Below, in pieces: positions 1-64,000 of a stretch of DNA of 64,000 nucleotides. The DNA comes from Legionella cardiaca (lineage in GTDB: Bacteria; Pseudomonadota; Gammaproteobacteria; Legionellales; Legionellaceae). The notes under the pieces are model-generated. The model did no database searches, was not told the DNA's origin, and saw only the letters and a program-made list of their open reading frames with translations. The first letter of the stretch is position 1; the number at the start of each line of letters is the position of its first letter. The stretch covers positions 2,971,001 through 3,035,000 of the forward strand of contig NZ_CP119078.1 of the NCBI RefSeq assembly GCF_029026145.1, given 5' to 3'. Both the position numbers and the translations under genes were made by a program.

Positions 1-444
1 TGTTGCCAAGTTAGCGAGTTTCTCGAAGGCGGCCATAAATTCAGGCCGGCAATCTGGATAACCTGAATAATCAATTGAGCTTGCGCCAATAAAAATATCA
101 TGAGCACCAATGCTCTCGGCAAATGCCAATGCCATAGAAAGAAATATGGTATTTCGCGCTGGGACATAGGTTATTGGAATAGTGCTCGTTCCTGAGTACT
201 CAGGAACAGGCATGGAGGTGTCGGTTAATGCCGAACCACCAAATTGGCCGATATCAAGATTGACTATACGATGTTCAACTGCCTGTAAATGTTCAGCCAC
301 ACGCTTTGCTGCAGTTAATTCTGCTGTGTGACGTTGTCCGTACATAAAACTTAAAGCATAGCAAGAAAAACCGGCTGCTTTGGCAATGGCCAGACACGTT
401 GCAGAATCTAATCCACCTGACAATAAAATAACAGCCTTTTTCAT
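1..444 (-). CDS. queC: 7-cyano-7-deazaguanine synthase QueC (3' end outside window)
   Basis: QueC makes preQ0 from 7-carboxy-7-deazaguanine, ATP and ammonia, in the cytoplasmic queuosine tRNA-modification pathway. The frame is open from the ATG at 444 to the window edge (148 codons), so the C-terminal third, including the zinc-binding cysteines, is not visible. The N-terminus shows the PP-loop ATP pyrophosphatase motif [13 protein letters not shown] (residues 7-19), then the QueC-typical SFMYGQRH and [12 protein letters not shown] segments. A queuosine-precursor transporter gene (yhhQ) lies at the far end of the window, so both uptake and synthesis are probably available. The gene is divergent from the large membrane-protein gene at 772. 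Confidence 0.95.
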
Positions 445-771
445 AATTAATCTCAACACGTGAATTTCTGCTTTATGGGCTCATTGCCATTTTAATAACA
501 AGGAATAATAAGAGCAGAACAATAACAGGGAATGCTAGTTTATCGTTTCTCCGTCAAAGCGCAAATCGGCATGTTTATTAACAAACAACTTAAAAACGCA
601 TTGTTTGTGAATTCAAAAACTTATTTTTCAGTAAATTAGTTTTCAATTGTGTAAATTTGCGATAGCCAGGCTTGTCCTACGATTCCGTGCTATGTTATAA
701 AAAAGAACAGTTTGAACATTAAAGTGCGCTTTTACTTTAAGTCACCAGGACTCTATTAATGAGGTGATATT
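445..771. other. Divergent intergenic region between queC and the 772 gene
   Basis: 327 bases, AT-rich, without a convincing ORF. It must hold promoters for both divergent genes. Only the possible plus-strand promoter at 672-701 and the ribosome binding site GAGGTGAT at 761-768 stand out. No preQ1 riboswitch or RNA gene was recognised by eye. Confidence 0.5.
672..701 (+). promoter_or_regulatory. Possible sigma70-type promoter for the 772 gene
   Basis: TTGTCC at 672-677 and TATAAA at 696-701, separated by 18 bases, followed 70 bases later by the start codon with its own strong Shine-Dalgarno sequence. The -35 match is only moderate, so this is a candidate rather than a firm call. Confidence 0.35.
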
Positions 772-2946
772 ATGGCCGCAGGCAAAAAATCAGTGAATCA
801 TACATCTACATTACTTGACTTAGCAGATACACTCTATCAAGCTGCGCGTAAAGGCACTAAAACCACTTTTGATAGCTATGCCACATTAGACCTGCAACGC
901 TTGCAAATTGCAAGTTTATCTGGCTACTACAGCGCACAATTAAACAGCTTAAACCCTGCAATTTTTCTTTTTCTGACTGAAGGCCAAAAAGTCCAGATAG
1001 AAAAACAGTTAATCTTTACTCTCTATTTATATGCTGCTCAAGCCAGACTTGATGAAGCTGAAGCCAGAACAAAAAATTTAGCGGCTTCTCTACAGGGCAT
1101 TAATCTCTGTTTAAAACGACTGGCTGAATTAAAACGCCTTAAGATACAAAAACAACAGGATGAAAAAGAAGCGCAACTTGCAGAAAAGATTTTTGATTCG
1201 GAAAAATACTTGAAGCTTCTAGGCTTAACTATTTTAGCCCCTTGGCTTACTTCACGAATGATGGAATTTATCAGCAATGGTAATGCTCTTGTTGATACTG
1301 AAAATGAGTCAGACCTTGTCGAAACCGGTGAAGTGGCAATTAAAGAATCGGAACAAGGAGGCAGTACACAAGGCAGGAAATCTACATTGATGATTGAATG
1401 GATGTCTGCCGTCAATGGACGTCGTCTCTACTGGGTTTGGGGTGGTGGTATGCTTGCTTCCGCCCTTGAGCTGTTGGCCTTTGAGGGTTCTTTATCACCT
1501 GAACAGATTGAGCGGGCGCAAAAAGGCCTGGGCGCACCTTCTCCCGTCACTGGTTACATGAGTTGGATACTCTACTACACTCGCTTTGGTATTAATCTGA
1601 TTTTACTGTTAAAACATACCATTAACTGTTCCTGGTGGATGAGTGAAGAGGAAGCGCAAATCCCTGCTTGGGAGCGTTTTAAGACGCAGTTAAGTCAACG
1701 AAAATTTGCTCTGCTTAATGACGCTATTTGGGCAACCGCCAATATGGTTTGCTTTTTCTGGCTAAATGGTGGTGGCTCGCTAGGTTATGCTGGTAATGTG
1801 GTGACAGCAGTTCTGTTATTAATGGATTTGGGCGTCAGCATCTGGGCTTTCGTCGAAGAGAGCACACGGCATAATAAAGAAATGAAAGCATTTAACAAGA
1901 AAAAGGAAGCCTTAAAAGAAGAATTCGATAAGCTCACAGGTTTAATTGAAGGCCGTGAAAGCACCCTTGAGAAATTGAAAGCAAAAATTGATGACAAAGA
2001 CGAAGCTGTCATAAGTATGCAACAAGAATTGCTCAACTTTAAAAAGCGAAAGCTAGAATTAGAGGCGGAACTGAAACACCTCAATAAAACAATCAAGCAA
2101 AGCGAAATGGAATGGAAATATAAGAAATATGGGCTGATCAATTCCATGGCGTATTCAGCAGGTTTATTATTTGCATTTTGCTTATTCTGCTGCTTTTTCT
2201 TTACACCTGCGGCACCAATAGTCGCGCTTTCACTTGTGGTTGCCGGGGCTGCTTTATGCTTCACTTTAACGATTCTTTATGCTGCTGTTAATGGTGGTCT
2301 TGAAATTGCAAAAACAAAAGAATCTATCAGGGAGACTCGTGCGGATTGTAAAGATCTGATGATTCTTTTTGCCCAAACTGAAGATGAGAATATGAGGAAG
2401 CAACTCTATTTGGAAATGAAAAGCTTAATGGCTGACTCGCAATATCATGAAGAAATGTGGAAGTTCCAGGCTGTTAAATTAACTCGTTCAATTTTTGTTG
2501 ATGCATTTTTCCCGGCTTTAGTATTCGTTTCTTTAGTTTTTATGCCTATGGGAATGACTGCTCTTGCAGCGGGTTTTGCCATTGCCGGTGTCATTGCAGC
2601 AGGGTTGGCCATTGCGGCTATTTCGCACGCCATTCTCAGTCGTTATGAACCACAGCGAGTAGGAGTAAAGAATTTAAGTGAGTTTGATGAGCAAAAATTT
2701 AATGAGGAATTTGAGAAATTTGCCCTAAAATTTGATGATGACTTCCCTGAAGCCAAAACAAATAAGGATTTTGTAATTTCAGATAGTAGATTTCTTGAGT
2801 TTTTTGCTGAACCCAAAGTTGAGGCTCCCAAGAAAACTTTCTTTAGCTCGAACAAAGGTTATGTTCAAGTGCCTGAGTCATCAGTTACTGCAGTAGAAAC
2901 TGACTTAACTAATGAGGCACTTAATATCACTAACACAACAAAATAA
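772..2946 (+). CDS. Large membrane protein with coiled coils, unknown function
   Basis: Not recognised as a named family. The 724-residue product has a helical N-terminus, a charged stretch likely to be coiled coil at about 85-145, hydrophobic segments near 258-281 and 316-362, a long heptad-like charged helix at about 367-448, two adjacent hydrophobic segments at 455-507, and a hydrophobic hairpin at about 571-621. The soluble tail is acidic, then Ser/Thr-rich. There is no N-terminal signal peptide. Alternating membrane hairpins and coiled coils are seen in many Legionella proteins that act on host membranes, so a secreted substrate is possible, but no specific secretion signal was identified. 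The start is supported by GAGGTGAT four bases upstream. It appears monocistronic. Confidence 0.8.
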   Translation: MAAGKKSVNHTSTLLDLADTLYQAARKGTKTTFDSYATLDLQRLQIASLSGYYSAQLNSLNPAIFLFLTEGQKVQIEKQLIFTLYLYAAQARLDEAEARTKNLAASLQGINLCLKRLAELKRLKIQKQQDEKEAQLAEKIFDSEKYLKLLGLTILAPWLTSRMMEFISNGNALVDTENESDLVETGEVAIKESEQGGSTQGRKSTLMIEWMSAVNGRRLYWVWGGGMLASALELLAFEGSLSPEQIERAQKGLGAPSPVTGYMSWILYYTRFGINLILLLKHTINCSWWMSEEEAQIPAWERFKTQLSQRKFALLNDAIWATANMVCFFWLNGGGSLGYAGNVVTAVLLLMDLGVSIWAFVEESTRHNKEMKAFNKKKEALKEEFDKLTGLIEGRESTLEKLKAKIDDKDEAVISMQQELLNFKKRKLELEAELKHLNKTIKQSEMEWKYKKYGLINSMAYSAGLLFAFCLFCCFFFTPAAPIVALSLVVAGAALCFTLTILYAAVNGGLEIAKTKESIRETRADCKDLMILFAQTEDENMRKQLYLEMKSLMADSQYHEEMWKFQAVKLTRSIFVDAFFPALVFVSLVFMPMGMTALAAGFAIAGVIAAGLAIAAISHAILSRYEPQRVGVKNLSEFDEQKFNEEFEKFALKFDDDFPEAKTNKDFVISDSRFLEFFAEPKVEAPKKTFFSSNKGYVQVPESSVTAVETDLTNEALNITNTTK

Positions 2947-2990
2947 TTAGCTTACTTCTCTTCATGCTAGCAACTACCCAATCAAATAGG

Positions 2991-3019
2991 TTGGGTATGC
3001 TGCTAAAAAAGTGTATAAT
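2991..3019 (+). promoter_or_regulatory. Sigma70-type promoter of mnmG
   Basis: TTGGGT (2991-2996), a 17-base spacer, and a perfect TATAAT (3014-3019). Transcription should begin near 3026, which lies after the GTG at 3011 and before the ATG at 3050, and therefore decides the mnmG start. The TTGGGT also pairs with ACCCAA at 2977-2982, a small hairpin that could weakly terminate the upstream gene. Confidence 0.7.
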
Positions 3020-3049
3020 TGCGAGATTTGTTGCGCAAGTATTTCTCTT

Positions 3050-4924
3050 ATGAACCTTGAAAAACATTATGACGTTATTGTTATCGGCGGCGGACATGCC
3101 GGGACTGAAGCAGCACTTGCAGCAGCGCGCTTAGGTGCTCAAACGCTGCTACTCACCCACAATATGGATATGCTAGGACAAATGTCCTGCAATCCTGCCA
3201 TTGGTGGTATCGGCAAAGGTCATTTGGTAAGAGAAATTGATGCCTTGGATGGCGCCATGGCGCTTGCAGCTGACAAAGCTGGTATTCAATTTCGTATTCT
3301 GAATGCTTCTAAAGGCCCCGCTGTCAGAGCAACAAGAGCCCAAGCCGATCGCGTTCTCTATCGCCAGGCAATTAGACAACAATTACAAAGCCAGGTTAAC
3401 TTAACCTTGTTCCAACAAGCTGTAGATGATTTATTAGTCGAAGGCGATCGCGTTACAGGTGTTGTCACTCAGATGGGTCTCACTTTACGAGCACATGCCA
3501 TCGTTCTTACTGTAGGTACTTTCTTAGGCGGCAAGATTCATGTGGGAATGAGTCAATATGCAGGAGGACGCGCAGGTGATCCCCCAGCTATTGCCTTGGC
3601 AAAACGCTTAAGAGATTTGAATTTACCTGTGGGTCGCTTAAAAACCGGAACACCACCCCGTATTGATGGGCGTTCACTTGATTATAGTCAAATGACTGTA
3701 CAACATGGTGATGAACCCGTTCCAGTTTTTTCCTATCTGGGAAATCCTGCTCTGCACCCGCAGCAAGTACCTTGTTATATTACGCAAACAACAACAACTA
3801 CACATGAAATTATTCAGGCTAATTTACATCAGTCGCCAATGTATGCAGGCGTTATTGAAGGCATTGGTCCGCGTTATTGCCCTTCTATTGAAGATAAAAT
3901 TGTTCGTTTTGCCGATAAATCATCGCATCAAATCTTTGTTGAGCCTGAAGGTTTAACGACAGATGAAATTTATCCCAATGGTATTTCTACCAGCCTGCCC
4001 TTCGAAGTGCAGGTACAATTTGTACGCACCCTTAAAGGTTTTGAAAATGCCCATATCACGCGCCCTGGCTATGCTATTGAATATGATTATTTCGATCCGC
4101 GTGGCTTAACGCCTTTTCTGCAAACCAAACCGCTTGGCAATCTGTTCTTTGCAGGCCAAATCAATGGTACAACAGGCTATGAGGAAGCTGCAGCCCAAGG
4201 TTTGATTGCCGGCATGAATGCCGCACTGCAATCGCAAGACAAGGAACTTTGGTGTCCTCGTCGTGATGAAGCTTATGTAGGTGTACTGATTGATGACTTG
4301 ATAACCTGTGGTACCCAAGAACCGTATCGCATGTTCACCTCGAGGGCAGAATACCGCTTATTACTACGTGAAGACAATGCTGATTTGCGATTAACGGAAA
4401 AAGGTCATCAGTTGGGATTGGTGGGCGAAGTACGTTGGCGGGCTTTCTGCGAAAAAAGAGAATCGATAGAAAAAGCTCAATCACTTTTAAAGGAAACTTT
4501 AGTTCGCGTTTCTCATAATGAGGTGCTAAATGATATTATTGAGAATCCTCTACAGCAAGATTGTAAAGCCGCTGAATTATTAAAACGACCAGAAATAAGT
4601 TATACAGACCTGCAAGCGATAGAGTCATTAAACTTACCTGTTTTGGCCGATGATGTTGCGGAGCAAATAGAAATTCAAAGCAAATACGCAGGTTATATCG
4701 AGCGACAAATGCTTGATATTGAACGCTTACGTAAACATGAAAATACGCAACTCCCCGATACCTTTGATTACAGTAAAGTTTCAGGTTTATCCACAGAAGT
4801 AGTACAAAAATTAACGCGTATTCGTCCAGCCACGTTGGCACAAGCAGGTCGAATTTCCGGTGTAACTCCTGCAGCGTTGTCTCTGCTTTTAGTTCATTTA
4901 AAGAAGCACCGAGAAACTGTATGA
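3050..4924 (+). CDS. mnmG: tRNA uridine-5-carboxymethylaminomethyl(34) synthesis protein MnmG (GidA)
   Basis: FAD-dependent partner of MnmE (TrmE). The complex installs the 5-carboxymethylaminomethyl group on U34 of several tRNAs. The 624-residue product starts with the dinucleotide-binding motif [16 protein letters not shown] (about residues 11-26), followed by the family segments [22 protein letters not shown] and [11 protein letters not shown], and ends with the conserved C-terminal helical domain ([19 protein letters not shown]). Length matches the family (about 630). The in-frame upstream GTG at 3011 is rejected because it lies upstream of the predicted transcription start. It overlaps rsmG by four bases, the usual gidA-gidB pairing. 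Confidence 0.97.
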
Positions 4925-5547
4925 TGGATGCCCCTGAAATCGCCCAACTTCTCAACACAGGGCTAATCCAACTTGGTATAAAAGCAGATACTAATCCACT
5001 TCTGCAATATCTATTTTTATTAAATAAGTGGAACAAAAGTTATAATTTAACCGCCATTCGCGATTTGGATACAATGGTTACTCGTCATATTTTGGATAGT
5101 TTAGCCATCCTTCCATGGCTACATGGCAAGCGAATAATTGATGTAGGTACAGGACCTGGTTTGCCAGGAATTCCTTTAGCCCTTTATAACCCCCAGCTTG
5201 AAATAGTTTTACTTGATAGTAATGGTAAAAAAATTCGCTTCTTGCAGGAGGTCAAACGAGTACTCGCAATCGATAATATTGAAATTGTACAATCACGTGT
5301 GGAAAACTACCACCCGCAGCAAGGTTTTGATACAGTAACAAGTCGGGCTTTCAGTGATTTAGCACAAATGTTGAAATGGACTTACCACTTAGCTGCCCCT
5401 CACGGTATTTGGTTAGCTATGAAAGGACGCTATCCTGAAACCGAATTGGCGAGCATCAACCTACCCTATCAGGTCAACTCTTATGATGTACCCGGTCTGG
5501 ACGGTCAGCGTTGCTGCGTCATTATCAAAAATGCAACCAAGGAATAA
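4921..5547 (+). CDS. rsmG: 16S rRNA (guanine(527)-N7)-methyltransferase RsmG (GidB)
   Basis: SAM-dependent enzyme methylating N7 of G527 in 16S rRNA. The 208-residue product has the family's N-terminal [14 protein letters not shown] segment, the SAM-binding motif [15 protein letters not shown] near residues 72-86, and the TSRAFSDL segment. ATG at 4921 overlaps the mnmG stop (ATGA), which suggests translational coupling. A second in-frame ATG follows immediately at 4924, so the exact start could be one codon later. Confidence 0.97.
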
Positions 5548-5549
5548 CC

Positions 5550-6320
5550 ATGGCAAAAGTTATCGCCATTGCCAACCAAAAAGGAGGCGTGGGTAAAACA
5601 ACAACAGCAATTAATCTAGCAGCATCTATCGCGGCTAATCGCCATCCTGTTTTACTTATCGATCTCGATCCACAGGGGAATGCAACAATGGGGTCAGGCA
5701 TTGATAAGAATGCCTTGGTTCATACAACGAATGATGTATTATTGCGTGATTGTTTAGCTGAGCAAGCCTGCTTAACAACAACCTGTGGCTTTGATCTTAT
5801 TCCAGCCAATGGTGACTTAACAGTTGCTGAAGTTAGTCTGATGGAAAGAAATCATCGAGAAACTTTTCTTTTTAAAGCACTGCAGTCAATCCAAAGTGCT
5901 TATGATTTTATTCTTATTGATTGTCCTCCAGCATTAAATACCCTGACTATTAATGCACTCGTTGCTGCCGATTCTGTTTTAATCCCCATGCAATGTGAAT
6001 ATTATGCGCTTGAAGGTTTGGCTGCCCTTACCAGCACGATTGAACAAGTAAGAGCCAGCGTAAATCCTCGCTTACACATTGAAGGTTTACTACGCACTAT
6101 GTACGATGCTCGCAATCGCTTATGTTCAGAAGTGTCAAAGCAGTTGCTTGAACATTTTAGTAATAAAGTTTATCGCACGGTGATACCGCGAAATATACGT
6201 TTGGCCGAAGCCCCCAGCCACGGCATGCCAGCATTGCAATATGATAAAACTTCGCCAGGTGCGGCAGCTTATATGGTTTTAGCCGCTGAAGTTATCAGTA
6301 AGCAAGCCATCACCGTTTAA
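5550..6320 (+). CDS. parA: Chromosome-partitioning ATPase ParA (Soj)
   Basis: Deviant Walker-type ATPase that forms DNA-bound gradients and moves ParB-parS complexes during chromosome segregation. The 256-residue product has the P-loop KGGVGKTTT near residues 11-19, the Walker A' region DLDPQGNATMG and the DCPPALNTLTINAL segment. The ATG at 5550 comes two bases after the rsmG stop and is preceded by AAGGAATAACC. The longer frame from 5511 lies inside rsmG and would add 13 unrelated residues, so the shorter start is used. First gene of the parAB pair. Confidence 0.96.
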   Translation: MAKVIAIANQKGGVGKTTTAINLAASIAANRHPVLLIDLDPQGNATMGSGIDKNALVHTTNDVLLRDCLAEQACLTTTCGFDLIPANGDLTVAEVSLMERNHRETFLFKALQSIQSAYDFILIDCPPALNTLTINALVAADSVLIPMQCEYYALEGLAALTSTIEQVRASVNPRLHIEGLLRTMYDARNRLCSEVSKQLLEHFSNKVYRTVIPRNIRLAEAPSHGMPALQYDKTSPGAAAYMVLAAEVISKQAITV

Positions 6321-6334
6321 AATTGAGGTAATTT

Positions 6335-7216
6335 ATGACAGTTAAAACTCGTGGTCTTGGCCGTAATTTATCTGCCTTATTAGGCAATAGCGGTAGTGCC
6401 GTGCTTATTGAAAAACCAACGACAGAAACTCTTAAGCTGGGAATTGATTGTCTACAGCCAGGAAAATACCAACCGCGAGGGGAAATTGAAGAGGCGCCAC
6501 TTGCTGAACTTGCCGCCTCTATAAAACAACAAGGCTTATTACAACCTTTAGTTGTGCGAGAAATTGCTACGGGTCGCTACGAAATTATTGCCGGCGAACG
6601 CCGTTGGCGCGCCTGCCAATTAGCCGGTCTAACAGAGGTTCCTGTTATTCTTCGCCAGGTTGACGATGAAACGGCGATGGCCATCGCATTAGTAGAAAAT
6701 TTGCAACGCGAAGATTTAAATGCCATGGATCAAGCGCGCGCCATGCACCGACTTACTAGCGAATTTGGTCTCACGCACCAACAAGTTGCCGATTTGCTGT
6801 GCAAATCACGCGCAGCTGTTAGTAATTATTTACGCTTACTCAGCTTAACAACTGAAGTTAGACGCTTATTGGAGCACGGCGATCTGGATATGGGACATGC
6901 TCGTGCACTTCTTATGCTCGATGAAGCTCAACAAGCACAGGTTGCCCGACTTATTATTGCGAAAAATTTATCAGTTCGTGAAACCGAAAAACTAGTGGCT
7001 CGAGTCAAAGCCGACAAAACGGAACAATTACCTAAAGCTGAAGTTAACCTTCTCTTACAAAGACAACTTCATTGCCTTGCAAAACAGTTAAAAACGACAG
7101 TAAAAATTAAGCAAGGAAAGGCAGGCAAAGGTACTTTGGTGATCCATTACGATAACCAGCAAACTCTACAGGCAGTCATTGAAGAATTAGTCAGTCTAAG
7201 CGCCACTGACGCTTGA
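6335..7216 (+). CDS. parB: Chromosome-partitioning protein ParB (Spo0J)
   Basis: CTP-dependent DNA clamp that loads at parS sites and works with ParA. The 293-residue product begins with the usual basic KTRGLGRNLSALLG segment, then the ParB/Srx CTPase domain with GERRWRACQLAG (about 88-99) and ENLQREDLNAMDQA, then the helix-turn-helix DNA-binding domain (GLTHQQVADLLCKSRAAVSNYLRLL) and a C-terminal dimerisation region. It starts 14 bases after parA with TTGAGGTAATTT as ribosome binding site. No consensus parS was found in the window. Confidence 0.96.
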   Translation: MTVKTRGLGRNLSALLGNSGSAVLIEKPTTETLKLGIDCLQPGKYQPRGEIEEAPLAELAASIKQQGLLQPLVVREIATGRYEIIAGERRWRACQLAGLTEVPVILRQVDDETAMAIALVENLQREDLNAMDQARAMHRLTSEFGLTHQQVADLLCKSRAAVSNYLRLLSLTTEVRRLLEHGDLDMGHARALLMLDEAQQAQVARLIIAKNLSVRETEKLVARVKADKTEQLPKAEVNLLLQRQLHCLAKQLKTTVKIKQGKAGKGTLVIHYDNQQTLQAVIEELVSLSATDA

Positions 7217-7337
7217 TTTAAATAATTAAAAGATTCTGGATGAACGGGAAGAGTTAGGCTCTATTATTAATTAACAATTTTGAAGCTCAAGTTTTGATCA
7301 TTTTTGCCGATATAAGAAAATATGGCGGAGATGACCT

Positions 7338-7610
7338 ATGCAAATTCAACCTGTGCAACCCGTGGTCGTCAAATTAAAATGTGGACATACCCATGCATCC
7401 TGTTTATTGGTGGAACTTACAGATACAGAGATGCAGCTAAGTAGTACCGAATACCTTGATAAAGACAGCCCCGTTATTTTTAGCGCGCAGTTTTTTCATG
7501 GTGAAGCAATTATCACTCACGTTAATTTCCTTAACTACCGCTTTACCTATAGGTTAACTATTAATGCAATCAAATATCAGCCCGGCTTGTTAGTTAATAA
7601 ACAGCTGTAA
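7338..7610 (+). CDS. Small hypothetical protein, possibly PilZ-like beta-barrel
   Basis: 90 residues, not confidently recognised. The predicted strands and the central segment VELTDTEMQLSSTEYLDKDSPVIFSAQF resemble the short barrel of PilZ-type domains, but the RxxxR and DxSxxG c-di-GMP-binding motifs are missing, so any nucleotide-binding role is doubtful. The start at 7338 has GGCGGAG upstream. It lies alone between parB and the convergent oxidase operon. Confidence 0.6.
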   Translation: MQIQPVQPVVVKLKCGHTHASCLLVELTDTEMQLSSTEYLDKDSPVIFSAQFFHGEAIITHVNFLNYRFTYRLTINAIKYQPGLLVNKQL

Positions 7611-7655
7611 AGCCAGTTGGCACTAGAAAAATTAAATGCTTTTGAAAGTGTGAAG

Positions 7656-7684
7656 GGTATCAAGACTCTTCTAGCCCTGATACC
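7656..7684. terminator. Hairpin between convergent genes
   Basis: GGTATCA (7656-7662) and TGATACC (7678-7684) form a 7-base stem with a 15-base loop in the gap between the 7338 gene and the end of ctaE. There is no clear T-tract on either strand, so it is a weak bidirectional terminator candidate. Confidence 0.3.
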
Positions 7685-7712
7685 AAAATGACTAGATATT
7701 AGCGATCTTATT

Positions 7713-8582
7713 TTAAAGCCAATATACGAAGATAAATAAGAATAGCCATACCACATCCACAAAGTGCCAATACCACGCAACAGCTTCGAAACCAAAGTGT
7801 CGTTCTGGCGTAAAATGGCCGCGTATACAGCGAATCAGAATAACAATTAGCATGATGGTACCAATAGTCACATGCAATCCATGGAATCCTGTTAGCATGA
7901 AAAAAGTTGTACCATAAATACCAGCATCCAGGGTCAGATTCATCTCAGTGTAAGCTTCGTGGTATTCATAGGATTGTAAAGCCAGGAAGAGTATACCCAA
8001 GGCTATAGTAAGAATCATTCCGACAATAAGCTGTCTGCGTTTGTTAAGCTTTAAAGCCCAGTGTGCCCAGGTAATAGTAACACCCGAAGTTAATAAAATA
8101 AGCGTGTTAACAGCAGCCAAGCCCCAAGCTTTCATACCTTCCAATGCGCCAACAAAAACCTGATTGTCGGGGTTAATTAGTAAAGGCCATCGGCTTTGAA
8201 AATCATTCCATAAAGTAATATGAGTAATTGGGTGTATCTCTCCTCCAAGCATGGGTAAGGACCAAAACCGAGTAAAGAAAAGAGCACCAAAGAAAGCAGC
8301 GAAAAAACACACTTCAGAAAATATAAACCAGCACATTCCCCATCTAAATGAACGATCTACCTGCAGATCGTAGAGGCCTTTTTGATTTTCATAAATTACC
8401 TGGCCAAACCAACCAAACATCATAAATACTAAAATGCCAAGGCCAATGGTAAAGATGTATGGCCCATACCAATCATGGTGTAACCAGGATGCAGCACCAA
8501 CCAGAGTTGTGGTTAGACCAATTGAACCAACCAAAGGCCAATGGCTGGGTTTGGGTACATAATAAGTGCCATGTGCTCCCAT
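7713..8582 (-). CDS. ctaE: Cytochrome c oxidase subunit III
   Basis: Integral membrane subunit of the aa3-type terminal oxidase. It stabilises subunit I and helps proton uptake, but binds no redox metal. The 289-residue product has seven hydrophobic segments and subunit III hallmarks such as WGMCWFIFSEVCFFAAFFGALFF, TGFHGLHV and HFGFEAVAWYWHFVDVVWLFLF at the C-terminus. The ATG at 8582 sits 11 bases after GGAG; the in-frame TTG at 8591 is only two bases from it and is disfavoured. Last gene of the ctaC-ctaD-ctaG-ctaE cluster. Confidence 0.97.
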   Translation of the reverse strand: MGAHGTYYVPKPSHWPLVGSIGLTTTLVGAASWLHHDWYGPYIFTIGLGILVFMMFGWFGQVIYENQKGLYDLQVDRSFRWGMCWFIFSEVCFFAAFFGALFFTRFWSLPMLGGEIHPITHITLWNDFQSRWPLLINPDNQVFVGALEGMKAWGLAAVNTLILLTSGVTITWAHWALKLNKRRQLIVGMILTIALGILFLALQSYEYHEAYTEMNLTLDAGIYGTTFFMLTGFHGLHVTIGTIMLIVILIRCIRGHFTPERHFGFEAVAWYWHFVDVVWLFLFIFVYWL

Positions 8583-8640
8583 TGTATACAATTCTCCTAT
8601 TTTATCTTTTGATCCGACAACGGTTGAAATTGTAGTCGGT

Positions 8641-9180
8641 TTAATTAATTATTTTATCCGTTACATCAAAAAGCGTGTAAGCCAAGGTAATGGTTCTAAC
8701 ATTGGCCGGTAAATCCGTATCCAGATGGAATAACAACGGCATATCCATCGCTTCATGTCCATTTAGCGTTTGCTGTGTAAAACAGAAACACTCCGTTTTT
8801 TTCAAATATTTGGCAGCAATGCCTGGTGTTACACTAGGTATAGCTTGAACTGTCATACGATGATTTGTTTTATTTTCTGCATAAAACGCCAGTTTAGCAA
8901 TTTCACCTGGATGAACCTTTATTTTTGTTATCTTTGGGTAAAAAGCCCAAGGTACACTGCCATTATTTGTGGCCACAAACTCAACGGTAATTTCTCTGTC
9001 AAGTGCGATTTTGGCCTTGCTGGCATCATAAGACGTTGCCTCCAAAGTTACCTTGCCATTAATTCCCAATGCTTTACAAAGACTATTATAAATAGGTACC
9101 AAAGCAAAACCAAAGGCAAACATCCCAATAACAAGCACTGCCAATGTTATAATCAATTTTGCATGACTTTTCTGAGCCAT
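8641..9180 (-). CDS. ctaG: Cytochrome c oxidase assembly protein CtaG (Cox11 family)
   Basis: Membrane-anchored periplasmic copper chaperone that delivers copper to the CuB site of subunit I. The 179-residue product has one N-terminal transmembrane helix (about residues 9-31), the YNSLCKALG motif after it, and the copper-binding KTECFCFTQQTL segment (CFCF) near residue 134. The ATG at 9180 is preceded by CGAGGTAAG; the in-frame TTG at 9198 would add six residues with no better signal. Lies between ctaD and ctaE, as in many Proteobacteria. Confidence 0.96.
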   Translation of the reverse strand: MAQKSHAKLIITLAVLVIGMFAFGFALVPIYNSLCKALGINGKVTLEATSYDASKAKIALDREITVEFVATNNGSVPWAFYPKITKIKVHPGEIAKLAFYAENKTNHRMTVQAIPSVTPGIAAKYLKKTECFCFTQQTLNGHEAMDMPLLFHLDTDLPANVRTITLAYTLFDVTDKIIN

Positions 9181-9237
9181 CTTACCTCGCAATCTCAAAA
9201 ACTGTCATTTTAAAAAATGCTCTAGCAAACATACCAT

Positions 9238-9265
9238 GAAGCATCAAACCCAGGTCTGATGCTTC
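9238..9265. terminator. Hairpin between ctaD and ctaG
   Basis: GAAGCATCA (9238-9246) and TGATGCTTC (9257-9265) form a perfect 9-base stem with a 10-base loop directly downstream of ctaD. No T-tract follows on the minus strand, so it may be a partial terminator or an mRNA-stabilising stem that sets lower expression of ctaG-ctaE than of ctaC-ctaD. Confidence 0.45.
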
Positions 9266-9273
9266 TCTATTTA

Positions 9274-10875
9274 TTAATGAATTTCAGGTGGTGTTGTAAA
9301 GCTGTGATAGGGCGGTGGTGAAGGTAGAGTCCACTCCAAACCATGCGCTCCTTCCCAAACTTGCGCATTAACTTTTTTGCCTCCACGTACGGTAGCAATC
9401 ACATTATAGAGGAATAACAACTGTGATAACCCAAATATAAAGGCCCCAATAGAAACAATCACGTTGAAATTAGTAAATTGTAAAGCGTAATCGGGGATAC
9501 GTCGTGGCATACCAGCTAGACCAAGAAAATGCATTGGGAAGAAGGTCACATTCACTGAAATAACGGATAACCAGAAATGCCATTTTCCTAGGCGCTCGTT
9601 ATACATATGCCCTGTCCACTTAGGTAACCAATAGTAGGTTGCAGCTTGTAGAGCAAAAATCACGCCGGGCACTAGTACATAATGGAAATGGCCCACAACA
9701 AAATAGGTATCCTGGTATTGGTAGTCAGCAGGCACCAATGCAAGCATTAATCCTGTAAAACCTCCAATCGTAAATAAAAATACGAAAGCAACTGCAAAAA
9801 GCATTGGGGTTTCAAAAGTCATAGCACCTTTAAACATCGTACTAACCCAGTTGAATACTTTTACTCCCGTCGGTACCGCAATAAGCATGGTAGTATACAT
9901 AAAAAATAGTTCACCACCTAAAGGTATTCCTGTAGTAAACATGTGATGAGCCCAAACAATAAATGACAGGAAAGCAATACTTGCGGTTGCGTATACCATG
10001 AAGTGATAACCAAAAAGTGGTTTGCGGCTGAAGGTTGGAATAATTTCAGAAATAACTCCAAATGCAGGTAGAACCAAAACATACACTTCAGGATGACCGA
10101 AGAACCAGAATACATGCTGGAACAATACTGGATCACCCCCTCCTGCAGCCGTAAAAAAGCTTGTGCCAAAATGTCTATCAGCAAGCATCATGGTTACGGC
10201 ACCTGCAAGCACAGGCATGATAGCAATCAACAAAAATGCAGTGATTAACCATGTCCAAACGAACATAGGCATTTTCATTAATGTCATGCCAGGAGCCCGC
10301 ATGTTAAGAATAGTGGCGATAATATTGATAGAACCCATAATGGATGAAATACCCATCATGTGAATGGCAAATATCATAAAATCAGTACTAGGCGGTGCAA
10401 ATTTAGTTGATAATGGTGCATACATGGTCCAACCAAAGTTAGGGCCACCACCACTATGAAACATAGTGGATCCTAATAGGGCAAAGGCAAAAGGTAGTAT
10501 CCAAAAACTCCAGTTATTTAAACGTGGCAAAGCCATATCTGGAGCCCCAATCATCATGGGGATTTGCCAGTTAGCCATTCCTGTAAAAGCGGGCATAACT
10601 ACCCCGAAAAGCATGATTAAACCATGCAACGTTGTCATTTGATTGAAAAAATTGGGGTCAACGAAGCGATGCCCAGGCTGAAAAAGTTCTGCCCGGATAA
10701 CCAATGCCATGGAACCAGCAACAAAAAAGCTTATTAGTGCTAACCACAAATATAAAGTACCAATATCTTTATGGTTGGTAGTGAATAACCAGCGCTTTAT
10801 AAAACCAATAATTCCTTTGCCTTGTTCGGGACCATGATCCTCATGATCAAGATCGTGAGTTAACACTTGGCTCAT
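9274..10875 (-). CDS. ctaD: Cytochrome c oxidase subunit I
   Basis: Catalytic subunit of the aa3-type haem-copper oxidase: reduces O2 to water at haem a3-CuB and pumps protons across the inner membrane. The 533-residue product has about 12 hydrophobic segments. Metal-site motifs are intact: TLHGLIMLF (haem a ligand), WFFGHPEVYVLVLPAFG (CuB His cross-linked to Tyr), WAHHMF (CuB His pair) and YFVVGHFHYVL (haem a3 and haem a ligands). Its ATG overlaps the ctaC stop by four bases (ATGA), so the two are probably translationally coupled. Confidence 0.98.
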   Translation of the reverse strand: MSQVLTHDLDHEDHGPEQGKGIIGFIKRWLFTTNHKDIGTLYLWLALISFFVAGSMALVIRAELFQPGHRFVDPNFFNQMTTLHGLIMLFGVVMPAFTGMANWQIPMMIGAPDMALPRLNNWSFWILPFAFALLGSTMFHSGGGPNFGWTMYAPLSTKFAPPSTDFMIFAIHMMGISSIMGSINIIATILNMRAPGMTLMKMPMFVWTWLITAFLLIAIMPVLAGAVTMMLADRHFGTSFFTAAGGGDPVLFQHVFWFFGHPEVYVLVLPAFGVISEIIPTFSRKPLFGYHFMVYATASIAFLSFIVWAHHMFTTGIPLGGELFFMYTTMLIAVPTGVKVFNWVSTMFKGAMTFETPMLFAVAFVFLFTIGGFTGLMLALVPADYQYQDTYFVVGHFHYVLVPGVIFALQAATYYWLPKWTGHMYNERLGKWHFWLSVISVNVTFFPMHFLGLAGMPRRIPDYALQFTNFNVIVSIGAFIFGLSQLLFLYNVIATVRGGKKVNAQVWEGAHGLEWTLPSPPPYHSFTTPPEIH

Positions 10876-12083
10876 CGTAAACCTCCAGCTTTAGCTTTGT
10901 TCACCATTGTCGGTGCTTGATTGTCGCCTTGACGTACTTTTGCAACGTCAGCCGGCTGTATTTCATCATTTGTATTATTTTCCCAGGCATTACGCTCATA
11001 GGTCGCAATAGCCGCGATTTCAGTATCCGTAAGTTGATCTTTGAATGCCTGCATAGCAGAACCAGGTACGCCATTCAGAATAATATTGATATGCCGTGAA
11101 ATAGGTTTTCCTACCGCAACGGAACTGCCTTTTAGCGGAGGATACATCGGAGGTAAACCTTTACCGTCAGCTCGATGACAAGCCGCACAAATTTGATCAT
11201 ACTTTTGCTTACCTAAATTAATGAGCTCTTCACGGGTCATTTTGGCTTGCGCTTCTGGTTGAGCAGACGTTTCAGCATACTGATCTCTAGCTTTCGCTTG
11301 CTGAGAGACCCATTGCTCAAATTCTTCATCGCTCACAGCTTTAACAACGATTGGCATAAAACCGTGATTCAATCCGCACAGTTCAGCACATTGCCCACGA
11401 TAAACACCAGGTTTTTCTATTCTCGCCCAAGCTTCATGCATGAATCCTGGCATAGCATCACGCTTTACGCCAATCTCAGGGACCCACCAGGAATGAATAA
11501 CATCATTAGATGTCACCAGGAAGCGGATTTTTTTATTTATGGGAACAACGACAGGCTTATCAACTTCCAGCAAATACCATTGCCCTTTTGGTTTTTGATT
11601 TTGAATCTGCTCGTAGGGCGTTGATAAGTTACTAAAAAAGCTAATGCCCTGATCAAGGTATTGATATTGCCATTTCCACTGATAGCCAACAACTTTAATG
11701 GTGACATCAGAATCACTGCTATCTTCCAGATTCATAAGAACCTTAGTTGCTGGAATGGCCAGACCAACGAGGATTAAAAATGGAATGATAGACCACAGAA
11801 TTTCTACACGTGTATTGTCGTGGAAACTGGCTGGCTTGTATCCTTTTGACTTGCGGTGATGTATTAACGAATAAATCATCACACCAAAAACGACAATACC
11901 AATAATAGCGCAGATAACCATTGCAATCATATGTAAGTCATACATGTCTTTACTCAAGGGAGTTACCCCTTTATACATATTCATTTGCCACTTATCTGCT
12001 GCAGCCATGGCAACCTGGTTTAATCCCAGGCCAATTGCGGCGGCAAGCACCTTATTCAGCTTAAGCCCTTTTAGCATCCCCAT
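10872..12083 (-). CDS. ctaC: Cytochrome c oxidase subunit II with fused haem c domain
   Basis: Electron-entry subunit of the oxidase. The 403-residue product has a signal-like N-terminus, two transmembrane helices (about 55-78 and 95-117), a cupredoxin domain with the complete CuA site CAELCGLNHGFM near residue 230, and a C-terminal cytochrome c domain with CAACH near residue 298 and a distal Met (PGSAMQAFKDQL). The extra haem makes this a caa3-like subunit II that could take electrons from a separate cytochrome c. The ATG at 12083 follows AGAGGTGAT closely. First gene of the operon. Confidence 0.97.
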   Translation of the reverse strand: MGMLKGLKLNKVLAAAIGLGLNQVAMAAADKWQMNMYKGVTPLSKDMYDLHMIAMVICAIIGIVVFGVMIYSLIHHRKSKGYKPASFHDNTRVEILWSIIPFLILVGLAIPATKVLMNLEDSSDSDVTIKVVGYQWKWQYQYLDQGISFFSNLSTPYEQIQNQKPKGQWYLLEVDKPVVVPINKKIRFLVTSNDVIHSWWVPEIGVKRDAMPGFMHEAWARIEKPGVYRGQCAELCGLNHGFMPIVVKAVSDEEFEQWVSQQAKARDQYAETSAQPEAQAKMTREELINLGKQKYDQICAACHRADGKGLPPMYPPLKGSSVAVGKPISRHINIILNGVPGSAMQAFKDQLTDTEIAAIATYERNAWENNTNDEIQPADVAKVRQGDNQAPTMVNKAKAGGLR

Positions 12084-12118
12084 ATCACCTCTTTAAATAG
12101 TCAGGTTTTTTAAAAATC

Positions 12119-12138
12119 AGTTTTGCGAATACAAAACT
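12119..12138 (-). terminator. Likely terminator after the tetrahaem cytochrome c gene
   Basis: On the minus strand AGTTTTG-loop-CAAAACT (7-base stem, 6-base loop) is followed by GATTTTT. It lies between the end of the cytochrome c gene at 12205 and the start of ctaC, so it may separate their transcripts. The stem is AT-rich and hence modest. Confidence 0.35.
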
Positions 12139-12204
12139 AATTTTTTATTTAATAACCTTGACGGATCATCAATTAATTTCCAATGAATTTAGGTTTAGAA
12201 TTTA

Positions 12205-14001
12205 TTACCACAGTGAATAATTACCTTCTGTTTTTGATTGGCTCACCATGTACTTAATTGCCTCAAGAATCTCACCTGTGGTGCATTCTTTACAACCTCC
12301 ATTTTTTGGATGATATCCACCTCTTATTGTGTTTTCGACTAAAACATCAATATTTTTTTCAATTATGGGTTCCCAAACTGCTTTATCTCCAATTTTAGGT
12401 GCACCCTGTTTACCTTCGTTATGGCACATGCTGCAGTTTTCATTATAAATTTCTTGTCCGTTTGCCGGGTATTTTGCAGCACCACCAGTTGCTACATCTT
12501 GCCATTGGGAACGAGATAAAGAGGCATTTAAAATGTAGTCAACAGCAGCCATCACATCGTTATCGGAACAAGTTACACAAGCACCTTTAACCGGCATGCT
12601 GTTATAACCATTAATCGCATGACGATAAAGTCCTGTTAAACCTCTACTCTTTAAGCGCATATACCAATTGGCACTATTACCAATAACGGGGGCAGACATT
12701 TCACCTCGTTGATGACAGATGATGCATGAATTAACATAGACCTGTTTTCCGCGCTTAATGGTAGGCTGACTTTCCGATGCCGGTACACCTAAAGGCTCAT
12801 CGGAAGTTACCGTCTTTAAATAAGTGGCAATAGCAAGTCTATCTTCTTCTGTGAGGTAGCTTAGGCTATTATGATTTACTTCAGCCATTGGCCCGGCAAC
12901 GGGACCGGCTCTATTAATAAGTTGTCCTTGGGCAAAAACATCCGCAACTTCATAGCGGCTTACAGAACGTAATCCGTATTTTGTAATATTCGGTGCCCAA
13001 TAACCATCTATGAAGGTACCAGTCAAGTAAAAGCGATCTTTAGGTGCACCAAATATATTGAGTGGTGTATGACACATACTGCAGTGGCCTAAACTATCGA
13101 CAATATATTTACCACGATTCCATGAGGGAGAGCGCTCAGCGTTATATTCGATTGCATTATCTTCAGGGAAGAAGAACAATATATTCCATCCCCACAGAGC
13201 AAGGCGCGAACCTGGAACATTAAATGGAAATGGTAATGATTTATTTTTTTGCTTAACAGGTGGAATGCTCATGAAGTAAGCATACAGAGCACGTGCATCA
13301 TCATCAGTAATTTTAGAAAAATAAATATAAGGGAACACGGGAAAATAATTTCGACCCTGTGGATCACGTCCCTCTTTTAAAGCACGAATAAAATCTTCCT
13401 CTGTCCATTTCCCAATGCCAGTTTCTTTATCGGGCGTAATGTTAGGACTATAAAAAGTACCAAAAGGGGTATTAATAGGTAAACCACCAGCATAGGCAGG
13501 TGTTCCACCTTTCACATCAGTGTGACAAGCAATACAGTCACCCATTTTTGCTAAATATTCACCACGAGCAATTAATTCTGCCTGCGCACCGGTCGCTGGT
13601 GTCGTTGCAGGATAAGGTGGATAGTACCCATCAATGAGCGGCTCTACCGGTCTGTTTCGCTCATCTACAGCACCTAGAGTCTGCGAAGTAGGCTTAGGAT
13701 TTGCCGTAACAACAGGCTGCGTTGTTGCATTGTTCGTTGCAGGCGTGGCTGTCGCAGATGGCTGAGAAGCCTGCGCATCAGGTTTTGTATTAGCAGGTGC
13801 TGCTTCAGGTGATACCTGGGTATTCGAAGTCGCATTGGCATCAGGACTAGTCTTTGAAGTCGAAACGGCCTTTGATTGCTCGGTAGCCTTAGGTTTTTGC
13901 GCAGTATCTGTCTTACTTGCTGCATATAAAGAACCTGACAATATACTGCAGGTCACCAAAAAAGAGGCAATAATTGCGTTTTTTTTCAACAAAGAGCCCA
14001 C
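12205..14001 (-). CDS. Four-haem periplasmic cytochrome c with low-complexity linker
   Basis: The 598-residue product has a signal peptide (cleavage near residue 28, after LYA), an Ala/Thr/Pro/Ser/Gln-rich linker to about residue 110, then four CxxCH haem sites: CIACH (156-160), CSMCH (near 308), CIICH (near 427) and CSMCH (near 524). The first two lie in a dihaem region like alcohol-dehydrogenase cytochrome subunits. The last two lie in cytochrome c5-like domains, each closed by its own Cys pair (GACVTC and GGCKEC). It probably shuttles electrons to the caa3-like oxidase encoded just downstream; this role is inferred from position. The start is GTG at 14001, preceded by the strong AAAGGAGG. 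Confidence 0.9.
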   Translation of the reverse strand: MGSLLKKNAIIASFLVTCSILSGSLYAASKTDTAQKPKATEQSKAVSTSKTSPDANATSNTQVSPEAAPANTKPDAQASQPSATATPATNNATTQPVVTANPKPTSQTLGAVDERNRPVEPLIDGYYPPYPATTPATGAQAELIARGEYLAKMGDCIACHTDVKGGTPAYAGGLPINTPFGTFYSPNITPDKETGIGKWTEEDFIRALKEGRDPQGRNYFPVFPYIYFSKITDDDARALYAYFMSIPPVKQKNKSLPFPFNVPGSRLALWGWNILFFFPEDNAIEYNAERSPSWNRGKYIVDSLGHCSMCHTPLNIFGAPKDRFYLTGTFIDGYWAPNITKYGLRSVSRYEVADVFAQGQLINRAGPVAGPMAEVNHNSLSYLTEEDRLAIATYLKTVTSDEPLGVPASESQPTIKRGKQVYVNSCIICHQRGEMSAPVIGNSANWYMRLKSRGLTGLYRHAINGYNSMPVKGACVTCSDNDVMAAVDYILNASLSRSQWQDVATGGAAKYPANGQEIYNENCSMCHNEGKQGAPKIGDKAVWEPIIEKNIDVLVENTIRGGYHPKNGGCKECTTGEILEAIKYMVSQSKTEGNYSLW

Positions 14002-14133
14002 GCTCCCTCCTTTAAACTTATTACCATTAAGGTAATGACTGGCAGGAAAAATAATTTCGGCATTTTATACCCCTCCTTACGCAACTTGCAACGTTGATCA
14101 CTAAGAGTTTTACTAAAAATGCCATGTAGTTGG

Positions 14134-14162
14134 CTGACAACCTAAATTAGCGCTGTTATTAT
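14134..14162 (+). promoter_or_regulatory. Sigma70-type promoter of the Rieske protein gene
   Basis: CTGACA (14134-14139), 17-base spacer, TATTAT (14157-14162). The predicted transcription start near 14169 lies after the in-frame ATG at 14161 and supports the ATG at 14194 as the real start. Confidence 0.55.
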
Positions 14163-14193
14163 GCGCATTTCAAATACAAATCAAGGGAATCTT

Positions 14194-14547
14194 ATGGAGT
14201 GGAAAACAGCAATCGCACTTGAGCAACTTAAACAAGCAGAACGCGAAACCGTGGTCATCGATAACCATAAGATTTTATTTATATGGCACAAGGAACAAGT
14301 CCACGCTGTGCAGGCACAATGCCCTCATTTTAAATTACCGCTTAGTAAAGGCAAAATCAATGATGATTGTGCCATTATTTGTCCTTTTCATAAAAGTGAA
14401 TTTGATTTAAAAACAGGAGAAGTTAAGTGCTGGTCACCTTGGCCTAAAGCTGTAGGTAGTTTATTAGGTAAGGTAGTCAAATCTAAAGAACTAAAAATTT
14501 ATCCGACGCGAATTACCGCAGGGACTATTGAAGTGCAATTAGCTTAG
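14194..14547 (+). CDS. Rieske-type [2Fe-2S] ferredoxin-like protein
   Basis: Small soluble 117-residue protein with a Rieske cluster site: C-x-H in CPHFKLPLSKG (near residue 43) and C-x2-H in CPFHKSEFDLKTGEVKCWS (near residue 62). Domains of this size usually act as electron carriers for oxygenases or as the NirD-like small subunit of reductases. The partner here is unknown and no oxygenase gene is adjacent. The ATG at 14194 follows AAGGGAATCTT; an upstream in-frame ATG at 14161 overlaps the predicted -10 box. Monocistronic, convergent with argP. Confidence 0.85.
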   Translation: MEWKTAIALEQLKQAERETVVIDNHKILFIWHKEQVHAVQAQCPHFKLPLSKGKINDDCAIICPFHKSEFDLKTGEVKCWSPWPKAVGSLLGKVVKSKELKIYPTRITAGTIEVQLA

Positions 14548-14576
14548 GCTATTTTCTTGCTTACAATAACTATAGA

Positions 14577-15461
14577 TTAGGTTAAAAAACGCTTAGCCCC
14601 TTGCTCTATCTTTTTAATAAACTGTCGGTATTGCTTTGCAGGCAACTGCCAATAATGCCAGTATAGGGGCATTAACCAGCGTTTATCAGGCGCAATTTCC
14701 TGTAATTCTCCATTTGCCAGTTCATTAACAATGTCTAAACTGGGCACCCATCCATAACCATAACCATGTAAAGCAAATTGTTTATAAGCTTTGACCGACG
14801 GCACACTGTGATAACGGCGAAGCACTAAAGGTTTATTAAAAAAATAATTAAAAAATTGTTCAGGTAATTTGTCACGATTGTCAAAAACAATAACAGGAGC
14901 GTTGGCTAAATTTTCTGCTAATGTTTTTTTATTTTTAAAATGGCGTTCGATAAAATGAGGAGCAGCGACCAGTAGATAATTCATGTGCCCCAATAATGTA
15001 CACTCGCATCCGGGCAAAGCTCGATCATAAGTAGTTACACAAGCAGAAACAGAGCCCTTACGGAAATAATCAATAGTAACCTCTTGATCGTCGGTAATAA
15101 TATCAATATTAATTTTTTCAAGTAGTTCTAATTCACTCAGTAAACGTGTGAACCAAGTTTCCAGACTATCACGATTTAGTGCCACAGAAAGACGTGCCGG
15201 CAATTCTTTATGAATCTCTTGCAATAGATGCTCTTCTAATATGCGCGTACGTCTTAATAAACTTAATAATTTTTCACCCAGCGGTGTTGCATGATAAGGC
15301 AAACTACGAATGAGCAAAGGTTGACCAAATTGCGTCTCCAATTGTTTAATCCTCTGCGTTACAGCAGGTTGTGTAATAAATAACAGTTTGGCTGCTTCTG
15401 CAAAACTCTGTGTTTGAATAACTGCATCCAATGCCTGCAAACCACGCTGCTCTATTCTCAT
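14577..15461 (-). CDS. argP: LysR-family transcriptional regulator ArgP (IciA)
   Basis: In other bacteria ArgP activates the arginine/lysine exporter argO in response to basic amino acids. The 294-residue product has the winged helix-turn-helix at residues 1-60 (GLQALDAVIQTQSFAEAAK, TQPAVTQRIKQLE), very close in pattern to ArgP, followed by a periplasmic-binding-like effector domain. It is transcribed divergently from a LysE/ArgO-family exporter, the classic arrangement, which strengthens the call. ATTATA at 15499-15504 reads TATAAT on the minus strand and may be its -10 box. Confidence 0.9.
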   Translation of the reverse strand: MRIEQRGLQALDAVIQTQSFAEAAKLLFITQPAVTQRIKQLETQFGQPLLIRSLPYHATPLGEKLLSLLRRTRILEEHLLQEIHKELPARLSVALNRDSLETWFTRLLSELELLEKINIDIITDDQEVTIDYFRKGSVSACVTTYDRALPGCECTLLGHMNYLLVAAPHFIERHFKNKKTLAENLANAPVIVFDNRDKLPEQFFNYFFNKPLVLRRYHSVPSVKAYKQFALHGYGYGWVPSLDIVNELANGELQEIAPDKRWLMPLYWHYWQLPAKQYRQFIKKIEQGAKRFLT

Positions 15462-15555
15462 AAGTAAAATTTATCAATCATAAAAATTATTAATTTTAAT
15501 TATAGTGAAAAATCGTTGATAATTGCCACACTTTTGCACACAAAAAAGAATTATT

Positions 15556-16161
15556 ATGCTGGTATATCTGAACGGCTTAATGTTAGGACTCTCTTTAATC
15601 ACCGCCTTGGGTCCTCAAAATGTATTTTTAATCCGTCAAGGTGCGCTACGCCGACATGCCATACTTTCAGCCGCAATTTGCTTTTGTTGTGATATTGTTT
15701 TGGTTTGCGCAAGTGTTGCAGGACTTCATCATGTGCTTGAACTCCACCCAACCTTGCAAATATGGATTACCTGGTTTGGCGTTGCCTTCCTTTTTTATTA
15801 TGGTTCACAGGCTTTAAAACGTGCTTTAAGCAAACCAGAAAGGAAATCTGCTGAGCCGTCTCAGGAGCCTGCCAATCGGTGGCAAATTATTATGTTAGCG
15901 CTGGGATTTAGTCTTCTTAATCCTCATGCAATTATTGATAGTTTGGTCATTATTGGTGGCGGTAGTAGCCAATTTCCAGAGCATCAACAAGCCTTTTTAT
16001 TCGGCGTAATCACCTCTAGCCTGTTTTGGTTTTCCTCCCTAACCTTTACGACGCATTATTTTTCAGAGATTCTCTCACGCGCCACCGTTTGGCGACGCAT
16101 AGAGTTTGCCAGCGGCATTTTGATGTTGTTTTTAAGTCTTAAGCTAGCGTATAACTACTAA
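15556..16161 (+). CDS. argO: LysE/ArgO-family amino acid exporter
   Basis: Inner-membrane exporter of basic amino acids, probably arginine or lysine. The 201-residue product has about six hydrophobic segments, the family N-terminus MLGLSLITALGPQNVFLIRQGALRRHA, and the second-half SLLNPHAIIDSLVIIGG. The Pro/Asn-containing GPQN and NPHA signatures are typical of LysE proteins. The start at 15556 is chosen because the frame from 15523 begins inside the regulatory gap. Regulation by the divergent ArgP is expected. Confidence 0.92.
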   Translation: MLVYLNGLMLGLSLITALGPQNVFLIRQGALRRHAILSAAICFCCDIVLVCASVAGLHHVLELHPTLQIWITWFGVAFLFYYGSQALKRALSKPERKSAEPSQEPANRWQIIMLALGFSLLNPHAIIDSLVIIGGGSSQFPEHQQAFLFGVITSSLFWFSSLTFTTHYFSEILSRATVWRRIEFASGILMLFLSLKLAYNY

Positions 16162-16166
16162 GAATC

Positions 16167-16877
16167 TTAGCTATTTCTCTTTAACATTGTTGTCATTGCT
16201 TCAGGTGCGCATTTTTTAGCAACTTCTATGGTGATTTCTTTGAGGTAGGCACTGGCTGCAACGACTAAATCATCTTGACCATTTTGACCATACACAGAAT
16301 ACCAAATATTTTTAGTTTGCACGCCTGTTTCGAATTCCTTTAATTTCGCTTTGAATTCATCTGAAGGTTCTAATCCTCGTGAAGTAAATTTTCCAGGTGC
16401 CAAATCCTCGTCACTCCAGACTGTAATAGTATCTTGGTTGACCCATGGACCTAATGTCAGAATCAAATCTTGTATTGCAGGCACCCCCAGCTTATACCAG
16501 GTATTCTTTTTGTTACTCATAGACCATTTATAAACTTCAATCAACTCAGTCAGCGCATTACGATAAGGTTCAACAAGACCGGATTGCGGACGTCGACCTA
16601 ACTGATAAGAGGCGTAAGAAAATCCTCCGAGGGAAATGGTAATGGTCGGCAAAAAAGGGATAGGAACAGCCGCTCCCAACCAGCAAACTGTACCGACAGT
16701 TAATCCAGTAAGAATTTTGTTATCAAAATTGTACAAGGCCGCTTGTGCTTGTTTAAAGCGCGCTATGCGATTTTTAATGACATCCACATGTTTAGAGTTT
16801 TGGTAATCGAACGCTGCAGAAGTATCTAATTCAAGAGCAGGGGTGGCTTCATTGCTGCCGAAAAATAATCTATACAT
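16167..16877 (-). CDS. Hypothetical protein with membrane hairpin
   Basis: 236 residues, no family recognised. A charged N-terminal helix is followed by two hydrophobic segments at about residues 57-95 (rich in Gly, Pro and aromatics), then a soluble, mostly helical C-terminal domain with several Trp/Tyr residues. There is no signal peptide. The ATG at 16877 is preceded by GGAG. It ends five bases from the convergent argO stop. Confidence 0.65.
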   Translation of the reverse strand: MYRLFFGSNEATPALELDTSAAFDYQNSKHVDVIKNRIARFKQAQAALYNFDNKILTGLTVGTVCWLGAAVPIPFLPTITISLGGFSYASYQLGRRPQSGLVEPYRNALTELIEVYKWSMSNKKNTWYKLGVPAIQDLILTLGPWVNQDTITVWSDEDLAPGKFTSRGLEPSDEFKAKLKEFETGVQTKNIWYSVYGQNGQDDLVVAASAYLKEITIEVAKKCAPEAMTTMLKRNS

Positions 16878-17110
16878 TTTTTCAACTCCATTGAAATTTG
16901 CATAATATCTTTAACGTATGGCAGAAAAAAAGCAAGATTTAAAATTATTTAACGCAGGAAGAATAGAAAGGGCCAATCAGTGTGTCGCCAATTGACCCAG
17001 TGGAATGACACATAGCAAGTCCAACCTCGCAGCGGGAATATCTCATATACCATAGAAGATTGTCAATATTTAAACGCATAATGCGATTATTTACCTGCAG
17101 AGAGTGCTAC

Positions 17111-18259
17111 TTATATGGGCTCCTGAAAACTTTTATCAATGCTCTTAGCAAGACTTTTTATAGAATAAAAATGCAATAATTTATTTCTAAGTTTTGCCCA
17201 GAAAGGCGATTTAACGAACATAAATTTTGCTAATTGGCGAGAATCTTTTTGCATTTTTTCAACCCGTTGCTGCCGGCTTTTTTGGTATAAGGATAAAGCC
17301 CAATCAAGATAATGTTTGTCTGTTCGAGATAATTCGTCGGCAAGTACCGCTGCTGATTCCATAGCCATCGATGCGCCTATACCTGCTGTAGGAAGAAATC
17401 CCACTGCCGCATCTCCTACCAACACGACTCGATCTTTATACCAATGCTTTGAGGTTACATCGGATAAAGGCCAATAGAAAAAACTTTCATCATCGTCATG
17501 AGGGATTTGCGAAAATAACGTGGGATAAACTTTAACAAGCTCTGGAAACTGTTTTTTAATATCATCTGCACGACCAGGATAAACATTGATTTTTTTCTTA
17601 TCCATGGGTCCTGCTGCAATAACGCCAAATTTCTTCTCCGTTGGATAAATACCAAAAAAAACACCTTCGCCCCAAAATTCTTTAATTATATTTTCCTCAA
17701 GCTTTGGGTCATCACTCCACCAAACCCAACCGCCCCAACCTGTTTCATGATAACTATACTCGTCTTTATTAAACGCAAGTTTACGTACGCTGGAATGCAT
17801 GCCGTCAGCACCGACAAGCAAATCATATTCTCCTTTACTCCCGTCATTAAATTTAACTTTTACCATATCCTTATCAAGAGAAATTGACTCAAGCGTTGTA
17901 TTAAAACGGATGGGAATTCCTTGGCAACCTTTAAGTAGCACCTGGAGCAATACCCCCCGAGAGCAACAACGATAAGGACCATAGGTCAGAAATAATTCAT
18001 GAAAGGGTAATTTTTGAATGATTTCATTTTCAGGATTTGCCATTACATAATTGTCGCTAGAGGCTGTAGACTCTATAAAGCTCTCCATAAGACCTAATCC
18101 GTAGAGAACTTTGCTCCCTAAAGGATAAATACCTAACATATAACCAGCATGAGATAGATCTGCCTGTCGTTCAATAACTTCACAAGGGATTGCTCGCTGT
18201 TTAAGTAGCGCTGCCAAAGTAAGCCCGGCAATTCCAGCACCGACAATCAGTACGCGCAT
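17111..18259 (-). CDS. Group A FAD-dependent monooxygenase
   Basis: NAD(P)H- and FAD-dependent aromatic hydroxylase-type enzyme; substrate unknown. The 382-residue product starts with the dinucleotide fold MRVLIVGAGIAGLTLAALL, has the middle motif DLLVGADGMHSSVRKLAF (about 150-170) and the ribityl-binding motif VVLVGDAAVGFLPTAGIG (about 280-297). Length fits the UbiH/p-hydroxybenzoate hydroxylase family. The ATG at 18259, with GAGGGATAG upstream, places the nucleotide-binding motif at the very N-terminus; the longer frame to 18373 adds 38 residues unlike the family. Confidence 0.88.
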   Translation of the reverse strand: MRVLIVGAGIAGLTLAALLKQRAIPCEVIERQADLSHAGYMLGIYPLGSKVLYGLGLMESFIESTASSDNYVMANPENEIIQKLPFHELFLTYGPYRCCSRGVLLQVLLKGCQGIPIRFNTTLESISLDKDMVKVKFNDGSKGEYDLLVGADGMHSSVRKLAFNKDEYSYHETGWGGWVWWSDDPKLEENIIKEFWGEGVFFGIYPTEKKFGVIAAGPMDKKKINVYPGRADDIKKQFPELVKVYPTLFSQIPHDDDESFFYWPLSDVTSKHWYKDRVVLVGDAAVGFLPTAGIGASMAMESAAVLADELSRTDKHYLDWALSLYQKSRQQRVEKMQKDSRQLAKFMFVKSPFWAKLRNKLLHFYSIKSLAKSIDKSFQEPI

Positions 18260-18447
18260 GTCTATCCCTCTTATAGTATTCATTATTTTTAGTGTTTTAA
18301 CGCAAGCAAAATTTATACCCAGTATCGAGTTGGGCGTGCTCCACAAGAAAGGATGCGATGGTATCAGGACCATCCAATTAACTTTGAGATTGTTGTTGCT
18401 CTATTCTTGCGCTAGACTCCAGCATTAACTTATAACCTAGGTTTATT

Positions 18448-18873
18448 ATGTTTTACGGTGACAATATTCAGGATACACGCCAACTTTTCTTCTCCAGTTG
18501 GCAAAAATATCGTCAAAAGCAACCACTATTACCTCTTGAGCAGCAAATTGTTGATGTGATTATCGCTCATCCTGAATACCATGCTTTATTGGAGACACCC
18601 AAACAAATAGAACAAAGTTATTTTCCAGAAATGGGACAAACCAATCCTTTTTTACATATGGGTTTACATTTAGCTATTCGTGATCAAGTCAGCACAAACA
18701 GACCTGCTGGTATTAGCAAAATCTACCAGGCGTTATTAAAAAAATATGGCGAGCAAATACTTGTAGAACATCTGATGATGGAGCGCTTGGCAGAATGTTT
18801 ATGGCAAGCACAACGCGATAATAATGTGCCGAATGAACAAAATTATCTTCAAGGTTTAAAACAATTATTATAA
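18448..18873 (+). CDS. DUF1841 family protein
   Basis: 141-residue cytosolic protein conserved in beta- and gammaproteobacteria, function unknown. It shows the family pattern: N-terminal YGDNIQDTRQLFFSSWQKYRQ, a central region with HPEYHALLE, and NPFLHMGLHLAIRDQVSTNRPAGI (about 69-92), followed by HLMMERLAECLWQAQRDN. Monocistronic, convergent with the MFS gene. Confidence 0.88.
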   Translation: MFYGDNIQDTRQLFFSSWQKYRQKQPLLPLEQQIVDVIIAHPEYHALLETPKQIEQSYFPEMGQTNPFLHMGLHLAIRDQVSTNRPAGISKIYQALLKKYGEQILVEHLMMERLAECLWQAQRDNNVPNEQNYLQGLKQLL

Positions 18874-18885
18874 TTCAGGCATGTC

Positions 18886-20043
18886 CTAGAAAGATGTTTT
18901 TTTTATCAAGCTAGCCTTTTGGCCTTTCCATAAAATAAGCAGTGGCATAACTGCACCACAAATGCTACTGAAATAGATAAATAACCCAGGTGAACCAAGA
19001 CTACGCAAATAAAGTGAAGCGATAAACGGACCACCCATAGCCCCAATACTATAGGCAAGTAATAAACTTTGGGTACCAGCAACAATATCTTGCTCATTGA
19101 GTACATCACAAGCATGACTAATACTAATTGGATATAAAGTAAACGTTAAACCACCAAATAAGGTCATTAAACTTAAAAATAAGGATGAGCTCTTGCCTAT
19201 CATTAGTGCAATGGACACGACAATGGTACTAGTAACAAGAATAATTAACACGGTCCCTCGCTCTACCTGATCAGAGAGCCTACCTATAGGATATTGCAGT
19301 AACATGCCACCAAAAATAATTGCAAACATGTACTTGGCTACTGCTGCCTTCTCATGAAATAAATCCGTTAAATAGGTAGGCATAAAGGCATAGAGTCCGC
19401 CCATGATTAATCCCGAACTTAAACATCCCGCTAAACCAGAGGGTGAGATATGAATTAAAGTGTTTAGACTCAGTGTTGAAGGTTCATCAAATTTAGGCGG
19501 ACTCACATAAGACATGGATAAAGGGATAAGTGATAAAGAACTCATCATTGATGCAACCACAAAAAGCAGTAACGAATGCGAATCACCAAGATTTAAAAAG
19601 AATTGTCCCAGGCTTGAAGCAGCATAAAAAGCTATCATATAGAGTGAAAGTATTTGGCCGCGATTTGTCTTAGTGCTTTTACATAATAACCAACTTTCTA
19701 TAACAACAAATAATCCTGCCGCTGCAAATCCGGCAATAAGGCGCAAAAAAAGCCATAACCCTACATGATAAAAAATACCATGTAACAAATAAATTACCGC
19801 TAGTAATGAAGAAAAAACAGAATACGCAGCTACGTGCCCAACTCGTGTGATAAACCGTTCCACACGAAAAGAACCCAACACCAATCCTGCATAATAAATG
19901 CCCGTCATTGCACCAATTGCTACTGGAGAAGCATGATTAAGCGTCATGCTAAGGCCTAATAATGTAGAAAAGAAACCTGTCCCCAATAAAAAGATAAATA
20001 AACTTAGTAAAGGAACAAATGTTTCGAACATTACCGCAATCAT
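18886..20043 (-). CDS. MFS transporter, YcaD-like
   Basis: 385-residue major facilitator with 12 hydrophobic segments. The N-terminal half resembles the YcaD subgroup (YYAGLVLGSFRVERFITRVGH), a group of unknown substrate. The loop-2 motif after helix 2 (GSFRVERFITRVGH) is intact, and the corresponding second-half motif reads YPIGRLSDQVERG. The ATG at 20043 follows GAGGATTTGT. Efflux of a small molecule is likely; nothing in the context identifies it. Confidence 0.85.
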   Translation of the reverse strand: MIAVMFETFVPLLSLFIFLLGTGFFSTLLGLSMTLNHASPVAIGAMTGIYYAGLVLGSFRVERFITRVGHVAAYSVFSSLLAVIYLLHGIFYHVGLWLFLRLIAGFAAAGLFVVIESWLLCKSTKTNRGQILSLYMIAFYAASSLGQFFLNLGDSHSLLLFVVASMMSSLSLIPLSMSYVSPPKFDEPSTLSLNTLIHISPSGLAGCLSSGLIMGGLYAFMPTYLTDLFHEKAAVAKYMFAIIFGGMLLQYPIGRLSDQVERGTVLIILVTSTIVVSIALMIGKSSSLFLSLMTLFGGLTFTLYPISISHACDVLNEQDIVAGTQSLLLAYSIGAMGGPFIASLYLRSLGSPGLFIYFSSICGAVMPLLILWKGQKASLIKKTSF

Positions 20044-20215
20044 GACAAATCCTCACTTTTAATCAGGCTATAGAAGATAATTACAAGCGCGCCAGAAAAA
20101 AGCAAAAATTAAACATGTGGAGAAAATTATCTTCCATATCTATTTGTCATTTTCATTGGGTATCCGCGCTAGATAGGGTAAGATAAGTAACTTCTGAACC
20201 TTACACCATTGCGTA

Positions 20216-20968
20216 ATGACCAATCACAAGAAAACGACCCATTTTGGTTTTGAATCAGTTGCCTGGGATGAAAAAGAAAAAAAAGTTGGCGATGTTTTCA
20301 AATCGGTTGCCAGAAATTATGATTTGATGAATAACGTCATGTCGCTTGGCATTCATCACCTATGGAAACGTTTTACAGTTGAAATCAGTCAAGTTCGCGC
20401 TGGACAATTTGTACTTGATTTAGCGGGAGGAAGTGGCGACCTCACCCGCTTGCTGAGCAAAAAAGTAGGCGCTCAGGGAAAAGTAATTCTTGCTGATATT
20501 AATGCCGCCATGCTTGCTGTAGGCCGAGATCGCCTTCTTGATGAGGGCTTATATGAAAATATTAATTTTGTACAAGCCAATGCCCAAACCTTACCGTTTG
20601 CCAATAATAGCTTTCATTGCATCACTATTGGTTTTGGCTTGCGTAATGTAACCGATAAAGATGAAGCGTTACGTTCTATGTATCGTGTTTGTAAACCGGG
20701 CGGTAAGATTATGGTTTTGGAATTTTCCAGTCCTACCCTCCCTGGATTAAAACCAATTTATGATTGGTATTCTTTTAATATACTGCCTAAATTAGGTCAA
20801 TTGCTTGCGCAAGATGCTGCCAGTTACCAATACCTTGCTGAGTCAATTCGCATGCACCCACCTCAGGAAGCACTAAAAGCAATGATTGAAAAGGCAGGAT
20901 TTGAAGATTGCCATTATCATAATTTAAGTGGTGGGATTGTTGCCTTGCATGTTGCTTACAAATATTGA
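20216..20968 (+). CDS. ubiE: Ubiquinone/menaquinone biosynthesis C-methyltransferase UbiE
   Basis: SAM-dependent C-methyltransferase of quinone biosynthesis. The 250-residue product has the N-terminal [18 protein letters not shown] segment, motif [19 protein letters not shown] (about 70-87), the UbiE signature [22 protein letters not shown] (about 138-159), and ends in the typical [12 protein letters not shown]. First gene of the ubiE-ubiJ-ubiB-tatA-tatB run. The ribosome binding site is weak. Confidence 0.97.
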
Positions 20969-20975
20969 GAATACC

Positions 20976-21593
20976 ATGATAAAGAAATATTCATTAAAAG
21001 CATTGCAGACAGCCATTAATCATGCACTTAGCCTCGATGAATCGATGCCCACTAAAATTGCTGCATTAGATGGCAAGGTTATTGAAATTATTGTTGCGCC
21101 CTTGGGAGCAAATTTTTTTATTCTCTTTGAGGAAGGACAACTGAAACTGCTTGCTGATTATGAAGGTCATCCAGATACTATTATTCATAGCAGTCCACTT
21201 GGGTTAATTCGTTTAAGTTTCCTGCCTGCTTCCAAAGCTCGTTCATTATTCAATGATAAAATTCGACTTTCAGGTGATGTGGAATTGGGCCAAGAGGTCA
21301 AAAAATTATTTGACGAATTAGACATCGATTGGGAAGGACATCTTTCCCATTTTACCGGCGATGTGGTAGCGCATCAGTTAGGTTCCTTATTTCGCCAGGG
21401 CTTAAGCTTTAAACGGCAATTGAGTGAGTCCATGCGTAATAATTTTACTGATTACCTTCAAGAAGAACTGCGGGTTTTCCCTACTCGTGAAGAAATGGAT
21501 GATTTTTTTAGTGATATTGATAAATTAGCGCTCGACGTTGAGCGCTTACAAGCTCATGTCAACCAACTGATGGCCAAACATGAAACCAATTAA
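20976..21593 (+). CDS. ubiJ: Ubiquinone biosynthesis accessory factor UbiJ (SCP2 domain)
   Basis: Lipid-binding scaffold of the aerobic Ubi complex; its SCP2 domain is thought to hold polyprenyl intermediates for the modifying enzymes. The 205-residue product has an N-terminal SCP2-like region (about 20-115) and a C-terminal helical part with a coiled-coil-like end (MDDFFSDIDKLALDVERLQAHVNQL). The ATG at 20976 begins eight bases after the ubiE stop; the frame starting at 20928 lies inside ubiE. It overlaps ubiB by 14 bases. Confidence 0.93.
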   Translation: MIKKYSLKALQTAINHALSLDESMPTKIAALDGKVIEIIVAPLGANFFILFEEGQLKLLADYEGHPDTIIHSSPLGLIRLSFLPASKARSLFNDKIRLSGDVELGQEVKKLFDELDIDWEGHLSHFTGDVVAHQLGSLFRQGLSFKRQLSESMRNNFTDYLQEELRVFPTREEMDDFFSDIDKLALDVERLQAHVNQLMAKHETN

Positions 21594-23217
21594 ACAACTC
21601 ATTCGACTACTTCATATTAATACCATTTTAGCTAGAAATGGGCTTGATCAAGTCATTGTATCAATAAGACTGTTTTCGCCTTTTCGTTTTATTGTCTATT
21701 TAAATCCTTGGAACTGGTTTCGTAAAGAAAAGTTAACTCGCGGGGAAGCGCTGCGAAAAACACTCGAGCAATTGGGACCTATCTTTATAAAATTTGGCCA
21801 AGCGCTTTCAACCCGTCCGGATATCTTACCGCCGGATATAGCACTGGAATTATGTAAGCTACAAGATGATGTTCCCCCTTTTGCAAGTGAAAAAGCATTG
21901 GCTATTTTTGAGTTAGCGTTTGGTCAATCTGCGTTTGAAGTCTTTGCTGAATTTGATCCGGTTCCACTTGCATCGGCCTCCATGGCACAAGTTCATGCTG
22001 CTACCCTAAAAAGCGGTGAAGAGGTTGTCGTTAAAATTTTGCGTCCTAACATGCGAAAGATTATCGAAAAAGACTTAAGCATCATGCATACCATCGCTAA
22101 TCTGGCAGATAAGTACTGGGCCGAAAGCAAGCGGCTAAGACCTAAAGAAATTGTCCTGGAATTTGAACATAATTTGCTTGATGAACTGGATCTACAGCGC
22201 GAAGCAGCCAATGCATCTCAATTACGTAGAAACTTCCACAAATCACCTCTACTCTATATTCCCGAAGTATTTTGGGATTATACAAGAGAAAATATCATGG
22301 TTATGGAGCGCATCCATGGTATTCCAGTGTCTGATGTGGCCTCTTTAAAAGAGCATGGTGTCAATATTAAAATGCTTGCCGAACGTGGTGTAGAAATTTT
22401 TTTCACTCAAGTTTTTCGAGATTGTTTTTTTCACGCCGATATGCACCCGGGTAATATCTTTGTTTCGCCACTTCGCCCTCAGGAACCTCAATATATCTGC
22501 ATTGATTTTGGTATTATCGGTACTCTAAGTGATAGCGACAAACGCTATTTGGCGGAGAATTTATACGCCTTTTTTAATCGAGATTACCGCCGTGTTGCAG
22601 CGCTTCATGTAGAATCAGGCTGGGTTGCTCGCGATACCCGTATTGAAGAATTTGAAAGTGCTATCCGCACCGTATGCGAACCCATCTTTGAAAAACCATT
22701 AAAAGATATTTCTTTCGCTCAGGTTGTATTGCGACTATTCCAAGTTGCCCGACGTTTTCAAATGGAAGTTCAACCACAATTGGTTTTATTACAAAAAACA
22801 CTTCTGGCAATTGAAGGACTTGGTCGTCAACTTTATCCCGAACTTGATTTATGGGCGACAGCCAAACCTTTCCTCGAAAAATGGCTTAAAGAACAAATCG
22901 GTCCCCGAGCCTTTCTTAAACAATTGCGCGAAAATTTACCTTTCATGTCTGAACAGTTACCTCATATGCCCAGACTTTTAAATGAGGTATTACAACTAAG
23001 TAAAGAACAAAAAATTCGTTCTTTAATGCGCGATGAACAGGTAACCGATACAACAAAATCAAATTGGTATAAAGGGCTGGGAATAGGTATTTTTGCTACC
23101 ATAGTGACAGTAAGTATGTTAGATCTTTTAAATCAAGATAAAATAGCAGCCATGGCTCTTTCGGCAGCAATCGTTGGCAGTGTTGTAACGTTACTTAACC
23201 GTTTGAACAGGAGTTAA
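21580..23217 (+). CDS. ubiB: Ubiquinone biosynthesis regulatory protein kinase-like UbiB
   Basis: Membrane-anchored atypical kinase/ATPase (ABC1/ADCK family) required for aerobic ubiquinone synthesis. The 545-residue product has the KxGQ motif region PIFIKFGQALSTRPDILP (about 67-84), the Ala-rich nucleotide loop LASASMAQVHAATLKSG, the lysine-containing VVVKILRP, the catalytic-loop equivalent FFHADMHPGNIF and metal-binding DFGIIG. Two hydrophobic helices near residues 503-545 form the C-terminal membrane anchor. It overlaps ubiJ and is followed one base later by tatA. Confidence 0.97.
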   Translation: MKPIKQLIRLLHINTILARNGLDQVIVSIRLFSPFRFIVYLNPWNWFRKEKLTRGEALRKTLEQLGPIFIKFGQALSTRPDILPPDIALELCKLQDDVPPFASEKALAIFELAFGQSAFEVFAEFDPVPLASASMAQVHAATLKSGEEVVVKILRPNMRKIIEKDLSIMHTIANLADKYWAESKRLRPKEIVLEFEHNLLDELDLQREAANASQLRRNFHKSPLLYIPEVFWDYTRENIMVMERIHGIPVSDVASLKEHGVNIKMLAERGVEIFFTQVFRDCFFHADMHPGNIFVSPLRPQEPQYICIDFGIIGTLSDSDKRYLAENLYAFFNRDYRRVAALHVESGWVARDTRIEEFESAIRTVCEPIFEKPLKDISFAQVVLRLFQVARRFQMEVQPQLVLLQKTLLAIEGLGRQLYPELDLWATAKPFLEKWLKEQIGPRAFLKQLRENLPFMSEQLPHMPRLLNEVLQLSKEQKIRSLMRDEQVTDTTKSNWYKGLGIGIFATIVTVSMLDLLNQDKIAAMALSAAIVGSVVTLLNRLNRS

Positions 23218-23218
23218 C

Positions 23219-23380
23219 ATGGGATTAAGTGGAATCAGTCCATTGTCATTATTATTAATATTTTTAATTATTATTGCCTTGTTTGGAACTAATAAATTAA
23301 AGAATATTGGTTCCGATTTAGGTAACGCAATTAAAAATTTTCGCAAAGCAATGAATGAGGATGATGATAAAAAGTTATGA
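23219..23380 (+). CDS. tatA: Sec-independent translocase subunit TatA
   Basis: Pore-forming component of the twin-arginine export system. This 53-residue ORF has the TatA layout: short N-terminal tail, one transmembrane helix (about residues 8-22, LSLLLIFLIIIALFG), hinge and amphipathic helix (NKLKNIGSDLGNAIKNFRKAM) and an acidic tail. The conserved FG and the amphipathic-helix LG are present. The ATG at 23219 follows CAGGAGTTAAC and comes one base after ubiB. The stop overlaps the tatB start (ATGA). Confidence 0.93.
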   Translation: MGLSGISPLSLLLIFLIIIALFGTNKLKNIGSDLGNAIKNFRKAMNEDDDKKL

Positions 23381-23670
23381 GTAGCGGCGAACTTTTATTA
23401 ACGTTGCTTGTTGCTCTCATTGTTTTTGGCCCAAATAAATTACCCATGCTAGCAGAACACTTGGGTAAATTATTTCGGCATGTAAATTATTTTAAACAAC
23501 AAGCGATAGCATTTTGGCAAGCTCAGCTAAATGAGCAACAATTAAAAGAAAATACGCGCAAAGCAGAAAAGGCAGACGCGCTTTATCATGCCAATGAGAT
23601 TGAAAATACCGCTAATTTCAATCCACCGGATTCTCTCTCTGCTGAGCAGGAGAACCGCCCTAAAAAATAA
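23377..23670 (+). CDS. tatB: Sec-independent translocase subunit TatB
   Basis: TatB forms the twin-arginine signal receptor with TatC. The 97-residue product has the short N-terminus SSGELLLTLLVALIVFGPNKLPMLAEHLGKL typical of TatB: the helix contains a charged residue near its start and FGPNKLP at the hinge. An amphipathic helix and a charged tail follow. It overlaps tatA by four bases. tatC is not the next gene and is absent from the window, so the third subunit must be encoded elsewhere. Confidence 0.92.
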   Translation: MSSGELLLTLLVALIVFGPNKLPMLAEHLGKLFRHVNYFKQQAIAFWQAQLNEQQLKENTRKAEKADALYHANEIENTANFNPPDSLSAEQENRPKK

Positions 23671-23681
23671 TGCCTTATCGT

Positions 23682-24233
23682 CTAAAATTGCTTAACCCAA
23701 TTAGCAAACTCTTCCATATAACGACGTAAAAACTCATGCGTACTTTCATTAGTAATGTTACCATCTTCCCCAAAAATTTTATTAATACCCCCAATATACG
23801 CCTCGGGTTGTTGCATACAAAACACATTCAAAAATACAAAGGTTTGACGTAAATGCTGATTTGCTCCAAATCCACCAACCGCGCCTGGAGAGGCACTGAT
23901 AACAGCCCCAGGTTTCCCACCCCAAATACTTTGTCCATAAGGCCTTGACCCGACATCAATTGCATTTTTTAGAGGTGCTGGAATAGAACGGTTATATTCA
24001 GGACTAACAAATAAAAAACCATCAAACGTCTTCATTTTTTCCCGAAAAGCTACCCATTCCTTCAGTGGCCTATTTTGATCATCAGGATCCTGGTTATAGA
24101 GTGGCAATTGACCTATCTCCACTATTTGTAAATCAAGAGTAGACGGAGCAAGGTTGATTAGTACCAGCGCAAGCTTGCGGTTCCAGGATTCTTTACGCAA
24201 ACTACCTACCAAGACCCCAATTTTTTTAGTCAT
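23682..24233 (-). CDS. NAD(P)H-dependent FMN reductase (quinone reductase-like)
   Basis: 183-residue flavodoxin-fold oxidoreductase of the SsuE/ChrR/azoreductase type. The phosphate-binding loop GSLRKESWNRKLAL (about 10-23) binds FMN, and the family signature SPEYNRSIPAPLKNAID (about 78-94) is intact. It probably reduces quinones, chromate or flavins in the cytosol as a detoxifying step. Single gene, convergent with tatB. Confidence 0.9.
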   Translation of the reverse strand: MTKKIGVLVGSLRKESWNRKLALVLINLAPSTLDLQIVEIGQLPLYNQDPDDQNRPLKEWVAFREKMKTFDGFLFVSPEYNRSIPAPLKNAIDVGSRPYGQSIWGGKPGAVISASPGAVGGFGANQHLRQTFVFLNVFCMQQPEAYIGGINKIFGEDGNITNESTHEFLRRYMEEFANWVKQF

Positions 24234-24282
24234 GTTATATCCTTATTAGAAAGATTAATTGTTTCTGAGCAGAGCCAGTTTT

Positions 24283-25323
24283 TTATAAAAGCGAATTTAA
24301 ATCAAAACTGGAACGTTGACCTAAATCATCACCGTGTTTCTTTAAAAAATTTTCTGCTGTACTGCGACCCTCATCACGCAACATGCATAGGAATGACCAT
24401 TCGCCGTTAAGCTTGGAAGAAAAACCTAATGTTTGCATTTTGTCACTTGCTATTCGATGAATACGCATCTTTGCCCAGCGCTCACCTTCGCCCTTAACTG
24501 AACTGGCGACTTGTCTCAGTACGGCAATCATTCGTAACTCTTTCATCAAGGTTGCATTAAATGCAACTTCATTAAGACGATTTAGAATATCACGTGCACT
24601 CTTAGGAGTCCCGGGACGTTCAATCGGATTTATCTGCACTAATAAAGTATCACTTGACTCACACTCCTTGACTAGCGGCGTAATAGTTGGGTTACCACTG
24701 TAGCCTCCATCCCAATAAGCTTCACCCTCTATTTCAATTGCTTGAAATAGAGTTGGCAGGCAGGCAGAGGCAAGCAATACATCGGGTGTTATTTCTGCAT
24801 TTCTGAAAACTCTTCCACGTCCAGTCCTGACATTTGTAGCTGTGATAAATAATTTTATCGGGGCTTTTGTAAGCCTATCAAACTGTACACTTTCCATTAG
24901 AATGGATTGCAAGGGATTGAGGGCAATGGGATTTAAATCATAGGGAGAAAAGAGTCTTGAAAGCAAATCAAAAGCAACAAATAGTGGAGAATAATCCAAG
25001 GTCCACTTCCCCATAAGCATATCGAGAGGCCCTCGTTGAAATGGACTATAGGTGGCTGCTTGAGAAACTCGTCGCCAAAATGTTTCTAAGGCAACTCTTG
25101 CTCCCTCAGCACCTCCTGCAAGATAACCACTGGCTAATACCGCAGCATTCATTGAACCTGCCGAAGTTCCTGAGATCCCCTCAATCTGCAATGTTGGTTC
25201 TTGAAGTAAGCGATCGAGCACTCCCCAAGTGTAAGCGCCGTGAGCGCCACCTCCCTGTAAAGCCAAATCAATAAGCACCGGTTTTTCTTGGTTCTTGGCT
25301 TTGTTGGGTACTTTCTTTGGCAT
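24283..25323 (-). CDS. Patatin-like phospholipase
   Basis: 346-residue lipid acyl hydrolase. Catalytic features of the patatin family are all present: oxyanion loop GGGAHGAYTWG (about 24-34), nucleophile elbow GTSAGS (about 52-57) and the catalytic aspartate in DGGYSGNP (near residue 205). The C-terminal part has the IHRIASDK segment seen in bacterial patatins with an extra C-terminal domain. There is no signal peptide. Legionella carries many patatin-like proteins, some of them secreted effectors; this one has no obvious secretion signal. The start at 25323 is chosen over the frame to 25365 because it gives the usual short N-terminal tail. Confidence 0.88.
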   Translation of the reverse strand: MPKKVPNKAKNQEKPVLIDLALQGGGAHGAYTWGVLDRLLQEPTLQIEGISGTSAGSMNAAVLASGYLAGGAEGARVALETFWRRVSQAATYSPFQRGPLDMLMGKWTLDYSPLFVAFDLLSRLFSPYDLNPIALNPLQSILMESVQFDRLTKAPIKLFITATNVRTGRGRVFRNAEITPDVLLASACLPTLFQAIEIEGEAYWDGGYSGNPTITPLVKECESSDTLLVQINPIERPGTPKSARDILNRLNEVAFNATLMKELRMIAVLRQVASSVKGEGERWAKMRIHRIASDKMQTLGFSSKLNGEWSFLCMLRDEGRSTAENFLKKHGDDLGQRSSFDLNSLL

Positions 25324-25508
25324 GAAGTCTAATATCCCTGAAGACCTTAATAAAAATAATAGCATATTGTTTTATTGGATAGTCACAGGCTCCTACAAAC
25401 CAAAGTAACTGCAGCCTTGCTAGTTCTTCGTCGCAAATTGCCTAAATAATGCTATTCATGCGATTATTTTTTGTGCATAATTTATCTTTTTAAGTATCCT
25501 GATTAAAC

Positions 25509-26678
25509 ATGCAAGGATTGCTCATTGATGTCAGTCGGCTATTTCGTCGAGCATGCCGCCAACAATCACCTACAGGTATAGATCGCGTTTTATTGGCTTA
25601 TCTGCAACATTATAAACAACGCGCACAACTTCTCCTTCGTTTTGGACAATTTGCTTTTATCTTATCTGAGCAAGCTTCCCGACAGGCAAGTTCGTTACTT
25701 TTATCCTGGCATCCGAAGATATTTTGGCCTTTTATTGGTTTATTAATTAAAGATAGTTTTCGATCTGAGGCTAAACAATCACTAAAAAATATTATTCTTC
25801 TTAAGATAGATTACTCTGGCTTGCATTATGAAGGCCTTTACCATACTTTAAAACGCCATGGCATGAAACTTATTTTTATGGTTCATGATCTTATCCCTTT
25901 TGAAAATCCAGAGTTTTTTCCAACAACTAAAGCGCAAAAATACCAACGTATTTTGTCGTTTATAATGAACAACGCCACAGGAATTGTGACCAACTCGCAA
26001 ACAACTACAAATTCACTTATTAATCACATCCCCAATCTTAAATTACTCCCCTATCTTATTTCGGCCTCATTAGCTCCCGGCATAACTTCAAGCACTCCTC
26101 CTCGCCAGGAGCGACCAATTAAAGAGAATTATTTCCTCATCGTAGGAACTATTCAAAGACGAAAAAATCACTTATTCCTCTTAAAGCTATGGCTGAAATT
26201 AATTGAGCGACACGGGATTGATACACCCAAATTAGTGCTGATTGGTGAGCGGGGCTATCTTTGCAAGCAGACACTCGCCTTATTGGATAATTGCGACCTA
26301 ATCAAAAAATTTATCATTGAGCATCCTGCAAATGATGAAGACCTGCTCACTTATTTACATCATGCTCAAGCCCTTCTCTTGCCTAGTTTAGCCGAAGGCT
26401 ATGGCCTCCCGCTTATTGAAGCACTAAGCGCAGGAACTCCCGTTATTGCCAATAACCTGTCTGTTTTTCATGAAATTGCTGGCGACATCCCAGATTTCAT
26501 TCCTGTTCAAAATGCTCAACAATGGTTAGCTTGTATCGAAAATTATATGCTGGCGAACAGTACCCTACGTGCAATACAACTTCAACGTATAAGCCAATTT
26601 TCTATACCAAACTGGCAGACGCATTTCATAAAGGTCGAACCATTCCTGCATATGCTTCGCGCATTAGACCCTACCTAG
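25509..26678 (+). CDS. Glycosyltransferase, GT4 family
   Basis: 389-residue GT-B fold transferase. The C-terminal donor-binding domain shows YFLIVGTIQRRKNH (about 212-225) and the retaining-GT4 motif ALLLPSLAEGYGLPLIEALSAGTPVIANN (about 293-321), with the E-x7-E pair intact. The N-terminal acceptor domain is less conserved, with KLIFMVHDLIPFENPEFFP. The acceptor is unknown; context suggests a lipid- or polysaccharide-linked sugar. First gene of the 25.5-48.4 kb lipid/glycan locus, convergent with and overlapping the SDR gene by four bases. Confidence 0.9.
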   Translation: MQGLLIDVSRLFRRACRQQSPTGIDRVLLAYLQHYKQRAQLLLRFGQFAFILSEQASRQASSLLLSWHPKIFWPFIGLLIKDSFRSEAKQSLKNIILLKIDYSGLHYEGLYHTLKRHGMKLIFMVHDLIPFENPEFFPTTKAQKYQRILSFIMNNATGIVTNSQTTTNSLINHIPNLKLLPYLISASLAPGITSSTPPRQERPIKENYFLIVGTIQRRKNHLFLLKLWLKLIERHGIDTPKLVLIGERGYLCKQTLALLDNCDLIKKFIIEHPANDEDLLTYLHHAQALLLPSLAEGYGLPLIEALSAGTPVIANNLSVFHEIAGDIPDFIPVQNAQQWLACIENYMLANSTLRAIQLQRISQFSIPNWQTHFIKVEPFLHMLRALDPT

Positions 26679-27457
26679 TTTTCAATATAAGATTCATAAC
26701 GACTTAAAAAAGAATCAATTAGCGTTGCAGGCAAATAATTTGCAAATTTTGTAATTAGATACAAGCTACGAGGAAAGGCAATACAAAACTTATTTTTATC
26801 TAAACCCTGTTTAATCAGGAGAGCAGCCTTCTTACTTGATAATAACAAAGGTTTTGGACCGATTAACTTCTCTGACATTGCAGTTTTTACATAACCTGGG
26901 CAAATAACAGAGACCCTAATATCGTAACGCCAAAGCCAAGCATGCAGTGATTGGGCATAGACATAAAGAGCCGCTTTTGATGCACAATAACTTGGTGATT
27001 GCGGCAAGCCTCTTAACCCAGCCAAGGAACTCATAATGGCAATCTGCCCCTGTTTTCTATCTATCATGCAATCGATAACAGGTGTAATCGTATTGAGCGT
27101 CCCTTGCAGGTTAATCCGAAAAACTTCATCACTTTGACTTTTATTTTCAGGTTGCCAATTTTTATTTAAGGTAGAGGAGACCCCTGCATTTGCAATCGCT
27201 AAATCAATAGGCATTTGCTTATCTATTGCAACAATAAATTCTTTTAAAGTATCGGCCTCACTAATATCAATAGAATGAGTAATTACTTGAGCATTCATCT
27301 CACGGCAGGATTGAGCTACAGTTGCCAAGTTATTTTCATCTCTTGCGAGCAAGATTAAATTAACGCCTTTCTTCGCATAAGCTAAAGCCAACTGCTCCCC
27401 AATGCCGCGACTTGCACCACTAATAAGAACAGTTTTGTCGGTATTTTTTAATTGCAT
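26675..27457 (-). CDS. Short-chain dehydrogenase/reductase
   Basis: 260-residue classical SDR. The cofactor loop ISGASRGIGEQLALAYAKKG (about 12-31), the NAG motif (IANAGV), the catalytic Ser (IMSSLAGL) and YxxxK (SYCASKAAL) are intact. The C-terminal LYLITKFANYLPATLIDSFLSRY is long and amphipathic, as in membrane-associated lipid SDRs. Because it lies in a locus with an alpha-oxoamine synthase, a plausible role is reduction of the 3-keto group of the amino lipid (a 3-ketosphinganine reductase-like step); this is inference. Other acyl ketone substrates are possible. Confidence 0.85.
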   Translation of the reverse strand: MQLKNTDKTVLISGASRGIGEQLALAYAKKGVNLILLARDENNLATVAQSCREMNAQVITHSIDISEADTLKEFIVAIDKQMPIDLAIANAGVSSTLNKNWQPENKSQSDEVFRINLQGTLNTITPVIDCMIDRKQGQIAIMSSLAGLRGLPQSPSYCASKAALYVYAQSLHAWLWRYDIRVSVICPGYVKTAMSEKLIGPKPLLLSSKKAALLIKQGLDKNKFCIAFPRSLYLITKFANYLPATLIDSFLSRYESYIEN

Positions 27458-27584
27458 TTTCTTTTTTTAAAATTAGAGGTAAAAGAAAGATAGAATAATT
27501 CTAATTATTTTAAAACAACTTATAATCCATACCATGATTTTCGTGGTACGGCTAAAGATATTATGCCAATGAGAGCCAAACATC

Positions 27585-28484
27585 ATGCGCCAATTGTTGA
27601 TAGGTATTTGTACTTACAATAGATCCCATCTTTTAATGACTCTCTTAGAGAGTCTTACACACTTACAGCTCCCACCTGACATTAAGGTACAACTCGTTTT
27701 AGTCAATAATTATCCAGCTAACCATCAGGAAATTGCATCGTTAGTAACAAAGATTATCTTACCTTTTCCGTACGACTTAATTCTTGAAAAAGAACAGGGC
27801 ATTTCACAAGCAAGAAATCGCGTATTACAAAAAGCAGAAGAAATTCTAGCAACTGAAATTTTATTTCTTGATGATGATACTACTATTCCTTCAGCAAATT
27901 GGTTAATTACTTTATATCAACTTTATGATGAATATGACTGTGATGCATTAACTTACCCCCTACACTACAATTTTATTGAAAAAAATATGCTTAAAGACAG
28001 ATTTTCCTATTACAGTTTCAAAAATAACTACAGAGAAGGCGAGCTGGTAAAAAAAGCAGGTACAGGGAAATGTTTTTTTTCCACAAAACTTGTTTTCACT
28101 AATCGATTAAAATTTGATAATGCTTTTTCTTTAACTGGAGGTGAGGACCATCTATTTTTCAGACAATTTTCAAATCTGGGGGGAAAAATTATTTTTACTT
28201 CTAAAATTCATATTATTGAAAATGTGGTCGCTGCCAGAACATCGAATTATTGGACTTTAATGAGACTTTGCTCCAATACTATGAGGACTCATCGCATTTA
28301 TTATTTTTTGGCAAAGAAAAAACATCAAGCCATCTTCTACTCATTAAGATCGGCCATTTATTTAAGCCTAAAGGCAAGTTACAATTTGCTGCAGTTAAAA
28401 CCCAACAAGGCACTTCTTTGTTTGGCGAAAAGTATTAGCATCCTCTCCTTGTCACTACCATTTCGCTACAAGCGTTATAAATAA
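27585..28484 (+). CDS. Glycosyltransferase, GT2 family
   Basis: 299-residue GT-A fold transferase. N-terminal LLIGICTYNRSHLL begins the nucleotide-sugar domain, the metal-binding motif is FLDDDTTIP (about 98-106) and the catalytic acidic region is TGGEDHLFFRQF (about 184-195). The C-terminus has hydrophobic, probably membrane-associated helices (YSLRSAIYLSLKASYNLL). It probably adds a sugar at the inner face of the inner membrane; donor and acceptor are unknown. Plus-strand partner of the hydroxylase and CDP-alcohol transferase genes that follow. Confidence 0.88.
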   Translation: MRQLLIGICTYNRSHLLMTLLESLTHLQLPPDIKVQLVLVNNYPANHQEIASLVTKIILPFPYDLILEKEQGISQARNRVLQKAEEILATEILFLDDDTTIPSANWLITLYQLYDEYDCDALTYPLHYNFIEKNMLKDRFSYYSFKNNYREGELVKKAGTGKCFFSTKLVFTNRLKFDNAFSLTGGEDHLFFRQFSNLGGKIIFTSKIHIIENVVAARTSNYWTLMRLCSNTMRTHRIYYFLAKKKHQAIFYSLRSAIYLSLKASYNLLQLKPNKALLCLAKSISILSLSLPFRYKRYK

Positions 28485-28554
28485 ACCTTACCTTATAGAC
28501 ATGCTCCAACTCTTTGATTAGTATCTTTTTGAAATACCTGTCTATTTGCAAACA

Positions 28555-29349
28555 ATGACTTTTCTTATTCCGCTAACCTTGATTGCCCTCCTCTTTTTCT
28601 GTTCAGAGATTGAACGTTACCGGCGAAAAGCACGATTTTTATCTTGGTATAATTTAAAAAAAAATCCCAAATCGCTAATTTCTCCGATTAATGTGCTGTA
28701 TGGTCTTATTTCCCCTAATAAACCCTTCCTGCCTCTTAATGTCTTCCCCTCGCATAATATGCTGGCAGCTAATTTTTCGCTAATTCAACAGGAAGTTCAT
28801 GCTCTATTAAAGCAAAAATTCAAATTGAAGGATTTTGGAGAAATTGAAAAATATTCAAGAAAATTAGCTAAAGAGGGATGGAAATCCTTTTTTATAAAAT
28901 GTTACCGGGATATTCTACCTGCAGCAGAAATTCAGTTGCCCAAAACCGCAGCTTTGATAAAGCAATGCCCGGAAATTAATCTGGCCATGTTATCTATTTT
29001 TGAGCCCGGAGCTACAATCAAGCCACACTATGGGCCGAGTAAATTGTGTTACCGCTATCATCTTTGCCTTTTTTGTTGTGCAACCCATAACGCCTTTATC
29101 AATGTGGATGGTCAAAATTATTTTTGGCGTGAAGGAGAAGCCATTTTGTTTGATGATACCTATCGTCATTTTGCTGCTAATCCAACACAACAGTTGCGAG
29201 TCGTGTTATTCTGTGACATTGATAGGAAACTTCCTTTTCCTTTTAATTATTTCAATAAACTCGTAATTAAATTAATTGGTAAAACAAAGGCTATTAAACG
29301 CATGAATCTGGCAGCTAATGCCTTTTACCACGCTGAAGAAACTAGTTAA
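28555..29349 (+). CDS. Aspartyl/asparaginyl beta-hydroxylase-family dioxygenase (LpxO/AspH-like)
   Basis: Fe(II)/2-oxoglutarate-dependent oxygenase of the AspH family. The 264-residue product has an N-terminal membrane anchor (about residues 2-19) and the AspH core: FEPGATIKPHYGPSKLCYRYHL with the first iron His (about residue 160), and the second in DDTYRHFAANP with the 2-oxoglutarate-binding Arg in QLRVVLFCDI. LpxO, a member of this family, hydroxylates lipid A acyl chains. In this locus hydroxylation of a fatty or amino-lipid chain is plausible. ATG at 28555 was preferred over the TTG at 28546; neither has a strong ribosome binding site. Confidence 0.85.
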   Translation: MTFLIPLTLIALLFFCSEIERYRRKARFLSWYNLKKNPKSLISPINVLYGLISPNKPFLPLNVFPSHNMLAANFSLIQQEVHALLKQKFKLKDFGEIEKYSRKLAKEGWKSFFIKCYRDILPAAEIQLPKTAALIKQCPEINLAMLSIFEPGATIKPHYGPSKLCYRYHLCLFCCATHNAFINVDGQNYFWREGEAILFDDTYRHFAANPTQQLRVVLFCDIDRKLPFPFNYFNKLVIKLIGKTKAIKRMNLAANAFYHAEETS

Positions 29350-29354
29350 TCAAT

Positions 29355-30161
29355 ATGGAAATGCAAATAAGAAAACCGAAAGAGACAACGGAATGGCTAA
29401 ACCGATTTATAATTCATCCTCTAAGTTATCGATTAGTTAGACTTCTAGAATCAACCATTGTTACCCCGAATTTTCTAAGTTTTTTTGGATTACTTTCCGC
29501 GTTCCTCGGTGGCTGTTCATTGTTATTAGCTCAAACTTCTCTAACTTATCTTTTACTTGCTATGTTTTGTTTTCTTTGTCGCATGATCTTTGATGCCGCA
29601 GATGGTCAACTTGCAAGAGCTAAAAATAAAAGCTCAACAAAAGGTACCCTAATTGATGGTCTTTGCGATTACCTAAGCGTTATTTTTCTTTATGGTGTGA
29701 TTGCTTATCTCTATTATCCACTTTACGGTTCTTTTATTTTTCTCCTCATTGCCGTAGCAGGTTACAGTAGCGCCTTGCAAGCCACTGGGTATCAATTGTA
29801 CATTGATATATATAATCATCTTAAATATGGGAAATTTGGTGCCAAGCTTGGCTTTATTATTGCTGGAGAAAACAAAAGCTTATCCTGGCTATTACGCTTA
29901 TATAACCATAATCAATTGCGCTTTTTTAATAAAGATAAGTTACTTAAAATGCTTTCCGAGAAAGTATCACTTACTAAATCACAACAATTTGAAACCATGC
30001 TACCGAGTTGGCATTTACTCGCAGGAAATTATCGTTATCTCTTGTTAGCATTATTGATTAATCATATTTGGCTATATTTTCTGATAGAAATAATTTTACT
30101 TAACCTGGCTCTTTTTTACCTAATCATTCGCTGTAATCGAGTTTTAACTTCTTTTTGCTAA
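29355..30161 (+). CDS. CDP-alcohol phosphatidyltransferase family protein
   Basis: 268-residue integral membrane enzyme that transfers a phospho-alcohol or phosphatidyl group from a CDP-linked donor. The full catalytic signature D-x2-D-G-x2-A-R-x8-G-x3-D-x3-D is present in DAADGQLARAKN...GTLIDGLCD (about residues 79-104). Several hydrophobic segments surround it. Substrates cannot be read from the sequence. It starts five bases after the hydroxylase gene, so the two probably share a transcript. Its 3' end overlaps the convergent CDP-alcohol transferase gene by 38 bases. Confidence 0.9.
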   Translation: MEMQIRKPKETTEWLNRFIIHPLSYRLVRLLESTIVTPNFLSFFGLLSAFLGGCSLLLAQTSLTYLLLAMFCFLCRMIFDAADGQLARAKNKSSTKGTLIDGLCDYLSVIFLYGVIAYLYYPLYGSFIFLLIAVAGYSSALQATGYQLYIDIYNHLKYGKFGAKLGFIIAGENKSLSWLLRLYNHNQLRFFNKDKLLKMLSEKVSLTKSQQFETMLPSWHLLAGNYRYLLLALLINHIWLYFLIEIILLNLALFYLIIRCNRVLTSFC

Positions 30162-31245
30162 TTTGTTTTAATTGAAAAGCCTGCCCTAAACGTAGATATT
30201 GAATTAACACTGAAATAATTGTCCAGTAATAAACTGCATAAAAACCTGCAACAGGGTATCCAGCGATATAACTTAACGTTAGCAATAAGAAATTTGTATT
30301 TCTTCTTGCCATAACCAAGCGAAAGCGTGCATCAAATTTCTGCCATAAAAACATTTTTATGCCCATAACAGCTTTAAAAAATAATTCCGCTAGGCGCCCA
30401 AGGATATAAAAAATAACAATGACATAAAATAAATTTAAAATTTCAGAAAACTGAACCTGATAATATTTACTAAGGGCTATCCCCCAAGCCAAATACCAAA
30501 ATGGCGGATGAATTAGATCCATTCCGTGATCAAAATAGTCCCCGAACTTTGAACTTGTTACGGTCAAGCGCGCTAATTTTCCATCCACGGTATCTAATAT
30601 CATCATTAGCCAGGCACAACCAAGACCAAGAACGAAATGGTTTTTCATAATTAATAAAGGTGACAGTGTACAAAAAATCAAACTAAAAAAAGTCACCGTA
30701 TTTGGCTTGATGCGATACTTAGCGAGAACACGGGTTATATAGAATGCCAAGTGATACCAAAAATATTTGGTACATAGATCCGTCACACCTTTGTATGTCG
30801 AACGATATAATTTTTTCTCAACTATAGGGATATTTTCACATTCTAACTTTTGAATAAGAGGATTTCCCTTTTTTAATTGTTTTGCAAAGAAAACCAGAGG
30901 AATATCGTGAGCTGGGATTTTTATTAAATGATTATCTTCATCAGTAATTTTTTGCTTTTTTATAGAAGCTTTTACAATCTTGATATCAGAAGTAATACAA
31001 GCAAGAGCCACATCGCCATCCATGATTTGAGTATCAGTCAGACCACGTAAATAAGACAAAAAATGCTCATCAAATACTGCGTTAATGTCAAGTATTATAG
31101 TAGGTGAGTCTGTTTCGGTTAGCGTTGCTGCATTAACCATAGTTAAATGATTCGCTGCTGCTAATTTTATAATTCGCTCTCTTGCTTTAAGTCCAAAAAC
31201 ACGATGGCTACATTCGCCGATTAAGACACATTGCATAGGGGACAT
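30124..31245 (-). CDS. CDP-alcohol phosphatidyltransferase with N-terminal NTP-transferase-like domain
   Basis: 373 residues in two parts. The N-terminal ~150 residues (VLIGECSHRVFGLKARERI, IILDINAVFDEHFLSYL) look like a degenerate nucleotidyltransferase-type domain. The C-terminal part is a membrane CDP-alcohol phosphatidyltransferase with the complete signature DTVDGKLARLTV...GDYFDHGMD (about 215-243). This layout resembles the bifunctional inositol-phosphate cytidylyltransferase/DIPP-synthase type, where the active cytidylyltransferase is fused; here it is the separate gene immediately upstream (stop and start two bases apart). It probably uses the CDP-alcohol made by that partner. Confidence 0.85.
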   Translation of the reverse strand: MSPMQCVLIGECSHRVFGLKARERIIKLAAANHLTMVNAATLTETDSPTIILDINAVFDEHFLSYLRGLTDTQIMDGDVALACITSDIKIVKASIKKQKITDEDNHLIKIPAHDIPLVFFAKQLKKGNPLIQKLECENIPIVEKKLYRSTYKGVTDLCTKYFWYHLAFYITRVLAKYRIKPNTVTFFSLIFCTLSPLLIMKNHFVLGLGCAWLMMILDTVDGKLARLTVTSSKFGDYFDHGMDLIHPPFWYLAWGIALSKYYQVQFSEILNLFYVIVIFYILGRLAELFFKAVMGIKMFLWQKFDARFRLVMARRNTNFLLLTLSYIAGYPVAGFYAVYYWTIISVLIQYLRLGQAFQLKQISKKKLKLDYSE

Positions 31246-31246
31246 T

Positions 31247-32023
31247 TTAATTGACTTCCAGACTATACCGAGACTGTTTGATTATTGGCTGAGGCCAGTT
31301 TTTAGTAAACTCTATTGCGATTGTTAAATCCTTAGGATAATCAATTTCGCACCAGGCTCGCTCAGGCGTACGAACCAATAATATCTTTTCTTTTCGCGCA
31401 AGACTATCAATGGCTTTTAAATACCAATTCTGTCTATTTGCCGATGTTGTCAGTAATTCACATATTTCCTGATAAAAAAGCTTCGCCCCTTGTGCACTTA
31501 AGAAAATCATTCCTACCGATTCACCATCAATAAATTCTGCTGAAATCGTTTTTCCTATCTTGGCAAGATAATTTCCTTTCTTTGTAATTTTCATATCATC
31601 TTCATCGTAAATTGCCTTTACATCATACAAAAGATTAATATCTTGTTTGGCCGATGAGATAAGCTGCTCTACTAATTGCGGATGAAACAAAACATCGCCA
31701 TTTACGAGAATGCATTCATTCTGGTACTGCTTAAGAAAGGTTAAGCAACTAACAATATTTTCGGCGCAAGCATAATCTTGATTAAAAAGAACTTCATAGC
31801 GAATTTGCGGGTGCGCCAATTGGTAACGACGCAAGGTCCTCTCAATGTCTTCATGCATAAAACCTGTGACAACAATAAAATCCATGATATCAGCTTGCAT
31901 GAATTGCCATAATTGCCATTCCAGTATGGTCATATTATTTATATTCAATAAAGCTTTAGGTTTATGGCTGGTATAAGGAAATAATCGAGAACCGTGCCCT
32001 GCAGCTAGAATCACTGCTTTCAT
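31247..32023 (-). CDS. Nucleotidyltransferase, LicC/inositol-phosphate cytidylyltransferase-like
   Basis: 258-residue NTP transferase that activates a phosphorylated sugar or alcohol. It has the N-terminal signature VILAAGHGSRLFPYTSHKPKAL (about 4-25), metal-binding VNGDVLFHP (about 102-110) and the IGKTI...DGESVGMIFL segment and CEIDYPKDL (about 236-244) typical of cytidylyltransferases for phosphocholine or inositol phosphate rather than of hexose-1-phosphate enzymes. It is coupled to the downstream CDP-alcohol transferase, which fits a CTP-dependent enzyme supplying CDP-X. The identity of X is unknown. Confidence 0.87.
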   Translation of the reverse strand: MKAVILAAGHGSRLFPYTSHKPKALLNINNMTILEWQLWQFMQADIMDFIVVTGFMHEDIERTLRRYQLAHPQIRYEVLFNQDYACAENIVSCLTFLKQYQNECILVNGDVLFHPQLVEQLISSAKQDINLLYDVKAIYDEDDMKITKKGNYLAKIGKTISAEFIDGESVGMIFLSAQGAKLFYQEICELLTTSANRQNWYLKAIDSLARKEKILLVRTPERAWCEIDYPKDLTIAIEFTKNWPQPIIKQSRYSLEVN

Positions 32024-32075
32024 TTAAAATCCTTCTCTAATTCCGCTGATCTATTTTGCACTCTTTTCTACCCTC

Positions 32076-33572
32076 TTAATTTGTAATAGTGGCATCCATA
32101 GTCATTAAGTTATGCAGCGTCTTAGCCAATAATCTTAGATCATCCTGCGAATGCGAATAATTGACAAAAATCCTTAATCGAGAAGCTTCATTTGCGACAG
32201 CAGGAGGAAAGATTGCCTGAGTATAAATTTGTCTTTTACGCAGAGCCACACATAACCGTATAGTCTCATTCATATCTCCGATCAGAATGGGGATGATGGG
32301 AGTATAAAAACTTAAACCTGTATCAATAGCAGATTTTTTTAATTCATTACCTAGGAAACTTGCTAATTCTTGTAATCTTTTAACTCGATGCGAACTGTGT
32401 TTAAGTTTTTTTAACGAAGTTAATGCTGCAGCCGTATCAGCAGGAGATAAACCGCAACTATAAACAAAGCCTGGCGTCGTATATTTTAAGTAATTAATTA
32501 AACTTTCATTCCCGGCAATGTACCCTCCACAGGAAGCAATTGCTTTACTGAGGGTACCCATCCAGATATCGACATCAGCACGATTAATAGCAAAATACTC
32601 TCCTATCCCTGCACCTGATTCGCCAAGCACGCCTAAAGAATGGGCTTCATCCACATAGATTAGAAAATCAAATTTTTGCTTTAGCTTAATGTAGTCATTT
32701 AAAGGTGGGACATCACCATCCATGCTGAAAATGCCTTCTGTCACTACAAGCGTTTTTACGAATTTGCCGCTTGTTGCTTTTAATATTTTTTCCAGGCTAT
32801 GCGTATCATTGTGTTTGTAAAACTTCATAGCAGCACCTGATAATCGTGCGCCTTGTACCAAACTATTATGACTTAATTCATCCAAGATAATTAAATCATT
32901 ACTATCCATAAGATGACCAATTGTTGTTACATTGGTTAAATACCCTGAATTAAAAACCAAAGCATCTTCTGTATTCAAAAAATTGGCAATTGCTTCTTCA
33001 AGCTGGCTATGAATAGGCTTCTGTCCTCCTACCAAACGACTGGCCGAAACTGAGGTGCCATACTGTTTTATTGCCTCTATCGCGTCATTCATAACCTCTT
33101 GGTCATTGGCGAAAGCCAGGTAATTATAAGAAGAAAAATTCAGGTAAGTTTGTCCCTCTATAGAAGTATGCTGATTAAATTGGCCCTCATTTTCACAAAA
33201 ATAAAGATCTATACCCGCTGCTTCTTTAACTTTTTGCTCCAAATTTACTAACTCTTTAATCTGAGGAAATGATGCTAAAAAATTCATTTCACCCTCTTTC
33301 CCAGGATTTTGTTTTTGTATATTGCTAATTTTCTTTTTAGTTTTCTTATAGAGAAAATTGGTTATTTCATGAACGTTTTTTAAATTAACAAAGGTTGCAT
33401 AGTCTATTTTTATGCCAAGCCAATCTTCTAATTCCCCACAAATTGTAATAGCTTGTAATGAGCCTAAACCATAATGAGCAACATTGGTGTGCGTATTTAT
33501 TTTCGCAGGAATTATTTTAAGTTCCTGAGAAATTTTATTGATAATCCAGTTTTCTATATTGGCTTTATTCAT
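32076..33572 (-). CDS. Acyl carrier domain fused to alpha-oxoamine synthase
   Basis: 498-residue fusion. Residues ~1-75 form an acyl carrier domain; the phosphopantetheine serine is in GLGSLQAI (Ser38), where the common Asp is replaced by Gly. Residues ~95-498 are a PLP enzyme of the 8-amino-7-oxononanoate synthase / serine palmitoyltransferase / KBL family, with VDEAHSLGVLGESGAG and the PLP-lysine motif MGTLSKAIASCGGYIAG (Lys343). These enzymes condense an amino acid with an acyl thioester, releasing CO2, to give a 3-keto (alpha-oxo) amine. The ATG at 33572 lies ten bases after the stop of the acyl-AMP ligase gene, which presumably loads the ACP. The GTG frame from 33641 lies within that gene and is rejected. 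Confidence 0.9.
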   Translation of the reverse strand: MNKANIENWIINKISQELKIIPAKINTHTNVAHYGLGSLQAITICGELEDWLGIKIDYATFVNLKNVHEITNFLYKKTKKKISNIQKQNPGKEGEMNFLASFPQIKELVNLEQKVKEAAGIDLYFCENEGQFNQHTSIEGQTYLNFSSYNYLAFANDQEVMNDAIEAIKQYGTSVSASRLVGGQKPIHSQLEEAIANFLNTEDALVFNSGYLTNVTTIGHLMDSNDLIILDELSHNSLVQGARLSGAAMKFYKHNDTHSLEKILKATSGKFVKTLVVTEGIFSMDGDVPPLNDYIKLKQKFDFLIYVDEAHSLGVLGESGAGIGEYFAINRADVDIWMGTLSKAIASCGGYIAGNESLINYLKYTTPGFVYSCGLSPADTAAALTSLKKLKHSSHRVKRLQELASFLGNELKKSAIDTGLSFYTPIIPILIGDMNETIRLCVALRKRQIYTQAIFPPAVANEASRLRIFVNYSHSQDDLRLLAKTLHNLMTMDATITN

Positions 33573-33582
33573 GAGTTCAGGC

Positions 33583-35355
33583 TCACAATTCAAACAGACA
33601 CGAAATTCGGCCATTAACATAGTATTCTCTACACTGAGCACGTTTTATTTTGCCACTCGTTGTTTTCGGAATTGTTTTTGCAGGTACGAGTAAAACTTTT
33701 TTAATAGTAATTAAATGCTTTTCTCTAATAATTTCATGCACTTTTTGGCTTAATTCTAAAGAGTTTAGTTGAGAAGATTTTTTATGTTCGACTAACATAA
33801 TTACATTTTCACAATCATCTTCATTCACTGCAAAAGCGGCGATACTACCAATATCTGTGCTAAAAAACTCTTCTCTTACAGATAATTCAAGATCTTGAGG
33901 ATAATGATTTAATCCATTAATAATAATCAGATCTTTTATTCTTCCCGTAATAAATAATTCATCCTGATATTTAAATCCTAAATCACCGGTACGCACATAG
34001 GTACGGTGCTCCTGAGCGTTTTTTATTCTTGCATTTAATTGGCTTTGGGAATCTTCTGAATTACGCCAATAGGCAGTTGCTGCATTCGGACCATGAAACC
34101 AAATCTCACCAACATGCCCATCAGGCATTATTTCCTGCGAATCAGGATTTACAATTTGGACATGGGCATTAGGCGAGCAAAAACCGACACTTACCAAGCG
34201 CTTCCCTTCATGTTCACTTTTATGGATTTCAGCTATCCCTTCTTCTATTAATTTTTTCTTATTGAAATTTTTATAATAAGCAGTTGCATTTAGTCGAACT
34301 CCACACACATAAACAACTGATTCAGCCAACCCATAGCAAGGAATAAAAATATTTTCCTTTAAAGAATAACGTGCAAATTTATTATAAAAAATTGGAAACG
34401 TTGAGGAGTGAACAGTTTCTGCGCCACAAAATGCAATGCGCCAACTTGCCAAATTTAAATCTTTGATCCCTTCTAATTTGATTTTGTTGCTACATAATCT
34501 AAAACTAAAGTCCGGACCACCAGCAACAGTTCCTTGATAATCAGAGATTGCTTTTAACCACATTAATGGCTTTTGTAAGAAGTTTATTGGCGATAAATGT
34601 ATCGATTTTATTCCGACAAATAAGGGAATAAAAATACCTGAAATCAAGCCCATATCATGATAAGGGGGCAGCCAGGTCACTACAACATCAGAGCGTGTAA
34701 ATTTGTAATCCTGTACTAATTGCTGCAAGTTAGCCATTAAATTTTGATGCGTTATTACAACGCCTTTAGGTTTACTGGTTGATCCGGAGGTATATTGTAA
34801 ATAAGCGATATCCTTGTCACAAAGCCGTTCTTCCTTATACTGGGCGACGAGTTGATCGCTTATTTTTGCAGAAGTAAGTATCTTTAACTGGTTTAATTGG
34901 GTAGAAGCTTCCAGAATATTTTCTTTTGTTTTATTTTTTATTAACGGTTTTATCAGAGATAATAAGGGCGTTAATACCTTTAGCTTACGTAAACTTGCAC
35001 TAATTTTTTGGCTAGTTAAAACAATTTTTGCATCAGCATTATCAATGATTTTTTTTAATGTAGTTGCCATTTCATCCGTTATTGGAGGGTAGGCAGGTAC
35101 AGCAATTACCCCAGCATATAAACACCCGAATAGTGCAAAAATATACTCACAGCTTGGCTCATAGAGCAAAACGGCCGTTTTTTGTTTTATTTGATACTTC
35201 TGTAATTTTGCGGCAATTTTTTTGGCCTGATGATCAAGTTCAACCGGGGTAATGATCTTTACCGTTTCATCGTTTTCAATAAAACGATAAAGCTCCAAAG
35301 CAGGCTGAGTTTTACATAAATCTTTTAGAATCTGCGTGATGGTAGCTATTGCCAT
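33583..35355 (-). CDS. Fatty acyl-AMP ligase (FAAL)
   Basis: 590-residue adenylating enzyme that activates a fatty acid and passes it to an acyl carrier protein rather than CoA. FAAL hallmarks are AVPAYPP near residue 86, P-loop YTSGSTSKPKGVVITH (about 188-203), WLPPYHDMGLISGIFIPLF, the FAAL-type QKPLMWLKAISDYQGTVAGGPDFSFRLC segment, and IKDLIIINGLNHYPQDLE near the C-terminus. The ATG overlaps the stop of the upstream GNAT-like gene (TAATG), and the ACP-oxoamine synthase follows ten bases later, so the three are translationally coupled. Its expected partner is the fused ACP. Confidence 0.93.
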   Translation of the reverse strand: MAIATITQILKDLCKTQPALELYRFIENDETVKIITPVELDHQAKKIAAKLQKYQIKQKTAVLLYEPSCEYIFALFGCLYAGVIAVPAYPPITDEMATTLKKIIDNADAKIVLTSQKISASLRKLKVLTPLLSLIKPLIKNKTKENILEASTQLNQLKILTSAKISDQLVAQYKEERLCDKDIAYLQYTSGSTSKPKGVVITHQNLMANLQQLVQDYKFTRSDVVVTWLPPYHDMGLISGIFIPLFVGIKSIHLSPINFLQKPLMWLKAISDYQGTVAGGPDFSFRLCSNKIKLEGIKDLNLASWRIAFCGAETVHSSTFPIFYNKFARYSLKENIFIPCYGLAESVVYVCGVRLNATAYYKNFNKKKLIEEGIAEIHKSEHEGKRLVSVGFCSPNAHVQIVNPDSQEIMPDGHVGEIWFHGPNAATAYWRNSEDSQSQLNARIKNAQEHRTYVRTGDLGFKYQDELFITGRIKDLIIINGLNHYPQDLELSVREEFFSTDIGSIAAFAVNEDDCENVIMLVEHKKSSQLNSLELSQKVHEIIREKHLITIKKVLLVPAKTIPKTTSGKIKRAQCREYYVNGRISCLFEL

Positions 35356-36503
35356 TAACCCATGTCCCTGTTAACTAGCGTTTTTTGATACATACGGTAT
35401 GTCTTATATTGGCTAGCACCAATATGCTTTAAGCCAAAATGCATAGAACGGTTATCTTCCAATATCCATGAACATTCGGTATCAGAAATATTTAAATTTC
35501 TACCCAGTTCGCCAAATTTTGCATAGAGCAAAATGCCTAACTGTAAATGACGAAATTTCTTACGGATTCCTAATAATGGAATACGACCACCCCGAGAATG
35601 CTTCGGTCTTTTAATATACTGTAATAATTTGATAAATCCTGTGGGAAATAATTTGCCATTACGAACGTGCAACAAGGCTTCATTGATATCAGGTAGGAAT
35701 ATTCCAAAAGCCGCAGGCTCGCCAGCGACAGTAATCATCAATGCCATCTCCGGAATAATAAGGGGTTTCATTTCCTGCGCAAGAGAATCAACTTCCGCTT
35801 TGGTCATAGGAACAAACCCCCAATTCTCTCTCCATGCATCATTATAAATATCAAGAAAAATTTCTATTTCACGACGATAATTCTTCATATTAATACTGCG
35901 GATTTGAATATCTGCAGAATTAGACAGTTTGTTGTAAACAGTCTTTAATTTGGTATGTAAATTAAATGTCTGCGGATTAATTAACCAGGCATACATATCC
36001 GTGACTTTATCATAACCCAGTGCTTCTACCAGCTGGGGATAATAGGAAGGATTTTGGGTCATCATAATATAGGGCTTGGTATCAAAAGCTGATACTTGCA
36101 TACCACATTCATAATTAATTGATGGGTTTGCAGGGCCACGCAAACTGTGAACTTTTTTTTGATGGGCCCATTCTTCAACAGCTGCAAATAGGGCACGAGC
36201 AGTCTCTATATTGCTTTCTGTTTCAAAAAAACCCCAGAAAGCTATCTGTTCATTATGAAATTGATTATGGGCATGATTTATTATACCGGCGATACGCCCA
36301 ACGGGTTGATTATTGCGGTAAGCAAGCCAAAGCGTTAATTCTGCTTGTTTATAAAAAGGGTGTTTGCGAGTATTAAGAATTTTTTTTACCGCACCCCGAA
36401 GTGGGGGTACCCAGTTGGAATCCTTAGCATGCAACATCCATGGTAATTGAATAAAATCGCGTTTTTGAGTTAAGGTCGAAACTTGAACAACAGTAAAACT
36501 CAT
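35355..36503 (-). CDS. GNAT-superfamily acyltransferase, candidate ceramide-synthase-like N-acyltransferase
   Basis: 382-residue protein of a GNAT-related family. Recognisable segments are FIQLPWMLHAKDSNWVPPLR (about 17-36), QAELTLWLAYRNNQPVGRIAGIINHAHN and the diagnostic LRGPANPSINYECGMQVSAFDTKPYIMMTQNPSYYPQL. This family is found next to serine-palmitoyltransferase-like genes in several Gram-negative bacteria, and I recall the Caulobacter bacterial ceramide synthase as belonging to a similar GNAT-like family; equivalence is inference. A likely job is N-acylation of the amino lipid. First gene of the minus-strand three-gene operon. No signal peptide; probably membrane-peripheral. Confidence 0.75.
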   Translation of the reverse strand: MSFTVVQVSTLTQKRDFIQLPWMLHAKDSNWVPPLRGAVKKILNTRKHPFYKQAELTLWLAYRNNQPVGRIAGIINHAHNQFHNEQIAFWGFFETESNIETARALFAAVEEWAHQKKVHSLRGPANPSINYECGMQVSAFDTKPYIMMTQNPSYYPQLVEALGYDKVTDMYAWLINPQTFNLHTKLKTVYNKLSNSADIQIRSINMKNYRREIEIFLDIYNDAWRENWGFVPMTKAEVDSLAQEMKPLIIPEMALMITVAGEPAAFGIFLPDINEALLHVRNGKLFPTGFIKLLQYIKRPKHSRGGRIPLLGIRKKFRHLQLGILLYAKFGELGRNLNISDTECSWILEDNRSMHFGLKHIGASQYKTYRMYQKTLVNRDMG

Positions 36504-36651
36504 AACAACACATAACCTTGTTATATTCCCTTAAAGAGTCGGATAATCCCATAAAATTTACTGCTTTTCAATGCAATGAATATTCTTAATAAGAGCCATT
36601 TTAGTTGCTAATTTAAACTTTCCGCTTAAAAAATCCCAAATTGAAAAAGGC

Positions 36652-36674
36652 CTTATTTTATTTGATAAAATAAG
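36652..36674. repeat. AT-rich perfect inverted repeat
   Basis: CTTATTTTAT (36652-36661) and ATAAAATAAG (36665-36674) around a 3-base centre TTG. The arms are perfect. It lies centrally between divergent genes, so an operator for a shared regulator is more likely than a terminator, though the protein is unknown. Confidence 0.6.
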
Positions 36675-36768
36675 TTCTAGTGTAGTATCTTTACACCACA
36701 CTTAGCGACAGTAAACTATAAGCTCTGTGTTCTCAAATACAAGTAAGCAAATATTAACTGCGTAATCA

Positions 36769-36796
36769 TTGCTACCAAACACCAGTTTTCTATAAG
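36769..36796 (+). promoter_or_regulatory. Candidate promoter of the Wzm-Wzt operon
   Basis: TTGCTA (36769-36774), 16-base spacer, TATAAG (36791-36796). The start codon lies 60 bases downstream, preceded by AGGAGTTTCAGGG. Confidence 0.4.
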
Positions 36797-36855
36797 TGGT
36801 GGCATACGTTTTAAATGGAACCCTCAATTAAACTTGGATTCTAGGAGTTTCAGGG

Positions 36856-37665
36856 ATGCCAAATACTCACCCGAAAGAAATATTCGCAAGCTTATGGCGG
36901 CACCGTGATTTGACATACCAACTCATCAAGCGCGATATATTAAATAAATATCGCGGCTCATTTATGGGATTATTATGGGTAATCCTCTCTCCACTTTTGA
37001 TGCTCGGACTTTATACCTTCACTTTTGGGATTATTTTACGTGCACGCTGGCCGGGCGTTACTGACAGTTTGATGTATGCATTACTCGTTTATGTTGGTCT
37101 GAGCATTTTTAACTTTTTTTCTGAATGTCTCAACAGAGCTCCCAATTTAATTGTAAGTAACCCCAATCTTGTAAAGAAAATAATTTTTCCTTTAGAAATT
37201 TATCCTTGGGTAATTATTGGCTCTGCTGGTTTTTTTGCAATAATCAATAGCTTAATTTTATGTTTTTTTTGCTTCCTAAAACTAGGAACAATTCATTTTG
37301 GGATTCTTCTTCTCCCTCTCTTATATTTGCCGCTAATCTTTCTAACTCTTGGCTTATGTTGGTTTTTATGTTCAGCAGGTGTTTATTTCAGAGATATTTC
37401 TCATATGATGGGTTTTATTTTACAAATTATCATGTATCTCTCTCCTATTTTTTATTCAACACTTAATTTACCTCCCGCTCTGCAAAAATTTCTATTTATC
37501 AGTCCATTGACGTATATTATTGAACAAGCAAGAGGCATTATTATTTTTGGCAATGCCTTCAACTGGTCTAGTTTTATAGTTTATTGTTGTATCGGTCTTG
37601 GCTTTGCGGTGCTTGGCTTTGTCTGGTTTCAAAAAACAAGAGATGGATTTGCAGATGTGTTGTGA
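36856..37665 (+). CDS. wzm: ABC-2 type polysaccharide/lipid export permease (Wzm/TagG-like)
   Basis: 269-residue inner-membrane permease with about six hydrophobic segments. The N-terminal interfacial segment YQLIKRDILNKYRGSFMGLLWVILSPLLMLGLYTFTFGIILRARW is characteristic of O-antigen/teichoic-acid ABC exporters, as is the C-terminal ISPLTYIIEQARGIIIFG. It forms the transporter with the Wzt-like ATPase encoded seven bases downstream, flipping an undecaprenyl-linked or lipid-linked glycan to the periplasm. Confidence 0.93.
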   Translation: MPNTHPKEIFASLWRHRDLTYQLIKRDILNKYRGSFMGLLWVILSPLLMLGLYTFTFGIILRARWPGVTDSLMYALLVYVGLSIFNFFSECLNRAPNLIVSNPNLVKKIIFPLEIYPWVIIGSAGFFAIINSLILCFFCFLKLGTIHFGILLLPLLYLPLIFLTLGLCWFLCSAGVYFRDISHMMGFILQIIMYLSPIFYSTLNLPPALQKFLFISPLTYIIEQARGIIIFGNAFNWSSFIVYCCIGLGFAVLGFVWFQKTRDGFADVL

Positions 37666-37672
37666 GCTATAA

Positions 37673-38944
37673 ATGGATATCGTGATTAAAGCAGAAAATT
37701 TGGGTAAAGCTTTTAAAATATATGCTAATTCTACAGATCGCTTAAAGCATTATCTTAAAAAAACCACAAAAAATTCCGCAAAAGAGTTCTGGGCACTACA
37801 TAATCTTTCTTTTGACATTAAAAAAGGAGAAACTGTTGGAGTTCTCGGCTGCAACGGCAGTGGCAAAAGTACTCTCCTTCAATTGATTGCTGCAATTCTT
37901 AAACCCAGCACAGGTACTATCGACGTAAAAGGACGTGTATCGGCGTTATTGGAATTGGGCTCAGGTTTCAATCTTGAGTTTACTGGTAGAGAAAATATTT
38001 ATTTCAATGCCACACTCCTTGGTCTATCAAAAAAAGAAATTGATAACAAATATAATGAGATAGTCAAGTTTGCAGAGATCGGCGAGTTTATCGAGCAACC
38101 AGTAAAAACCTATTCCAGTGGTATGTTGGTGCGCCTAGCTTTTTCGGTAATGATTCATGTTTCTCCTGATATTTTAATCATTGATGAAGCCTTGGCTGTC
38201 GGTGATATTTTTTTTCAACAAAAATGTATACGCTTTTTAAAAGAAAATTTTGCTGATAAAACAAAGATTTTTGTGGCGCATGAACTCAGCACCATTTCTT
38301 CGCTTTGCAGCCGAGTTTTATGTCTTCATAATGGCAGCTTAACCTTTGATGGCGATGTCGCTGAAGGGATAGAACATTACCTTCACACTTCTTTTTCTAA
38401 AAATAGACAGGCATCACCCACCTCAGCTCATCCATCAGAAATTAATTGGACTAAGCTTACCGATGACAAACTTAGTGGAAAACTAGAGGTTAAAATTAAT
38501 GGCATACAAATTCTAATCAATAATCATCCAGCACCATCAGCAAAGGCAACTATTCGCCATCAAGACAGAGTAATCATTAAGTTATTAGTTTATTCCACCA
38601 AATCAGAAGTAAATGCCATTTTTGGCTATTTATTATGTGATAAATACGGCAATTTTGTATTTGGGCAAAACAGTTGCAACAATCAAACTGTCCATTTATT
38701 AAAAAACCCTGGATATTATGTAATAGATTATCATTTTATATGGCCTGATATTCATCAAGGAGTTTATACACTGATTGCAGGAATTGGTGAGGGTGAGCAT
38801 GCGCTATCTCATGATATACAATGTTGGGCACAAGGTGCTTTTGTTTTTGAATGCATTTCACCTCATGCCGTACACGGCATATTTAATAACCCCATAGTAT
38901 CTTTTAATGTTGAATCCCTGGAAACCGCTTTGCTAGAAGAATAA
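37673..38944 (+). CDS. wzt: ABC exporter ATPase with C-terminal glycan-binding domain (Wzt-like)
   Basis: 423 residues. The ATPase domain has Walker A GCNGSGKSTLL (about 58-68), signature YSSGMLVRLAFSV (about 146-158), Walker B ILIIDEALAVGD (about 165-176) and switch HELST. From about residue 245 a separate beta-rich domain follows, as in Wzt proteins that recognise a modified, non-reducing glycan terminus before export. This suggests the exported chain carries a terminal cap, which fits the methyltransferase domain of the next gene. Coupled with wzm; the next gene starts 15 bases later. Confidence 0.93.
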   Translation: MDIVIKAENLGKAFKIYANSTDRLKHYLKKTTKNSAKEFWALHNLSFDIKKGETVGVLGCNGSGKSTLLQLIAAILKPSTGTIDVKGRVSALLELGSGFNLEFTGRENIYFNATLLGLSKKEIDNKYNEIVKFAEIGEFIEQPVKTYSSGMLVRLAFSVMIHVSPDILIIDEALAVGDIFFQQKCIRFLKENFADKTKIFVAHELSTISSLCSRVLCLHNGSLTFDGDVAEGIEHYLHTSFSKNRQASPTSAHPSEINWTKLTDDKLSGKLEVKINGIQILINNHPAPSAKATIRHQDRVIIKLLVYSTKSEVNAIFGYLLCDKYGNFVFGQNSCNNQTVHLLKNPGYYVIDYHFIWPDIHQGVYTLIAGIGEGEHALSHDIQCWAQGAFVFECISPHAVHGIFNNPIVSFNVESLETALLEE

Positions 38945-38959
38945 AAAGGACAGAAGGTC

Positions 38960-41900
38960 ATGCAAATTAACCCATCGGAATTGAATCACTCCATGCATCA
39001 AATTCTTCGCGAGGCTTATGAGGCAATTACCCAGGGAAAAGTTAAATTGCTATCCCTTGATGTATTTGACACACTCCTATTCAGGAAATGCAGTAAGCCA
39101 TCCGATATTTTTCTTTATCAATATAATTTATTAAGCGCAAAACAATTGATTCCTTTAACAATTGAAGCCAATGAATGGCGACAATTGCGCGAAACTGCTG
39201 AAAAAGAGGCAAGGAAAACTGTCGACAATTCCTGCAGTGAAGTCACTTTAGAAGAAATTTATAGCCAGCTACCTAAAGCCATGATAGCAAACACTTCACT
39301 GCAAGATCTCATAAGAACCGAACTTGAAGCCGAGGAAGCCTTAATTGCAACCGACCCTTATCTATTGCAATTAATTAGGTATGCGGCAAGTAAAAATATT
39401 CCTTATATTTGTGTCTCAGATAATTATTTAAATAAGGAACAACTGACTCAATTAATCCAGACAGCCCTTAGGAAAAATAATATTATCATTCCCCTGCCTC
39501 AAGCTGTTTTTGTGTCTGCTGAATTTAAAGAGTCGAAAGCCAGCCAACTTTTTCCTTTAGTTTTAGAACAAGTAACTTTTGCAGCCAATGAAATTTTACA
39601 TATTGGTGATAATTTGCAAGCAGATGGTAACGCCGCCAAATATGGCATGAAAACTATTCACTACGCATCATCTTATGAATGGCAAAGAGAAATAGAAAAA
39701 TTAGAAGGGGAACTCCAATCACAGCTGACAGAAACGACGTCTCTTTCTTTAGGCGAGGGTTGGCAACATTTACGTAGAAAAGTCGCTAATTTTTATAGTC
39801 AAGGGGAATCAATCAATGATTACAGGGCCTATGGCGCCTTTGTGTATGGCCCTCTTTTTTATGGCTATAGTTCTTGGTGCTTACAAAAAGTAAAACAACT
39901 AGGCATAAAGAAAATCTTTTGTTTTACTCGAGAATCCCATTTACTCGTTCCTTTACTCCAGGAAGTAGCCCAAATCGATGCACAAATCGAAGCCTATCCT
40001 CTGGCGATTTCACGGTATTTTGCCAATTTAATTGCCATCAATAAAGTGAATGTATCGTCACTTTTAGGATTATTCTCAGGGACAAGCATTAGAGGTGACG
40101 ATTTTTTTAATATCTTAGGTCTTTATAACGAAAAGGTTAACCTTCCTGTAGAAAATGAAGAATGGCTTAGCCAAGACAAAGTTAAAAATTTATTACAACT
40201 AATTATTAACAATGAGGATGCGGTTAAAACCATTACTGCATTCATTGAGCAGCAACAAGAAGAATTTTATAACTACTTAACAAACATTGGTTTCATACAA
40301 GAGGAATCGGTAGCCATCTGCGACCTGGGTGGAAACGGCACAATCCAAAAAGCATTAAGAAAATTTTTAAGACACAAACAGATTGCACTCCACATGACAG
40401 GTTTGTATCTTGCAACTACAGCCAATGCACTACAACTACTTTCTGAATTTGATACGGTTTACAGTTATCTAATCCAATTTGGCAGCCCTGAGAGATTGGC
40501 AGTATCTTTTTTTCGTTCTCCCGAGTTGCTTGAAAACATCACTATGCCTGCTCATGGTAGTTTAAAAAACATAGAAAATCGGCAACCCATTTTTTCTTCT
40601 TCACTACTGACTGTGTCACAAATAAAGCAAGCTGCTGCCATGCAGCACGGTATATTGTCGTTTACCCAATTGGCCACGCAATATTTTGGCGATAGGGAAA
40701 ATCATGCTCTCTGGTCGTCTAAACGGAACAATACTTTACGCAGTGATCGCGACATCAATCTCCAACTTTTGATTCGTTCCGTGATATCACCTACTCTTTT
40801 TGAACTCAATTTATTTCGCGAATGGCAGCACGAATATGGGCTAGGAACTAATCAAACGCGACATCTCATTCCCAACAAACAATGGCTTCTTGAGAATGTA
40901 GGGCATAAACCGCTCCCCTTGCTAATAGAGGGTCATAACATGCATCAAGTCTATTGGCTAGCTGCAGCCTTAACCGATATAGGAGGTGAAAGCTTACGCG
41001 ATCTATTTAAATTTGCACAATTAGAAAAAATAGCCACACCGGCCCTGGAGAATGTATATCTAAATTATGAGTCTAATCTGTACACTAAACTGGCTAGTTT
41101 GGAGAAACAATTACCAAGAAATAATTCCACACTCTATGATGTGCAGCCCTACTTACTACACAGTCTTAAGAATTTTAAAGAACTAATTCTTCGTATTCTT
41201 AACCATGCTCAAGTAAAAACGATTGTAGTCATTGGCGTAGAGGCCGGCCATTTTTTAAAGGAATTATGCCATTATGCTGTTACTGTGAATGGGAAAGTTA
41301 TCGCTATTGACCCTACTTTAAGCGATGAATTTATTGGCCAATTTACAACTGATTTTACCAAGTATTTCGAAGCATTTCGTGGCACAAGTAAATTTTTCTT
41401 TGCAACTAACCAAGGCAATAGGTCTTGGGGGACCACCGCTTTTTTGGTGGATGGCGATCATAATTTTGCGACAGTAAGCTTTGAACTAGAGGCAATCAAC
41501 AATTTTTATCTTAAAAATAAAACCTTGCCGCTTATTTTTCTGCACGATACAGGATGGCCCTTCGGACATCGAGACTTAAATTATACACAGGGGGTCGCTC
41601 CTTTAAATTATACGCAAGCACAAGCCACTGTGGGTCTTGGTGTTGGTTTAGAGCATCCCATTCCCTATAAAGGAAGCAATTTTGCCATTTGCGATGCAAG
41701 TCTGGCACTTCGAGAGGGTGGTGAGGAAAACGGGGTTATGGCAGCTATTGAGGCTTTTATACAAACTTATGAAGACTATACAACCTGGCACGTTCCCCTT
41801 ATTTTTGGTTTAAACATTATTATTCCTAAATCCCTGACTTCTTACAATGAAATAGCTAACTGGATAATCCCCTGGACCTCGGGACTTTTGGCAAACATCG

Positions 41901-44200
41901 AAAAAAATCGCCTGGAAATGTATTTTGCGATGATTAACTCAACTCATCTTGTCTATCGTCAGGCAAAGCTTGAAGATCAATTAGAAACACTTCAGGAAAA
42001 ATATCAGCATACAAAAAGTGAGCTTAACTCTTTGCAGAAAAAATACGAACCCACAATAGAAAAGTTTAAGTCTATTACAGATGAAATAGAACAATTAGCT
42101 AACAATTTTACTTACCGCCTTAACTTTAAGAAAAATTTATTTTCATTCGCCCGCCAATGGTGGAAAAAAAAATTGTACCATCGTAACGCTTTTAAAATTT
42201 GCAATAAAAGCTATTTCTTTGATGCAAACTGGTATTTGCAAATCTATCCAGATGTGCTTGCTGCGAAGGTAAATCCTATTACCCATTATTTAAAATTTGG
42301 TGCCGAGGAAGGTCGCGATCCCGGTCCATTTTTCTCAACCTCTACTTATCTTAAGAATAATCCCCAGGTAAAAATAAGCGGTATTAATCCCTTGGTTCAT
42401 TTCGAAAGAACAAGAGCACAGGCTGAAAAAAAAGAATATTCTTATCAGCGCTGGATTAAACATCACGATACATTAACCGCAATAGACCAAAAAATAATCA
42501 AAATAAAAGTAGAATTACTAAAGCATCATCCTCTAATTTCTGTCCTGATGCCTCTTCATAATCCGCCAAAAGAATGGCTAATTCTCGCAATCGAATCTGT
42601 TCTAAAGCAACTTTATCCCTATTGGGAGCTGTGTATTGCTGAGGATGCCTCTACACATGAAGAGATCAAAGAAATTTTACGCGCTTATGAGAAAAAAGAT
42701 TCTCGTATTAAGGTTATTTATCATCAGGAAACTGGTTGTAGTAATACTGTCTCCAATAGAGCCTTGCAACGAGTTACTGGCAAATTTATCGCCTTGCTCA
42801 ACCAAAACGACGAACTAGCCATACATGCTTTATATCGAGTTGCTGAAGAAATCAATGCTTATCCTGATGCGGTCCTGATTTATAGTGATGAGGATCGCAT
42901 AGATGAAAAAGGTGTACGTTTTAATCCCTATTTCAAATCAGATTGGAATCCAGACTTATTGCTTGCACAAAATTATATTACTCATCTTGGCATTTATCGT
43001 CAGGATATTGTTAGAACAATAGGTGGCTTTCGTGAAGGTTACGAAGGCAGCCAAGATTATGACTTGGCTTTGCGGGTTATTGAACAAATTAGTCCGAGCC
43101 AAATTCGCCACATCCCCCAAATTTTATACCATTGGCGCAAAGTTACTAATTCAGCCTCAAAGCATGATTATGCACATATTGCTGCGAGAAAAGCTATTCA
43201 ATCTCATTTAGAGCGTCAGAAGATTAGCGATGCTCAAGTAGTAAAAAATCCATTTTTACCTTCCTGCCATCGGGTTATCTATTCTTTACCTGAGACACTG
43301 CCTTTAGTAAGCATAATTATTCCAACAAAAGATAAAGTAGAATTACTTCAGTGTTGCGTAGAAAGTATCCTTACTAAAACAGACTACCCTCACTTGGAAA
43401 TACTCATTGTTGATAACAACAGTTGTGAGAAAAAAACACATGATTACTTCAGAGAACTTAATGATTCCAGGATAAAAATTATTCCTTACCCTATTGCATT
43501 CAATTATTCCAAAATAAATAACTTTGCGGTGACACAAACGCAAGGAGAAATCCTTGTTTTTCTTAATAACGACACCGAAATTATATCTCCTGAATGGTTA
43601 AAAGAAATGTTAGGTCACACGGTTAGACCTGAAATAGGTATTGTGGGAGCCAAGCTGTACTATGCTGATAATCGTATTCAACACGCGGGAATCATTTGTG
43701 ATTATCGAGGCGGAGCTAAACATATTCATCGTCAACGAAAAAAATCTATTTTGAAAAAATCACAAAAAGAACTTCGTGCTTATTTAGGAAGAACGTTTTT
43801 AACACAAAATTTTTTGGCGGTAACTGGAGCTTGTATCATGATGCGTCGGGCGGTATTTGAAGAAATAGGTGGCTTTGATGAAGCTCTGGCTGTTAGTTTT
43901 AATGATGTGGCCCTTTGTTTCCAAGCCTACGCAGCAGGCTATAGAATACTATGGACACCTTACGCCTCACTCTATCATCATGAATCTGCAACCAGAGGCA
44001 AACCGACTACGAAAAGGGAAAGAATCCAAAAAAGAGAAGAAGCTATTCACATCCGAAAAAAATGGGGACACTTAATGCAAAAAGATCCCTTCTATCATCC
44101 TAATTTAAGCTTTAAAAAACCAGATTGCTCTTTGGCATCTCGCCCCAGAGATTATTCTTGGCTCAAAACCAAGAATAATCAAATGGAACTTATGGAGTAA
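38960..44200 (+). CDS. Giant multidomain protein: HAD-like, methyltransferase-like and two GT2 domains
   Basis: 1746 residues. In order: a HAD-like phosphatase region (motif I LDVFDTLLFR near 33, HIGDNLQADG near 213); a region to ~680 with FCFTRESHLLVPLL and CDLGGNGTIQKAL, seen in large polysaccharide-locus proteins; a class I methyltransferase/cephalosporin-hydroxylase-like domain (~755-955, VIGVEAGHF, DGDHNFATV, FLHDTGWPFG); a coiled coil (~1000-1050); a short glycan-protein repeat (FFDANWYLQIYPDV near 1087); GT2 domain 1 (~1190-1420); and GT2 domain 2 (~1447-1700, intact LNNDTE and HHESATRG). GT2 domain 1 has NQND where DHDD is usual. It probably builds and caps the glycan exported by the adjacent Wzm/Wzt. 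Confidence 0.88.
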   Translation: MQINPSELNHSMHQILREAYEAITQGKVKLLSLDVFDTLLFRKCSKPSDIFLYQYNLLSAKQLIPLTIEANEWRQLRETAEKEARKTVDNSCSEVTLEEIYSQLPKAMIANTSLQDLIRTELEAEEALIATDPYLLQLIRYAASKNIPYICVSDNYLNKEQLTQLIQTALRKNNIIIPLPQAVFVSAEFKESKASQLFPLVLEQVTFAANEILHIGDNLQADGNAAKYGMKTIHYASSYEWQREIEKLEGELQSQLTETTSLSLGEGWQHLRRKVANFYSQGESINDYRAYGAFVYGPLFYGYSSWCLQKVKQLGIKKIFCFTRESHLLVPLLQEVAQIDAQIEAYPLAISRYFANLIAINKVNVSSLLGLFSGTSIRGDDFFNILGLYNEKVNLPVENEEWLSQDKVKNLLQLIINNEDAVKTITAFIEQQQEEFYNYLTNIGFIQEESVAICDLGGNGTIQKALRKFLRHKQIALHMTGLYLATTANALQLLSEFDTVYSYLIQFGSPERLAVSFFRSPELLENITMPAHGSLKNIENRQPIFSSSLLTVSQIKQAAAMQHGILSFTQLATQYFGDRENHALWSSKRNNTLRSDRDINLQLLIRSVISPTLFELNLFREWQHEYGLGTNQTRHLIPNKQWLLENVGHKPLPLLIEGHNMHQVYWLAAALTDIGGESLRDLFKFAQLEKIATPALENVYLNYESNLYTKLASLEKQLPRNNSTLYDVQPYLLHSLKNFKELILRILNHAQVKTIVVIGVEAGHFLKELCHYAVTVNGKVIAIDPTLSDEFIGQFTTDFTKYFEAFRGTSKFFFATNQGNRSWGTTAFLVDGDHNFATVSFELEAINNFYLKNKTLPLIFLHDTGWPFGHRDLNYTQGVAPLNYTQAQATVGLGVGLEHPIPYKGSNFAICDASLALREGGEENGVMAAIEAFIQTYEDYTTWHVPLIFGLNIIIPKSLTSYNEIANWIIPWTSGLLANIEKNRLEMYFAMINSTHLVYRQAKLEDQLETLQEKYQHTKSELNSLQKKYEPTIEKFKSITDEIEQLANNFTYRLNFKKNLFSFARQWWKKKLYHRNAFKICNKSYFFDANWYLQIYPDVLAAKVNPITHYLKFGAEEGRDPGPFFSTSTYLKNNPQVKISGINPLVHFERTRAQAEKKEYSYQRWIKHHDTLTAIDQKIIKIKVELLKHHPLISVLMPLHNPPKEWLILAIESVLKQLYPYWELCIAEDASTHEEIKEILRAYEKKDSRIKVIYHQETGCSNTVSNRALQRVTGKFIALLNQNDELAIHALYRVAEEINAYPDAVLIYSDEDRIDEKGVRFNPYFKSDWNPDLLLAQNYITHLGIYRQDIVRTIGGFREGYEGSQDYDLALRVIEQISPSQIRHIPQILYHWRKVTNSASKHDYAHIAARKAIQSHLERQKISDAQVVKNPFLPSCHRVIYSLPETLPLVSIIIPTKDKVELLQCCVESILTKTDYPHLEILIVDNNSCEKKTHDYFRELNDSRIKIIPYPIAFNYSKINNFAVTQTQGEILVFLNNDTEIISPEWLKEMLGHTVRPEIGIVGAKLYYADNRIQHAGIICDYRGGAKHIHRQRKKSILKKSQKELRAYLGRTFLTQNFLAVTGACIMMRRAVFEEIGGFDEALAVSFNDVALCFQAYAAGYRILWTPYASLYHHESATRGKPTTKRERIQKREEAIHIRKKWGHLMQKDPFYHPNLSFKKPDCSLASRPRDYSWLKTKNNQMELME

Positions 44201-44204
44201 AATC

Positions 44205-45392
44205 ATGGAAAGTACCATGAATTATTTACCTAATCGACAACAGCATATCAATCTGCTTCGGATTGCTTTTATTATGTTAATCAGTAGTAGGAAAAAATTT
44301 ATTGGTATGCTTATCGGCGCCACCTTCGCTACTTTCATCGTCACCCAACAACCAAGTATTTATCAAGGCGTGACAGAGCGATTGACAAAAAAAATTCGCT
44401 TATTAGGTAATGAAATTGATTTATGGGTGATGAGTGAATCATCGTTTAGTTTTGAGCATCCTACCAACTTCACCCCCATGGATATTTATCGTATTCGCAG
44501 TATTCCAGGAATACTTGAGGTTACTCCTTTGTATGTAAATTGGCTACACATCCAACACTTGCCAACTAAAAGCACCAAAGTTTGGCAAATAATCGGGGTG
44601 GATCCAGACAGTTTAATCGGCTTGCCCAGAACGATGAGCCAAGGTGAGCGTCTTAGTATTCGTCACACCAATGCAATGATCGTGGATGGTTATAGCTTGC
44701 AGCAATTTGAAACAAAAAATAAACACACACTGGCCATTGGCGATAAAATGGTTCAAGGACAAAATGCCTGGATCATTTCTGGTGTTACCAAACCCATACG
44801 GACTTATTCTCATACACCGGTTGCCTACATTAGTAGCAATCATCTTCCTAATATCATTCACACACCTTCCTTCCTTTTAATCAAGATAAAGCCCTCTTTT
44901 GATAGAATACAAGTTGCTAACAATATTCAAAAAATAACTGGATACAGTGCCTTTACTCCTGCACAATTTATTGAACGTTCTAATAAATTCTTTCGTGAAA
45001 AAACACCCATTGTTATCAGCTTTATTTCGGTGGCAGTTTTAGGCTTTATTATTGGATTAATCATTATGTGGCAAATCTTTAATGATTTCATCATCACTCA
45101 TAATCATCAATATGGCATGTTAAAAATGCTAGGTGTTGGTAATTTCTTGTTAATAAAGATTGTTCTTTTTCAAGCTGCGGTTGTTGGGATTCTGGGATAT
45201 TTACTGGGGCTTATGTTGACAGCGCTTTTTGGTTTTGTTTTTCATGATACGACCGTTGCATTTCATTTAACCTGGCAAATCAGTTTACTGGGAGCAATAG
45301 GTGCAATAGTTATTATTATTTTTTCATCTTTGCTGAGTCTTCTACGAGTCATTCGCCTGGATACAATAGATTTATGTCGCAATTTAATTTAA
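44205..45392 (+). CDS. FtsX-like ABC permease, DevC/MacB type
   Basis: 395-residue permease with one N-terminal transmembrane helix (about 33-52), a large periplasmic domain (about 60-265) with IDLWVMSESSFSFEHP and VTPLYVNWLHI, and three C-terminal helices (about 270-295, 320-345, 360-385). The layout and the periplasmic-domain pattern match DevC-type permeases of tripartite glycolipid exporters better than the longer, ATPase-fused MacB. It starts four bases after the giant protein gene and overlaps the ATPase gene by 19 bases, so the export genes are in the same transcript as the glycan-assembly genes. Confidence 0.87.
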   Translation: MESTMNYLPNRQQHINLLRIAFIMLISSRKKFIGMLIGATFATFIVTQQPSIYQGVTERLTKKIRLLGNEIDLWVMSESSFSFEHPTNFTPMDIYRIRSIPGILEVTPLYVNWLHIQHLPTKSTKVWQIIGVDPDSLIGLPRTMSQGERLSIRHTNAMIVDGYSLQQFETKNKHTLAIGDKMVQGQNAWIISGVTKPIRTYSHTPVAYISSNHLPNIIHTPSFLLIKIKPSFDRIQVANNIQKITGYSAFTPAQFIERSNKFFREKTPIVISFISVAVLGFIIGLIIMWQIFNDFIITHNHQYGMLKMLGVGNFLLIKIVLFQAAVVGILGYLLGLMLTALFGFVFHDTTVAFHLTWQISLLGAIGAIVIIIFSSLLSLLRVIRLDTIDLCRNLI

Positions 45393-46099
45393 ATACAAAA
45401 AAACCAACTACTCTTGAATGTATCGCTGTCTCTAAAGCCTATTCAACACCGACCTCTGTTACTACGGTCCTGGAGAGTTTCTCGCTAAAACTAAGTAAGG
45501 GAGAAATAGGCATGTTAATGGGACCCTCAGGATGTGGAAAAACAACGTTATTAATGATAGCAGGTGGTATCCTAATTCCTGATAAAGGAAGCTGTGAAGT
45601 ATGTGGAAATGATTTATTCAAAATGAGTCCTGCTACAAAAATAGCCTTTCGTGCTTCCCATATCAGTTTTCTTTTTCAACAACTTCACCTATTCCCTGCT
45701 TTATCTGCTTTGGAAAATCTGGCTTTGCCTTTACTGATTGACGGGATGACCCTTGCATTAGCACTTAGCAAAGCTAAAACATTAATGGTACGCCTAGGAC
45801 TTGAAATACACGGCGATTCAAAATTAGATGAGCTATCAGGCGGACAAAAGCAACGGGTAGCATTGGGGCGAGCGTTAATCCGCAAGCCAAACTTAATTTT
45901 ATGTGATGAACCTACAAGTAATTTAGATCATGATAATGCACTGTTAATTTTCTCTCTTATCCAAGAATATGCAAAGATTGAAGGTTGTACTTTTTTAATT
46001 TCCACTCACGATGAACGTATCACTACCTATGCTGATCAAATAGTTCGATTCAAAGGCTTGAATGATTATCACATTAGCCACAAGGAAACTGTTGTATGA
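45374..46099 (+). CDS. ABC transporter ATPase, DevA/LolD/MacB type
   Basis: 241-residue ATPase partner of the preceding permease. Walker A GPSGCGKTTLL (about 49-59), Q-loop FLFQQLHLF, signature LSGGQKQRVALGRAL (about 153-167), Walker B LILCDEPTSNLD (about 173-184) and switch STHDERI are intact. This subfamily drives mechanotransmission exporters (MacB, DevCA) or lipoprotein release (LolCDE). The adaptor and outer-membrane genes that follow favour a tripartite exporter. Confidence 0.94.
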   Translation: MSQFNLNTKKPTTLECIAVSKAYSTPTSVTTVLESFSLKLSKGEIGMLMGPSGCGKTTLLMIAGGILIPDKGSCEVCGNDLFKMSPATKIAFRASHISFLFQQLHLFPALSALENLALPLLIDGMTLALALSKAKTLMVRLGLEIHGDSKLDELSGGQKQRVALGRALIRKPNLILCDEPTSNLDHDNALLIFSLIQEYAKIEGCTFLISTHDERITTYADQIVRFKGLNDYHISHKETVV

Positions 46100-46980
46100 A
46101 AAAAAAATTACGAATGATAAGTCTGGGAGCGAGCCTGATTGTGGGGGGGCTGTTTTTTTTCTCATTATTGAACCTGAATAACAAAAAAAATTCGGAATCT
46201 GCTATTGGGCAAAGAGCAGAAGTTCTCATTGTGCCAGGGATAATCGATTCGCCAAATGATGTAATCCGCATTCCTACTTTGCAAGCTGGCTTGGTCAAAA
46301 CAATTGATGTCGGCTTAGGAGAAACAGTAAAAAAAGGACAGACTTTATTCTCCCTTGATAGCGAATTGGTTGAAAATAACCTTGAGATTCAAAAAACCCT
46401 TCTTGCTCGCGCAAAAAATGAATTTCACATGCAGCAACGTGCTTTGGCGCATGCGAAACAACAGTTAAAGCGTTTAAAAATTATTGATAAGCGGGCTATC
46501 AGTCAGGTTGAATTACGAGAAAAACTTCATGAAATGAATATGATAAAATTACATTTAGCCGAGGCAAAACATAACTTACAACTTGCCAAAGAAAACTTAA
46601 CAGCTGCTGAGATTATCTTACACCAGTTTACAACGGTAGCTCCAAAAGAAGGGATTGTGCTACAAATCAATGCTCATATTAATGAATTCATCTCCGGCTC
46701 TCCCATTGTTTTATTGGGTGATGCCGAAAAAATAATGGTCCGTGTTTCGATAGATGAAAGGGATATTCAGCTTTTTCATCCCCATGCTGCTGCTTATTTG
46801 TTAAATAATCAGGAAAAGATTCCCTTAACTTTTATGCAAGTAAGTCAATATATTGTCACTCAAGACCGTCTCAATTCTCGTGTTCAAGACGTTTTATATT
46901 ACTTTAGTAGAAAAAAATACCCTGCTTTTATAGCTGGCCAACAGCTCGATGTGCATATTCCCTTGAGTAAAATTTCATGA
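46096..46980 (+). CDS. HlyD-family membrane fusion protein (DevB-like)
   Basis: 294-residue periplasmic adaptor. An N-terminal signal anchor (about 7-27) is followed by a first lipoyl half (VIRIPTLQAGLVKTIDVGLGETVKKGQTLFSLD), a helical hairpin of moderate length (about 95-175) and the second lipoyl half (FTTVAPKEGIVLQINAHINEFISGSP), then a beta-barrel region. The shortness of the C-terminal part resembles DevB more than MacA. It connects the DevC/DevA-like pump with the outer-membrane channel encoded next; both junctions overlap by four bases. Confidence 0.9.
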   Translation: MKKKLRMISLGASLIVGGLFFFSLLNLNNKKNSESAIGQRAEVLIVPGIIDSPNDVIRIPTLQAGLVKTIDVGLGETVKKGQTLFSLDSELVENNLEIQKTLLARAKNEFHMQQRALAHAKQQLKRLKIIDKRAISQVELREKLHEMNMIKLHLAEAKHNLQLAKENLTAAEIILHQFTTVAPKEGIVLQINAHINEFISGSPIVLLGDAEKIMVRVSIDERDIQLFHPHAAAYLLNNQEKIPLTFMQVSQYIVTQDRLNSRVQDVLYYFSRKKYPAFIAGQQLDVHIPLSKIS

Positions 46981-48365
46981 TAATGACCGTGCTAAAAAGA
47001 GCATGTTCATGCTGTTTAACGATTGCTTTTCTGGGATTAACCCATTGCGCAATAGGTCCTACCTATCAGCCACCTATCGCATCTGTTCCCGCAAACTGGC
47101 CACAACAATCGAAGCCAGCAAAATCCGGGATTCACAATGAAACGTGGTGGCGTAATTTTCATGATCCACTATTGGATGAATTGATAGAACAAGAAGCCTT
47201 GCAGAATTTAAATTTAAAAATTGCCCATGAGCGGGTCAAAAAAGCACAAGCAGATTATGCACTTGCTACAGCGCAATTATTTCCTAAAGCAAGTATAAAT
47301 GCCTTGCCGCCTACAGGCACCGGCGAAAACCTCAATCAGCTAATAGGATTAAGCGCAGCACTCGATCCAGATTTTTTTGGCAAGTTACGACAAACTCGCA
47401 AAAGCTCAGAAGCCTCCTGGCAAGCAGAATCTGCGATGTCAGATTTTACCTTACTTAATTTACAGGCAGAAATTGCTTCTTCCTATATTGAATTACGAGA
47501 AGCCCAGGCAAGAAATCAAATTTTGCAGCATAATCTTGCTGGCAATCAACAATTTTTGCTGTTTTTAAAATCACGTTATAAGACAGGACTGAATAATTAC
47601 ATTGATGTGGCTCAGCAAGATGCTTTAATTGCAACACAGCTATCTGAGATTGAATTAACCAAAGCTCTTATTCAAATTCTTTTGCATAAACTCGAAATAT
47701 TAACCGGTAATCCTCCTGGTAGATTGGCAAAACAGTTATTAGCTTACAAAGCAATCCCTCAAAGCACACACAAAATTAATCTGGGCGTGCCATCAGAACT
47801 TTTACGTCGAAGAGCTGACATTATTGCAGCCGAGAAGCGTGTCGCTGCAGCACATGCTAATATTCGCGTCGCCATGGCAAGCTTATTCCCACAGTTTTCT
47901 TTAGGATGGCTATTTGCCTGGCAAACACGAACCCTCACCAGTAATCTATTAAATATTACTCACCCTGAATCAACGCTTTTTGGGACAACGAACACCACAT
48001 TATTTAATCTAAGCTTGTACCGTAACATCGATGTGCAAAAACGGGAAAAAATTCTTGTGGTTATACAATATGAAATGACCGTGTTAAATGCCCTACATGA
48101 AGTTCAAAATCAGTACACTTATCATGTTCATTATCAAGCAAGTGCCAAATATCTTGAACATGCTGTAAAACAAAAACAACTTGTTTTAAAGCTTGCAAGA
48201 AATCGCTATCAAAAAGGTTCTTCTGATTTTGATACCTTACTTCGCGCAGAAGAAGATTTAAGTCGCCTGGAAATTTCTCATTTGCATAGTATTGCAATTG
48301 CACAAATAGCCAAAGTTAATCTTTATAGAGCTCTAGGTGGCGATATAATAACGCCAAAATCTTAG
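46977..48365 (+). CDS. Outer-membrane efflux lipoprotein, TolC/NodT family
   Basis: 462-residue outer-membrane channel. The N-terminus is a lipoprotein signal (FLGLTHCAIGPTYQPP, lipobox Cys near residue 23). Two TolC-type repeats follow: the first with LNLKIAHERVKKAQADYALATAQLFPKASI, the second with GVPSELLRRRADIIAAEKRVAAAHANIRVAMASLFP, the NodT/OprM signature. The central beta segment of the second repeat is shorter and less regular than usual (HPESTLFGTTNTTLFNLSLY), so loss of part of a strand is possible. It completes the tripartite exporter. Confidence 0.9.
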   Translation: MIMTVLKRACSCCLTIAFLGLTHCAIGPTYQPPIASVPANWPQQSKPAKSGIHNETWWRNFHDPLLDELIEQEALQNLNLKIAHERVKKAQADYALATAQLFPKASINALPPTGTGENLNQLIGLSAALDPDFFGKLRQTRKSSEASWQAESAMSDFTLLNLQAEIASSYIELREAQARNQILQHNLAGNQQFLLFLKSRYKTGLNNYIDVAQQDALIATQLSEIELTKALIQILLHKLEILTGNPPGRLAKQLLAYKAIPQSTHKINLGVPSELLRRRADIIAAEKRVAAAHANIRVAMASLFPQFSLGWLFAWQTRTLTSNLLNITHPESTLFGTTNTTLFNLSLYRNIDVQKREKILVVIQYEMTVLNALHEVQNQYTYHVHYQASAKYLEHAVKQKQLVLKLARNRYQKGSSDFDTLLRAEEDLSRLEISHLHSIAIAQIAKVNLYRALGGDIITPKS

Positions 48366-48374
48366 TTATTGCCG

Positions 48375-49154
48375 TCACTTTAAGATATGAAGAAACTCCT
48401 TTATTGTGTCATTTCCGGCTTTTTTATAAGTTGCTCGACGACTAATACACTGGCCTGTCAGCTCTTTGAGTCTAAGAGTCATCTCTGTCACTTTTGCGCA
48501 AACGGCAATACCATTTAGAACAACAGCATTATCAATAGTAAAGTTCTTTTCGCGTGCCAGTAACAACATGGGTAAACCACCTGCCAAAATGATGACTTCA
48601 ATCCCCTGAGCAACCACAGGTTTTACTTGTTCTGTGAATGCACTAAGCAACCTTTGATAAACAATAGGGTTTGTAAATGCTTGTTCAAAATCTTGAACTT
48701 GCGCTTCAACCGCACTCACCCTTGTCACTCTCTCTTGTAACCCATAATAGTTAATTTGATTCTCATGCCAGGGAATAAAAATGGGATTGATTGTAATTAA
48801 TCCTATCTTATGACCAAGGCTACAGGCATGAAGCATCGTAGACTCACCTAAACCAATTACAGGAATATCGATACATGCCTTGATTTCATTAATTCCTGGT
48901 TCTTGAAAATGCCCAATCACAAAAGCATCATAACCTTCTTTTTCAGCTTGAATAGCATTTTTTATTGTTTGAGCCGCACAACGAAATTCTGTAAGAGGAT
49001 GCAGATTCTTATCGGGTGGTGTTAACCCATGTACTTCAAATTTAAAATCTTCATCAGCATAATTATCAAGACACTGCTGCAATTCTTTTAGATAATTTTT
49101 CTGTTCAGTTGGGTCGACAAAACTTTGGTACCAAATTCGTTTTTTAGTTTTCAA
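48375..49154 (-). CDS. Aspartate/glutamate/hydantoin racemase family protein
   Basis: 259-residue cofactor-independent racemase-like enzyme. The two expected active-site regions are visible: GLGESTMLHACSLGHKIGLIT in the middle and VIILAGGLPMLLL later, but the canonical catalytic cysteines are at unusual positions (HAC in the first half; no clear GC(T) in the second). It could be a hydantoin racemase-like or maleate isomerase-like enzyme or an altered relative. The start is TTG at 49154 with AAGGGATGCATC upstream; no in-frame ATG lies nearby. Convergent with the TolC-like gene. Confidence 0.75.
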   Translation of the reverse strand: MKTKKRIWYQSFVDPTEQKNYLKELQQCLDNYADEDFKFEVHGLTPPDKNLHPLTEFRCAAQTIKNAIQAEKEGYDAFVIGHFQEPGINEIKACIDIPVIGLGESTMLHACSLGHKIGLITINPIFIPWHENQINYYGLQERVTRVSAVEAQVQDFEQAFTNPIVYQRLLSAFTEQVKPVVAQGIEVIILAGGLPMLLLAREKNFTIDNAVVLNGIAVCAKVTEMTLRLKELTGQCISRRATYKKAGNDTIKEFLHILK

Positions 49155-49301
49155 GATGCATCCCTTGCGGCTTACTGTTCAATTGCTTTTTTATCATAGC
49201 ATTAAGTTAATTTGTTATTCGATAGCAACGTGCAAAATGTACCATCTCAATCTGATATACATAGCAATCAAATTAAGTAATGCCTTTGCGTCCTTTGCAC
49301 A

Positions 49302-49334
49302 GTTAATATTCTTGTAAGCTTTTTTGTCTATCAT
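49302..49334 (+). promoter_or_regulatory. Degenerate PmrA-like box and -10 element before the 49368 gene
   Basis: First half-site gTTAATatT (49302-49310) matches the Legionella PmrA half-site; after two bases the second, tGTAAgcTT (49313-49321), is degenerate. TATCAT (49329-49334) follows after 7 bases, the same geometry as the better box at 54093. Confidence 0.4.
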
Positions 49335-49367
49335 TTAACTCATAGTGAGAAATTTACTGGTAAGACT

Positions 49368-50681
49368 ATGGGAAAGAAAGCTTATAGTAGCGCTATTATG
49401 TTCTTAAGGGATGTCACTGGCCTCAACTTTTTTGGTTGGGTGGATGATGATCATAATGTCGACGCTGTGGTTTATATCCCTTATTCTGACATAGGAAAAC
49501 TTGCCTCTGTGTTAATAATTCCTGAAAATATTCGTAAGAATATGAAAATGGATATTACTTCCTCCTTCATTAGACTGGCCGTTCCGCGCATCAATTCGCA
49601 CCCAATGCTTACTTATCTGGATAAATTTCAACAAAAAAAAGAACCTGAAAAGAAAAAAGACGACCTCAGTGAGCAGCGTGCATTAAGAATCGCAACCGTA
49701 TCAATGCCGACTGGAACATTTGCAAAAATCGCCCCCAGAACTATCGAGGCACAGATTAATTTATTTGAGGAGCATGTATGCTCTGCCTATGAATTAATGG
49801 CAAAACAGGGTAAATTTTTCCCTGATGAAATTGCTATTTGTGTTATGCCTGAGTTTTATAGTCACTGTAGCAGCAGTGGACAAAGCTGCTTGTTCATGCC
49901 GCACAGTTTGCAACAAGAACTTCTGGCAGGATATTGCAATACCAGTACTCGCTACCCTGAACTGTTGATTATGGTTAACCTCACTGCCACAACACCTAAT
50001 CCTGTCACTGATACTGTAGGAGAAAATATTGGTCATAAACCAAAGTTACAAAAAACCAATATGCTCTTTGGCATAAAAAATGGTGCCATCGTTTATGCGA
50101 GTTACAAGCTTAATAAAGGACCTGCAGATATCCCTGAATCGGAATTAGTCTTCAGTGAGGCAGAAAGAAATACGTACTGGCATGGTTCAGTTGATAAGCA
50201 GCTCATGCCTCTTGCTTATCTCAAACAGCTTAAGGGAGTAACTTTTGCGGGTAGTGTCTGTATTGACGCTGCGGAAGGGGTATTGGGAAAATATTTACGT
50301 AAGCATTTTGAAGATTTTAACGAAGATGAATTTGGCCCTGCAATACAAATCATTTCCTCAAGTTCCATGACCTTACCTATTGGGTATAGAAAACGTAGTG
50401 AATTGGATCCTATGCAAGTAGTTACACCTCGTATTAGTCAAGGCTTAATCATTCAAGCAGATGGACATGATCGAGAAAAACGCTCTGGGGTTTGGTTAGT
50501 TGAAGGTGAGAGCTTTATTCGCCAGGAGGCCAGTGCAACTGCCGTCTTAAGTAATGCAGTACGCATCGAAAGTTATTCCGTCAATGTAAAGCTATTGCAC
50601 AATAAATTACATGATCATGTTGGTGTGGATATAGAAGAGGAACATGCTAGTTCCCCATCTCTATCAGGAGAGAAAAACTAG
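49368..50681 (+). CDS. Nitrilase-fold (carbon-nitrogen hydrolase-like) protein, effector candidate
   Basis: 437 residues, previously unrecognised by me as a named gene. From about residue 100 the order of elements fits the nitrilase superfamily: strand RIATVSMPTG, a helix, CVMPEF (Glu162), NMLFGIKNGAIVYASYKLNKG (Lys247 or Lys250), and FAGSVCIDAAEGVLG (Cys298), giving the Glu-Lys-Cys triad, followed by IQIISSSSM. The first ~95 residues are an added domain. The C-terminus DIEEEHASSPSLSGEKN has an acidic E-block-like stretch before a small/polar tail, as in Dot/Icm substrates. With the PmrA-like box this suggests a translocated amidase-like protein; that is inference. Confidence 0.7.
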   Translation: MGKKAYSSAIMFLRDVTGLNFFGWVDDDHNVDAVVYIPYSDIGKLASVLIIPENIRKNMKMDITSSFIRLAVPRINSHPMLTYLDKFQQKKEPEKKKDDLSEQRALRIATVSMPTGTFAKIAPRTIEAQINLFEEHVCSAYELMAKQGKFFPDEIAICVMPEFYSHCSSSGQSCLFMPHSLQQELLAGYCNTSTRYPELLIMVNLTATTPNPVTDTVGENIGHKPKLQKTNMLFGIKNGAIVYASYKLNKGPADIPESELVFSEAERNTYWHGSVDKQLMPLAYLKQLKGVTFAGSVCIDAAEGVLGKYLRKHFEDFNEDEFGPAIQIISSSSMTLPIGYRKRSELDPMQVVTPRISQGLIIQADGHDREKRSGVWLVEGESFIRQEASATAVLSNAVRIESYSVNVKLLHNKLHDHVGVDIEEEHASSPSLSGEKN

Positions 50682-50684
50682 CAT
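50644..50684 (+). terminator. Hairpin overlapping the stop of the 49368 gene
   Basis: ATGCTAGTT (50644-50652) pairs perfectly with AACTAGCAT (50676-50684), with a smaller inner CTCT/AGAG pair in the loop. A T-run (AATTTTTAA) follows about 12 bases later, so it is a plausible terminator between convergent genes, overlapping the coding end. Confidence 0.4.
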
Positions 50685-50699
50685 CAAAACTACAAATTT

Positions 50700-51641
50700 T
50701 TAATAGGTTGGTACTGTAGCTTCTACTGGCAATTTATCATTGTCCTTATTAAGAGCAATAGCAGGTCTTTCAGCAAACATTCCTTGCTTGCGCAAAAATT
50801 TGCTCTCACCATTTTTTTGTTCTTCTTTAAGATTTTCAGGTGAGAGTAATTTAACTATGTTGGTTAAATTCATACACAAAGTAGGGTTATCTCCCTTTGT
50901 AGATAAATTGTCCAGCCTTTTTTGAGCTCGATCTAAAGGCGATTTCCCTAAACCATCGGGTAACAGCTGCGCACCGCGATGTAAAAGGAAACGTACCATG
51001 CGTACATCACCATATTCTGCTGCAATATGAAGAGGACTTTCAAGACGTGAAATTATTCCCTGAGAGATTACAAGACGTGTATTAACTTGCGCTCCGTTTG
51101 CAAGCAAACTTCTGGTTTTAGATAAATTTCCTTGTTTAACGGCTGCAATTAATTGTTCACCTCTCATTCTATTATCGTTCAATGCATTGCTAATAGAGGC
51201 TAACGATGTTTTATTCAGGGAATTACCGCTCACATCAAATGTTACTAGAGTACCAGTTTTCTTAATATTTTTTATTAATTCCTGGAGCTGGTCCTGATGC
51301 GGCTCTTTTAATTTATTCCCCACTAGCTCAACAGCAACGAGACATTTAAATTTTGGTAAGATCGTGCCCAAATAGTTAAGATCTTTGGTATCAATTTGAT
51401 TATTAGGTAAAAATAAATAAGACAGGGATGGACATCGTGACAATTGATCTGCAAGGCGAGTAAAAAGTTTGCCTTTTAACTGTTTACCTTTACAAGTAAA
51501 CATTTCGAGAGCGGGCATTTTTGGCAGCAAAGCAATTAAATCTTCAATATCTTTTTTCTTTACTGTTTCATCCAAAATTTCTAATGTTTTAATCTGAGAA
51601 AGTTGCGCGTCAGTTAACTTCTTTAAATCTTTAATTTTCAA
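50700..51641 (-). CDS. Leucine-rich repeat plus ankyrin repeat protein, effector candidate
   Basis: 313 residues. Residues ~15-150 contain RNI-like leucine-rich repeats (LSYLFLPNNQIDTKDLNYLG, LVAVELVGNKLKEPHQDQL, LVTFDVSGNSLNKTSLASI). Residues ~165-235 hold two ankyrin repeats (EQLIAAVKQGNLSKTRSLLANGAQVN and ESPLHIAAEYGDVRMVRFLLHRGAQL). Such eukaryotic-type repeats are common in Legionella effectors and mediate host protein binding. The tail is charged. The start is TTG at 51641, with GAGGG eight bases upstream; the first in-frame ATG would lose about 40 residues of the first repeat. Confidence 0.82.
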   Translation of the reverse strand: MKIKDLKKLTDAQLSQIKTLEILDETVKKKDIEDLIALLPKMPALEMFTCKGKQLKGKLFTRLADQLSRCPSLSYLFLPNNQIDTKDLNYLGTILPKFKCLVAVELVGNKLKEPHQDQLQELIKNIKKTGTLVTFDVSGNSLNKTSLASISNALNDNRMRGEQLIAAVKQGNLSKTRSLLANGAQVNTRLVISQGIISRLESPLHIAAEYGDVRMVRFLLHRGAQLLPDGLGKSPLDRAQKRLDNLSTKGDNPTLCMNLTNIVKLLSPENLKEEQKNGESKFLRKQGMFAERPAIALNKDNDKLPVEATVPTY

Positions 51642-51812
51642 TTAAATAGCCCTCATAAATAGTAAAAATAATTGAGATTTAGCGCTTGTTTTTCCACTTA
51701 AATTTAAGAAAATTTCCTCATTTTATGTTGCAAATGATCACTTTTCAAGCAATCAATCTAATAAAATGAACTAAGCAACAGTAACTTATTAGGGAAGAAG
51801 ATTAAATTTTGC

Positions 51813-51888
51813 AATTATTTGCCATGTAACAACCATGGCAAATAATTTCACGAGCCTAATAACATTAGCCTGAGAATGTATGCTCGTG
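51813..51888. repeat. Tandem strong inverted repeats downstream of msrBA
   Basis: AATTATTTGCCATG (51813-51826) and CATGGCAAATAATT (51834-51847) form a perfect 14-base stem with loop TAACAAC. Directly beside it CACGAGC (51849-51855) pairs with GCTCGTG (51882-51888), enclosing a small CTAAT/ATTAG stem (51856-51868). They may end the msrBA transcript (minus strand), but neither has a proper T-tract, so a repeat family or a structured RNA is also possible. Confidence 0.6.
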
Positions 51889-51914
51889 GCGGAGACGTTA
51901 ATTAGGCAGTAAAA

Positions 51915-52787
51915 TTACTCTCCAAATCTTGGCTCTGGGCGATGACAATAGGGGGCTTTACTGTGTTTTTCATAATAATTTTGATGATAGCCCTCGGCAG
52001 GCCAAAAAATCTGTGCCTCTAACAACCTTGTGGTTACATCGTAACCGCGTGCCCGAAGCATTTGAATTAATGTTTGCGCTTCTTCATATTGTTCTTCATT
52101 GTAATAAAAAACGGCGCTTTTATATTGATGACCTATATCTGGTCCCTGTCCAGAGCGTTGTGTTGGATCATGAATTTCAAAAAAGCGCTTAAGAACCGTA
52201 CGATAATCGGTTTTTGCGACATCATAAACAACTCTTGCCACTTCATAATGGCCTGTATCTCCTCGACAAACTTGCTCATAAGTAGGCTCACGCAGCATGC
52301 CGCCTGAATAACCTACTTCCACTTTAAGTACACCTGGTATTTGGCGTAAAAAATGATCTACTCCCCAAAAACAGCCACCCGCAACAATAGCTTCTTCTGT
52401 ATCCAGAACGTCGTTATTGGGAACAAAATCAATTGCCGCAGAATTAACACAATGCCGAAGATTAGCATGGGTGAAATTTTCCCCCACAAAAACATGACCT
52501 AAATGAGCATGACAACGCCCACATAGAATTTCAGTCCGTTGACCATCTTTATCGAGTTCTTGTACAACAGCCTGAACAATATCATCATCAAAACTAGGCC
52601 AACCGCAACCTGAATGAAATTGGTTTTTTGCTCTAAATAACGCTAAACCACATCGCCGACAAAGGTAGCTGCCTGTTTTAGCAACCGTGTTGTATTCTCC
52701 TGTAAAAGGGTATTCTGTTGCTTTATCACAGATAATCCTTTTGGCAGCAGGCGTTAGACTTGCTGTTTTATCTAAATAATTGTCCAT
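51915..52787 (-). CDS. msrBA: Bifunctional methionine sulfoxide reductase MsrB-MsrA
   Basis: 290-residue fusion that repairs both diastereomers of oxidised methionine. N-terminal MsrB domain (about 1-125): zinc CxxC pairs (CRRCG, CGRCH), HSGCGWPSF and catalytic Cys113 in RHCVNSAAIDF. C-terminal MsrA domain (about 130-290): catalytic GCFWG (Cys ~139), TGHYEVARVVYD and HDPTQRSGQGPDIGHQYKSAVF. The B-then-A order is less common than A-then-B. There is no signal peptide, so it is probably cytosolic. The ATG at 52787 is preceded by AGGGAGAGGGTTT. Confidence 0.95.
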   Translation of the reverse strand: MDNYLDKTASLTPAAKRIICDKATEYPFTGEYNTVAKTGSYLCRRCGLALFRAKNQFHSGCGWPSFDDDIVQAVVQELDKDGQRTEILCGRCHAHLGHVFVGENFTHANLRHCVNSAAIDFVPNNDVLDTEEAIVAGGCFWGVDHFLRQIPGVLKVEVGYSGGMLREPTYEQVCRGDTGHYEVARVVYDVAKTDYRTVLKRFFEIHDPTQRSGQGPDIGHQYKSAVFYYNEEQYEEAQTLIQMLRARGYDVTTRLLEAQIFWPAEGYHQNYYEKHSKAPYCHRPEPRFGE

Positions 52788-52847
52788 AAACCCTCTCCCT
52801 AATAAATTGGTTTAGGCTGACTTTATTAGTTAATGAGCTGTTTAAGA

Positions 52848-52881
52848 AACCTTAATGACGCGGTGTGACGTCATTAAGGTT
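52848..52881 (-). terminator. Rho-independent terminator of mltB
   Basis: AACCTTAATGACG (52848-52860) and CGTCATTAAGGTT (52869-52881) form a perfect 13-base stem with an 8-base loop, 13 bases after the mltB stop. On the minus strand the stem ends in GGTTTCTTAAAC, giving a short U-rich tail. Confidence 0.7.
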
Positions 52882-52894
52882 AAGCGGCATGACA

Positions 52895-53869
52895 TTAATT
52901 TACACGATTACAAATTTTATCGGCCATATAACCAATTGCGCCAGCATAATATATAGAATTATTGTAGCGCAATATCATTTTATAGTTTGGATAAGCGAGA
53001 AATACTGGTCCACCATTGGGTTGTACAATGCTGGCATTTAATTCTGGATAAGGCAGTGGCTCTCCCTTTTCAGTACGCACACCTAAAGCCGTCCATTCGC
53101 TGACCGGCTTAGTAATTGCTTTCCCTTCTAAACTCATATCGAACTTAGGTGGTAATTTGACTTGAATTGCCCAGGGTTGATTCGTTTGCCAGCCATTCTT
53201 TTTCATATAATTCGCAATAGAGGCAAAAACATCAGCCTTAGATTCCCAAATATCTTTGCGACCATCACCATCATAATCTACTGCAAACTCTAGCCAACTT
53301 GAAGGTAAAAATTGGGGTTGCCCTGAAGCCCCAGCCCACTCCCCTTTAAAATGCTCCAGGGTGACATGACCATCATTCAAAATTCGTAATGCTAAAAATA
53401 ATTGTTTACGGAAAAAATCTTGGCGATTCGAATCATAAGCTAAGGTTGCTAACGATTTAATCACTGGGAAATTACCCATATAAGAACCATAACTACTTTC
53501 CATTCCCCAGAATGACACAATAAAACAGGGGTCAACACCAAAATGTTGCCCTACATCCTCTAACAATGCCTTGTTTTTAGCGTAATGTTTACGTCCCATC
53601 ATAATTCTATAATTATCGGCACGAGAATGAAGGTATTTGTTAAATGTTAAACGATGCTCAGGTTGAGAGCGTGCAAGTCCTTTAACCTGACGACTAGGTT
53701 CACGAATGCCAGCAAACGCTTCATCAAAAACATTAGGTGAAATTCCTTGTTCGAGTGCCTCCTGCCTTACCTCTGCAACCCAACTGTTCCAGCTTTGCTG
53801 ATTCGCCATGACAAGCTGTGGTGCGATTAGCAAAGCGCCAATAATTAGATTAAGACCCCATTTTTTCAT
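52895..53869 (-). CDS. mltB: Membrane-bound lytic murein transglycosylase B family
   Basis: Cleaves peptidoglycan glycan strands with formation of 1,6-anhydromuramic acid, in the periplasm. The 324-residue product has a signal peptide (MKKWGLNLIIGALLIAPQ, cleavage after VMA), and the MltB catalytic region FWGMESSYGSYMG with the acid Glu124, followed by EWAGASGQPQFLPSSW, DYDGDGRKDIW and FASIANYMKKNGW. There is no lipobox cysteine, so it is soluble in the periplasm rather than lipid-anchored. The ATG at 53869 is chosen because it places the signal peptide at the N-terminus. Confidence 0.95.
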   Translation of the reverse strand: MKKWGLNLIIGALLIAPQLVMANQQSWNSWVAEVRQEALEQGISPNVFDEAFAGIREPSRQVKGLARSQPEHRLTFNKYLHSRADNYRIMMGRKHYAKNKALLEDVGQHFGVDPCFIVSFWGMESSYGSYMGNFPVIKSLATLAYDSNRQDFFRKQLFLALRILNDGHVTLEHFKGEWAGASGQPQFLPSSWLEFAVDYDGDGRKDIWESKADVFASIANYMKKNGWQTNQPWAIQVKLPPKFDMSLEGKAITKPVSEWTALGVRTEKGEPLPYPELNASIVQPNGGPVFLAYPNYKMILRYNNSIYYAGAIGYMADKICNRVN

Positions 53870-54092
53870 GACCAACCCCTTTTTGGTTATTCTCAACGTT
53901 GCAATGCTCAAGTTCAGCATCTTCTACTCATAAGCTCACCATAAATAGACCTAACAGATATAAGCAGAAAACGTGCCTTCCATAATAACTTGAAAGTTAT
54001 TGAAAGACTAACCGTATTAAAAACCAGGAACAAATTGACTCTTTTTTAATTCAAATATGCATAGAAAGAAAATAGCGTATTTAGGTAACACT

Positions 54093-54125
54093 ATTAATAT
54101 TTCATTAATACTAAATGGGTATAAT
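54093..54125 (+). promoter_or_regulatory. PmrA-type box with -10 element before the 54155 gene
   Basis: Tandem half-sites aTTAATatT (54093-54101) and aTTAATacT (54104-54112), two bases apart, match the Legionella PmrA regulatory element (cTTAATatT-N2-cTTAATatT) in 15 of 18 positions. A perfect TATAAT (54120-54125) follows after 7 bases. PmrA activates many Dot/Icm effector genes from this position. Confidence 0.7.
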
Positions 54126-54154
54126 TAGATCACTTTTTATTAATATTGACAACT

Positions 54155-55027
54155 ATGATCATTCTTTACATACCTTTCCCAGCTAATAACTCTGGAGATT
54201 TAACTAATAATGCGGAATTATGGAAAAAAAATTACGCTTTCCATTCCTCAGAAAACATTCAAATTATTCATCATCAAGATTCGTTTGATGAAGATATGAT
54301 TACTGACAAAACGACCGTGTTTGTACTAGCTCATGGCGCAGACACCAACCCAGACATCTTAGCGAATTGTACTGATCCTACTAAAGCCACCATCATCAAC
54401 CCAGATGAATTAGTATCCCGTTTCGATCATGACATGCTGATTATTGCGCATCACATTGGAAATATTCATCTCTATTGCTGTGGGGAACGTGGTAAAAATG
54501 CGATTATAGCAGCGGAATTTCAAAAAAATTTGCTAAGACCAGAATACAGTGCAGTTAAGTATTATGGCGGTACAATTCATGTCCCTACTATGTCAGGTAG
54601 TTTTTTTTCATCTGACAAAACAGGCGTCTCTACGCCTGCTGTTGCAACAACATTAAGTTCATGTTCAATTAGTCTAGATGAGGAGAATCACCGAAGCAAT
54701 GTCAAAGAAAACAGCGTACTTGATAATAAAGAAGTAAGAAAAGCCAGTATTGCAAGGTATCTTAATCATAAAAGCAAATACAGAGAGGAGCGGAAGGAAA
54801 TGCTTCGTGGATATTCAGACCCTGAACCAATGGTGGCAGAGAACTCTAGTGCTCCTTCAGCTCCTATAGCGGCGCAAAGCACTGTTTCTCCCATGCTCCG
54901 TCAAAAGACTCCGGAAAAACCAAGTTTCCGTGCTAGACAAAGAATGACATTCATTTCTTTTGCTCGTGCAGTCGAGTATTTAGACATCGAACGATACGAT
55001 ATTAATCCATCCCTCGTGTTGAGCTAA
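54155..55027 (+). CDS. Possible clan CD cysteine peptidase-like protein, effector candidate
   Basis: 290 residues, no named family recognised. Two motifs match the layout of clan CD peptidases and CPD-type domains: a hydrophobic strand ending in His-Gly (VFVLAHGAD, His60) and a second strand ending in Cys (IHLYCCGERG, Cys108 or Cys109). The C-terminal half is polar and low-complexity (Ser/Ala/Pro-rich, about 225-265), then a basic segment and a hydrophobic end. The near-perfect PmrA box upstream supports co-regulation with Dot/Icm effectors. The ATG at 54155 is used; a TTG three codons earlier is the alternative. Protease activity is inference. Confidence 0.65.
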   Translation: MIILYIPFPANNSGDLTNNAELWKKNYAFHSSENIQIIHHQDSFDEDMITDKTTVFVLAHGADTNPDILANCTDPTKATIINPDELVSRFDHDMLIIAHHIGNIHLYCCGERGKNAIIAAEFQKNLLRPEYSAVKYYGGTIHVPTMSGSFFSSDKTGVSTPAVATTLSSCSISLDEENHRSNVKENSVLDNKEVRKASIARYLNHKSKYREERKEMLRGYSDPEPMVAENSSAPSAPIAAQSTVSPMLRQKTPEKPSFRARQRMTFISFARAVEYLDIERYDINPSLVLS

Positions 55028-55037
55028 AATCAGCCCA

Positions 55038-55074
55038 CCCAGTGACAGTTCTATCTCAGAAAACTATCACTGGG
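55038..55074. terminator. Bidirectional terminator-like hairpin
   Basis: CCCAGTGA (55038-55045) and TCACTGGG (55067-55074), extended inward by AGTT/AACT after one mismatch, form a long stem between convergent genes. On the minus strand GGGCTGATTTTAG follows. Confidence 0.5.
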
Positions 55075-55088
55075 GATGGCCATTTCCA

Positions 55089-56111
55089 TTATTTCTTACT
55101 AGTTAATTTATTAGGCACAAGAAATAACAGATGTAAGTTTTTGTTAGGAATAAAATTTTTCTTATGGATGGCAAATTCAGTAGGACTGATTTTCTTCACA
55201 TTCGTTCCACAAAAGCTCACCAAATTTTTGGGTTGTCCTTTATCAATCACCAATTTGAAATCACCAATAGGTCCAGACCAGTTTGCCCCCGTTTTTAAGA
55301 TATAACTAAGCCGGTTTTCATTATAAGGTGACATACCATTTTTAATTTTATTGGCAACGTCCTTTTGCAATTTTTCATCGATACAAAATTTCTGTAAATA
55401 AGCAGGATACCACGCTTCATGAATAGCATAGGAAGCAGCAATTCGAGTCTCAGGTGTATAGCCAACAATTGGCTGGTACTGATGTTCAATAATAAGTTCC
55501 TTGCCGGCGGGAAATTTTTGCTGCCAATAATAAACTGATTTGAGTGTCCATGCGGGTTGTGGGACCTTTTTCATTCCGGTGCCATCATCAAATTCCTCAA
55601 TCCAAATCACACCTAGCTTTTGGAGTTCAGGCCAATCTTTCTTAGGAATTTTACTTAATGATTCCGATATTTTTCTGTATTGAGGGAACAATGGAATATT
55701 ATATTTTTTAAGTAGTGCGGTTTGATCCTTGCCCTTGACGATTGCTTTTTGCTCAATATGCATCTTCACTGTTTGCCCATTAACTCGCGTAATAAAACCA
55801 ACAGGATTAAGGGGGTCATCAACAGGAAATATTGATAAGGCTTTTTCAGAATGATAATAACTCTCTACATTTGGCAATGGAAAAGCAATGACACTGCTAA
55901 GATCTTTGCTGGATTTATTAAAAAATACGTAACGCACACGCACTTTTTTGAGCGACAGATATAACTCTTCCGAACGCATTTCAATCTGCGGATTTTTTAC
56001 AAAAACTAAACCACCAGCCGCTAATTCTGCAGAAGAATCATTAGCGAAGCTTATGTTTGCAATTGATAACAGTAGCCCTGCAATGACAAATTTCTTTAAG
56101 GAATAATTCAT
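55089..56111 (-). CDS. DUF4424 family secreted protein
   Basis: 340-residue periplasmic or surface protein with a signal peptide (about residues 1-24, cleavage after SFA). The family pattern is visible: NDSSAELAAGGLVFVKNPQIEMRSEELYLSLKKVRVRYVFFN, then VIAFPLPNVE, PAWTLKSVYYWQQKFPAGKELIIEHQYQPIVGY and a late KTGANWSGPIGDFKLVIDKG. These proteins are of unknown function. The ATG at 56111, five bases after AAGGTG, is chosen over the GTG two codons earlier, which overlaps that signal. Confidence 0.88.
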   Translation of the reverse strand: MNYSLKKFVIAGLLLSIANISFANDSSAELAAGGLVFVKNPQIEMRSEELYLSLKKVRVRYVFFNKSSKDLSSVIAFPLPNVESYYHSEKALSIFPVDDPLNPVGFITRVNGQTVKMHIEQKAIVKGKDQTALLKKYNIPLFPQYRKISESLSKIPKKDWPELQKLGVIWIEEFDDGTGMKKVPQPAWTLKSVYYWQQKFPAGKELIIEHQYQPIVGYTPETRIAASYAIHEAWYPAYLQKFCIDEKLQKDVANKIKNGMSPYNENRLSYILKTGANWSGPIGDFKLVIDKGQPKNLVSFCGTNVKKISPTEFAIHKKNFIPNKNLHLLFLVPNKLTSKK

Positions 56112-56281
56112 TTTCACACCTTAGAAAAAAGAAAAACTGCCACGGATAGTCTTTCTTAGTACATTCACAATTATTTTATCATTACTGCTATTCTGATTAT
56201 TTTTCAATCTTTTTTACTTTAAACTTCCTTATAGAAATTGTGCTACAGTAATTAAATCAAATTTAAAAGGAATGGACTGCC

Positions 56282-56689
56282 ATGGAAAAAAATTTATCAG
56301 CAAGCATTAAGCAATTTTTTTCCTCAAATGCTTATGCCGTGCTAGGTGCATCAACTAATCGTCATAAATTTGGTAATAAAGTTTTACGTTGTTATTTGCA
56401 AAATAATAAAACCGTTTATCCTGTTAACCCCAGCGAAACGAACATTGAAGGTCTTTTGGTAATTAAAGAAATTAGCGAATTACCAGAATCAGTACGTAGT
56501 ATTTCCATTATTACACCACCACCGATAACAGAGAAAATTGTCGACCAGGCTATAGCAAAGGGAATAAAAAATATTTGGATGCAGCCTGGGGCAGAAAGTG
56601 ACAAAGCAATTAATCAATGCCTGCAAAATCATATTAATGTCATCGCTGGTGGTCCTTGTATTTTAATTGAACTAGGGTTTAGCGAATAA
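56282..56689 (+). CDS. CoA-binding domain protein (YccU-like)
   Basis: 135-residue Rossmann-fold protein of the CoA-binding (succinyl-CoA synthetase alpha-like) superfamily. It has the N-terminal AVLGASTNRHKFGNKVLRCYLQNNKTVYPVNP segment (about 19-50), the central SISIITPPPITEKIV and the closing NIWMQPGAESDKAI and GGPCILIELG. Function unknown; probable CoA or nucleotide binding. Good AAAGGAATGG ribosome binding site. Confidence 0.9.
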   Translation: MEKNLSASIKQFFSSNAYAVLGASTNRHKFGNKVLRCYLQNNKTVYPVNPSETNIEGLLVIKEISELPESVRSISIITPPPITEKIVDQAIAKGIKNIWMQPGAESDKAINQCLQNHINVIAGGPCILIELGFSE

Positions 56690-56850
56690 AACTACTTTAC
56701 CTTAATCTGACAAATCATAGAGCGATTTCTTTTATCACGCCAATTCAAAACTTAACAAAAATATTTTAGAAATTTATCGAATATGAATGAAAAGACCAAT
56801 TTTTGTACTATTTTTAAAATATCGCTGCCTAGTTTAGGGAAGAGATTGTC

Positions 56851-58641
56851 ATGAGAAAAAAGGCGCCCAAAGAGGAAGTAGCCATGGTGTCCCAACTAGG
56901 ACCCGTTTTAAACGAGCTGTCCGGCGAAGTTAATGATACCCCTATCACCTCCGAGGAATTAGATGAATTTTTCAATTTGTTAGATAAATCGTATCAAGCT
57001 GCTATTGCTAAAATCAGCACCGGTATAAGCCCAGCAGCATTAGCTACAGCATGCTTTTCATGGCTTTCTCAATTAGCGCTGTGTCCAGGAAGACTACTGG
57101 AACTAGCGCTTTATCCGGCCTTTCATACTCAGGATTGCACGAATAAAATTCTTTGTCATAAACGTCCCGGAGATGGCAGAGATGTTCGTTTTCACACTGA
57201 AAATTGGCAACGATGGCCTTGGGAAATTTATGCCGAGAATTTTCTACAATTTGAAGATTGGTGGCGACGGGCAACAACAAATATTCCAGGTGTACCCGCA
57301 CACGTTGAGCGTACCGTGTCTTTTTGCGCACGGCAGATTATCGATGCTTTATCACCCTCTAATTTTGTTGCTACTAATCCGGAACTGTTTCAAGAAACCA
57401 TTAACACCTCTGGTCTTAACTTATTTCATGGCACGAAATTAGCCATTCAAGACAGGCTTGAAAAATTGTTTGGCATACCTCCCGAAGGAGTTGAGAATTT
57501 CATTCCTGGTGAACATGTCGCAGTTACACCAGGTAAAGTCGTATTTCGTAATCATTTAATTGAGTTATTGCAATATGAAGCTAAAACAAAAACCGTTTAT
57601 AAAGAGCCCGTACTCATAGTACCTGCCTGGATAATGAAATATTATATTCTTGACTTATCCCCCCACAATTCATTAGTTAAATGGCTAGTCTCTCAAGGGC
57701 ATACTGTTTTTATTGTTTCCTGGCGTAATCCACGTGGTAAAGATAGAAATTTTGGTCTGGACGATTACCATCGCCGCGGCACTATGGCTGCAATAGATGC
57801 TGTATCGACCATCATCCCCGATACTAAGATTAATTTAATGGGTTATTGTCTAGGTGGCACATTAGCGATGATTTCAAGCGCATTCATGTCAAAAATAGGT
57901 GATAACCGTCTCAACAGCCTTTCTCTTTTAGCAGCGCAGGGTGATTTTAGTGAGGCAGGGGAATTAATGTTGTTTATCACAGAAAGTGAAGTGGCTTTCC
58001 TTAAAAATATGATGTGGGAGCAGGGTTACCTTGATACGAAGCAAATGGCTGGTTCTTTTCAAATGCTTCGTTCTTATGATTTAATCTGGTCAAAAATGGT
58101 TCGCGACTACATGAGTGGACAACAGCGAGGCATGATTGATTTATTAGCTTGGAACGCTGATGCAACACGTATGCCTTATAAAATGCATAGTGAGTACCTT
58201 GAAAAATTGTTTTTAAATAATGACTTTGCTGCGGGTCGCTTTGCCATTGAAAACATACCAATTGTTGCCGAAAATATTCATATTCCCACGTTTGCTGTCA
58301 GCACAGAGACAGACCATGTTGCCCCATGGCGCTCTGTTTATAAAATTCATCTGATGATAAATAACGATATTACCTTTGTCCTGACTTCAGGGGGACACAA
58401 TGCAGGCATTGTTAGCGAGCCTGGTCATAAAAACCGCTATTATCATATTCGAGAGCGTAAAAAGGATACTACCTTTATTGATGCAGACCATTGGCTTATA
58501 TTGGCTGAAAAAAGAAATGGTTCTTGGTGGGTAGCCTGGCATGAGTGGTTAGTGCAACACTCTTCAAAAAAGAAAGTGCCACCGAGAAAGCTTAATCCTT
58601 TGCTTCCGGCAGCACCAGGAACTTATGTTTTGCAAAAATAA
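56851..58641 (+). CDS. phaC: Class I poly(3-hydroxyalkanoate) synthase
   Basis: Polymerises hydroxyacyl-CoA into the carbon-storage granules typical of Legionella. The 596-residue product has the N-terminal PhaC region (PGRLLELALYPAFHTQD), the lipase-like box GYCLGG with nucleophile Cys ~332, the aspartate in TDHVAPWRSVY (near 487) and the histidine in SGGHNAGIV (near 515), with conserved FIVSWRNP before the box. The length matches class I. There is no phaB or phasin gene beside it. Confidence 0.95.
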   Translation: MRKKAPKEEVAMVSQLGPVLNELSGEVNDTPITSEELDEFFNLLDKSYQAAIAKISTGISPAALATACFSWLSQLALCPGRLLELALYPAFHTQDCTNKILCHKRPGDGRDVRFHTENWQRWPWEIYAENFLQFEDWWRRATTNIPGVPAHVERTVSFCARQIIDALSPSNFVATNPELFQETINTSGLNLFHGTKLAIQDRLEKLFGIPPEGVENFIPGEHVAVTPGKVVFRNHLIELLQYEAKTKTVYKEPVLIVPAWIMKYYILDLSPHNSLVKWLVSQGHTVFIVSWRNPRGKDRNFGLDDYHRRGTMAAIDAVSTIIPDTKINLMGYCLGGTLAMISSAFMSKIGDNRLNSLSLLAAQGDFSEAGELMLFITESEVAFLKNMMWEQGYLDTKQMAGSFQMLRSYDLIWSKMVRDYMSGQQRGMIDLLAWNADATRMPYKMHSEYLEKLFLNNDFAAGRFAIENIPIVAENIHIPTFAVSTETDHVAPWRSVYKIHLMINNDITFVLTSGGHNAGIVSEPGHKNRYYHIRERKKDTTFIDADHWLILAEKRNGSWWVAWHEWLVQHSSKKKVPPRKLNPLLPAAPGTYVLQK

Positions 58642-58687
58642 TGCTAAAGCTTAAAACCAGATCGTTTTTTGATTTTAATAATATAAA

Positions 58688-59077
58688 TTAATCCAGTTTA
58701 ATTGTATAAGAATAGGTATTAAAACCATCATAATCAATACCCTGATAACTCATACCGCTACAAGTCGCTTTTATCGAAGGATGCATCATATAAGGACCAT
58801 CTTTGATATCTAAAATACACCAGTTATAAGCATCATAAGCAACAGTCACATGCGCATAACCATTATGACATTGCTGCGTGTCGCGTATCTCAAAACTTCT
58901 TGGGCTAATCACGTTCAGATAGATATCTTGGGTAGCATTCGCTCTAACAATAAAAATACCTGGATGCGCCAGATCATCAAGATGAAAATAATCTCGATAG
59001 CCACACAAAGATTCTCTTGCTTGAGCATTTACGGCAAACAAGCTAGCCGCCAATAACGACAACACTACTTTTTTCAT
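58688..59077 (-). CDS. Small secreted hypothetical protein
   Basis: 129 residues with a clear signal peptide (MKKVVLSLLAASLFAVNA, cleavage near residue 20). The mature part has four or more cysteines (ESLCGYRD, DTQQCHNGY, YNWCILDI, KATCSGMSY), suggesting two disulfides, and an aromatic-rich end. No family recognised. ATG at 59077, with TTAGGAGC upstream reading on the minus strand as GGAAAGCTCCTAAC. Confidence 0.7.
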   Translation of the reverse strand: MKKVVLSLLAASLFAVNAQARESLCGYRDYFHLDDLAHPGIFIVRANATQDIYLNVISPRSFEIRDTQQCHNGYAHVTVAYDAYNWCILDIKDGPYMMHPSIKATCSGMSYQGIDYDGFNTYSYTIKLD

Positions 59078-59196
59078 GTTAGGAGCTTTCCTTAAGTCAA
59101 CAGAGGAGAGCCGATTATAGGGAAATGACCTTCATGAAACAACTAGTTACATCACCAGTTTTAATAAAATTTGTTCAATGGGCTCTCGCCTAATGA

Positions 59197-60297
59197 TTAT
59201 CTCTTCAAAATTGAAGAGATTTTTGAAAACACCCCTCCCTCTTTAGGTAGACTAATACCAATCTCCTTCAGTCCATTTAAAATTTCTTTATAGGGACCTT
59301 CTTTTGCTGTTGCTTTTTTCATTTGCTGATTTGCTACATGCACGTCTTTCGCTGTCTGCGACATAGGAATAATTTGCGAGGGATCTCTAATATCTATTAA
59401 TCGACTTTCCTCTCTTATTTCCTGATCTTGAAACTTACTTATTAGCGCTTTTCTTTCCTCTGGATTTTTAAAAAACTCCATTCTTTTAGCCATAATCACA
59501 GTAGCCCCATTTATGCAAGCAACGGCAGAATATCCTTCTGGAATATTCACACGATTTAAATTTTTTTCGCGTAACTCTACAGCCAAACCGCCAGCCAGTA
59601 GTGGTGCCTTGGCAATACTTCTTACTATATTAGGATTTTGCATCACCACAACAAACTCAGCCCCTCCGCCCTTTTCCAGGTCTGTTATAAATTTACCGAT
59701 TCCACCCTCTCTATCGACCGAAGCACCATCCGCATGATGAAGAACAAATTGCTGATCTGTTTTGCGTTTACCTATAATAGGATTACAAGGTCCAAAACTG
59801 GTTGAAAACACATTTACTCCAGTCCTTGTTCCTGTAATCTCCGCTTCATTGGCATGCCCACCATCTAAACGAAAACGCCTTATAAGAGTTGCCAAAATAG
59901 TCGGATTATTCTTATCCAACTCCACTTTGCCATTTTCTGAACGCACTAATTGGTTAATTTTATCGAGGCTATACCCACATGAGATCATGACAGAGTTAGA
60001 GGAAAGCCGGGCATTTTCGATAAAATAAGCCCTTCGTTCTTTGTCAGTACCAATCACAATAATGGCATTCTTTTCAGACTTCTCTATTTCAGCTAACTTT
60101 GCCGTAAGATTTTTATCATCATCGAACATATAAAGAACATAATCGGGTGTTACTAGTTCCTCATGCACTAATACAACGGGAACAAATACCACATTTATCG
60201 CTTGCACTTCAGATAATGGTTTATTCTCTATATCACAAACCGTCACTTGACCATTGCCCGCCCCATCAAGGACTATCACAGAAGGCAGCACTTTCAT
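59197..60297 (-). CDS. Conserved hypothetical protein, effector candidate
   Basis: 366 residues, not recognised. It has an alternating strand/helix pattern (VIVLDGAGNGQVTVCD, AIIVIGTDKERRAYF, VMISCGYSLDKINQLV, EFVVVMQNPNIVRSIAKA, VACINGATVIMAKRMEFF) that suggests an alpha/beta fold, perhaps a nucleotide-binding or Rossmann-like one, followed by a charged helical tail (~285-366). No signal peptide or membrane segment. It sits among effector candidates, but I see no specific secretion signal. The ATG at 60297 follows AGGTGTCCTCT; the GTG three codons earlier overlaps that ribosome binding site. Confidence 0.65.
   Translation of the reverse strand: MKVLPSVIVLDGAGNGQVTVCDIENKPLSEVQAINVVFVPVVLVHEELVTPDYVLYMFDDDKNLTAKLAEIEKSEKNAIIVIGTDKERRAYFIENARLSSNSVMISCGYSLDKINQLVRSENGKVELDKNNPTILATLIRRFRLDGGHANEAEITGTRTGVNVFSTSFGPCNPIIGKRKTDQQFVLHHADGASVDREGGIGKFITDLEKGGGAEFVVVMQNPNIVRSIAKAPLLAGGLAVELREKNLNRVNIPEGYSAVACINGATVIMAKRMEFFKNPEERKALISKFQDQEIREESRLIDIRDPSQIIPMSQTAKDVHVANQQMKKATAKEGPYKEILNGLKEIGISLPKEGGVFSKISSILKR
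59199..59224 (+). terminator. Hairpin with T-tract on the plus strand, antisense to the 59197 gene end
   Basis: ATCTCTTCAA (59199-59208) and TTGAAGAGAT (59211-59220) form a perfect 10-base arm pair; a T-run (TTTT) follows on the plus strand. It lies inside the last codons of the minus-strand gene, so it would stop transcripts entering antisense. On the minus strand there is no T-tract. Confidence 0.45.
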
Positions 60298-60329
60298 AGA
60301 GGACACCTAAAAATCAAATTGATTATTAA

Positions 60330-60357
60330 ATTATATATCAATCCAATAAATAACCAA
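60330..60357 (-). promoter_or_regulatory. Promoter of the 59197-60297 gene
   Basis: On the minus strand TTGGTT (60357-60352), a 16-base spacer and a perfect TATAAT (60335-60330), 33 bases upstream of the ATG. Confidence 0.5.
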
Positions 60358-60451
60358 TTATCTGTCTGACAAAAAACGATAAATTACAATTCATTAAGAT
60401 TAAAATTAAACCAATTTGAACTATAATTTAAATACCAGGATTGATTGGATA

Positions 60452-60754
60452 ATGACTATGAACAAATGTAAATTATGCCCTGTTTCCTTAGGCTTAAGTT
60501 TGGGAATTCTATGGGGTGTTTTTGTATTAATCATAGGATTAATTGCCACTTATAATGCCTATGGAAAACCCTTTGTGGCGGCAATGGGAGGCTTATATAT
60601 TGGTTATCAGCCAACAATTTTAGGAAGCCTAATTGGTGGTCTTATCGCATTTATTGATTTCTTTATTTTTGGATTTCTTATTGCCTGGCTTTATAATTTA
60701 TTTGCCTGTTGCTGCCATAAAAAAGAATCGATTGACAAAGAACCTTTGGCATAA
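60452..60754 (+). CDS. Small membrane protein with two transmembrane segments
   Basis: 100 residues, no function known. N-terminal MNKCKLCPVS is followed by a hydrophobic segment (about 11-34, LSLGILWGVFVLIIGLI), a Gly-rich loop with YIGYQPTILGS, and a second segment (about 62-86). The end is Cys- and Lys-rich (FACCCHKKES). Such proteins are sometimes labelled holin-like in Legionella genomes, which is not supported by anything here. TATAAT at 60422-60427 is a likely -10. The ATG at 60452 follows CCAGGA; the ATG two codons on is an alternative. Confidence 0.7.
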   Translation: MTMNKCKLCPVSLGLSLGILWGVFVLIIGLIATYNAYGKPFVAAMGGLYIGYQPTILGSLIGGLIAFIDFFIFGFLIAWLYNLFACCCHKKESIDKEPLA

Positions 60755-60767
60755 AATTCTAAGAAAA

Positions 60768-61889
60768 TTAAAAAGTTCGTTTCTTTGAAAATGTTTGACT
60801 TTGGGTTTCTTCTTGAATCAATGTAAAAGCCTGCTTATATTCCAGAGACTCTAAAGAGTCTTTGGTTTGTTTATAACTTTTTTCTGCCAAATCTCTATAC
60901 TTCTCCATTTCACAACCATTTGCCTCATTACTAATTTGCGTCCATGACCAAATGGTGTACCACCAGTCAATTACTGGCATATATAAGGTTAACCAGGCTT
61001 GAATTGTTTTATCGTAATAACCAAAATATCTGGTGATAAATAATTGCATTTGCTCTGATGAAAGCTTAGCGTCCCTAAGAAAATAGACAAGATCGATAAG
61101 CCTGTCGTTATTAGCTGAATACTCCCAATCAAGCCAACGTATCCTGCTATCTTCTGCAGTCCCAGAAACTAAAAAATTCTCTACTGTGGCGTCATTGTGA
61201 CAAGGAGACAATGGAATGTCGTAGCATCTAACCAGCTTTTCTATTTGCTCCATCATTAATTCAATCTCTTTAATATCTTGGGGAAGAATCGCAGAATTTT
61301 TACTTTTTAATAAATCCAGTAATTTGGTATTACGAGAAAACATGTTGACCTCATTGCGGAAAAGAGGCGAGCTATGCAAACATCGTTGAGCATCAGCAAC
61401 AGTTTCAAGAATTAAAGGATTGGTTTTTAACTCCTTAGCGAGTGACCTGTTATTATCAATATAACGCGTTAATTGTAAACCATCCTTAGGATCAAAAAAT
61501 TCGATAGTAACATTAAGCCCTAACTCAGAAGCTTGTTTAGCATTGTAGGCTTCATCTTCCCTATTAATAAAGGCAGACGATCCTTTCCCAGGAACACGTA
61601 AAACCCACTTTAGCATTTTTCTTTGTCTTACTTTATGCGTACAGTTGGTCATTCCTCCAGTCGCTGGATAAAATCCCAACTGCCCAAAATCATAAGGCTT
61701 AAATTGGGGAATCCGTTGCATCATCGGTATTACAGTCAAACGACTTTTTGTTTTCTCAGTAAGCTTCATCCAGGATTTGTTTACTAACAATAATTTATTT
61801 AACTCTTCAGGTGGAAGAAAGCTCAAAATATGCATAAAAAGGCGTTCAGGTATAGCAGCGTTTTTTTGGCCAAAAAAGCGTAGCTTCAT
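60768..61889 (-). CDS. F-box/choline-kinase-like fusion, LicA-type effector candidate
   Basis: 373 residues. Residues ~13-50 form a eukaryotic-type F-box (IPERLFMHILSFLPPEELNKLLLVNKSWMKL). From ~65 on is a choline/ethanolamine-kinase-like (APH-fold) domain with the catalytic-loop CHNDATVENFLVSG (His231, Asp233) and metal-binding LDWEYSANND (near 252). The same F-box plus LicA-like kinase combination occurs in the L. pneumophila translocated protein LicA (Lpg1408), as I recall. An F-box has no known use in bacteria but recruits host Skp1-Cullin1 ubiquitin ligases. The kinase motifs look intact, so both functions could be active. Confidence 0.88.
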   Translation of the reverse strand: MKLRFFGQKNAAIPERLFMHILSFLPPEELNKLLLVNKSWMKLTEKTKSRLTVIPMMQRIPQFKPYDFGQLGFYPATGGMTNCTHKVRQRKMLKWVLRVPGKGSSAFINREDEAYNAKQASELGLNVTIEFFDPKDGLQLTRYIDNNRSLAKELKTNPLILETVADAQRCLHSSPLFRNEVNMFSRNTKLLDLLKSKNSAILPQDIKEIELMMEQIEKLVRCYDIPLSPCHNDATVENFLVSGTAEDSRIRWLDWEYSANNDRLIDLVYFLRDAKLSSEQMQLFITRYFGYYDKTIQAWLTLYMPVIDWWYTIWSWTQISNEANGCEMEKYRDLAEKSYKQTKDSLESLEYKQAFTLIQEETQSQTFSKKRTF

Positions 61890-61946
61890 GCAAACTCCTT
61901 AATTAGCAAGTATGGTGAGACATTGTTTATAACTAATGTTCCAGGC

Positions 61947-62567
61947 TTAATTCGCACCAGCCATTTTAGCAGAGCTCATTTGTAATATTAACTTCAAAAG
62001 AAAACCATAGAGAGGAATAAATGAAATCAAACTAATTAGCAATTTAAATACTAAATCCACTGTTGCAATCTCCAGCCAATTACCACTTAGAAAAGCATTG
62101 GCGCTATGGAAAAAGGCAACAAAAAAGAAGCAATAGGTATCAAATAAATTGCCAAAGATGGTAGAAACACTTGGAGCTACCCACCATTTCTGTTGCACTC
62201 TAAATTTTTGAAAAATAGTAATGTCAAGTAATTGACCCAGTACATAAGCCAAAAAGCTAGCTAATGCGATACGCAAAGCCATGGGATTATAAGCCAAGGC
62301 ATCATGATTAGCGTAGAGGTTAGAAATAGCATATGAACAAAAAAGACCAGGTAACATGGCAGCATAAACAGCCTTTCTTGCAGCATGAGGTCCTAAAAAT
62401 CTGGTTGTCAAATCAGTTAGAATAAAAATAAGAGGGTAACTAAACGCTCCCCATGTCGTCTGAAAACCCCAAAGAGCAAAAGGATATTGTACTAAGGTAT
62501 TGGATAAACCAATAAGGGTGACATGAGCAAATATTAATAAAAAGTTTTGTTTAGAATTTAACATCAT
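61947..62567 (-). CDS. yhhQ: Queuosine precursor transporter YhhQ (VUT family)
   Basis: 206-residue membrane protein with about six hydrophobic segments; imports preQ0/preQ1. Family landmarks are GFQTTWGAFSYPLIFILTDLTTRFLGPHAARKAVY (about 34-68), SFLAYVLGQLLDITIFQKFR (about 104-123) and STIFGNLFDTYCFF (about 135-148), all with the conserved Asp/Gly residues. Links functionally to queC at the start of the window. Two ATGs lie in a row at 62567 and 62564; the first is used. Confidence 0.92.
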   Translation of the reverse strand: MMLNSKQNFLLIFAHVTLIGLSNTLVQYPFALWGFQTTWGAFSYPLIFILTDLTTRFLGPHAARKAVYAAMLPGLFCSYAISNLYANHDALAYNPMALRIALASFLAYVLGQLLDITIFQKFRVQQKWWVAPSVSTIFGNLFDTYCFFFVAFFHSANAFLSGNWLEIATVDLVFKLLISLISFIPLYGFLLKLILQMSSAKMAGAN

Positions 62568-62695
62568 ACATCCGTTATTTCATTAGATTGCTCACTAATG
62601 AAATAACCATTAGCTAAAGAGCAGTGATGAGGTCAACTATCTTATCAAAGCTTTCCAAAGTTTCTTACAAAGTGCAACAAGCAAAAAGAAATAAG

Positions 62696-63421
62696 TTACT
62701 TTGAAAACCATAGCGAATGCTTTTCATCGTATTCGTCTGGTATTTCATTTTGCAAGTCAGTTATTCGCTGAGCAATATGTTGCTCTAGTGCCTCAACCAT
62801 AGGCAAGCGCCTACTGACATCTTTTCGTTCGGCTTTCCATACTTCAACTGCATCCATTAGTTGTTGCAAGGCTTTAACCTTATCAATAATAATATCACGA
62901 GAAAAAACGCGTATTACAAAATCCAACTCTTTTGTTGCCGCAGAACGCCATGAAAACCAGCCAAGTTTACTCATGGACATCCACCACTGATATAAATCTT
63001 GATCGGCTATTTCCACACCGTCGTAGGGATTTTCATTTTCTGCATCAGGAAGAATTCTCTCGGGCAAATCTTGTTCTCCTAACTGCTCTTGCAGCCAGGA
63101 CGCTAGTTCCTGAACTTGAGTTTGACGCTCGCTATGAGTTCTCTTTACTGCATGCATATGCAACCAGTTACGTACGTGGGTATAAAGGGTTTGCAAAGCT
63201 TTCTTTCGGTCTTCGGCTCTTTCAGCTTGATAATTGTCGATTAGCGCTGAGAGTGATGCAATACGGGCATCGAGTTGACGTGTCTGGTGGCTGGATAAGC
63301 AGCTTAGCGTGTAGTAATCACGCACTTCTTGCCACCACAATTGCAAACTCTTCTTTCGAGTTAAAAAGAGGTTTATTTTTAACTTCTCATCGGGCAACTC
63401 TGTGGTTTTAAAAAAGCGCAT
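62696..63421 (-). CDS. Hypothetical helical protein
   Basis: 241 residues, no family recognised. Almost entirely helical, with repeated Trp/Leu/Arg-rich segments (LQLWWQEVRDYYTL, NWLHMHAVKRTHSE, DLYQWWMSMSKLGWFSWRS). The two WW-containing segments, near 32 and 151, each followed by an IARIASL- or FVIRVFS-like helix, suggest an internal duplication. No signal peptide or membrane span. The ATG at 63421 is used in place of the TTG three codons upstream; no clear ribosome binding site was seen. Confidence 0.65.
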   Translation of the reverse strand: MRFFKTTELPDEKLKINLFLTRKKSLQLWWQEVRDYYTLSCLSSHQTRQLDARIASLSALIDNYQAERAEDRKKALQTLYTHVRNWLHMHAVKRTHSERQTQVQELASWLQEQLGEQDLPERILPDAENENPYDGVEIADQDLYQWWMSMSKLGWFSWRSAATKELDFVIRVFSRDIIIDKVKALQQLMDAVEVWKAERKDVSRRLPMVEALEQHIAQRITDLQNEIPDEYDEKHSLWFSK

Positions 63422-63680
63422 AGAAAACAATAGTTGTTAACTTCGCACAAATATAACACAACATTGCATAATATTACAATTTTTAACACTTTTGTTACAA
63501 TTATATAAATACCCTTACAGCTTCCTATTTACAAATCTTCGGCTGATTTTTATTCATTAGCATTGAACATGAGATGTTTAATTCTTAGACTAGAGAAATC
63601 AAGTGGTTTGTGACATAACAACTTGCCATGCAACAGCCCATTTTTTGCAGCGCTTTTAATTCAGTTAAGGAAAATAGCCT

Positions 63681-63986
63681 ATGCCTGAAATTCTTACTAA
63701 ATACCCAGAAAAAGTTTTGCAAGTACTTCAAGGAAGCAATAGCCAGTGCGGGGCTGGCAAATCGCAAAAAATACTTATTAACTGTCCCCAAGATAGATTT
63801 TGCTCATTGCCCACTGGGGAGTTATGTGTTTATGGCGTTAGTGATCTTTCCAAGATGACACAAATACAATTTATCGATCTCTTCCGCAGCCCAGGTACAA
63901 GTTTTTCGTTGATTGTTTTACTTGCTTTGTTTTTTGTATTAGGTTTATTAACTGGTGCAAAAATGGCTAAGAAAAATAAGATTTAA
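63681..63986 (+). CDS. Small C-tail-anchored hypothetical protein
   Basis: 101 residues, no family recognised. The soluble N-terminal part has four spaced cysteines (SQCGAG, INCPQDRFC, GELCVYG), possibly a metal or disulfide site, and one hydrophobic segment lies near the C-terminus (about 75-92, SLIVLLALFFVLGLLTG) followed by a Lys-rich end, which puts the N-terminus outside by the positive-inside rule. The ATG at 63681 has TTAAGGAAAAT upstream. An overlapping frame at 63628-63858 is rejected. Confidence 0.7.
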   Translation: MPEILTKYPEKVLQVLQGSNSQCGAGKSQKILINCPQDRFCSLPTGELCVYGVSDLSKMTQIQFIDLFRSPGTSFSLIVLLALFFVLGLLTGAKMAKKNKI

Positions 63987-64000
63987 TACCGCCTAACCTA

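What the first reader, a model, noticed from the sequence alone, without database searches (positions are those of the whole stretch)
32076..36503. Coupled FAAL, ACP-oxoamine synthase and GNAT-like acyltransferase: a possible ceramide-like lipid pathway
Three translationally coupled genes encode, in order, a GNAT-like acyltransferase, a fatty acyl-AMP ligase, and an ACP fused to an alpha-oxoamine synthase with intact Ser38 and PLP Lys343. This is a self-contained route from free fatty acid to an N-acylated 3-keto amine. It parallels bacterial sphingolipid synthesis (serine palmitoyltransferase plus ceramide synthase), but the ACP-synthase fusion and FAAL loading are different. Seen: motifs and coupling. 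Inferred: product.
Basis: partly seen in the sequence, partly recalled or inferred. Interest (0 to 1): 0.85.

Follow-up and report, generated by a model that had tools for sequence, protein, structure and literature searches.

The report
Unusual ceramide-making gene cluster in Legionella
A Legionella-family bacterium carries a compact gene set that very probably builds ceramide-type lipids, the kind that human and amoeba cells use, by a newly seen combination of known bacterial enzymes; it is a strong candidate for the missing genes behind ceramides already reported in one Legionella species.

Summary
The three genes are real, intact and at the stated coordinates. They open a probable five-gene minus-strand operon: ceramide-synthase homologue, FAAL, ACP fused to alpha-oxoamine synthase (AOS), nucleotidyltransferase, CDP-alcohol phosphotransferase. 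The "GNAT-like" protein is a full-length homologue of E. coli YghO (32% over 379 aa). The AOS is not a canonical SPT, BioF, Kbl or LqsA: it falls in a 100/100 clade with PKS-coupled synthases, the type to which the published SPT SgaB belongs. An SDR outside the interval (26675-27457) is the likely ketone reductase: close copies occur in 12 of 13 ceramide-synthase carriers and 0 of 127 others among 140 genomes of the family. In 10 of 13 loci FAAL and AOS are one chain; four carriers add a sphingolipid-desaturase-type gene beside the SDR. Best reading: a hybrid route from free fatty acid to (dihydro)ceramide, then a CDP-activated head group. FAAL loading itself is not new: E. coli's AasR is a FAAL. 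Ceramides are reported in L. gormanii without an identified SPT; this set is a candidate, not yet tied to that genome. Product and head group are inferred. New variant of a known kind.

The parts
35355..36503 (-). Bacterial ceramide synthase homologue (CerS/bCerS, YghO family), predicted N-acyltransferase on the long-chain base, 382 aa
   Evidence: 32% over 379 aa to E. coli BL21 YghO (E 2e-67) and 40% over 364 aa to a Nitrosomonas homologue; 10-sequence alignment; tree
33583..35355 (-). Fatty acyl-AMP ligase (FAAL), predicted to load free fatty acid on the ACP, 590 aa
   Evidence: Pfam; best PDB hits are FAALs 7r7e-g and 3kxw, first CoA ligase at 86 bits; below every NCBIfam FAAL cut-off
32076..33641 (-). 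ACP (aa ~24-105, Ser61) fused to alpha-oxoamine synthase (aa ~133-515, PLP Lys366), predicted 3-ketosphinganine synthase; start may be Met24 at 33572
   Evidence: Pfam; motifs; trees
31247..32023 (-). Nucleotidyltransferase; best solved relative is CTP:phosphocholine cytidylyltransferase 1jyk (residues 1-115 only); predicted to make a CDP-activated head group
   Evidence: 53% homologue in G003 and 31% homologue near the ceramide synthase of G058
30124..31245 (-). CDP-alcohol phosphotransferase, predicted head-group transferase
   Evidence: Pfam; 34% over 364 aa to the Nitrosomonas gene in the position of Caulobacter CC_1159; at E<=1e-15 only in the own genome of 140
26675..27457 (-). SDR, predicted 3-ketosphinganine reductase (SgaC/KDSR-like)
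   Evidence: 12 of 13 ceramide-synthase genomes, 0 of 127 others at E<=1e-80; between FAAL and CerS in L020; 37% over 235 aa to the SDR of a Pseudomonas PKS-AOS cluster
29355..30161 (+). Second CDP-alcohol phosphotransferase, possible head-group enzyme
   Evidence: Pfam; 53% homologue in G003 on the contig of the NTase and SDR homologues; only a short match (39% over 72 aa) to the small CDP-OH enzyme of L091
28546..29349 (+). LpxO/OlsC-like Asp/Arg hydroxylase, possible acyl-chain hydroxylase (tentative member)
   Evidence: below cut-offs; 61% homologue in G003 on the SDR contig
25509..26678 (+). GT4-type glycosyltransferase recurring near the cluster (tentative member)
   Evidence: same family in 9 of the 16 stretches compared, window included; Pfam
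44205..48365 (+). Four-gene tripartite exporter, weakly DevBCA-like: FtsX-type permease, ATPase, adaptor, outer-membrane factor (tentative lipid exporter)
   Evidence: DevC 56 of 290 bits, DevB 41 of 129 bits, both below cut-off; permease in 12 of 13 ceramide-synthase genomes and 5 of 127 others at E<=1e-90

Best explanation
The operon plus the nearby SDR makes a ceramide-type lipid. Proposed steps: (1) FAAL adenylates a free fatty acid and loads it on the fused ACP. (2) The AOS condenses acyl-ACP with serine, giving 3-ketosphinganine. (3) The SDR reduces the ketone. (4) The CerS/YghO homologue N-acylates the base, giving dihydroceramide; the order of 3 and 4 is open. (5) The nucleotidyltransferase and a CDP-alcohol phosphotransferase add a phospho head group. 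The tripartite exporter may move the lipid out. Shown here: gene identity by homology, intact catalytic motifs, family placement, conserved linkage and co-occurrence. Inferred: substrates, products, step order, head group, transport.
For: CerS homology over the whole length. In G058 a homologue lies beside a FAAL-like gene, a CerR homologue (38% to E. coli CerR), a small ORF in the acpR position and an spt that passes the NF047599 cut-off. AOS in a 100/100 clade with PKS-coupled AOS; grouping it with canonical SPT is rejected, p-AU 4e-46; SgaB, a published PKS-coupled AOS, has SPT activity (PMC12134224 sections 8-9). Intact PLP Lys, HxS and DExH motifs; ACP Ser kept in the 10 rows aligned. FAAL and AOS in one chain in 10 of 13 contiguous CerS loci, an ACP Ser motif seen in 9 of the 10. 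SDR tracks CerS: 12 of 13 versus 0 of 127. Lipid_DES in 4 of 140 genomes, all CerS carriers, next to the SDR in all four. Elsewhere, AOS of this clade sits beside CerS in L016, a contig titled Proteobacteria bacterium (with an SDR), and in G230, another family of the class (with a CerR-like epimerase). Ceramides reported in L. gormanii with no SPT identified (PMC9146996).
Against: No product was measured. No genome here could be tied to L. gormanii, so the lipidomics link is indirect. The AOS falls below every SPT equivalog cut-off; its highest single model score is BioF (377 of 426 bits, also below cut-off), and it is as close to ThAOS (36%) as to any solved SPT. Serine specificity cannot be read from sequence. 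The SDR belongs to a very large family and its NCBIfam and PDB hits are generic. AOS hits occur in 30 of the 127 genomes without close CerS, and ten fetched loci pair FAAL with this AOS without CerS nearby, so FAAL-AOS alone does not imply ceramide. G008, a CerS carrier, lacks the close exporter. The head-group pair is nearly private to this genome, and kinase or CpgC homologues were not searched for.
Confidence: 0.8

Rival explanations
1. Same machinery with alanine or glycine in place of serine: the product is a 1-deoxyceramide-type lipid that cannot carry a head group at C1.
For: AOS enzymes differ in amino-acid use, and this one is below the SPT cut-offs.
Against: SgaB strongly prefers serine over alanine and glycine (PMC12134224); linked CDP-alcohol, PAP2 and sulfatase/LtaS-type genes suggest a C1 hydroxyl.
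Confidence: 0.08
2. A secreted N-acyl aminoketone or sphinganine-like natural product, as from PKS-AOS clusters, and not a membrane ceramide; the acyltransferase acts on another amine.
For: The nearest AOS relatives outside the FAAL-linked ones are PKS-coupled; an exporter is linked; 30 genomes of the family have an AOS hit but no close CerS.
Against: Full-length CerS homology and tight CerS-SDR co-occurrence; sphingolipid-desaturase-type and head-group genes in the same clusters.
Confidence: 0.07
3. A sulfonolipid (capnine-type) pathway in which the AOS uses cysteate.
For: The genome encodes a ComA-type phosphosulfolactate synthase beside another AOS.
Against: That gene is linked to a different AOS, far away in the genome; no sulfonate-related family was hit among the window proteins scanned (not all window proteins were scanned).
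Confidence: 0.04

Closest known systems
Proteobacterial ('Rhodobacterial') ceramide pathway aasR-cerR-acpR-spt plus cerS (Caulobacter CC_1165-1162, CC_1154; E. coli BL21 yghO cluster)
   Same: FAAL-type acyl-ACP synthetase, dedicated ACP, PLP alpha-oxoamine synthase, CerS/YghO N-acyltransferase; CDP-alcohol phosphotransferase homologous to the CC_1159-position gene of Nitrosomonas
   Different: ACP fused to the AOS; AOS from another clade; SDR in place of the CerR epimerase-type reductase; separate CerS subclade; order CerS-FAAL-ACP/AOS-NTase-CDP-OH transferase
SgaABC sphinganine cluster of Pseudomonas fluorescens MYb115 (PKS, AOS with SPT activity, SDR)
   Same: PKS-coupled AOS clade and an SDR relative, judged through the Pseudomonas plasmid cluster L113; LtaS-type and capsule-type neighbours of L113 recur in L020
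   Different: FAAL-ACP replaces the PKS as acyl source; a ceramide synthase homologue is added
Bacteroidetes/eukaryotic SPT route
   Same: Same AOS superfamily; SDR-type reductase
   Different: Those use acyl-CoA (PMC11324152 introduction); the Bacteroidetes AOS is outside the window's clade

Membership tests
Bacterial ceramide synthase (CerS/bCerS/YghO) | Full-length homology to a member of a studied pathway | tested here: met
   32% over 379 aa to E. coli BL21 YghO (E 2e-67), 40% over 364 aa to Nitrosomonas
Bacterial ceramide synthase (CerS/bCerS/YghO) | Genomic linkage to a sphingoid-base synthase | tested here: met
   AOS within 4.5 kb in 13 of the 14 CerS loci (distances); the 14th, L121, is a 3.6-kb contig without one
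Bacterial ceramide synthase (CerS/bCerS/YghO) | GNAT fold | not tested
   Structure prediction never ran; no Pfam or PDB hit for the window protein
Bacterial ceramide synthase (CerS/bCerS/YghO) | N-acylation of (keto)sphinganine | not testable with these tools
   Needs an enzyme assay
Canonical proteobacterial SPT | Reaches a curated SPT model cut-off | tested here: not met
   271 of 500 bits (NF047599), 205 of 670 (NF047603), 309 of 640 (NF047600)
Canonical proteobacterial SPT | Groups with canonical SPT in a tree | tested here: not met
   Grouping rejected, p-AU 4e-46
SgaB-type alpha-oxoamine synthase | Falls in the clade of PKS-coupled AOS | tested here: met
   37-row ingroup, 100/100; SgaB's own sequence not available
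SgaB-type alpha-oxoamine synthase | Adjacent PKS | tested here: not met
   FAAL in its place
SgaB-type alpha-oxoamine synthase | SPT activity | not testable with these tools
   Published for SgaB
Fatty acyl-AMP ligase | Closer to FAALs than to CoA ligases | tested here: met
   Best FAAL structures at 365-376 bits, first CoA ligase (malonyl-CoA synthetase) at 86 bits
Fatty acyl-AMP ligase | Reaches an NCBIfam FAAL cut-off | tested here: not met
   For example 412 of 775 bits (PRK05850), 368 of 600 (PRK09192)
Fatty acyl-AMP ligase | FAAL-specific insertion and closed CoA pocket | not tested
   No structure or residue-level comparison made
3-ketosphinganine reductase (SgaC/KDSR type) | Homology to the SDR of a PKS-AOS cluster | tested here: met
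   37% over 235 aa to the SDR of the Pseudomonas plasmid cluster L113; no eukaryotic KDSR was compared
3-ketosphinganine reductase (SgaC/KDSR type) | Ketosphinganine reduction | not testable with these tools
   Needs an assay
CpgA/CC_1159 CDP-alcohol phosphotransferase | Full-length homology to a gene in the CC_1159 position | tested here: met
   34% over 364 aa to L013 12170-13408; the Caulobacter sequence itself was not available

The most novel reading that the evidence does not exclude
Legionellaceae have a further, separately assembled bacterial ceramide pathway, built round a FAAL-ACP-SPT synthase (one chain in most carriers). In this species a LicC-like cytidylyltransferase and a CDP-alcohol:ceramide phosphotransferase then make a sphingomyelin-like or other phosphoceramide directly from CDP-activated head group, giving the bacterium a host-like sphingolipid of its own.
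Probability: 0.2. Interest if true: 0.87.

Novelty: new variant of a known kind. Interest (0 to 1): 0.7.

Why it matters
Ceramides and hexosylceramides are reported in L. gormanii, with no SPT found by standard mapping (PMC9146996). This gene set (CerS homologue, FAAL-ACP-AOS, SDR, sometimes a sphingolipid-desaturase-type gene) is a concrete candidate and makes the origin of Legionella ceramides testable. It also suggests that bacterial ceramide synthesis has been built from two separate SPT-like lineages, and shows a one-chain FAAL-AOS that would commit free fatty acids to sphingoid bases. Whether intracellular bacteria make ceramide themselves matters because hosts signal with it.

Tried and rejected
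Canonical SPT, BioF, Kbl and LqsA as the identity of the synthase: rejected by tree and models. FAAL loading as the novelty: rejected. Recent transfer judged by base composition: the five operon genes have 34-38% G+C, the 64-kb window 38%, ubiE-B and gidA-parB 40-44%, so mildly lower and not decisive. The fold of the acyltransferase: never obtained. The own genome was not searched for ceramide kinase, CpgC, CerR or PAP2 homologues.

Rows left out of counts. In the Fisher tests the five distant CerS-like hits (23-24% identity, E 8e-22 to 5e-18) were not counted as CerS. SDR was counted at E<=1e-80; with the weaker G083 hit included it is 12 of 13 versus 1 of 127 (p 2e-15 in place of 2e-16). In one search at most 18 first-look candidates per genome were scored, so a close SDR beyond those would be missed. 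Four distant exporter hits (E 2e-40 to 2e-37) were not counted. Genomes are related, so the p-values only describe association. L090 is the same contig as L009 and was dropped from the AOS trees; L018 and the L004 AOS (long branches) were dropped but kept.

Papers. No paper describing this pathway in Legionella was seen in the listings of searches (15 of 62, 15 of 65 and 20 of 22 hits listed in 40, 78 and 89); only open-licence PubMed Central text is searched. Seen: PMC11324152 abstract, sections 4 and 9, section 8 part 1, passages; PMC9386255 abstract, sections 13 and 15, passages; PMC12134224 sections 8-9 and passages; PMC9146996 sections 10-11 and passages; PMC11087976 abstract and opening; PMC13228409, PMC11334938, PMC11837247 and PMC8460268 passages. 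That DevBCA exports heterocyst glycolipids is recalled.
Full report
What is there. The window (G000:C1:2971001-3035000) lies in a 3.48-Mb genome. The genome shares its family with G128, whose contig C76 has the length (10,580) and gene content of a record titled Legionella sp. (L009/L090); the names Legionella and Legionellaceae are inferred from this. Three intact minus-strand genes sit at the reported coordinates, followed by a nucleotidyltransferase and a CDP-alcohol phosphotransferase with gaps of 52 and 1 nt, so the probable operon has five genes.

Acyltransferase. No Pfam, NCBIfam or PDB match. It is a full-length homologue of E. coli BL21 YghO (32%, E 2e-67), a Nitrosomonas protein (40%) and G058's (32%). 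YghO and CC_1154 are the predicted ceramide N-acyltransferases of the canonical pathway (PMC9386255 section 13; PMC11324152 section 4). In G058 it lies beside a FAAL-like gene, a CerR homologue, a small ORF in the acpR position and an spt that passes NF047599 (528 of 500 bits). In a 53-row tree 13 Legionellaceae sequences (window included) plus G230 form a 100/99 clade, apart from a 99/98 clade that holds E. coli YghO and G058's (the deepest joins there are weak).

FAAL. The nearest structures are FAALs; no NCBIfam FAAL cut-off is reached. E. coli BL21's AasR matches PDB 3pbk, a fatty acyl-adenylate ligase, over 562 of 562 residues. FAAL loading of a dedicated ACP is therefore shared with the canonical pathway and is not a novelty.

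Synthase. It falls below the SPT cut-offs and the BioF cut-off. Window AOS identity is 43% to a Pseudomonas plasmid PKS-AOS and 31% to E. coli SPT, 29-31% to BioF and Kbl, 33% to the Sphingobacterium SPT and 36% to ThAOS. In the 53-row tree it groups 100/99 with PKS-coupled and FAAL-coupled AOS. With two long-branch rows removed, the plasmid AOS added and a mixture model, the 37-row ingroup has 100/100, and window plus canonical SPT is rejected (p-AU 4e-46). SgaB, a published PKS-coupled AOS, makes 3-ketosphinganines from serine (PMC12134224 section 8). The plasmid cluster L113 has the PKS, the AOS and, five genes on, an SDR, the same spacing as the published locus tags of sgaA, sgaB and the SDR; SgaB itself was not in hand.

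Linkage. In 140 genomes of the family: AOS in 42 at E<=1e-55; CerS in 18 at E<=1e-10, of which 13 close; SDR in 12 at E<=1e-80, all among the 13 CerS carriers; the one without is G086, 74% complete. Lipid_DES (sphingolipid Delta4-desaturase domain) occurs in 4 of 140, all CerS carriers and adjacent to the SDR in each. The exporter permease (E<=1e-90) occurs in 12 of 13 carriers and 5 of 127 others. Four of those five have fetched AOS loci beside a 2,100-2,550-aa ORF (Pfam-checked as a PKS in one, L067), and the fifth has FAAL and ACP-AOS. Of 13 contiguous CerS loci, 10 have FAAL and AOS in one chain of 1,060-1,117 aa, with an ACP Ser motif seen in 9; 3 are split (window, G003, G008). In a class-wide sample CerS was found in 24 of 369 genomes (E<=1e-20) and this AOS in 16 of 369 (E<=1e-70), both in 2 (own genome and G230), so the combination looks rare outside the family.

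Reductase slot. G230 has a CerR-like epimerase directly before its FAAL-AOS gene (29% to E. coli CerR), which fits a shared ketone-reduction step filled by different enzymes. L016, titled Proteobacteria bacterium, has AOS, CerS and an SDR (43% to the window SDR) within 6 kb.

Head group. The last operon gene is 34% identical over 364 aa to a Nitrosomonas gene whose neighbours (CerS, NTase, two LptF/G, DAGK-type kinase) follow the Caulobacter order around CC_1159. CC_1159 is required for CPG2 (PMC11324152). Taken by gene numbering as ccna_01217/CpgA, it is proposed to use CDP-glycerate (PMC13228409 passages). The NTase's nearest structure is CTP:phosphocholine cytidylyltransferase (E 5e-11, residues 1-115). 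Relatives carry other candidates: EptA-type (L009), LtaS/sulfatase-type (L020, L092), PAP2_3-type plus a small CDP-OH enzyme (eight loci by similarity, Pfam-checked in two each). The CDP-OH transferase was found only in the own genome of 140 (E<=1e-15), the NTase in 2 of 140 (E<=1e-20). The head group is therefore unknown and probably differs between species.

Link to known lipids. L. gormanii was reported to contain ceramides and hexosylceramides, and standard mapping found no SPT; the two AOS genes its authors found were annotated as generic, Kbl- or BioF-type enzymes (PMC9146996 sections 10-11). I could not test whether that genome holds this cluster.

Verdict. Most likely a hybrid ceramide pathway: base synthesis by an AOS and SDR of the PKS-linked (SgaB/SgaC) type fed by FAAL-ACP, plus a CerS of the proteobacterial type (confidence 0.8). 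It is a new variant of bacterial ceramide synthesis, not a new category.

Noticed in passing
L004 9-3473 (G000:C1 near 1303340-1306800): Another AOS of the same genome lies after an AT-ACP (PKS-like) ORF and before a ComA-type phosphosulfolactate synthase (Pfam E 2e-85): a possible sulfonolipid or other PKS-AOS cluster.
   Followed up: partly
L058-L066, L093: Ten fetched loci of the family pair FAAL with this AOS (split or fused) without a CerS homologue nearby; G008 has both kinds. Their product is unknown.
   Followed up: no
G145, G155, G159 (L127, L126, L124): A diverged CerS-like gene (23-24% identity) lies about 25-33 kb from a diverged copy of the exporter permease: perhaps a further lipid cluster.
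   Followed up: no
L091 5656-6594, L146, L147, L152: Fatty acid desaturases with an N-terminal sphingolipid Delta4-desaturase domain in four genomes of the family, each beside the SDR; not found in the 14 control genomes.
   Followed up: partly
window 36856-44200: Wzm/Wzt-type ABC transporter and a 1746-aa multidomain glycosyltransferase divergent from the operon, with the same gene order in G003 (L019): probable polysaccharide export genes.
   Followed up: partly
window 24283-25365: An ORF whose sequence looks patatin-like (recalled motif, no search run).
   Followed up: no
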